Positions 1-24,015 of a DNA stretch of 24,015 nt are shown here, piece after piece; within the stretch, counting starts at the first letter, position 1, and every line of letters starts with the position of its first letter. Both the position numbers and the translations under genes were made by a program. This DNA is from a virus. The DNA lies in the IMG/VR virus record IMGVR_UViG_3300000228_000040, positions 1 to 24,015 of that record. The stretch is one strand, 5' to 3'. Below the pieces are notes generated by a model that saw only the letters and a list, made by a program, of their open reading frames with translations, was not told the origin of the DNA and did not search any database.

Positions 1-15
1 TTAACAACTATTAAA

Positions 16-177
16 ATGACGACTATAAATATCACGGCGGGACTATTAGAGCAAGCCCGCCAAATATACCAGGAAACAGGGATTTTAGTAAAAGGTATGG
101 GAAGTATAAACATAAAAACAGGCGTAGCGGTAAAAATAACAGCCGCAGAAATAAAAAAATTTATTTTTAAGAAATAA
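16..177 (+). CDS. Hypothetical 53-aa protein, possibly 5'-truncated
   Basis: Unrecognised small lysine-rich protein, beginning MTTINITAG and ending in FIFKK before TAA. The frame is open from base 1, so the true start could lie outside the window. I chose ATG 16 because CAACTATTAAA before it resembles the start motif seen elsewhere here. It contains no TGA codon. It is the first of a run of closely packed small plus-strand genes typical of an early phage region. No domain is recognised. Confidence 0.45.
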   Translation: MTTINITAGLLEQARQIYQETGILVKGMGSINIKTGVAVKITAAEIKKFIFKK

Positions 178-181
178 GATC

Positions 182-382
182 ATGACAGACGTAGAAAAAG
201 CAGTAAAAGCAATTTGCAGAATAGAAGGCAAAAAATGCAATATTCGCGCTATGGCTTGAAGCCCGATAAAATATTTTGAAATCGACAACGAGAAAATGTT
301 TTATCACAAGAGCGACGAGCAAAGACTTATTTTAAAAAAACTTTTTAAATTTTTAAATCTTAATTATTCGAAAAATGACTAA
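182..382 (+). CDS. Hypothetical 66-aa protein
   Basis: Unrecognised. Starts four bases after the previous stop and has one in-frame TGA (Gly, in AMAGSPIKYF). It has two cysteines near the N-terminus (IC..KKC) and a basic, hydrophobic C-terminal helix (LKKLFKFLNL). It overlaps the next gene by eight bases, which suggests translational coupling. It is invisible as an intact gene under the standard code. Confidence 0.5.
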
Positions 383-539
383 AAGAGAAAAGAAAGCTAT
401 TTTTGAAAAAATTAAAACAGCTTTAATTATATTTACAATTATTTATTGCATTGCTTACATAAGCAACAGCGATTATGAGACTTTAAAACTAGAATGTAGC
501 TCATGAGTAAGAATTTGCACGGCAGACTCTAACCAATAG
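375..539 (+). CDS. Small single-pass membrane protein, 54 aa
   Basis: Short basic N-terminus (MTKREKK) followed by a hydrophobic segment at about residues 16-29 (TALIIFTIIYCIAYI) and a polar tail with two cysteines. One in-frame TGA (CSSG). Ends in TAG and overlaps the upstream gene by eight bases. The layout fits a small inner-membrane phage protein, but no family is recognised. It could be involved in superinfection or host takeover; that is only a guess from size and topology. Confidence 0.5.
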
Positions 540-544
540 AAAAT

Positions 545-604
545 ATGAAGCAAACGAAAAAGAAAAACGGGCTTGTAAGAATATACGCTAAAATATATTT
601 TTAA
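545..604 (+). CDS. Possible 19-aa basic peptide
   Basis: MKQTKKKNGL followed by a short tail and TAA. Lies between two better supported genes and ends 19 bases before the next start. Too short to support by composition; listed because it fills the gap in the same strand order. May be chance. Confidence 0.15.
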   Translation: MKQTKKKNGLVRIYAKIYF

Positions 605-623
605 TTTTTAATACTTACACACT

Positions 624-881
624 ATGAAGACTTTATTTATTACAGATTTATATGATATTTATGAAGTAAAAATCATAAAAGAAACAGAAAAAATGGTAAT
701 AGTAGAAAATAACAAAACTTATAAAACAAATTTTAAAAAAAACGAAATATGAACAGAAATTTTTGAAACAAAAGAGGACTGTAAAAAAGATGCTATAAAA
801 TATTTTGAAAGTAAAATTGATTTTTATTTATCAGAAACAAAAAGATTTAATGATTTAATAAAAAAATTTTATATAAAATAA
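624..881 (+). CDS. Hypothetical 85-aa protein
   Basis: Unrecognised lysine/glutamate-rich soluble protein, starting MKTLFITDLYDIYEVKI, with one in-frame TGA (NEIGTEIF). The start is well placed: it follows the recurrent leader TTTTTAATACTTACACACT directly. Predominantly helical by composition at the C-terminus. Part of the early small-gene cluster. Confidence 0.6.
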
Positions 882-904
882 TTTAATTTATAATTTTAAA
901 AAAA

Positions 905-1216
905 ATGATAACAAAAAAACTTTTAGAAAATGCAGAGCCGTTTTCAATAATAGCAACTTGAATTTTAGAAAATTCAGAAGACCAAATTTTTTTAGAGAGG
1001 AAAAGAGACGGAGTCAAAGAATTTACAAACTGGGTTGCCGTTCGCGGACAAATTCACGATTGGAGTATTTATTATGCACCAGTTTATGATGAAGCATATA
1101 TTTATCAAAAATGGACTAACGAAGAAATAAAAAGGGAAGGCGATAAACTTTGAAAACATTTTGTAAATAAAATCATACTTTGCGATCAAGAGGCATTGAA
1201 TTTATACAGGGGGTAA
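905..1216 (+). CDS. Hypothetical 103-aa protein
   Basis: Unrecognised. Begins MITKKLLENAEPFSIIATGI and contains a tryptophan-rich middle (TNWVAVRGQIHDWSIYYAP). Two in-frame TGA codons (ATG-I as T-Gly-I, and KLGKHF) must be sense for the gene to exist. Both TGG (Trp) and TGA (Gly) occur in it, so the two are distinct codons. Compact soluble protein; no catalytic motif seen. Confidence 0.6.
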
Positions 1217-1240
1217 ATTTATTTTAATAACAATTTTTAC

Positions 1241-1447
1241 ATGGAAACAAAGATTTTAAAAAAAGTTGATTTGGAAACTATGGAAAAAGTTTTTGAAGAT
1301 ACAAAACCGGTTTATATAAAATGGTATAATCAAAAAAAAGAAAACTATTTTGAAATATGTATCAGACACGGGGAGGACGAAGACCCAAAGGCTTTATTAG
1401 ACGCAGCAATAAAAAATTTATCAAATAACAAAACCGAAAAAATATAA
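1241..1447 (+). CDS. Hypothetical 68-aa acidic protein
   Basis: Unrecognised. Starts METKILKKVDLETMEK after the T-rich leader ATTTTTAC. Mixed alpha/beta appearance, with an acidic centre (RHGEDEDPKALLDAAIKNL). No TGA codon. Follows the 103-aa gene by 24 bases, so probably cotranscribed. Confidence 0.5.
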   Translation: METKILKKVDLETMEKVFEDTKPVYIKWYNQKKENYFEICIRHGEDEDPKALLDAAIKNLSNNKTEKI

Positions 1448-1511
1448 ATTAACTGGACTATGGACAAAATTAAATATAATGAAGTTATAATTTAATTTTT
1501 AAATAAAAAAT

Positions 1512-2060
1512 ATGGAAGTATGGAAAGTAATAAAAGATTTTGAAGATTATCAAATTAGTAATTTATGAAATGTAAAATCTTTGAAAAATTGAAAAGAAAA
1601 AATTTTAAAAAGCAAAAAAACAAAATGTTGATATAGATAAATTTTATTTTGTAAAAATTGAAAAACTAAAAATTTCTTAGTTCATCGTTTAGTTGCAGAG
1701 GCTTTTATTGAAAATATAGAAAGTAAGCCACAAGTAAATCATAAAAACTGAATAAAAACAGACAATAAACTGGAAAATTTGGAATGGGTAACAAGATCAG
1801 AAAATGAAAAACATAAATGGAAAGATAAAAAACAAAAAAATTATTTTGTAATAAATAATCCTAGCAAATGAAAAATTTGAGACGATAGCTTATCAAGTAT
1901 GGCAGTTTTACAATATAATTTGAATAAAAAATTTTTACAAAGATTTTGATCATGAGTTCAGGCAGGATTAAAATCTTGAATTGATAACAGCAGTATTAGT
2001 AAATGTTGCTTATGAAAGAGGAAAACGGCTGGAGGCTATATTTGGGAATTTGACAAGTAG
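1512..2060 (+). pseudogene. HNH homing endonuclease (NUMOD4-HNH-NUMOD1), interrupted by one TAA
   Basis: The N-terminus (EVWKVIKDFEDYQISNLGNV) is a NUMOD4 DNA-binding motif. After an in-frame TAA at 1638-1640 the same frame continues with VHRLVAEAFIE, VNHKNG and NKLENLEWVT, the HNH_3 core. It ends with a NUMOD1-like module (MAVLQYNLNKKF ... SSISKC ... TAGGYIWEF) and TAG at 2058. Apart from the TAA the frame is continuous, and several TGA codons fall where Gly is expected (NLGNV, HKNG). The stop lies where family members read GY-x-x-V before CKNGK, so a single substitution (for example CAA or AAA to TAA) most likely killed a freestanding homing endonuclease. No internal start near the HNH half is obvious. 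A sequencing error cannot be excluded. Confidence 0.75.
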
Positions 2061-2089
2061 AAAGAAAGTATAAAAAAAGTAGAAAAAAA

Positions 2090-2170
2090 ACTGGACAAAT
2101 AAAAAGTTTTTCATATACTATGAAAGCTGGGAAACAGTAAAACAAATTTACTTTTTTTAATACACACACT
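2090..2170 (+). promoter_or_regulatory. Sigma70-like promoter and leader upstream of the 164-aa gene
   Basis: TGGACA (2092-2097) and TATACT (2114-2119), 16 bases apart, look like -35 and -10 boxes; transcription would begin near 2126. The same arrangement, with ACTGGAC exactly 30 bases before TATGAAAG, recurs at 5335. The leader then holds AGTAAA-ACAA-ATTTACT followed by seven T (about 2136-2159), a weak hairpin that could attenuate, and the start motif TTAATACACACACT just before ATG 2171. Confidence 0.45.
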
Positions 2171-2665
2171 ATGCAACAAGAAATCACAAAAGACGCTCTA
2201 ATATTAAAAGAGATAATAAACGGAAACGAAATCATTTGGACGATAAAACCAACGTTTGGAGGTTTGAAAATAAAATGATATAATAAAACGGAAGACAGAA
2301 AAAGCGAAGAATATTATAAATGATACTGGAGTTTTAACGAAGACAGAAACGGCGAAAAAAATATTGATTTTTACGACAGAGCATATAAACATTTGCCGGA
2401 AGTAATAAGAAAAATTTGCAACGTAAAAAACGAAACAGACAGTATGACAGATTATTTTGAAAATGACCGTTTTGAATTAAAAGCAGATCATCCACTTTTT
2501 AAATTAGCAGCCGAAGCAATAATTGAAAAACTAGACCGCCGGGTTAAACAAACAGCAAGAAAAACAAAGTTTTCGGAGGAATACAAACAAACACAAATAA
2601 ACAGATATAAAAAAGAGCAAGAAGACATAAAATTTTATTTACTAACAAATTCTTTATGAGAATAG
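2171..2665 (+). CDS. Hypothetical 164-aa protein
   Basis: Unrecognised. Starts MQQEITKDALILKEI directly after TTAATACACACACT. Three in-frame TGA codons (KIKGY, YYKGYW, NSLGE); the last is three codons before TAG at 2663. The N-terminal half is polar with aromatic residues (YYKGYWSFNEDRNG), and the C-terminal half is a charged helical stretch (AAEAIIEKLDRRVKQTARKTK). Its last ten bases overlap the start of the XRE regulator, so the two are probably coupled. Confidence 0.6.
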
Positions 2666-2844
2666 GCGAAAACCTAAAAAGGATTAGAAAACAAAGAGGG
2701 TTGACACTTTCAGCCCTTGCCAAAATGGTAAGCCTAAACCTTAACACCATAAACAGAGTTGAAAAAGGGAGAACACCAAGCCCAACAACTTTGAAAAAAT
2801 TATCGGAAGCGCTAAACATAAAAACAGAAAAATTTTATAAATAA
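2656..2844 (+). CDS. XRE/Cro-family helix-turn-helix regulator, 62 aa
   Basis: A near-minimal HTH_3 domain: MRIGENLKRIRKQRGLTLSA, then LAKMVSLNLNTINRVEKG with the recognition helix, then PSPTTLKKLSEALNI. The five-helix Cro/C1 fold fills the whole protein; there is no dimerisation or cleavage domain. It should bind an operator as a dimer and regulate early genes or a lysis/lysogeny decision, but no operator was identified. The start overlaps the end of the upstream gene. No TGA codon. Confidence 0.85.
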   Translation: MRIGENLKRIRKQRGLTLSALAKMVSLNLNTINRVEKGRTPSPTTLKKLSEALNIKTEKFYK

Positions 2845-2853
2845 TTTTCTAAT

Positions 2854-2934
2854 ATGGAGGCAAAAATATGGGTTTTAATACTAATTTTGGTTTATTTACT
2901 ATACACCGCCCCACTTGTTTATGCGATAGTATAA
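2854..2934 (+). CDS. Tiny membrane peptide, 26 aa
   Basis: MEAKIW followed by an almost entirely hydrophobic stretch (VLILILVYLLYTAPLVYAIV) and TAA. It is one transmembrane helix with a very short polar N-terminus. It lies nine bases after the XRE gene on the same strand. The hydrophobicity makes it more credible than a chance ORF of this length, but function is unknown. Confidence 0.35.
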   Translation: MEAKIWVLILILVYLLYTAPLVYAIV

Positions 2935-2984
2935 ACAGACAAAAAACAAAGTAATTTTATTTTATTTTTTTACATAAACACATT

Positions 2985-3965
2985 ATGGAAATAAAAGTTT
3001 ATTCTCCGACAAGCCATAAAATAAAGGCTTTAATTTACGGAGATAGCGGAACGGGTAAGACAAGTTTTGGAGCAACAGCGCCAAACGTAATATTTGCAAG
3101 CGCGGAAGCGGGTTTGCTATCGGTTTGAAATAAACGTATTCCTTACGTTGAAATAAAAACCTTAAAAGATTTACACGATTTATATTTTTACCTAGTAAAA
3201 GGCGGGCATCCATACGAAACAGTTGTAATTGATTCAATAAGCGAAATAAACGACCTTATAAAATCACAACTAGAAGCAAAAAGAGGGCGCGCTCTACAAA
3301 TACAAGACTGGGGAGAAATAGCAAAACAAATCGAAGACGTTTTGAGAAAATTCAGAAGTTTAGACATGCACGTAATAATGATCGCCCAAGAAAGTATCGC
3401 AAGGGACGACCAAAAAATTATTAAATACACACCAAGTTTGAACGGAAAAACAGCAACAAAAATCGCATATTTTATGGACATCGTAGGGCATATTGAAGTA
3501 ACGCCAACAGGCGAACATTTAATCAATACGCAACCAAGCCCAAAATATCTGACAAAAGATAGAACAGGAAAACTGGGAAATGGTATCGCACCGGACTTTA
3601 ATTTATGGACTTTGGCAGTTGAAAGTATGGAAATATCAGAAGACGAAGAAAGTTTATATAATGAAGACCAGGACGAAAAACCAGCAGCAAAAAAAGAAAC
3701 GCCAAAAATTTGAGAAAAAGAAACCCCAGCACCTGCACCAGCAGCAATGGCAAAACCAAAAATGGCAAGCGAAAAACAAATTGCAATGATAAATGATTTA
3801 TACGCTCAATATAAAGAAAAAAGAGCAGAAAAAGCACTTGAATTAAACGACATAATCGCGAGAAAATACAGCCTTAACGGCGCAGCATTAAGAGACGTAA
3901 ACGATTTGACGACTACGTTTGCAAGCGATTTAATTAAAACATTACAAGAGCAAGTTTCAAAATAA
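2985..3965 (+). CDS. Sak4-like RecA-fold ATPase (AAA_24), recombination
   Basis: 326-aa phage nucleotide-binding protein of the Sak4/AAA_24 type, which in other phages acts in single-strand annealing recombination with SSB. Walker A is GDSGTGKT (residues 19-26) and Walker B TVVIDSI (D83). A sensor-like block MHVIMIAQ follows, then a beta-rich end of the core. After an Ala/Pro linker (about 245-255) comes an extra C-terminal helical domain beginning ASEKQIAMINDLY, like the tail found on some phage recombination proteins. TGA codons read as Gly (LLSVGNK, KIGEK). Start follows TTTTTTTACATAAACACATT. Paired with the downstream PD-(D/E)XK nuclease as a recombination module. Confidence 0.8.
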
Positions 3966-4004
3966 ACTTGCTTCCTATATTTTAACTTATAATTTTTACA
4001 CATT
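3964..4004 (+). promoter_or_regulatory. Promoter-like AAACTTG-N17-TATAAT and start leader
   Basis: AAACTTG (3964-3970) and TATAAT (3988-3993) are separated by 17 bases. The same AAACTTG-N17-TATAAT layout recurs at about 7099 and 11057, each time just before a gene. It is followed directly by TTTTACACATT and ATG 4005. The transcript leader would be only a few bases long. Called from repetition, not experiment. Confidence 0.4.
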
Positions 4005-5327
4005 ATGCAACTTATTATAAACCAAGAAAACGTTGAACTTTTGCCAATAAAACATTTTTCAGTATCTGGACTTTTAGAATATATGAAAAACGAGCAAAGT
4101 TTTTTTAAAAAATATATTAGACTTGAATTTGACAACAAAACTTGACCGGCTTTAATGATATGAAAAGCCTTCCACGCTTGACTTGATTATTATTATTCTA
4201 GTTTAATGAACGGCGAGGCACAAAATATGACAGTTTCAGAATTTGCAAAAAGAAATTTATTTGAAGAAATAAGAGCAAACGAAAATTTGGGACTTTCAGA
4301 AATAGCAGCAGAAAAATTGACTAAAAAACAACAAGAAGACTGGGCAAAACTACAACCAAAAGACATCAAAGAATTTTTAGCCCCAGGCGAAGACGAAAAA
4401 ACTATCGCAGAAAAAACAGAATTTGAAAAGTTTTTATTGATTCACAATGACATCGAAAGCAGAGAACTTGAATTATTAAAAAGTTTTGGATTAACAGACG
4501 AAGAAATCCAGGAAGCAAAAACAAGATATATTGACTGGGGTAAAACACAAAACCCATTAACGGCAATAATCGACGTTGAAACAGTAGTAAAAAATTATTT
4601 TGATAATATACCAAACTACAAAGAGGTTTTATATTCAGAAGTAAAAGAAACAGTTGAAATATGCGACCTTGACGGGGAGGTTTTACCGCTTCCGCTAAAA
4701 TGAGCGCTAGACCTTATCGTTAGAGACGACCAAGGAAAAATTTGTATAGTAGATCATAAATGAGTTTGAAGCTTCGCAGATTTAACAAAATGAAAAGCAA
4801 GCTATGAACTACAAGCCGGAGCATATTTTTTTATCGCCTGGGCTATAACATGAGAGAGACCAACAAAAATGATTTTTGACGAAACTTTAAAAGGCGACGC
4901 AAAGGTTGTATGTAAAGAAGACCCAACAAGAAAACTTTTGCAAGCAGATTTAAAAGAACTTGCAGACGTAAACGGTATTGAATACGAAAAATATGTAAAA
5001 AATGCGGAACTTATCGAAATGCTTTTGACAGCAGGAGTTTTGGAATATACAAAAACTTTGAAACCAATTATTATTGACTACGACGAAACACCGGAAATAA
5101 TAACAGCATTTTTGGAAATATACAAAATCGTATTAAATAGGCTTTGAATAATGGCAATAATGGATGTTCCTTTTGAATTTTTACCAAATCCTTTTTCAGA
5201 TTTTTCATGAGAAGAAAGCTGGCTGGATTTTAAAGAAGGTTTAGACACTTCAAGAAGTTGGAAGGATTTAATGCAAGAAAAAAACGAAAGCGGAATAAAA
5301 GAGGAAATAAACGAAATTGAATTATAA
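4005..5327 (+). CDS. PD-(D/E)XK (RecB/Cas4-like) nuclease, 440 aa
   Basis: Visible motifs of the PDDEXK_1 superfamily are: GKAFHAGL with H57; KGALDLIV with D236 (the Gly is a TGA at 4701); ICIVDHKG with D250 and K252; and ELQAGAYFF with Q270 and Y274. The order His, GxxD, DhK, QxxxY matches RecB-type exonucleases. Residues about 70-225 form a large charged insertion with many helices; residues 290-440 are acidic and uncharacterised. The protein probably degrades double-stranded DNA ends to feed the Sak4-like protein encoded just upstream. At least ten TGA codons are read through, so it appears as fragments under the standard code. Ends in TAA. Confidence 0.8.
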
Positions 5328-5334
5328 AAAAATA

Positions 5335-5364
5335 ACTGGACTTTTAAAAATATTTTCATATATT
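5335..5364 (+). promoter_or_regulatory. Sigma70-like promoter for the small RNA
   Basis: TGGACT (5337-5342) and TATATT (5359-5364) are 16 bases apart, matching the promoter at 2092-2119 in sequence and spacing. A start of transcription about 7 bases after the -10 would be near 5371, immediately before the first helix strand of the structured RNA. Confidence 0.5.
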
Positions 5365-5370
5365 ATGAAA

Positions 5371-5496
5371 GTAGAAAAAATCTCAACCACCACAAAAAAA
5401 CTTGATTAACGATTAAAAATAAATATAATTAAATCGCTTTTCAAGGCAAAAAGCCCTTATAAACAACTTGGTGGTTGAGATATAAGGGCTTTTTTA
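5371..5496 (+). ncRNA. Structured small RNA with interlocked helices and terminator
   Basis: Non-coding stretch with three helices. Helix A pairs 5380-5392 (ATCTCAACCACCA) with 5469-5481, 13 perfect base pairs. Hairpin C (5402-5445) pairs CTTGA with TCAAG and CGATT with AATCG. Helix B pairs 5448-5461 (AAAAGCCCTTATA region) with 5481-5494 and runs straight into T residues, so it doubles as an intrinsic terminator. A and B interleave (A-B-A'-B'), a pseudoknot topology. With no bases between A' and B' both cannot fully form together, suggesting a switch. A promoter lies just upstream. No RNA family is recognised; position next to the origin suggests a replication or expression regulator. Confidence 0.6.
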
Positions 5497-5514
5497 TATA
5501 CAAAAACAAAAACA

Positions 5515-5547
5515 AAAACTCACAAAATAAAAAATATCGTGAGTTTT
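5515..5547 (+). terminator. Hairpin, probable terminator upstream of the 46-aa membrane gene
   Basis: AAAACTCAC (5515-5523) pairs perfectly with GTGAGTTTT (5539-5547) around a 15-base A/T loop. The T-run on one side and A-run on the other would allow it to work in both directions. It follows the small-RNA terminator by about 20 bases, giving two hairpins in tandem. Confidence 0.45.
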
Positions 5548-5568
5548 ATTTGTTTAAATATACACACC

Positions 5569-5709
5569 ATGGAAACAATAAACAAAGTAATGGAAATAAA
5601 TATCCCAATAGATTATGCAATTATTTTTATATGAGCTTATATTTTAGCAACTTTTATAACTTATAAACTTATGAAAGGAGCAAAAGAAGCAGAGAGCCGT
5701 ATTTTATAA
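5569..5709 (+). CDS. Small membrane protein, 46 aa
   Basis: METINKVMEINIPIDYAIIF then a hydrophobic helix with a TGA-encoded Gly (about residues 16-33, IIFIGAYILATFITYKL), and a basic/acidic C-terminus (MKGAKEAESRIL). Preceded by the start motif TTTAAATATACACACC. One transmembrane segment, no known family. It sits between the small RNA and the replication initiator. Confidence 0.5.
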
Positions 5710-5726
5710 TTTAAGAAATAAAAAAT

Positions 5727-6407
5727 ATGGAAAATATTTTTACACCCGAGTTTATCCCATACTATATTGAAGAGGTTTGATTATATAAATTAACTCCAAC
5801 AGAGGGGCTTTTATATGGATTTATTAGATTTTATAATAAAAGAGAAAATCAAGGTTTTTATTTTACATCAGAGCAATTATGAGAGATAATAAAAACAACT
5901 CCGAACATGATAAATAAAAGTTTATCAATTTTAGAACAAAAAGGTTTAATAATAAGAGATACAACAAGATATGCCGGAGGAAGTAAAAGAATTATTAAAC
6001 TTGCCACCTTACCAAATAGTAAGATGGCACCTTACCAAATAGTAAAAGCCACCTTACCAAATAGTAAGATAAAAGAAGAATATATTAAACAGAATAATAT
6101 AAAAGATAATAATATATGCGAGTTTGATAATTTTTGGCTTATATATAAAAGAAAAATAGACAAAGGCAGAGCCGAAAAATCGTTTAATTGTTTAACCACG
6201 CAAGAAAAAATCCTCGCCGTGGCTGGCGCAAAAAAATGGGCGGAAAAATGGGACGCGGAAAAAACAGAATCTGAATATATCCCGCACCCGACAACCTGGC
6301 TGAATAATAAACGTTGGGAAACAATACCACCAATAAAAAAAGGCAAAAGCCCCGCTAACGCATACCAGGATCAACCGGACAGCTTTTTGGACGGATTTAT
6401 TAAATAA
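5727..6407 (+). CDS. Phage replication initiator, winged-helix plus C-terminal domain
   Basis: 226 aa. The N-terminal part (residues about 20-90) reads as a winged helix: LTPTEGLLYGFIRFY, then FTSEQLGEIIKTTPNMINKS, then LSILEQKGLIIRD, as in phage replisome-organiser and DnaD-type initiators. A linker (95-125) carries the iterons. The C-terminal block matches the domain shared by phage replication proteins (FWLIYKRKIDKGRAEKSF ... YIPHPTTWLNNKRWE). It is followed after 14 bases by the helicase loader, the usual order initiator-loader (compare lambda O/P). It probably binds the internal iterons and recruits the loader and host helicase. Two TGA codons near the N-terminus are Gly. Confidence 0.75.
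6005..6120 (+). other. Probable replication origin: three iterons plus AT-rich tract
   Basis: CACCTTACCAAATAGTAA occurs three times, starting at 6005, 6028 and 6050. Each copy contains the hyphenated palindrome CTTAC-CAAATA-GTAAG (the second ends GTAAA). The spacings of 23 and 22 bases change reading frame, so the copies encode different peptides (ATLPNSK, APYQIVK, ATLPNSK); conservation is therefore at DNA level. A strongly AT-rich stretch follows at about 6065-6118 and could be the unwinding element. Iterons inside the initiator gene mirror the lambda O/ori arrangement. Confidence 0.75.
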
Positions 6408-6421
6408 CATACTTTTAAAAA

Positions 6422-6934
6422 ATGATACTAATTGATGACGAAAACAAAAAAGCAGTTGAGGAACTGCAAAAACTAAAACAAACCGGAGAATTTAAAACAC
6501 TAATAATATTTTGAGGGGTAGGAGTAGGGAAAACGTTTTTAGTAAAAAATATTTTTAATAATTTTGATTATTTTATAGACGAGCCGGAATTTAAGCAGCA
6601 AATCGTGAGTTGAGGGGCTAGATTAAAAACACCGGACGAATGGAGCGCAAGCCTTAAAACCTTCCCACTGGAAGCACTAACTAAATTTTGAAATGTAATT
6701 TATGATGATTACGGAACAGCGGATTTAAGTCCGGCATATATTGAAAAAATGCTTTACTGGATTAACCGCAGAATAGAAAAAGGATTAAAAACAATTATAA
6801 CAACGAATTTAACTTTTAAACAATTTGAGGAACGCGAAAAACGTATTGCTTCAAGATTAATGGAAAACGGAGTTTTAATGGAAATAAGCGGAAAAGACCG
6901 CAGGAAAAAAGAAACAAAAATAATTAAAGCATAA
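6422..6934 (+). CDS. DnaC-like helicase loader (AAA+ ATPase)
   Basis: 170 aa, shorter than E. coli DnaC. Walker A is GGVGVGKT (residues 31-38), whose first invariant Gly is a TGA (6512-6514). Walker B is NVIYDDYG (D95, D96), sensor I is TIITTNL (N129), and the box VII arginine is in RIASRL (R145). Such proteins load the replicative DnaB helicase at an origin. The gene follows the initiator by 14 bases. Its short N-terminus lacks an obvious separate helicase-binding domain, so a partner role for the initiator is plausible. Three TGA codons in total. Confidence 0.85.
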
Positions 6935-6939
6935 AAAAA

Positions 6940-6962
6940 CCCGGGACACACACCGACCCGGG
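6940..6962 (+). terminator. GC hairpin after the helicase loader
   Basis: CCCGGG at 6940-6945 pairs with CCCGGG at 6957-6962 across an 11-base loop. An A-run precedes it; the nearest T-run is about 12 bases later, so it may be a terminator reading best toward the minus strand or a 3'-end stabiliser. It stands out as the most GC-rich hairpin among the surrounding AT-rich DNA. Confidence 0.5.
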
Positions 6963-7032
6963 AAACAAATAATTTTATTTTTTAATACATAAACACTATG
7001 CAACATATTTTACAATATGCACCACCATAATA

Positions 7033-7086
7033 ATGAAAAACCGCATAAAATCAAGAAAATTTTTAAAATATAGTTTTTTACCATAA
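7033..7086 (+). CDS. Possible 17-aa basic peptide
   Basis: MKNRIKSRKFLKYSFLP then TAA, in the 227-base gap between the helicase loader and the next clear gene. A still shorter frame (MQHILQYAPP, 6998-7030) precedes it and does carry the conserved start leader TTTTTAATACATAAACACT. Neither can be supported beyond position. The rest of the gap holds the hairpin and a promoter-like element. Confidence 0.15.
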   Translation: MKNRIKSRKFLKYSFLP

Positions 7087-7098
7087 AAACGATAAAAT

Positions 7099-7161
7099 AA
7101 ACTTGCTTTTTTATATAAAAACTATAATATAATTTTAATTTATTAAACACACATAAACACT
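7099..7161 (+). promoter_or_regulatory. Promoter-like AAACTTG-N17-TATAAT
   Basis: AAACTTG (7099-7105) and TATAAT (7123-7128) separated by 17 bases, with the block AAAAACTATAATATAAT shared with the element at 11061. It lies 34 bases before the start of the 212-aa gene, whose ATG follows ACACACATAAACACT. Probable middle promoter for the methyltransferase/SSB block. Confidence 0.5.
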
Positions 7162-7800
7162 ATGCTTGATATTAAAACGCTAAATGCGACAATTCAATGG
7201 CTTGCAAGTAAGCAGGCAGACACCCCAAGCGACGGAGGTAAAAAAAAGCTAATTCAAAACCTAATTTATGAGCTGCAAGGAAAAACCCAAGACATTGAAA
7301 CAGCAGCAGAAATTATACAACCAACACACGAGGAAATTTTGGAACTTATAAAAGACACCAAAACTCAAACAATTTATAAATGTAAATTTTGCGGAGTAGA
7401 GCAAAAAATTTATAAATTATATTTTTCAACAATTCACGCAAAAATCGCATCAAAAATTTTTAAATACTGCGTTGAAAACAAAACACACGTTTTTAATAAA
7501 AAAGACCTAGATCTAGATCATACCGAATATTGAAACTTCCCATTTTTAAAACGTTTCGGGCTTATCTATAAAGAAAAACCGGAAACAGGGAAAACATACG
7601 GCGCACCAGTAAGAAGACTCAAAGAGTTTTTTGAAGGTAAATGGGCGGTTGCAGAATACAGTGTCAAAGATACTAAAAGCAAACGCCAGGAAGTAAGCGA
7701 AACCCGCGTTTTTATACAAGATATTAAAAAAATGCAGACAGAGTTTATGGAAGGATTAAAACCGTTTTTTGTAGAATATGAGAAACAACAAACAGAATAA
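7162..7800 (+). CDS. Hypothetical 212-aa protein, possibly DNA-binding
   Basis: Unrecognised. The N-terminal half is helical and polar. One Cys pair (CKFCG, around residue 75) could be half of a metal site, but no second pair is nearby. The middle (HVFNKKDLDLDHTEYGNFPF, then LKRFGLIYKEKPETGKTYGA) resembles a winged-helix segment followed by a basic wing. One TGA (EYGNF). The start is supported by the ACACACATAAACACT leader. First gene of the block leading to the cytosine methyltransferase and SSB. Confidence 0.6.
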
Positions 7801-7824
7801 TTTTATTATATAAATTTTAAATTT

Positions 7825-7941
7825 ATGGAAAATATAAAAATTTCAGATTTACAAGCAATTTTAAATTATGCAAAAGAAAATGATTTTGACGAAGATGATA
7901 TTATAAACGTTGGAGAAATTAAAAATATTTTAGATTTATAA
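7825..7941 (+). CDS. Hypothetical 38-aa acidic protein
   Basis: MENIKISDLQAILNYAKEND followed by an acidic tail (FDEDDIINVGEIKNILDL). Short amphipathic, acidic protein of unknown role, five bases before the methyltransferase start. No TGA. Composition is protein-like, so it is more likely real than chance. Confidence 0.45.
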   Translation: MENIKISDLQAILNYAKENDFDEDDIINVGEIKNILDL

Positions 7942-7946
7942 TCATT

Positions 7947-8927
7947 ATGAAAATGATAAAAATATTTGATACATTCGCATGAGTAGGAGGCTTTCATTTA
8001 GCGCTTGAAAATGCAATTTGAAAAGAAAATGTTGAACTTATAGGATTCAGTGAAATAGATATTTTTGCAAAGCAAACATATCTTAAAAACTTCCCAGGAG
8101 CGAAAGACTTTTGAGATATAACAAAAATTGATATTAAAAACTTACCCGATTTTGATTTAATAACTGGGGGATTTCCTTGCCAAGATGTAAGCGTTGCAGG
8201 AAAACAGGATTTATTATGAGGACGCACGGTTTTAGTTGAATATCTTTTAGAAATTTTAGAAATAAAAAAACCTAAATATTTTATTTTTGAAAATGTAAAA
8301 GGTTTGATGAGTAAAAAATTTGATACTTTCAGAAATTCAATTTTTGAAAGAATACAAGCAGCTTGATATAATTTTCAATATAAAATTTTAAATACAAAAA
8401 ATTATGGACTTCCACAAAATAGAGAAAGAATTTATATCGTTTGAACTTTAGAAAATATAAATTTTAAATATCCGGAAGAAAAACCACTTAAAATATTTTT
8501 AGAAGATATTTTAGAAAAAGAAGTTGAAGAAAAATATTTTATTTCAAATGATGTATTTGAAAAATTAAAAAAATATGAAAGTAATGCTCGTTTAGTAGAA
8601 AAAATATGTAGTTGTTTAAATACTATGCAAGGATGACATAGGCAACCTAAAATCGTTGTAAATAAATATAACAATAGAGCTTTTGATGATGGAGTTTGCG
8701 GAACTCTTTGAACAGGTATGGGGTTTACAGGAAAACAAGGTTATCAAGTAGTAAATAATGACAAAAGTATTAGAAAACTTACACCACTAGAATGCGAAAG
8801 GTTGCAAGGCTTCCCAGATAACTGGACGGCAGGAGTTTCAGACTCACAAAGATATAAACAAATAGGAAATGCAATAAGTATACCAGTTGCGGAAAATTTA
8901 TTTAATAATTTATTTAATAATTTATAA
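7947..8927 (+). CDS. DNA (cytosine-5) methyltransferase
   Basis: 326 aa, complete Dcm-type enzyme transferring methyl from SAM to cytosine C5. Motif I is IFDTFAGVGGFHLALE; the first Gly is a TGA at 7980. Motif IV is GGFPCQDVSVAGKQ with catalytic C78. Motif VI is FIFENVKGL with E115. Motif VIII is RERIYIVG. Motifs IX/X are LTPLECERLQGFPDNW and YKQIGNAISIPVAENLF. The target recognition region (about 175-235) is short. No restriction enzyme is adjacent, so it is probably an orphan phage enzyme protecting virion DNA. It appears more AT-rich than its neighbours. The C-terminus ends in a 12-base tandem repeat coding LFNNLFNNL. Confidence 0.92.
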
Positions 8928-8931
8928 TAAT

Positions 8932-9357
8932 ATGAACAAAGTTTATTTGATATGAAATATCACAAAAGAAGCAGAAATGAGACAAACAGAAAGCGGGACA
9001 ATGGTTGCCTCGTCTTCAATAGCCACAAACGAATTTTACAAAGATAAACAAGGAGAAAAACAACAACAAACAGAATTTCACAACTTAACAGCTTTTGGAA
9101 AAACTGCAGAACTTTTTGAAAAATATATAAAAAAAGGACAAAAAATTTTAATAGAAGGAAAAATGAAAACTAGATCATGGGAAGGGGACGACTGAAAAAA
9201 AAGATATTCAACTTATGTTTTAGTTGATAAAGTTGAATTTTTGGGAGGAAATAAAAAGGACGAAGGAGTAAGTATTGATGACGTCGAGGAAATTTTTGAC
9301 AATAAAAAATCAGTAAAAACCGACGACAATATCAGTATCGAAGATATTCCTTTTTAA
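8932..9357 (+). CDS. ssb: Single-stranded DNA-binding protein
   Basis: 141-aa SSB with a full OB fold: MNKVYLIGNITKEAEMRQTE (the Gly is a TGA at 8953), then SGTMVASSSIATNE, TEFHNLTAFGKTAELFEKYI, KKGQKILIEGKMKTRSW and RYSTYVLVDKVEFLG. The linker is short and acidic and ends in DIPF, the conserved tip that recruits SSB-interacting replication and repair proteins. It lies four bases after the methyltransferase. It should act with the Sak4-like protein, nuclease and loader in replication and recombination. Confidence 0.92.
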
Positions 9358-9406
9358 AACAGACTATGTAAAAACTTTTAATTTTATTTTTTAATTTAAA
9401 CACACT

Positions 9407-9703
9407 ATGATTAAAAGCAGCTTAAAAATCGAGGAATACCCTCACAAAAAAACATTTTTTGAAAAAACAAAAATAAAAGAAGCGGCATTATTTTTAAAAG
9501 ATTTTGTATTTAACCATGAGCCGACAAGTGTTAAATATGTATGAAATAAAAGCTATAAAATAAAATTTCATACAGCTTGCGACTTATTCCCTATTTATAT
9601 TTTGCCACAATTTGCGATTTATAAATGAGTAAGAAACATCGGTTTTTCTTTCGGTTTTCTATTTTTTAGAATAGACATCGATTTTATTTCTTTACTAGAT
9701 TAA
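9407..9703 (+). CDS. Hypothetical 98-aa protein
   Basis: Unrecognised. Starts MIKSSLKIEEYPHKKTFFEK after TTTTTTAATTTAAACACACT. The C-terminal 35 residues are hydrophobic and aromatic (FPIYILPQFAIYKG, then IGFSFGFLFFRIDIDFISLL), suggesting beta strands or a membrane-associated part. Two TGA codons. Three bases separate it from the next gene. Confidence 0.5.
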
Positions 9704-9706
9704 ATT

Positions 9707-10192
9707 ATGGACGTAGTAGAAAAAGCACTTATCGCGGCAGGCGTAGACGTTGCAAAAAAAATGGAAAATTTTTTAAAAGAAAACGGGGTAAATCCTGGAA
9801 ATATAAAAAATTATGAAATAATCCAAGAGCAAAAGAAAAAAGCAATGGAAATCACTATTTTAAAAAAGCCAGGATTTTTTTGAAAACTAATCGGAAAAAG
9901 GGGCGAAAAAATAGCAACAATGGGAGTTTATTTTGACGGGCTAGTAAATGATTTTATCGATAAAATAAAAGCAGAAGAAACAAAACCAATGGGAACAGCC
10001 GTTGAAGATATAAACGCAGGCGACCTGGTAGAAATAGACACAAAAACCGGACAAATAAAAAAAGCAAAACAAAACCTTGAAAAGCCTTTATCTTCTAAAA
10101 AGGCAAAAAATGAAAAAGACCCCAATAAAAAAAGTTGGAGAAAAAAGGAAACAGAGACAAAAAAATGGGCAAAATGAAAAGATAGTATTTAA
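9707..10192 (+). CDS. Hypothetical 161-aa basic protein
   Basis: Unrecognised. The N-terminus is helical (MDVVEKALIAAGVDVAKKME); the middle has GFFGKLIGKRGEKIA. A short beta-type segment (DINAGDLVEIDTKTGQIKKA) resembles the small barrel in the decoration protein at 20454. The C-terminus is strongly lysine-rich. Two TGA codons, the last four codons before TAA. The lysine-rich end overlaps the next gene by 83 bases, an unusually long overlap. Confidence 0.5.
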
Positions 10193-10445
10193 ACAAATAT
10201 GGGACGAGCGCGAACACAAATGCGAGGTATGCAATAAATATATTTATGAGCCTGCGACGTATTGCTTCGCGCACGTTTTGTCCAAATGACTTTATCCCCA
10301 GTTTAGAACAGAGCCGGAAAATATAAAACTCGTTTGTAGTATAAAGTGCCACGGCGACCTCGATAAAATGTATTTGAGAGAAAAAAGGCGCGAATTTGAA
10401 TTATTTTTATTACAAAAACAAAATGAGACCATTATCGAAAGCTAA
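10110..10445 (+). CDS. HNH-type zinc-binding protein (NinG/HNH-like), 111 aa
   Basis: A basic N-terminus is followed by HKCEVCNKYIYEPATYCFAH, then a TGA-encoded Gly (VLSKGLYPQF), then NIKLVCSIKCHGDLDKMY. The two Cys pairs and His residues in the order CxxC, H, CxxxCH are typical of a small HNH endonuclease, comparable to phage NinG-type junction or recombination proteins. ATG 10110 is the first start in frame downstream of unrelated sequence. It overlaps the upstream gene by 83 bases and the VRR-NUC gene by 23. Nuclease activity is inferred, not shown. Confidence 0.6.
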
Positions 10446-10836
10446 CCAAGAGAGAATTTCAAAGGGTTTGGGAATAATTCCCCTGGAAGACCAGGAGCAA
10501 GAAAATTTTGTAAAATATATGGAAATATTACAGGGGAGCGGGAAAATTTGCAAATTTACAGCAATTCCAAACAGCACCCGCACACCATACATCAGCGTGA
10601 GAGTAAAACAGATCAGACAATGAGTGCGTGCAGGACTTCCCGACCTTTTTATTATTTACAAGAAAAATAAACAAAAAAAAGCCGTTTTTATAGAAATGAA
10701 ACGCAAACAAGGCGGAACAGTCAGCCAAGAGCAAAAAGAGTGGATTCACTTATTAAATGAAACCGAAGGACTGCAAGCGTTCGTCGCAAAATGATTTGAT
10801 GAAGCAAAACAAATTTTAGATAATTTAATTTTTTAA
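10423..10836 (+). CDS. VRR-NUC nuclease (PD-(D/E)XK), 137 aa
   Basis: Standalone VRR-NUC domain. Residue blocks are QGVRAGLPDLFIIYK (the first Gly is a TGA at 10621), AVFIEMKRKQGGTVSQEQKE, WIHLLNETEGLQAFVAKGF and DEAKQIL. The D of GLPDL and the E-x-K of IEMK form the PD-(D/E)XK active site. Such phage proteins act on branched DNA or junctions. Paired by overlap with the HNH gene upstream, so both may process recombination intermediates before packaging. Confidence 0.82.
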
Positions 10837-10853
10837 TTTTAAATTATTAAATA

Positions 10854-11057
10854 ATGAGAAATTTTACAAAAAAAGACTGGAAACAGCCAGGGATTAAAGT
10901 TTATTATATCGATGATAGTTTAAGACTTCGGATTTGATATATTGAAACTCCAGGAGAAAAAGAAACCATTTGCAATATGATAAACCAACATATTACAGCA
11001 GACAAAACCCCAGTAAAAATCAGCATTCCAAATAATAAATTAAGACAAGAAAAATAA
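10854..11057 (+). CDS. Hypothetical 67-aa protein
   Basis: Unrecognised. MRNFTKKDWKQPGIKVYYID, then LRLRIGYIETPGEKETICNM, then a polar tail. One TGA. Its stop is followed at once by a tandem promoter-like region, so it is likely the last gene of this block. Confidence 0.5.
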
Positions 11058-11120
11058 AACTTGTTTTAATACTAAAAAACTATAATATAATATCGTTTTA
11101 ATACTAAAAAACTATAAAAT
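11057..11120 (+). promoter_or_regulatory. Tandem promoter-like direct repeat
   Basis: An exact 23-base repeat (GTTTTAATACT then AAAAAACTATAA) occurs at 11063-11085 and 11095-11117, 32 bases apart. The first copy is preceded by AAAACTTG and contains TATAAT (11081-11086), 17 bases after the TTG. The second ends four bases before ATG 11121. It could be two promoters, or a promoter with a repeated operator, driving the methyltransferase fusion and SpeD-like gene. Confidence 0.5.
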
Positions 11121-12539
11121 ATGGAAATTATACAAAAGAAATTAAAAGACCTTGTGCCTTATCAATTTAACAATAAGAAACACCCGGAAAAACAAATTGA
11201 TTTACTAATAAATAGCATAAAAGATTTTTGATTTACACAACCAATAGTCGTTGACGAAAATAATATAATTATAATCGGACACGCCAGGACAGAAGCAGCA
11301 AAAAGATTATGACTTGATACTGTTCCTGTAATTGTTAAAAGCGACCTTGATCCAGTAGCAATTAAAAAACTTAGAATCCTAGATAATAAATTATCAGACC
11401 TTGCCGAATGGGACAAAGAAAACTTAAAAATAGAGTTGGAAGACATCGGCGACCAGGATTTGACAGATTTATTTGACGATTTAAACCTTGATATGGAAGA
11501 CGACCCATATAAATGAGGAAGCGGAATATTAAACGATAAATTTTGAGTTCCCCCATTTTCAATGCTAGATACTCGCCAAGGTTACTGGTTAGAGAGAAAA
11601 AGAACGTGGAAGGATTTAATCCAGGACGAAGGAGAAAGCAGACAAGAAACATTATTTAAAAAAATGACTACCGGAGCAGGGAAAAAAATATCAGCTATCG
11701 GGACAGTTTCAATTTTAGACCCAGTCCTTGCAGAAATAATGATTAAATGGTTTTGCCCGAAAGGAGGAAAAACGTTTGACACTTTCGCAGGCGATACGGT
11801 TTTTGGGTATGTTTCGTCACATTTGGGACACTCTTTCAAAGGTATAGAGTTGAGACCAGAGCAAGCAAGATTAAACAACGAGAGAACGAGAGAAAAAGGA
11901 CTTGACGCAGAATATATTTGCGACGACGGACAAAACGTTTTAAAACACTTCGAGGAAAATTCAAGAGATTTTTATTTCAGTTGTCCGCCTTACTTCGATT
12001 TAGAAGTTTACAGCGACGACCCAAAAGACGCCAGCAACCAAGGAAGTTATGCGGAATTTTTACAAATACTAGATAATTCTTTCACGGGAGCAGCAAAAGT
12101 ATTAAAAAACGATAGATTTGCCGTGGTAGTAATGTCAAATATTAGAGATAAAAACGGTTTTTATATTCACATCGTGGACGATATAAAAAGGATCATGCAA
12201 AAGAACGGTTTGAGACTATACAACGACATAATTTTGATAAATAGTTTTTGAAGCGCAGGACTTAGAGCAAATAATGCAATGAGAAACAGGAAAGTTGTAA
12301 AAACCCACCAAAACGTTATGGTGTTTTATAAATGAAGTGACCTTTTAGAATTAGAATCAGAATTTGCCGACACAAGGGAAACGATAAAATTTCACGAAGA
12401 TATTTTGGTATTTTACAAAGGAGATCCAAAAAACATTCAAGCAACATTTTGAGAGGTTGAAATGGAAGATATGGAGGCAATGATAGAAGCCGAGGCAGTA
12501 GACGACGAAGACATAATGCCAGCAAACGAAAATTTATAA
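11121..12539 (+). CDS. ParB-like domain fused to DNA methyltransferase
   Basis: 472 aa. Residues 1-110 are a ParB/Srx-type domain: LVPYQFNNKKHPEKQIDLLI, GFTQPIVVDENN, IIGHARTEAAKRLGLDTVPV. A linker leads to an N6/N4-type methyltransferase with the family signature RQGYWLERKRTWKDLI, a SAM-binding motif FDTFAGDTVFGYV (F222-AGD) and motif IV SCPPYFD (C288-PPY, a variant of DPPY). This ParB-methyltransferase architecture with YW-x-x-RKR is known in many phages. The C-terminal 40 residues are very acidic. At least five TGA codons (for example KDFGFTQP, KRLGLDT, YKGSG). Probable orphan modification enzyme; target unknown. Confidence 0.85.
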
Positions 12540-12555
12540 TATAATACCAAGAGCA

Positions 12556-12936
12556 ATGACATTTGAAACAAGAGGGAAATTTTACGGGGTGGACGTATGG
12601 TTTAAAAACGAATTGCCAAACATACCGGATTTTTTGGAAAAACTAGCCGACGCGTGCAAATTACACATAGTCGCAGAAACTAGAAAAAACTTCAAACCAG
12701 GCGAAACGATAGTTTATATTTTATCAGAAAGCCACCTCGCAGTCCATACTTACCCGGAGCATAAATATTTGAGTTTAGATATTTACACTTGCGGGGACGA
12801 AGGACAACCGGACAACGCCGGAGAGTTTTTGGAGCAGTACCACCACGAACTCGGAATCGAGAAAATATCTCAATATAAAATGCAAAGAGGTATGCCGAGA
12901 GGCAGCACGCCGACAAACGACGTAATTTATTTTTAA
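12556..12936 (+). CDS. speD: SpeD-family pyruvoyl-dependent decarboxylase
   Basis: 126 aa, the length of a bacterial class 1b S-adenosylmethionine decarboxylase proenzyme. The key block is ILSESHLAVHTYPEHKY: self-cleavage between E58 and S59 would create the pyruvoyl group. H64 and C79 (in DIYTCGD) have the same spacing from the serine (5 and 20) as the catalytic His and Cys of characterised SpeD. The enzyme would make decarboxylated SAM for spermidine synthesis. Some SpeD homologues instead decarboxylate arginine or ornithine, so the substrate is not certain. It lies 16 bases after the ParB-methyltransferase. It has no TGA codon. No spermidine synthase is visible in the window. Confidence 0.9.
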   Translation: MTFETRGKFYGVDVWFKNELPNIPDFLEKLADACKLHIVAETRKNFKPGETIVYILSESHLAVHTYPEHKYLSLDIYTCGDEGQPDNAGEFLEQYHHELGIEKISQYKMQRGMPRGSTPTNDVIYF

Positions 12937-12946
12937 AACGGAAAAA

Positions 12947-13123
12947 ATGAAAGCGTATAAATTAAAAGAAATCGCGGATCAAGAAGGCAAACATTATCAA
13001 ACAGTTTTGAAATCTAAAAGAGAATACATCAAAATTGAAATAGACAGGGGGAAACGTAAACCCCTTGTCAGATATTTAGACCGCAAGACCAGCGAAGCAA
13101 TAAAAAGTTTACAACTTAAATAA
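12947..13123 (+). CDS. Small DNA-binding-like protein, 58 aa
   Basis: Basic protein starting MKAYKLKEIADQEGKHYQTV, which looks like a helix-turn-helix of the excisionase/MerR type. It is followed by a short beta pair (YIKIEIDRGKRKPLVRYLD) and a C-terminal helix. Role could be transcription control or DNA bending; the fold call is tentative. Ten bases after the SpeD-like gene, no TGA. Confidence 0.45.
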   Translation: MKAYKLKEIADQEGKHYQTVLKSKREYIKIEIDRGKRKPLVRYLDRKTSEAIKSLQLK

Positions 13124-13132
13124 AAAAGCAGC

Positions 13133-13306
13133 ATGAAGAAAAAAAGAAATTCAAGGGCTTTATGGAAAGCTAAACAAGCAAGAAAAGAAAAAGAGGCAAG
13201 ACAAACAATGCAAAGAACGAAAACAAAACAAAAATATTTTGCATACCCTATGCTCGCAGTAATGATTATATTTTTTATTGTTTTACTTTATGTTTTAATA
13301 TTTTAA
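13133..13306 (+). CDS. Small membrane protein with basic N-terminus, 57 aa
   Basis: A highly basic cytoplasmic segment (MKKKRNSRALWKAKQARKEK) is followed by one transmembrane helix at residues about 38-57 (YPMLAVMIIFFIVLLYVLIF), ending at the C-terminus. It is a tail-anchored topology. The position just before the terminase fits a holin-like or assembly-site protein, but nothing specific identifies it. Confidence 0.5.
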   Translation: MKKKRNSRALWKAKQARKEKEARQTMQRTKTKQKYFAYPMLAVMIIFFIVLLYVLIF

Positions 13307-13309
13307 CCT

Positions 13310-13969
13310 ATGGCAAAAACAAAAGTTAAATGAGATTTAAGTAATGCGGAAGCTAAAAAAGTTTTGAAGCAAGAAAAAGAAGCAGAAAAAGCAAAGATAA
13401 AAGTAAAACAAAAGCCGATAAAAAAGAAATCAAACGCAAAAAAAAGACCACCAAGCAGAGGAACAAGACTCAAAGAGCCAATATGGAAAGAGTGTGTTTT
13501 ATGCGGCGAGGATTTTCAGACACATTACGAAGTCGTAAAACTATGCTCGCCCGAGTGTGTGGCGGAATATAACTCAATGCACTCTTGACGTCCAAAAGCT
13601 GATTTGGAAGCCATAAAAGAGGCATTAAAACCTTATTTACAAATAGGGTGTGATTTAAGCGAAGCAGTGCTGGAAGCGTGAGTTTGCAGCCTTAGAACAG
13701 TTACAAGATACAAAAAAATAAATGAAAAGTTTAGTCAATGGTTAGACGCAATGATGAACTTTTCGCTTATAAAATCAAAACGTGTGATATACAAGGCAAT
13801 ATCAAACAATGACGTTGCAAGTGCAAAGTGGTGGTTGGAGCGTAAGAAGCCGTCAGAGTTCGCACCATACAACAAAACAGACCTTACAACGTGAGGAAAT
13901 CCGATCGGGTTTACAATGGATTTGCCACCTTCGCAATTTTGAGAAGACGACGAAGACGATGACGAATAA
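13310..13969 (+). CDS. terS: Probable terminase small subunit with N-terminal zinc motif
   Basis: 219 aa. A lysine-rich N-terminus leads to ECVLCGEDFQ ... KLCSPECVAEY, a Cys4 knuckle (CxxC, then CxxxC). Next is a helix-turn-helix region (LEAIKEALKPYLQIGCDLSE, AVLEAGVCSLRTVTRYKKIN) and the WWLERKKPSEFAPYNKTDL segment typical of terminase small subunits, which recognise phage DNA for packaging. The C-terminus is acidic (GEDDEDDDE). Five or more TGA codons. Its place directly before TerL supports the call. The zinc knuckle is an uncommon addition. Confidence 0.7.
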
Positions 13970-14161
13970 AAACTCCGGTATATTAAAACGCGACAAAAAC
14001 TATAATAAAATATTGTTTTTTTATATAAAAACTATATATTAGAAACAGTAAAAAACGCGTTTTTTTAAAAGTTTATTTCACAGTGGCTATATAAGTATAT
14101 GTTTTAGTATAAAAAACTATATGTGAGTATATTAAAAGCCGTCAAAAACTATAATAAAACT
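13970..14161 (+). promoter_or_regulatory. Promoter-like cluster upstream of terL
   Basis: This 192-base gap holds no gene. Four copies of AAAAACTATA stand at 13995, 14027, 14112 and 14144. Two carry perfect TATAAT (14001-14006, 14150-14155) and are preceded by a shared TATATTAAAA block. One has TTG 17 bases upstream of TATATA (14013, 14033). Between them is the perfect palindrome AAAAAACGCGTTTTTT (about 14050-14065). The last copy is only seven bases from ATG 14162. Likely late promoter/operator region. Confidence 0.5.
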
Positions 14162-15517
14162 ATGGCAGAAAAAAAGAAAACAAAAAAGGCAGATTATGTG
14201 CCTTTCGATAAACAAAGACAATTCCACACATCAAAAAAACTATATAGATTTTTTGGTTGAGCCATGGGAGGAGGGAAAAGCAAAGCCGAACGTATGGAAG
14301 CCGTAAGATTATCACAAAGAAAACCAAACCTCGTTATATGATTATTTCGTAGAACGTTCCCGGAACTCGAAGCAGCTATCATAATGCCACTTTTAGCAGA
14401 ATTACCAAAAGACGTTTATGTTTACAATAGTTCAAAACATCAAATGACTTTCAAAAACGGAAGCAGGATTATATTTTGACACGTAAACAACGACAAAGAC
14501 GTTTTTAAATATCAAGGGGCAGAGTTCGACGCAATAGGAATTGATGAGCTGCAACATTTCAAAGAGCAACAATTTGACTTCTTAATGACCCGTTTAAGAA
14601 CGAGTAAAAAAGGGTGGACACCGTGTTTTTTCGGAACAGGAAACCCAGGGGGGATATGACACGGGTGGATTAAAAGGCGTTGGGTTGAGCGTGATTTTAG
14701 ACCAGGAGAGCAGTCGGAGGAATACGAATATATCGCCTCGACTTTATACGATAATCCCGCACTTTTAGAAAATGACCCGAATTATGTAAAAAGACTGGAA
14801 ACACTAGACGAACAGCAAAAAAAGGCATATTTATACGGGGACTGGGACATTTTTGACGGGCAATATTACACTGAGTGGAATCCGAACATCCATATTATAA
14901 AACCTTTCAAAATACCATACGAGTGGAAGAAAGTCCGCGCCCTGGATTATTGATATTCTAACCCTTCAAGTATTGTTTGGCTAGCAGAAGACCCAACAGA
15001 CGGGACGGTTTACGTTTATAGAAATGTAAATAAAACAAAACTATTATATCAAAATTTATGCGATGAGCTTTTAAACAACAGCCCGGACGACGAAATTTAT
15101 GTATGAACGGCAGCAGACCCAGCGTTGAGGGCTAAAACAGCAGCAACCGGAGAAACTTTTTTTGATATTGCAGAAAGGAACAAAATAAATATAATTCCAG
15201 GAGACAACGACAGATTATCGGGGGCGCAATTAGTAAGAAGTTTATTGACACCTTACGAAACCCCACACGAAAACGGAGCAAAGGCAGGAATACACATATT
15301 TGAGAACTGCACCTCGCTTATTAAAAGTTTACCGTCTTTGCAATTCGATAAAATAAGAGTTGAAGACGTAGACACCAACGGAGACGATCACGACTTCGAC
15401 GCGTTAAAATACGGGCTAAAACTTTTGAAGAACGCACCCGCAGAATTAAAACAAGTTGCAGAACTGAACGACAAGGCAAAGCGTAAAGACAGGGCGCTTA
15501 TAAACTTCCGTTTTTAA
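14162..15517 (+). CDS. terL: Terminase large subunit
   Basis: 451 aa, full-length packaging motor. ATPase: Walker A FFGGAMGGGKSK (residues 31-41; G33 is a TGA at 14258), Walker B AIGIDELQ (D128, E129) and coupling motif GTGNPGG (about 155). RNase H-like nuclease: LDYGYSNPSS (D262), TAADPAL (about D319) and DDHDFDALKYG (about D409-D413). It cuts concatemeric DNA and pumps it into the prohead through the portal encoded next. At least seven TGA codons read as Gly, including the conserved DYGYSNP. Confidence 0.95.
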
Positions 15518-15541
15518 TTTATTTTTTTACTTTAACCATAT

Positions 15542-17824
15542 ATGGCAGAAGAAACAAAAGAAACAACCGACACGTTGTTAAACGAGACCGGGGCAAGTTG
15601 AACGAAAATCCTTTGAGGTTTTATTTCAGAGGAATACAACCAGGATTTGACAGGGTCAACAGGACTAAAAAAATATGACGAAATGAGAAAGTCAGACGCC
15701 CAAGTTTTTGCAACTTTACTTGCTATGGAGTTGCCTATCCGTTCGACACTTTGGAATATAGAGCCAGGACAAACAGAAGCAGTAGACGGGGAATATATCA
15801 CGACAGACGAAGATTATATCATCGCAAATTTTATTGAAAAATGTTTGTTTGAAAAAATGGAAATTACATGGGACGACTTCATCAGACAAGTATTAACGAT
15901 GACAGTATTTTGATTTTCGTTATTTGAAAAAGTTTTTAAATTTGACGGTGATAAAATCGTTTTAAAGAAATTAGCTCAAAGGTTGCCGTGGTCTGTTTTT
16001 AAGTGGGAAACAGCCGAAGGACTACCAGGAGTGCAACAAGTATTATCAACGCAAACACCAAACGGAACGTCTACGCCTTCAATACCAGCCGAAAAGTTGG
16101 TGCGTTTTACTTTCAGACAAGAGGGGGACAATTACGAAGGGACAAGTGTTTTGCGTTCAGCATACAAACATTGGTATATTAAAGACACTTTGTATAAACT
16201 AGACGCAGTTAAACACGAAAGGCAAAGCGTTTGAATACCAGTTTTAAAAATACCAAAGGGGGCAACCGCAGCAGATAAAATGGAAGCGGAAAACATAATG
16301 GAAAATTTAAGAAGCACGGAGCAAACTTATGTAATACTACCAGGGGACGACTGGCATTTTGAATTTGCAGACCTAAAAGCAGGAAGCCAAAGCAAAATGG
16401 AAGAAAGTATCGCACATCATAATAGAGAAATCAGCAAAAATATTTTAGCGCAATTTTTAGAACTATGAGCCGGAAGCGGTGGAAGTTATGCGTTAAGTGA
16501 AGACCAAAGCGATTTATTTTTGATAAGCCTTGCAGCAATAGCAAGACAAATTGCCGAAACTTTAAACAGGGATTTAATAAAACAATTAGTGGACTTAAAT
16601 TTTACGCTTTGAGAAAATCAAACTTATCCAAAGCTTAAATTTAATAAACTCGGGGACGTAGACTATGCGAAATTATCGAGTTCATTATCAACACTTGCAG
16701 GGGCTGGGATTATACAACCGGACAAAGATTTGGAAGACCACGTGAGAACAGTTTTTGACCTACCAAAAAGACTTGAAGGCGAAACAATGGAAGACGAAAT
16801 GGAAGACGAAACAGACGAAGAAATGGAAGACACAAGCGAAATGGAAATCGCACCGGAAGAAATGACACCCGAAGACCAGGACGCAGAAATCGGACAAATG
16901 GAGCAAGAACTCGCAGACCTAGAAGCAAGCGAATTGCAAGCCAGAACAGAAAACGAGATCATCAGACTTTCAGAAAAAAACGAAAGTTTACAATTTGCAG
17001 ACGTTAGCCAAGAGACAAAAGACAAAATCAGTGAAGCACTTATCGCATATTGGAAATGAAAAGGGAAAAAATCAAACGACGAAGTAAAAGGGCAAAGAGA
17101 CAAAGCAAGCCAAGACCTAGAAAAAGCAAGAACGAACATCGGGCAAGCAAGGGACGAATTTAATATGGCAGCAAAACCAATAAAAGGCGACATTGAAAAA
17201 CTTAAAAGCCTAAAAGATAGTTTGCCAAAAGGGAAGGCAGGAAAAGTCCAAAGAGACGCATTTAATCAAAAACTAAAAGAAGTTAGAGCAAATTTGAAAG
17301 CTCTATCATGACAAAGACAAGAAAAAATGGCAGCACTTCAAAGCATAAGGTCGGCAGCATATAAAAACAGAGTGGAAGCAAACAAAGAAATAAAAGCAAG
17401 AAAAGCAACCATTAAAAAAGCGCTAGACCAAGTGAGGGAAAAATTAAACGCCGGAAAATTATCAGCAAAACAAGCAGCCGACCAAGTAAACGCAAAAGTT
17501 GAGGCGAATAATTGAAAAATGCAGGAATTAAGAAACCAAGTCAAAGCAGCAGGAAAAGACAAAAATAAAAAAGAGGCTTTGAGAGCGTTAATTGACGGGT
17601 TAAGAGCAGAAAATCAAAATTATAGAGGCGAAGTCAAAAGAATTAAAAAGGATTTTGCAACGAAAAGAGAATCAACGCAAGCAAAAATCGCCGAAGTAAA
17701 AAAGCAAACGCAATTTAAAGAGGCAGGATTTGCAGACGAAGCGGAGGCGCTAGCTTTTCAAGAAGCAAAAAACACATTTAATATTTATGATATTCTTAAA
17801 ATCCAAAACTATGGCAACAAATAA
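15542..17824 (+). CDS. Portal protein (DUF935/Mu gp29-like) with long coiled-coil tail
   Basis: 760 aa in one frame. Residues 1-400 are a DUF935-type portal: FISEEYNQDLTGSTGLKKYD, ATLLAMELPIRSTLWNIEPG, LPWSVFKWE, KLVRFTFRQEGDNYEGTSVL and HHNREISKNILAQFLELGAG. Portal rings form the DNA entry vertex bound by TerL. From about residue 400 an acidic segment (EDEMEDETDEEMED) leads into some 300 residues of Lys/Glu/Ala/Gln heptad-like helix, making it far longer than usual portals of about 450-520 aa. About ten TGA codons; under the standard code it splits into six pieces. Overlaps the MuF gene by 14 bases. Confidence 0.85.
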
Positions 17825-18911
17825 CACTTTGCAACTTGTAACCAACCAAGCTGCCGCAGCATATTTTAAGGAAAGCGAAATGATAACAAACGAAATCGTC
17901 GCAAAACTTTTGGACGCAGCCGCAACACCGGAAGACCGCCAAAAACTAAAAGCAATGTGATTTATTCAAAATCCTTTCGCAGAAAATATGGCATTTGCAG
18001 AACGTAAAGTCAACCTGGAAAGTATCGCAAGAAGTTTTGACGCTTTCGAGGCTAGATTTAACGCAGAAGTTAAAACAATTACAGAAAAAGAGAAAAAAAG
18101 AATTTTAGCAGAGATAAAAGCCGCACTCGAAGCAAACGACGCGGCAGCTTTGCACCAAATACAGGCAGAATTTAAAGGGGAATTATCAAAACAATACGCC
18201 CAAATAAGCAAAGAAATATTTGAAACAGGGAAAAAGACAGCAAGCGACGAAATGCAAGTGAAAGTCCCAGGAACAGACAAAGACGTTTCGGGAATGTATA
18301 GAGCGCAAGCCGACCACATGGAAACAAAAATCGGAAACGACATCACAAACACAGCAAAAGACGAAGCATTTTATCAACTACAAAAAGGCGTTAGCACTGC
18401 GGCAATTTTAAAACAAATTGAAAAAGCCCTGGATCAGAAACTAGAAAAACTTATTAGAGCAACAACCAGCGCAGCCGTAGGGGGTGCATTTAATACCGGA
18501 CGTATTGCAGTTTATGAAACATACCCGGAAAAAGTGTATGCGTTCCAATATACCGCAGTTTTAGACAATAGAACGACGAACATTTGCAAAAGCCTACACG
18601 GTAGAGTTATCGCAAAGGACGACCCGGATTTTTACAGGTTTGCACCGCCTTTGCATACAAATTGCAGGTCGTTTTGGGTGGAAATATTAAGCAATGAGTT
18701 TATAAAACCTAAAATCTCGACTATACCGGCAAGCATACCAAGAGACCGCACGTGATACAATAATTTTCAAGACTTGCAAAAAGTAATCCCAAACGGGGAC
18801 GTGCAAGAAGCTATTGACGCAAGGACAAGAGCCGAAAAACTAATCCAAAGCGGCGGGGTTTTTGATAGCTTAATCGAGCAACTTTCAATGCAAGGCATAA
18901 AGTTTAAATAA
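17811..18911 (+). CDS. Mu F-like head morphogenesis protein
   Basis: 366 aa. The C-terminal third carries the classic MuF/SPP1 gp7 signature: FQYTAVLDNRTTNICKSLHG, then FAPPLHTNCRSFWV, with Cys and His residues in the expected order. The N-terminal 230 residues are helical and charged. Minor head protein that associates with the portal and, in some phages, is ejected with DNA. Starts inside the end of the portal gene (14-base overlap), so translation is probably coupled. Two TGA codons (AMGFIQN, RTGYNN). Confidence 0.85.
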
Positions 18912-18913
18912 AA

Positions 18914-18942
18914 TATTGATTTTTTTATACAAAAACTATAAT
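18914..18942 (+). promoter_or_regulatory. Promoter-like element overlapping a start codon
   Basis: ATATTG (18913-18918) and TATAAT (18937-18942) with an AAAAAC block between, the same pattern as at 14010-14038. The final AT of TATAAT is the AT of the ATG at 18941, so if this is a -10 box the 66-aa frame cannot be translated from that ATG on this transcript. Confidence 0.35.
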
Positions 18943-19141
18943 GGAAACAAATAAGCACTTAACCACACCCGAAACGATAGAAAAATCAGCACTTTTAAAC
19001 AGTTTGTTAATAGTTAGAAGGGCTTTGAATATCTTAATAGCTGACGTATTAGAAAGCAACGGGAAAACGGTAAAAAAAGAGGACGTCAAAAGACACTATT
19101 TATATTTATTAAAATCTTTATTATGACAAATCAACAAATAA
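18941..19141 (+). CDS. Hypothetical 66-aa protein in head cassette
   Basis: METNKHLTTPETIEKSALLN, then a hydrophobic helical region (SLLIVRRALNILIADVLES), then a basic tail ending LLKSLLGQINK with one TGA. Unrecognised; sits between MuF and the protease gene and overlaps the protease start by 19 bases. Could be a small head accessory protein. Confidence 0.5.
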
Positions 19142-20415
19142 GATTTTTCGGAGAAATGGGGACACTGGAAGGAAACAAAAGCGAAATCCAAATAATGAGG
19201 GTTTGAAACTGGAATCACGCGCAATATGGCGAGTTCAATATCACACCCGATATGTTAGACGACTTTATAAAAAACTTTCAAGAAAATAAAAGAGGTATTG
19301 ACCTTGCGGTCGATATCAACCACGAACCAAACCACAAAGCTGTATGATGGATTAAAAAACTAGCAAAAAAGGGTGGCGACGCCGTTTTTGCAACAGTGGA
19401 GTGGACAAAAGAAGGCTTAGAACTCGTAAAGAGCGGAGCATATAAGTATTTTTCACCCGAATTATTTTTCTCGTTCCGCGATGAGGAAAGCGGGGAAACA
19501 ATACAAAATCTTTTAGTTTGAGGCGCTATCACAAACCGTCCATTTTTCAAGAGGATGAAAGCTCTTGCGATGTCGGAAACTGGAAGCAACGAAAACGGAG
19601 AAAAGAAAGACATTTTATATTTTAATTTATTTGATATGTCAAAAAAATTTAGTGAAATTAAAACAGAATTAGCAGCAGCGGAAAAAATCACTGCCGAACA
19701 ATTTGAAGACGCAAAACTGGCTTTTAGTGAATTATCACAAGAAGACCAAGCAACAGAAATGGGAACTATTACAGACCTAGAAAAAAAAGTGGAAGCCGGA
19801 TCATGAGAAGACGAAAAAACTGACGCAGAAAAAGAAGCAGAAGCGAAAGCAAAAGCAGACCAGGAAGCAGCAGACGCAGAAGCAAAAAGAGTTGCAGACG
19901 AAGCAGCAGCAAAAGCAGCAGCAGAAGGAAGCGACGAGCAAAAAGAATTTAGCGAAAAAGTAAAAAACGAAGTTGGAATGACATTTGCAGAAATTAAAGA
20001 AATGCAAAAACAATTTGCAGAAATGGCAAGAAGTAAAAAAGAAATGGAAACAAAAGAAAAAATGAACTCTTTTATTTTTAGCGAAGCAAACCCAACAGGG
20101 AAAATCGCGAAAAAATCATCAGATAAATTTATCGCTTTTGCTTCTAAACTTTCTGACAACCTAGCAGCAGAATTTTTCGAAATACTTAATCCGTCTAATT
20201 TTCAAACGGTAGAGCTATGAGAAAAAGGAGCAACAGGATCAGACACACCAGCAGCAAAATTTGCAGAAATTGCAAAGAAAACACCAGCAGGAGTGGATGA
20301 GAAAAGTTTTGCGCTTTCAGTTCTAGCAAAGGAATTTGCAGAAAAGGAAGGGTTAGACCTAAAAAACGCAACCATTAAGGCGGCAAAATACATGGAAGAC
20401 AATAAACTCGCTTAA
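19123..20415 (+). CDS. Mu I-like prohead protease fused to scaffold
   Basis: 430 aa. Residues 1-150 match Mu gpI-type proteases: MRVGNWNHAQYGEFNITPDM, IDLAVDINHEPNHKAVGWIK (H67), GAYKYFSPELFF (S111) and VGGAITNRPFFKRM. Residues about 165-430 are a scaffold-like tail: long Ala/Glu/Lys coiled coil (about 230-300) and a small C-terminal domain (MEDNKLA end). In Mu the scaffold is made from an internal start of the same gene; ATG codons near 19555-19570 could serve here. The product should guide capsid assembly and then be cleaved away. Four TGA codons. The next genes are the decoration and capsid proteins. Confidence 0.8.
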
Positions 20416-20453
20416 AAGGAGTTAAATATTTTATATTATTATTTTTAAAAAAT

Positions 20454-20813
20454 ATGTATACTATCGAAGGGAAAGTTTACAGTGCAAAAGCTGCGGCAGC
20501 ACTTGAAGAAGGGACACTTGTAAAATTAGATACAACAGAAGGGCAAGTTGCACAAGCAACAACAGCAACTGACGAAGTTTTTTGAGTTACAACAATAATT
20601 GCAGCAAGTGGACAAAGCGTAGCCGTTCAAGAAGACGGAATCGCAAGAGTTAAACTTGGTGGAACAGTAGCAATTTGAAACAAATTGACAGCAACAACAG
20701 CAGGGGTTGCAATTACTACAACAACAGCAGGAAATTTATCTTTTGGTATTGCTTTACAAGCAGGTGCAACAGGTAATTTTATACCCGTTCTATTAAGAAG
20801 GACAACAGTTTAA
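20454..20813 (+). CDS. Capsid decoration protein (DUF2190-like)
   Basis: 119 aa, Ala/Thr/Gly/Val-rich beta protein: VYSAKAAAALEEGTLVKLDT, VFGVTTIIAASGQSVAVQED, GIARVKLGGTVAIGNKL and FGIALQAGATGNFIPVLLRR. The pattern fits the small trimeric head-stabilising proteins (gpD/DUF2190 type) encoded directly before major capsid genes. Two TGA codons. Upstream leader is an A/T-only stretch ending AAAAAATATG. Confidence 0.7.
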
Positions 20814-20870
20814 TCACAACTTAAAGGATTAAAGCCTTAACCTAATTTATTTTATTATTTTTATACAAAT

Positions 20871-21812
20871 ATGTCAACAACAGCAAGAAATGTAAGCGTA
20901 GATATGGCACTAACTAATCTATCTATCGCGTATAAAGTAGAAGGACTTATCGGGGACGCAGTAGTTCCAAACGTTCCAGTAGTAAAAGACTCTGGAAAAT
21001 ATTTTGAATGGTCTAAATCAGATGATTTTAGAAATTTCAACGGAAAAGATTTGAGAGCACCAGGAGCACTTTCAAAAACTATTGATTTTTCAACTTCTAC
21101 ATCTACATATTCAGCGGAAGAATACGCGCTTAATGTGTTTATTTTAGATAAAGAAAAACAAAACGCAGATAGCGTATTAAATCTTGAAATCTCAAAAACG
21201 AACAGACTTAAACAAAGTTTAATGATCGCGAGAGAAGCAAGAATTGCTGCACTTTATACAAACGCTAGTAATTTTGCGTCTACAAATAAAGTGACTTTGT
21301 CATGAACTTCACAATGGAATAATGCGTCATACGCAGGAAATATCGTTGAAGAGTTAGACACTGCAAAAGAAGCAGTAAGAAAACAAATCGGAAGACGTCC
21401 AAACACGATTATCATCCCGGAAGCAGTAGCAGACGTTATGAAAAACGACTCAAACATTATCGAGCTTTTGAAATATACAAAAACTGATATGCTTGAAAAT
21501 GGAGACCTTCCAAAAAGAATAAGAGGCATGAACGTTATAATCGCTGGTGCGGTTTCAAATACAGCTATCGACGGAGCAACAGACTCTATCGGAGATATTT
21601 GGGGAAAAAACGTTGTTCTTGCTTATATCAATACAGCAAATCCAACAGTAGACGACATTTCGTTTGTTTACGGTTTTAGATCACAACAATTAACAGTTAG
21701 AAAATGGAGAGACGACCCAAAGAAAGGGGATTATATCGAAATGGAATACTGCGAAGATATAAAAGTTGTTTCAAATGTAGCTGCATATCTAATAAAAGAT
21801 TGTATCGCTTAA
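20871..21812 (+). CDS. Major capsid protein, HK97 fold
   Basis: 313 aa. The start MSTTARNVSVDMALTNLSIA, the P-domain helix region EISKTNRLKQSLMIAREARI, the A-domain block RKQIGRRPNTIIIPEAVADV and the C-terminal strand block ISFVYGFRSQQLTVRKWRDD are typical of major capsid proteins of this class (similar to Mu gpT and coliphage relatives with PNVPVVKDSGKY). It builds the icosahedral shell. Only one TGA (LSGTSQ). It is followed by a hairpin and not by an immediate gene, as expected for a highly expressed mRNA. Confidence 0.85.
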
Positions 21813-21817
21813 TTTTA

Positions 21818-21857
21818 AAGAATACACGGAGGTGGGCGACCACTTCCAAATATTCTT
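21818..21857 (+). terminator. Long hairpin after the capsid gene
   Basis: Outer stem AAGAATA/TATTCTT (21818-21824, 21851-21857), a 3x3 internal loop, and inner stem GGAGGTGG/CCACTTCC (21828-21835, 21840-21847, one G-T pair) closed by a GCGA tetraloop (GNRA type). The following T-run is broken (TTTTAATTTTT), so partial termination or mRNA 3'-end protection is likely. Confidence 0.6.
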
Positions 21858-21888
21858 AAATAATTTTAATTTTTAAGATATAAATATT

Positions 21889-22290
21889 ATGGCAAATAAT
21901 CAAAAAGTACCGGAAAAAGAAAAAATCACAACACCGGTTGACGAAAAAGTAAACGAGACACCAAAAGTTGAAGACGTCAAAGAAAATGACGTAAAAGACG
22001 ACGTTTTGGACGAAGGAAAAGCAACCGAGACGGTAGAAGGTAGCCAAGAAGCACCAAAAGCCGAGGAAACGCAAGAAAACGAGGAAAAAAACGAAGTTCC
22101 AAAAGTAGAGCCAAAAAAAGAAGAAAAAAAGGACGAAAAAGTAAATGAGACACCAAAAACAGACGCAAAAAATAAAAAAATCAAAATCAAAGAAGGTTTT
22201 TGAGCGTTTAGGGTAGACGGTAAACTTTACCAAGAAGGGGACGAAATAGAAATCAGTGAAAAAAAAGCAAAAGAAATTTGAATTTTATAA
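21889..22290 (+). CDS. Charged low-complexity protein, 133 aa
   Basis: Residues 1-100 are a Glu/Lys/Pro/Thr/Val-rich disordered segment with the unit EKVNETPK repeated twice. The last 35 residues form a small ordered unit (KIKIKEGFGAFRVDGKLYQE, then GDEIEISEKKAKEIGIL) resembling a short SH3-like barrel with two TGA glycines. It is in the head-tail joining region between capsid and connector genes. Function unknown; similar acidic linker proteins occur beside capsid genes in other phages. Confidence 0.6.
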
Positions 22291-22291
22291 A

Positions 22292-22369
22292 ATGAAAACG
22301 CGGGGAAGAAAAACCGCCCGTAAAAAGCTAGCGGACGAGTTAAATTCCACTAGCTTTTTTACTACCTAA
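22292..22369 (+). CDS. Possible 25-aa basic peptide
   Basis: MKTRGRKTARKKLADELNST followed by SFFTT and TAA. It starts two bases after the previous stop, but the frame runs through the terminator hairpin at 22320-22362, so it may be a by-product of that structure. Confidence 0.15.
   Translation: MKTRGRKTARKKLADELNSTSFFTT
22320..22362 (+). terminator. Strong intrinsic terminator
   Basis: GTAAAAAGCTAG (22320-22331) pairs with CTAGCTTTTTTAC (22350-22362, one extra T), with the T-run forming the end of the stem. Closes the capsid transcription unit before the membrane-anchored protein gene. The A-rich 5' arm means it could also act on the opposite strand. Confidence 0.75.
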
Positions 22370-22385
22370 CCGACAAAATAAAAAT

Positions 22386-23033
22386 ATGGATTTAATGAAC
22401 TTTATAAAAACCCTTGCGGACTTTGGATTTTCAACCGTTTTTATGGCAGGTGTATTATTCTTTTTGTATAAATACATAGATCAAAAGTTTTTTGTAAAAC
22501 AAAAAGCGGAAGTGTTCAGACAATACAACGCAGACAAAGACGAAACAGAAAACCGCGAAAGTAAAGAACGTTTAAAAAAATTACAACTATACCTAGAAGA
22601 AAACAGGGAGAGAATAAATGAAAAAGGAATCGACCGCGTTAGTGTATGGTTAAATCATAACGGGATGAGAAACGGAAAAATCCATTTTATATTTTATAGT
22701 CTAATTGCTGAAATTTCAAAACAAGGACTACAAAAAATGATTGAAAATCCTATCGGCAACCAAAAGCTCCCTTACTATGTTTTTGCGGATTATGAAGAAA
22801 TGATTATCAAACAAAATTGACCTATATTTATACAGGAAGCAAAAGAATTGTCGGGAGCAGCCGGAGGTATAGCAGCAGATTTGGGGACAAAAAGTTTAAT
22901 CGTTGCCCCAATATATAATTTAAGAGGAGGAATTGACGGACTTATATTTTTTAGCTCTGTATTTGAATATTTACAAGAAAAACCAAAACTCGACAATTTA
23001 ATTATAGATATTAGAGCATTATTTATTGTTTAA
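22386..23033 (+). CDS. Membrane-anchored protein, possible GAF-like domain
   Basis: 215 aa. N-terminal transmembrane helix (residues 12-30, FGFSTVFMAGVLFFLYKYI) and a charged coiled coil (35-75). A globular region of about 135 residues follows, with IDRVSVWLNHNGMRNGKIHF, LPYYVFADYEEMIIKQNGPI, AADLGTKSLIVAPIYNLRGG and IDGLIFFSS. The strand-helix pattern, RVSVWL start and SLIVAPI...GxxDGLIFF end resemble a GAF fold. One TGA. The location in a head-tail cassette is unexpected for a sensor-like membrane protein; it may be a phage-specific holin-like or entry-related factor. Fold assignment is tentative. Confidence 0.55.
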
Positions 23034-23044
23034 CATTTATAAAA

Positions 23045-23497
23045 ATGGCAACAACTTACACAACTACGCAAAAAGTCAGAGATGAGGCAGGTTTTAAAAA
23101 TAATACAAATATTTTAGACGTAAATATTGATGATTACAGAACACAAGCAAACGGACGTATTCAAACAATAATCGGACAAAAATATACTTTACCCCTTTCG
23201 TCTACATTACTTGTAAATAGTCCAGCCGCTGGATTATTAGACCTTATCGAAAAACTTTTAGCAGCCGGTTATTTACTTTGGAAGGAATATTGACCCGACG
23301 CAGAAGGAACAGATAAAGACGGAGTGCCTAGAATAAACAGGGCTGAAGATATGCTGAAACAAATATTGACGTGAGAATTAAAACTATTAGATAACGCCGG
23401 AGGGTCTTTTGATACAACAGGAGGGCAAGAAAACACTATAAGTGGCTATCCTACAAATTCAACAGACCGCAAATTTAGCGTTAATATGAAGTTTTAA
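23045..23497 (+). CDS. Head-tail connector, gp36-like (DUF1320)
   Basis: 150 aa. MATTYTTTQKVRDEAGFKNN, then IDDYRTQANGRIQTIIGQKY, then LLDLIEKLLAAGYLLWKEYG, and a Gly/Thr-rich end. This matches the helical connector proteins typified by Mu gp36 (DUF1320), which sit below the portal. Two TGA codons (EYGPD, TGELK). Its TAA overlaps the next ATG (TAATG), so the two genes are coupled. Confidence 0.7.
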
Positions 23498-23994
23498 TGG
23501 CAGTTTTAGAATTTCAAATCGAAGGACAAAAAGTTTTATCTCGTAATTTAAGAATACTTGCCGACGGCGTGCAAGATATGAAAAATGAGTTTAAAAATAT
23601 TTGAAACCTTATCGAAGGAAGCGCAAAAAGTAATTTTGAAAGCGAAGGAAGTGAAGGAGGAGGGAAATGGAAATCATTATCAGCAGCAACAATTAAAGCG
23701 AGACAAAAAAGATCATGATATTATAAAAAATCCCCAAGCGGAGCAAGTGCAACTTGACCGATACTACAATGGACGGGAACGTTAAAAAATAGTTTTGAAA
23801 AAACACCAGGAAAAATGGAAGTTACGGTCGGAAATAAAGCCCCTTACTATAAATACCACCAACAAAAAAACAGGAGTGGAAAACTGCCAAGACGTTTGAT
23901 TTTAGAACTAAAACAAAACGACAAACGCGACATCGTAGCAATAATTTGAAAATGATTAAATAAAAAAATAAAAAACTTTTGACGCCAATTTTAA
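23497..23994 (+). CDS. Phage virion morphogenesis protein (Mu gpG-like)
   Basis: 165 aa. Family pattern: W-K-S-L-S at GGGKWKSLSAATIKARQKRS, then GPILQWTGTLKNSFE, EVTVGNKAPYYKYHQQ and LPRRLILEL. In Mu and P2-like phages this family works in tail completion/head-tail joining. Seven or so TGA codons read as Gly (for example NIGNLI, SGYYKK, IIGKGL). Starts on the TAATG overlap with the gp36-like gene. Ends 17 bases before the ATG of the next gene (24012-24014), which is cut off by the window end. Confidence 0.8.
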
Positions 23995-24015
23995 ATTTTT
24001 AAAACCTTATTATGA

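Follow-up and report, generated by a model that had tools for sequence, protein, structure and literature searches.

The window analysed here, the 24,015-bp linear IMG/VR virus contig IMGVR_UViG_3300000228_000040 in its full length, very probably represents a partial genome of a tailed dsDNA phage that uses genetic code 25. In the window, UGA is a glycine codon. This reading, put forward in a preliminary description of the sequence, is borne out when codons are compared with those of a close relative and when residues are scored against profiles; both comparisons reject tryptophan. The window thus belongs to a further code-25 phage of a kind already published (PMC10746230, PMC13059738), and this assignment is well supported and expected.

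Gene content

When read under code 25, the window contains 33 genes, all on the + strand, which comprise recombination and replication genes, nucleases, two methylases together with an S-adenosylmethionine decarboxylase, and then a terminase–head–neck module. The upstream part encodes a Sak4-like recombinase of the AAA_24 type (2985..3965; phrog_124, E=5.7e-59, PF13479; 2 in-frame TGAs), a PD-(D/E)XK (RecB-like) nuclease (4005..5327; PF12705; 10 TGAs, including 4701), a replication initiation protein (5727..6407; phrog_270, E=3.9e-21; 2 TGAs), a DnaC-like helicase loader (6422..6934; phrog_50; TGA 6512 in Walker A), a C5-cytosine DNA methyltransferase (C5MT; 7947..8927; PF00145, E=7.7e-81; 8 TGAs, including 7980 in FA[G]VGG) and a single-strand DNA-binding protein (SSB; 8932..9357; PF00436, E=1.8e-35; TGAs 8953, in LI[G]N, and 9193). 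These are followed by an HNH endonuclease (10116..10445; phrog_7370, E=1.9e-6; 1 TGA), a VRR-NUC nuclease (10423..10836; PF08774; TGAs 10621 and 10792), a small ORF (10854..11057), a fusion of a ParB-like N-terminus with an N6-N4 DNA methyltransferase (11121..12539; phrog_498, E=9.8e-131, PF02195, PF01555; 7 TGAs) and the S-adenosylmethionine decarboxylase SpeD (12556..12936; PF02675, E=1e-20). None of the nine glycines of this phage-borne SpeD is encoded by TGA.

The downstream part consists of the terminase small subunit (TerS; 13310..13969; phrog_4102, E=8.8e-8; 5 TGAs), the terminase large subunit (TerL; 14123..15517; phrog_979, E=2.3e-47, PF04466; 6 TGAs, including 14258 in FG[G]AMGGGKS), a Mu-type portal protein (15542..17824; PF06074, E=2.6e-55; 9 TGAs), a MuF-like minor head protein (17811..18911; PF04233; 2 TGAs), a Mu I-like head maturation protease/scaffold (19123..20415; PF10123, E=5.5e-19; 5 TGAs), a head scaffolding/decoration protein (20454..20813; phrog_673, E=3.7e-22; 2 TGAs), the major head protein (20871..21812; phrog_1005, E=4.4e-72; 1 TGA) and a neck/tail completion protein (23497..23994; PF05069, phrog_26; 6 TGAs). 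The presence of TerL, portal and major head protein in a single module places the phage in Caudoviricetes. The true start of TerL is probably ATG 14165 and not GTG 14123; the copy in the close relative begins at the position equivalent to 14165. The gap between the two terminase genes is flanked by a 33 bp direct repeat (13978-14010 and 14127-14159, 91% identical). Neither tRNA genes nor matches to Rfam families were found in the 24,015-bp window. Searches of viral contigs with the head protein, SSB, DnaC and the RecB-like nuclease returned no relatives, and neither did PDB searches with DnaC and TerL.

UGA encodes glycine

The 33 reading frames comprise 7,052 codons, 98 of which are in-frame TGAs; these occur in 30 of the genes, and the frames are free of TAA and TAG. 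Accordingly, ORFs of 100 aa or more cover 0.33 of the window under code 11 and 0.81 under code 25. TGA accounts for about 22% of the glycines in replication and head genes alike (56/217 in early versus 42/213 in late genes, p=0.14). All six TGAs singled out in the preliminary description (4701, 6512, 7980, 8953, 10621 and 14258) are indeed in frame and lie in the genes to which it had assigned them.

The meaning of the codon is most directly seen in comparison with L003 (IMG/VR contig 3300001592_000195), which is itself recoded and is the only close relative retrieved when viral contigs were searched with TerL. With TGA masked in the query, TGAs of the window face TGA in L003 22 times, a glycine codon 17 times and another residue six times, whereas TGAs of L003 face TGA 22 times, glycine 29 times and alanine or serine four times; tryptophan is never found opposite TGA in either direction. 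Relative to a glycine background of 6%, the excess of glycine is highly significant (binomial p = 2e-16 for window TGAs and 2e-31 for L003 TGAs). By contrast, TGG behaves as a tryptophan codon, being kept in 31 of 33 window–L003 pairs.

Profile scoring led to the same result. In each of the four local profiles, which were derived from standard-code relatives (C5MT, TerL, portal and VRR-NUC, the last two from four and two relatives, respectively), glycine is the best of the 20 residues at TGA, and in the portal profile it leads the other 19 by 16 bits. Tryptophan scores 18-25 bits below glycine for C5MT, portal and SSB; the SSB, for example, obtains 158.8 bits with glycine, the top score among the residues tried, versus 140.9 with tryptophan. 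When all 10 TGAs of the RecB-like nuclease gene, and not 4701 alone, were swapped together, the PF12705 (PDDEXK_1) profile gave 38.2 bits with glycine and a weak 29.0 bits with serine, and no match was reported with tryptophan or seven other residues. DnaC is the sole weak case. TGA 6512 corresponds to the first glycine of its P-loop, GGVGVGKT, and phrog_50 favours glycine over tryptophan by 12 bits (76.4 versus 64.6), but over the three TGAs of the gene the profile does not separate glycine from aspartate, which scores 1 bit higher.

The preliminary description had also placed the TGAs at invariant glycines. This holds for column 7980 of C5MT, in which 76 of 77 IMG/VR methylases have glycine and the remaining one has TGA, but not for others, such as 8217, 8709, 14339 and 15104. 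The occurrence of TGA at non-invariant positions is expected if it serves as an ordinary glycine codon. Indeed, among about 80 methylases, columns 8112, 8364 and 8442 are mostly glycine and the other TGA columns of C5MT are variable, as is normal for any glycine codon. Elsewhere, glycine is found in 12 of 15 sequences at column 14258 of TerL (TGA in one, glutamate in two), in two of three at column 10621 of VRR-NUC, the third having TGA, and in all three SSBs at column 8953, as well as in the PDB SSBs shown.

Gene ends deserve a more cautious reading. The genes were described as closing on TAA or TAG, and the count is correct (31 and 2, respectively), but under code 25 this is true partly by construction. 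None of the 33 genes needs a TGA stop; two cases are ambiguous, since TGAs 2657 and 19124 lie inside ATGA overlaps with the next start, with TAG or TAA following 2–5 codons on. Termination at these two TGAs is possible and would shorten two small genes by a few codons. At the second junction, L003 has the same layout, with TAA right behind.

Avoidance of CGA and CGG

A second codon signal concerns codons beginning with CG. In-frame CGA is absent from the window (57 expected from positional composition) and CGG occurs only twice (15 expected), whereas CGT and CGC are near expectation and CGA is found 301 times on the + strand when any frame is counted. L003 likewise has no CGA, and both of its CGGs found sit in one small ORF, the counterpart of 10854..11057 in the window. 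There, one L003 CGG faces Trp9 (TGG) of the window and the other faces the window CGG at 10929, which is the only window CGG with an aligned counterpart. Absconditabacteria are predicted to read both CGA and CGG as tryptophan, and some Gracilibacteria to read CGG as tryptophan (PMC8629427). The three codons in two columns hint, short of proof, that CGG may stand for tryptophan in these phages as well. The L003 copy is the only homologue retrieved for the small ORF, and PHROG matches that appear only with CGG read as tryptophan are at chance level (E 0.09). A recoding that extends beyond code 25, in which CGG (and CGA) would mean tryptophan and these codons would be avoided because their meaning differs between hosts, is therefore a tentative proposal, and we consider it rather doubtful. 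If true, it would, to our knowledge, make this the first phage shown to follow a bacterial sense-codon reassignment.

Relationships of the head module

The proteins of the head module are full length and 63-81% identical to those of L003, an independent recoded contig with code 25 and an identical order of head genes (TerL 81%, TerS 81%, MuF 79%, portal 78% and head protein 75%); it is the one other record in which the module was found in code-25 form. The two phages differ in the ParB fusion (window 11121-12539, L003 950-2362): the ParB-like N-terminus of 107 aa is 86% identical, whereas the methylase domains behind it are clearly different. This suggests that the methylase part of the fusion has been swapped. 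The next relatives of the head module are Mu-type portal/MuF phages (for example L156, L157 and G175:C79), which share the portal, MuF, protease and head protein families with the window but use code 11 and are only about 27-45% identical. The module therefore seems to have entered the code-25 phages from elsewhere.

Host assignment

An Absconditabacteria or Gracilibacteria host had been proposed for the phage. The genetic code, the kinship of its genes to those on code-25 contigs and the avoidance of CGA and CGG, codons that such hosts have reassigned or seldom use, support, short of proof, a host within this class. The closest relatives of Sak4, 63% (G001) and 52% (G017) identical, are encoded on code-25 contigs of Gracilibacteria-class metagenome-assembled genomes (MAGs), whereas the best phage record among the matches listed is 41% identical. 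The first of these MAGs is assigned to Gracilibacteria, and its Sak4 contig also bears an SSB gene and, as judged by eye, nuclease-like and HNH-like frames among its ORFs. Similarly, C5MT is 66% identical to a gene on a recoded contig of another MAG of the same class (G004), and in the phylogenetic tree it groups with three other TGA-recoded sequences, from this contig and two IMG/VR contigs (support 99/91). Thus, both Sak4 and C5MT tie the phage to code-25 contigs by gene kinship. A further IMG/VR contig, 3300002060_000003 (L074), shares homologues of C5MT, HNH, SSB and orf7162 with the window; it has few TGAs and a different terminase, and is a probable code-25 phage.

Other observations count against this host or carry little weight. 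The spacer search suggested in the preliminary description, which covered 353 genomes of the class and scored the two best candidates per genome at the setting used, gave no CRISPR-spacer-like match, which is weak evidence against this host group. A 34 bp match of 97% identity at 875-908 (G123) and further spacer-like matches at 780-931 were rejected as spacers, since this part of the window is AT-rich and finds matches in many genomes. In Gracilibacteria-class genomes, neither a close relative of TerL or portal (best TerL match 32%) nor a related prophage was found; not every such phage has a related prophage. The share of glycines encoded by UGA in the window (22%) is below that of the code-25 host loci sampled (0.25-0.93). 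The only portal match, in one Gracilibacteria-class MAG bin (G175), was rejected as host evidence, because it lies on a standard-code contig of 61% GC and the gene is split over the contig ends. This phage contig (G175:C79; L170-L172) is 41,984 bp long, is probably a circular genome and looks like contamination of its MAG.

To survey the distribution of code 25 itself, 85,462 species genomes were scanned for EF-Tu/IF2 sequences in which the invariant glycine of the HVDHGKT loop is encoded by TGA. Of 28 stretches recovered, 26 have code-25 coding density, and the named ones come from Gracilibacteria or the ‘Patescibacteria group’, in agreement with the published distribution of the code (PMC8629427). 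The other two TGA-containing HVDHGKT-like patterns, in a Troglogloeales MAG (L115) and in Gracilibacteria CG12 (L113), lie in sequence of standard-code density and may reflect chance or contamination.

In such a host, tRNA-Gly(UCA) of the bacterium would most likely insert glycine at phage UGA codons, and most likely no UGA-reading release factor would compete. The window itself reveals the meaning of the codon; this step of the mechanism draws on published data on such hosts (PMC8629427, PMC13059738).

Alternative explanations

The in-frame TGAs could in principle be accounted for otherwise. UGA read as tryptophan (code 4), as in Mycoplasma-type hosts, is the commonest bacterial reassignment of this codon (PMC8629427), yet the complete lack of tryptophan opposite TGA in L003 and its consistent deficit in the profiles run against it; the column data already refute this reading, and its probability is negligible. 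Alternatively, the frames might be broken, that is, represent pseudogenes, sequencing errors or short genes with true TGA stops. Code-11 ORFs do span a third of the window (33%), and the ATGA overlaps at 2657 and 19124 are typical of stop/start junctions. However, the frames with the 98 TGAs are devoid of TAA and TAG, TGA swaps with GGN codons, and the head module yields full-length proteins that match those of an independent recoded contig. For the genome as a whole, broken frames are already refuted and hardly conceivable.

A less remote, albeit improbable, explanation is that the phage infects a standard-code host and has UGA read as glycine only through a suppressor tRNA of its own, encoded outside the fragment. 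There are phages that reassign stop codons although their hosts keep the standard code (PMC10746230), one code-25 phage is known to encode a tRNA-Gly(TCA) (PMC13059738), and the window is a fragment devoid of tRNA genes. Against this, TGA is equally common in early and late genes, including the replication genes that are needed first, which does not resemble a late-gene switch, and both the avoidance of CGA and CGG and the gene kinship point to code-25 hosts. A phage reading UGA as glycine in a code-25 host therefore remains the preferred explanation.

Relation to known code-25 phages

Such phages are better known than the preliminary description had it, which called them little described: those of Gracilibacteria and Absconditabacteria, including prophages, have been catalogued, with 107 spacer-matched contigs for the two groups (Liu et al. 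2023, PMC10746230), and a complete one, the tailed Absconditicoccaceae phage RSA-ATP1, was reported in 2026 (PMC13059738). Compared by description, the catalogued phages resemble the window in their dense in-frame TGAs, in the increase of coding density under code 25 and in hallmark tailed-phage genes that are readable only under this code; they differ in that CRISPR spacers or integration linked them to their hosts, and neither kind of link was found for the window. RSA-ATP1, likewise compared by description, is tailed, uses code 25 throughout, and has recombination genes and an SSB-like protein. It carries lambda-type Exo/Bet/NinB/NinG and four tRNAs, including tRNA-Gly(TCA), whereas the window has Sak4, a RecB-like nuclease, two methylases and SpeD, and no tRNA in the fragment.

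The window adds an independently verified code-25 phage to the few viruses known from uncultured episymbiotic bacteria, and the only close relative found for its head module is another recoded contig. A gene caller set to the standard code would fragment 30 of the 33 genes, and phages of this kind are therefore easily mis-annotated. Moreover, the near-absence of CGA and CGG could help to assign phages to these hosts and could be used to test whether the sense-codon reassignment of Absconditabacteria constrains their viruses.
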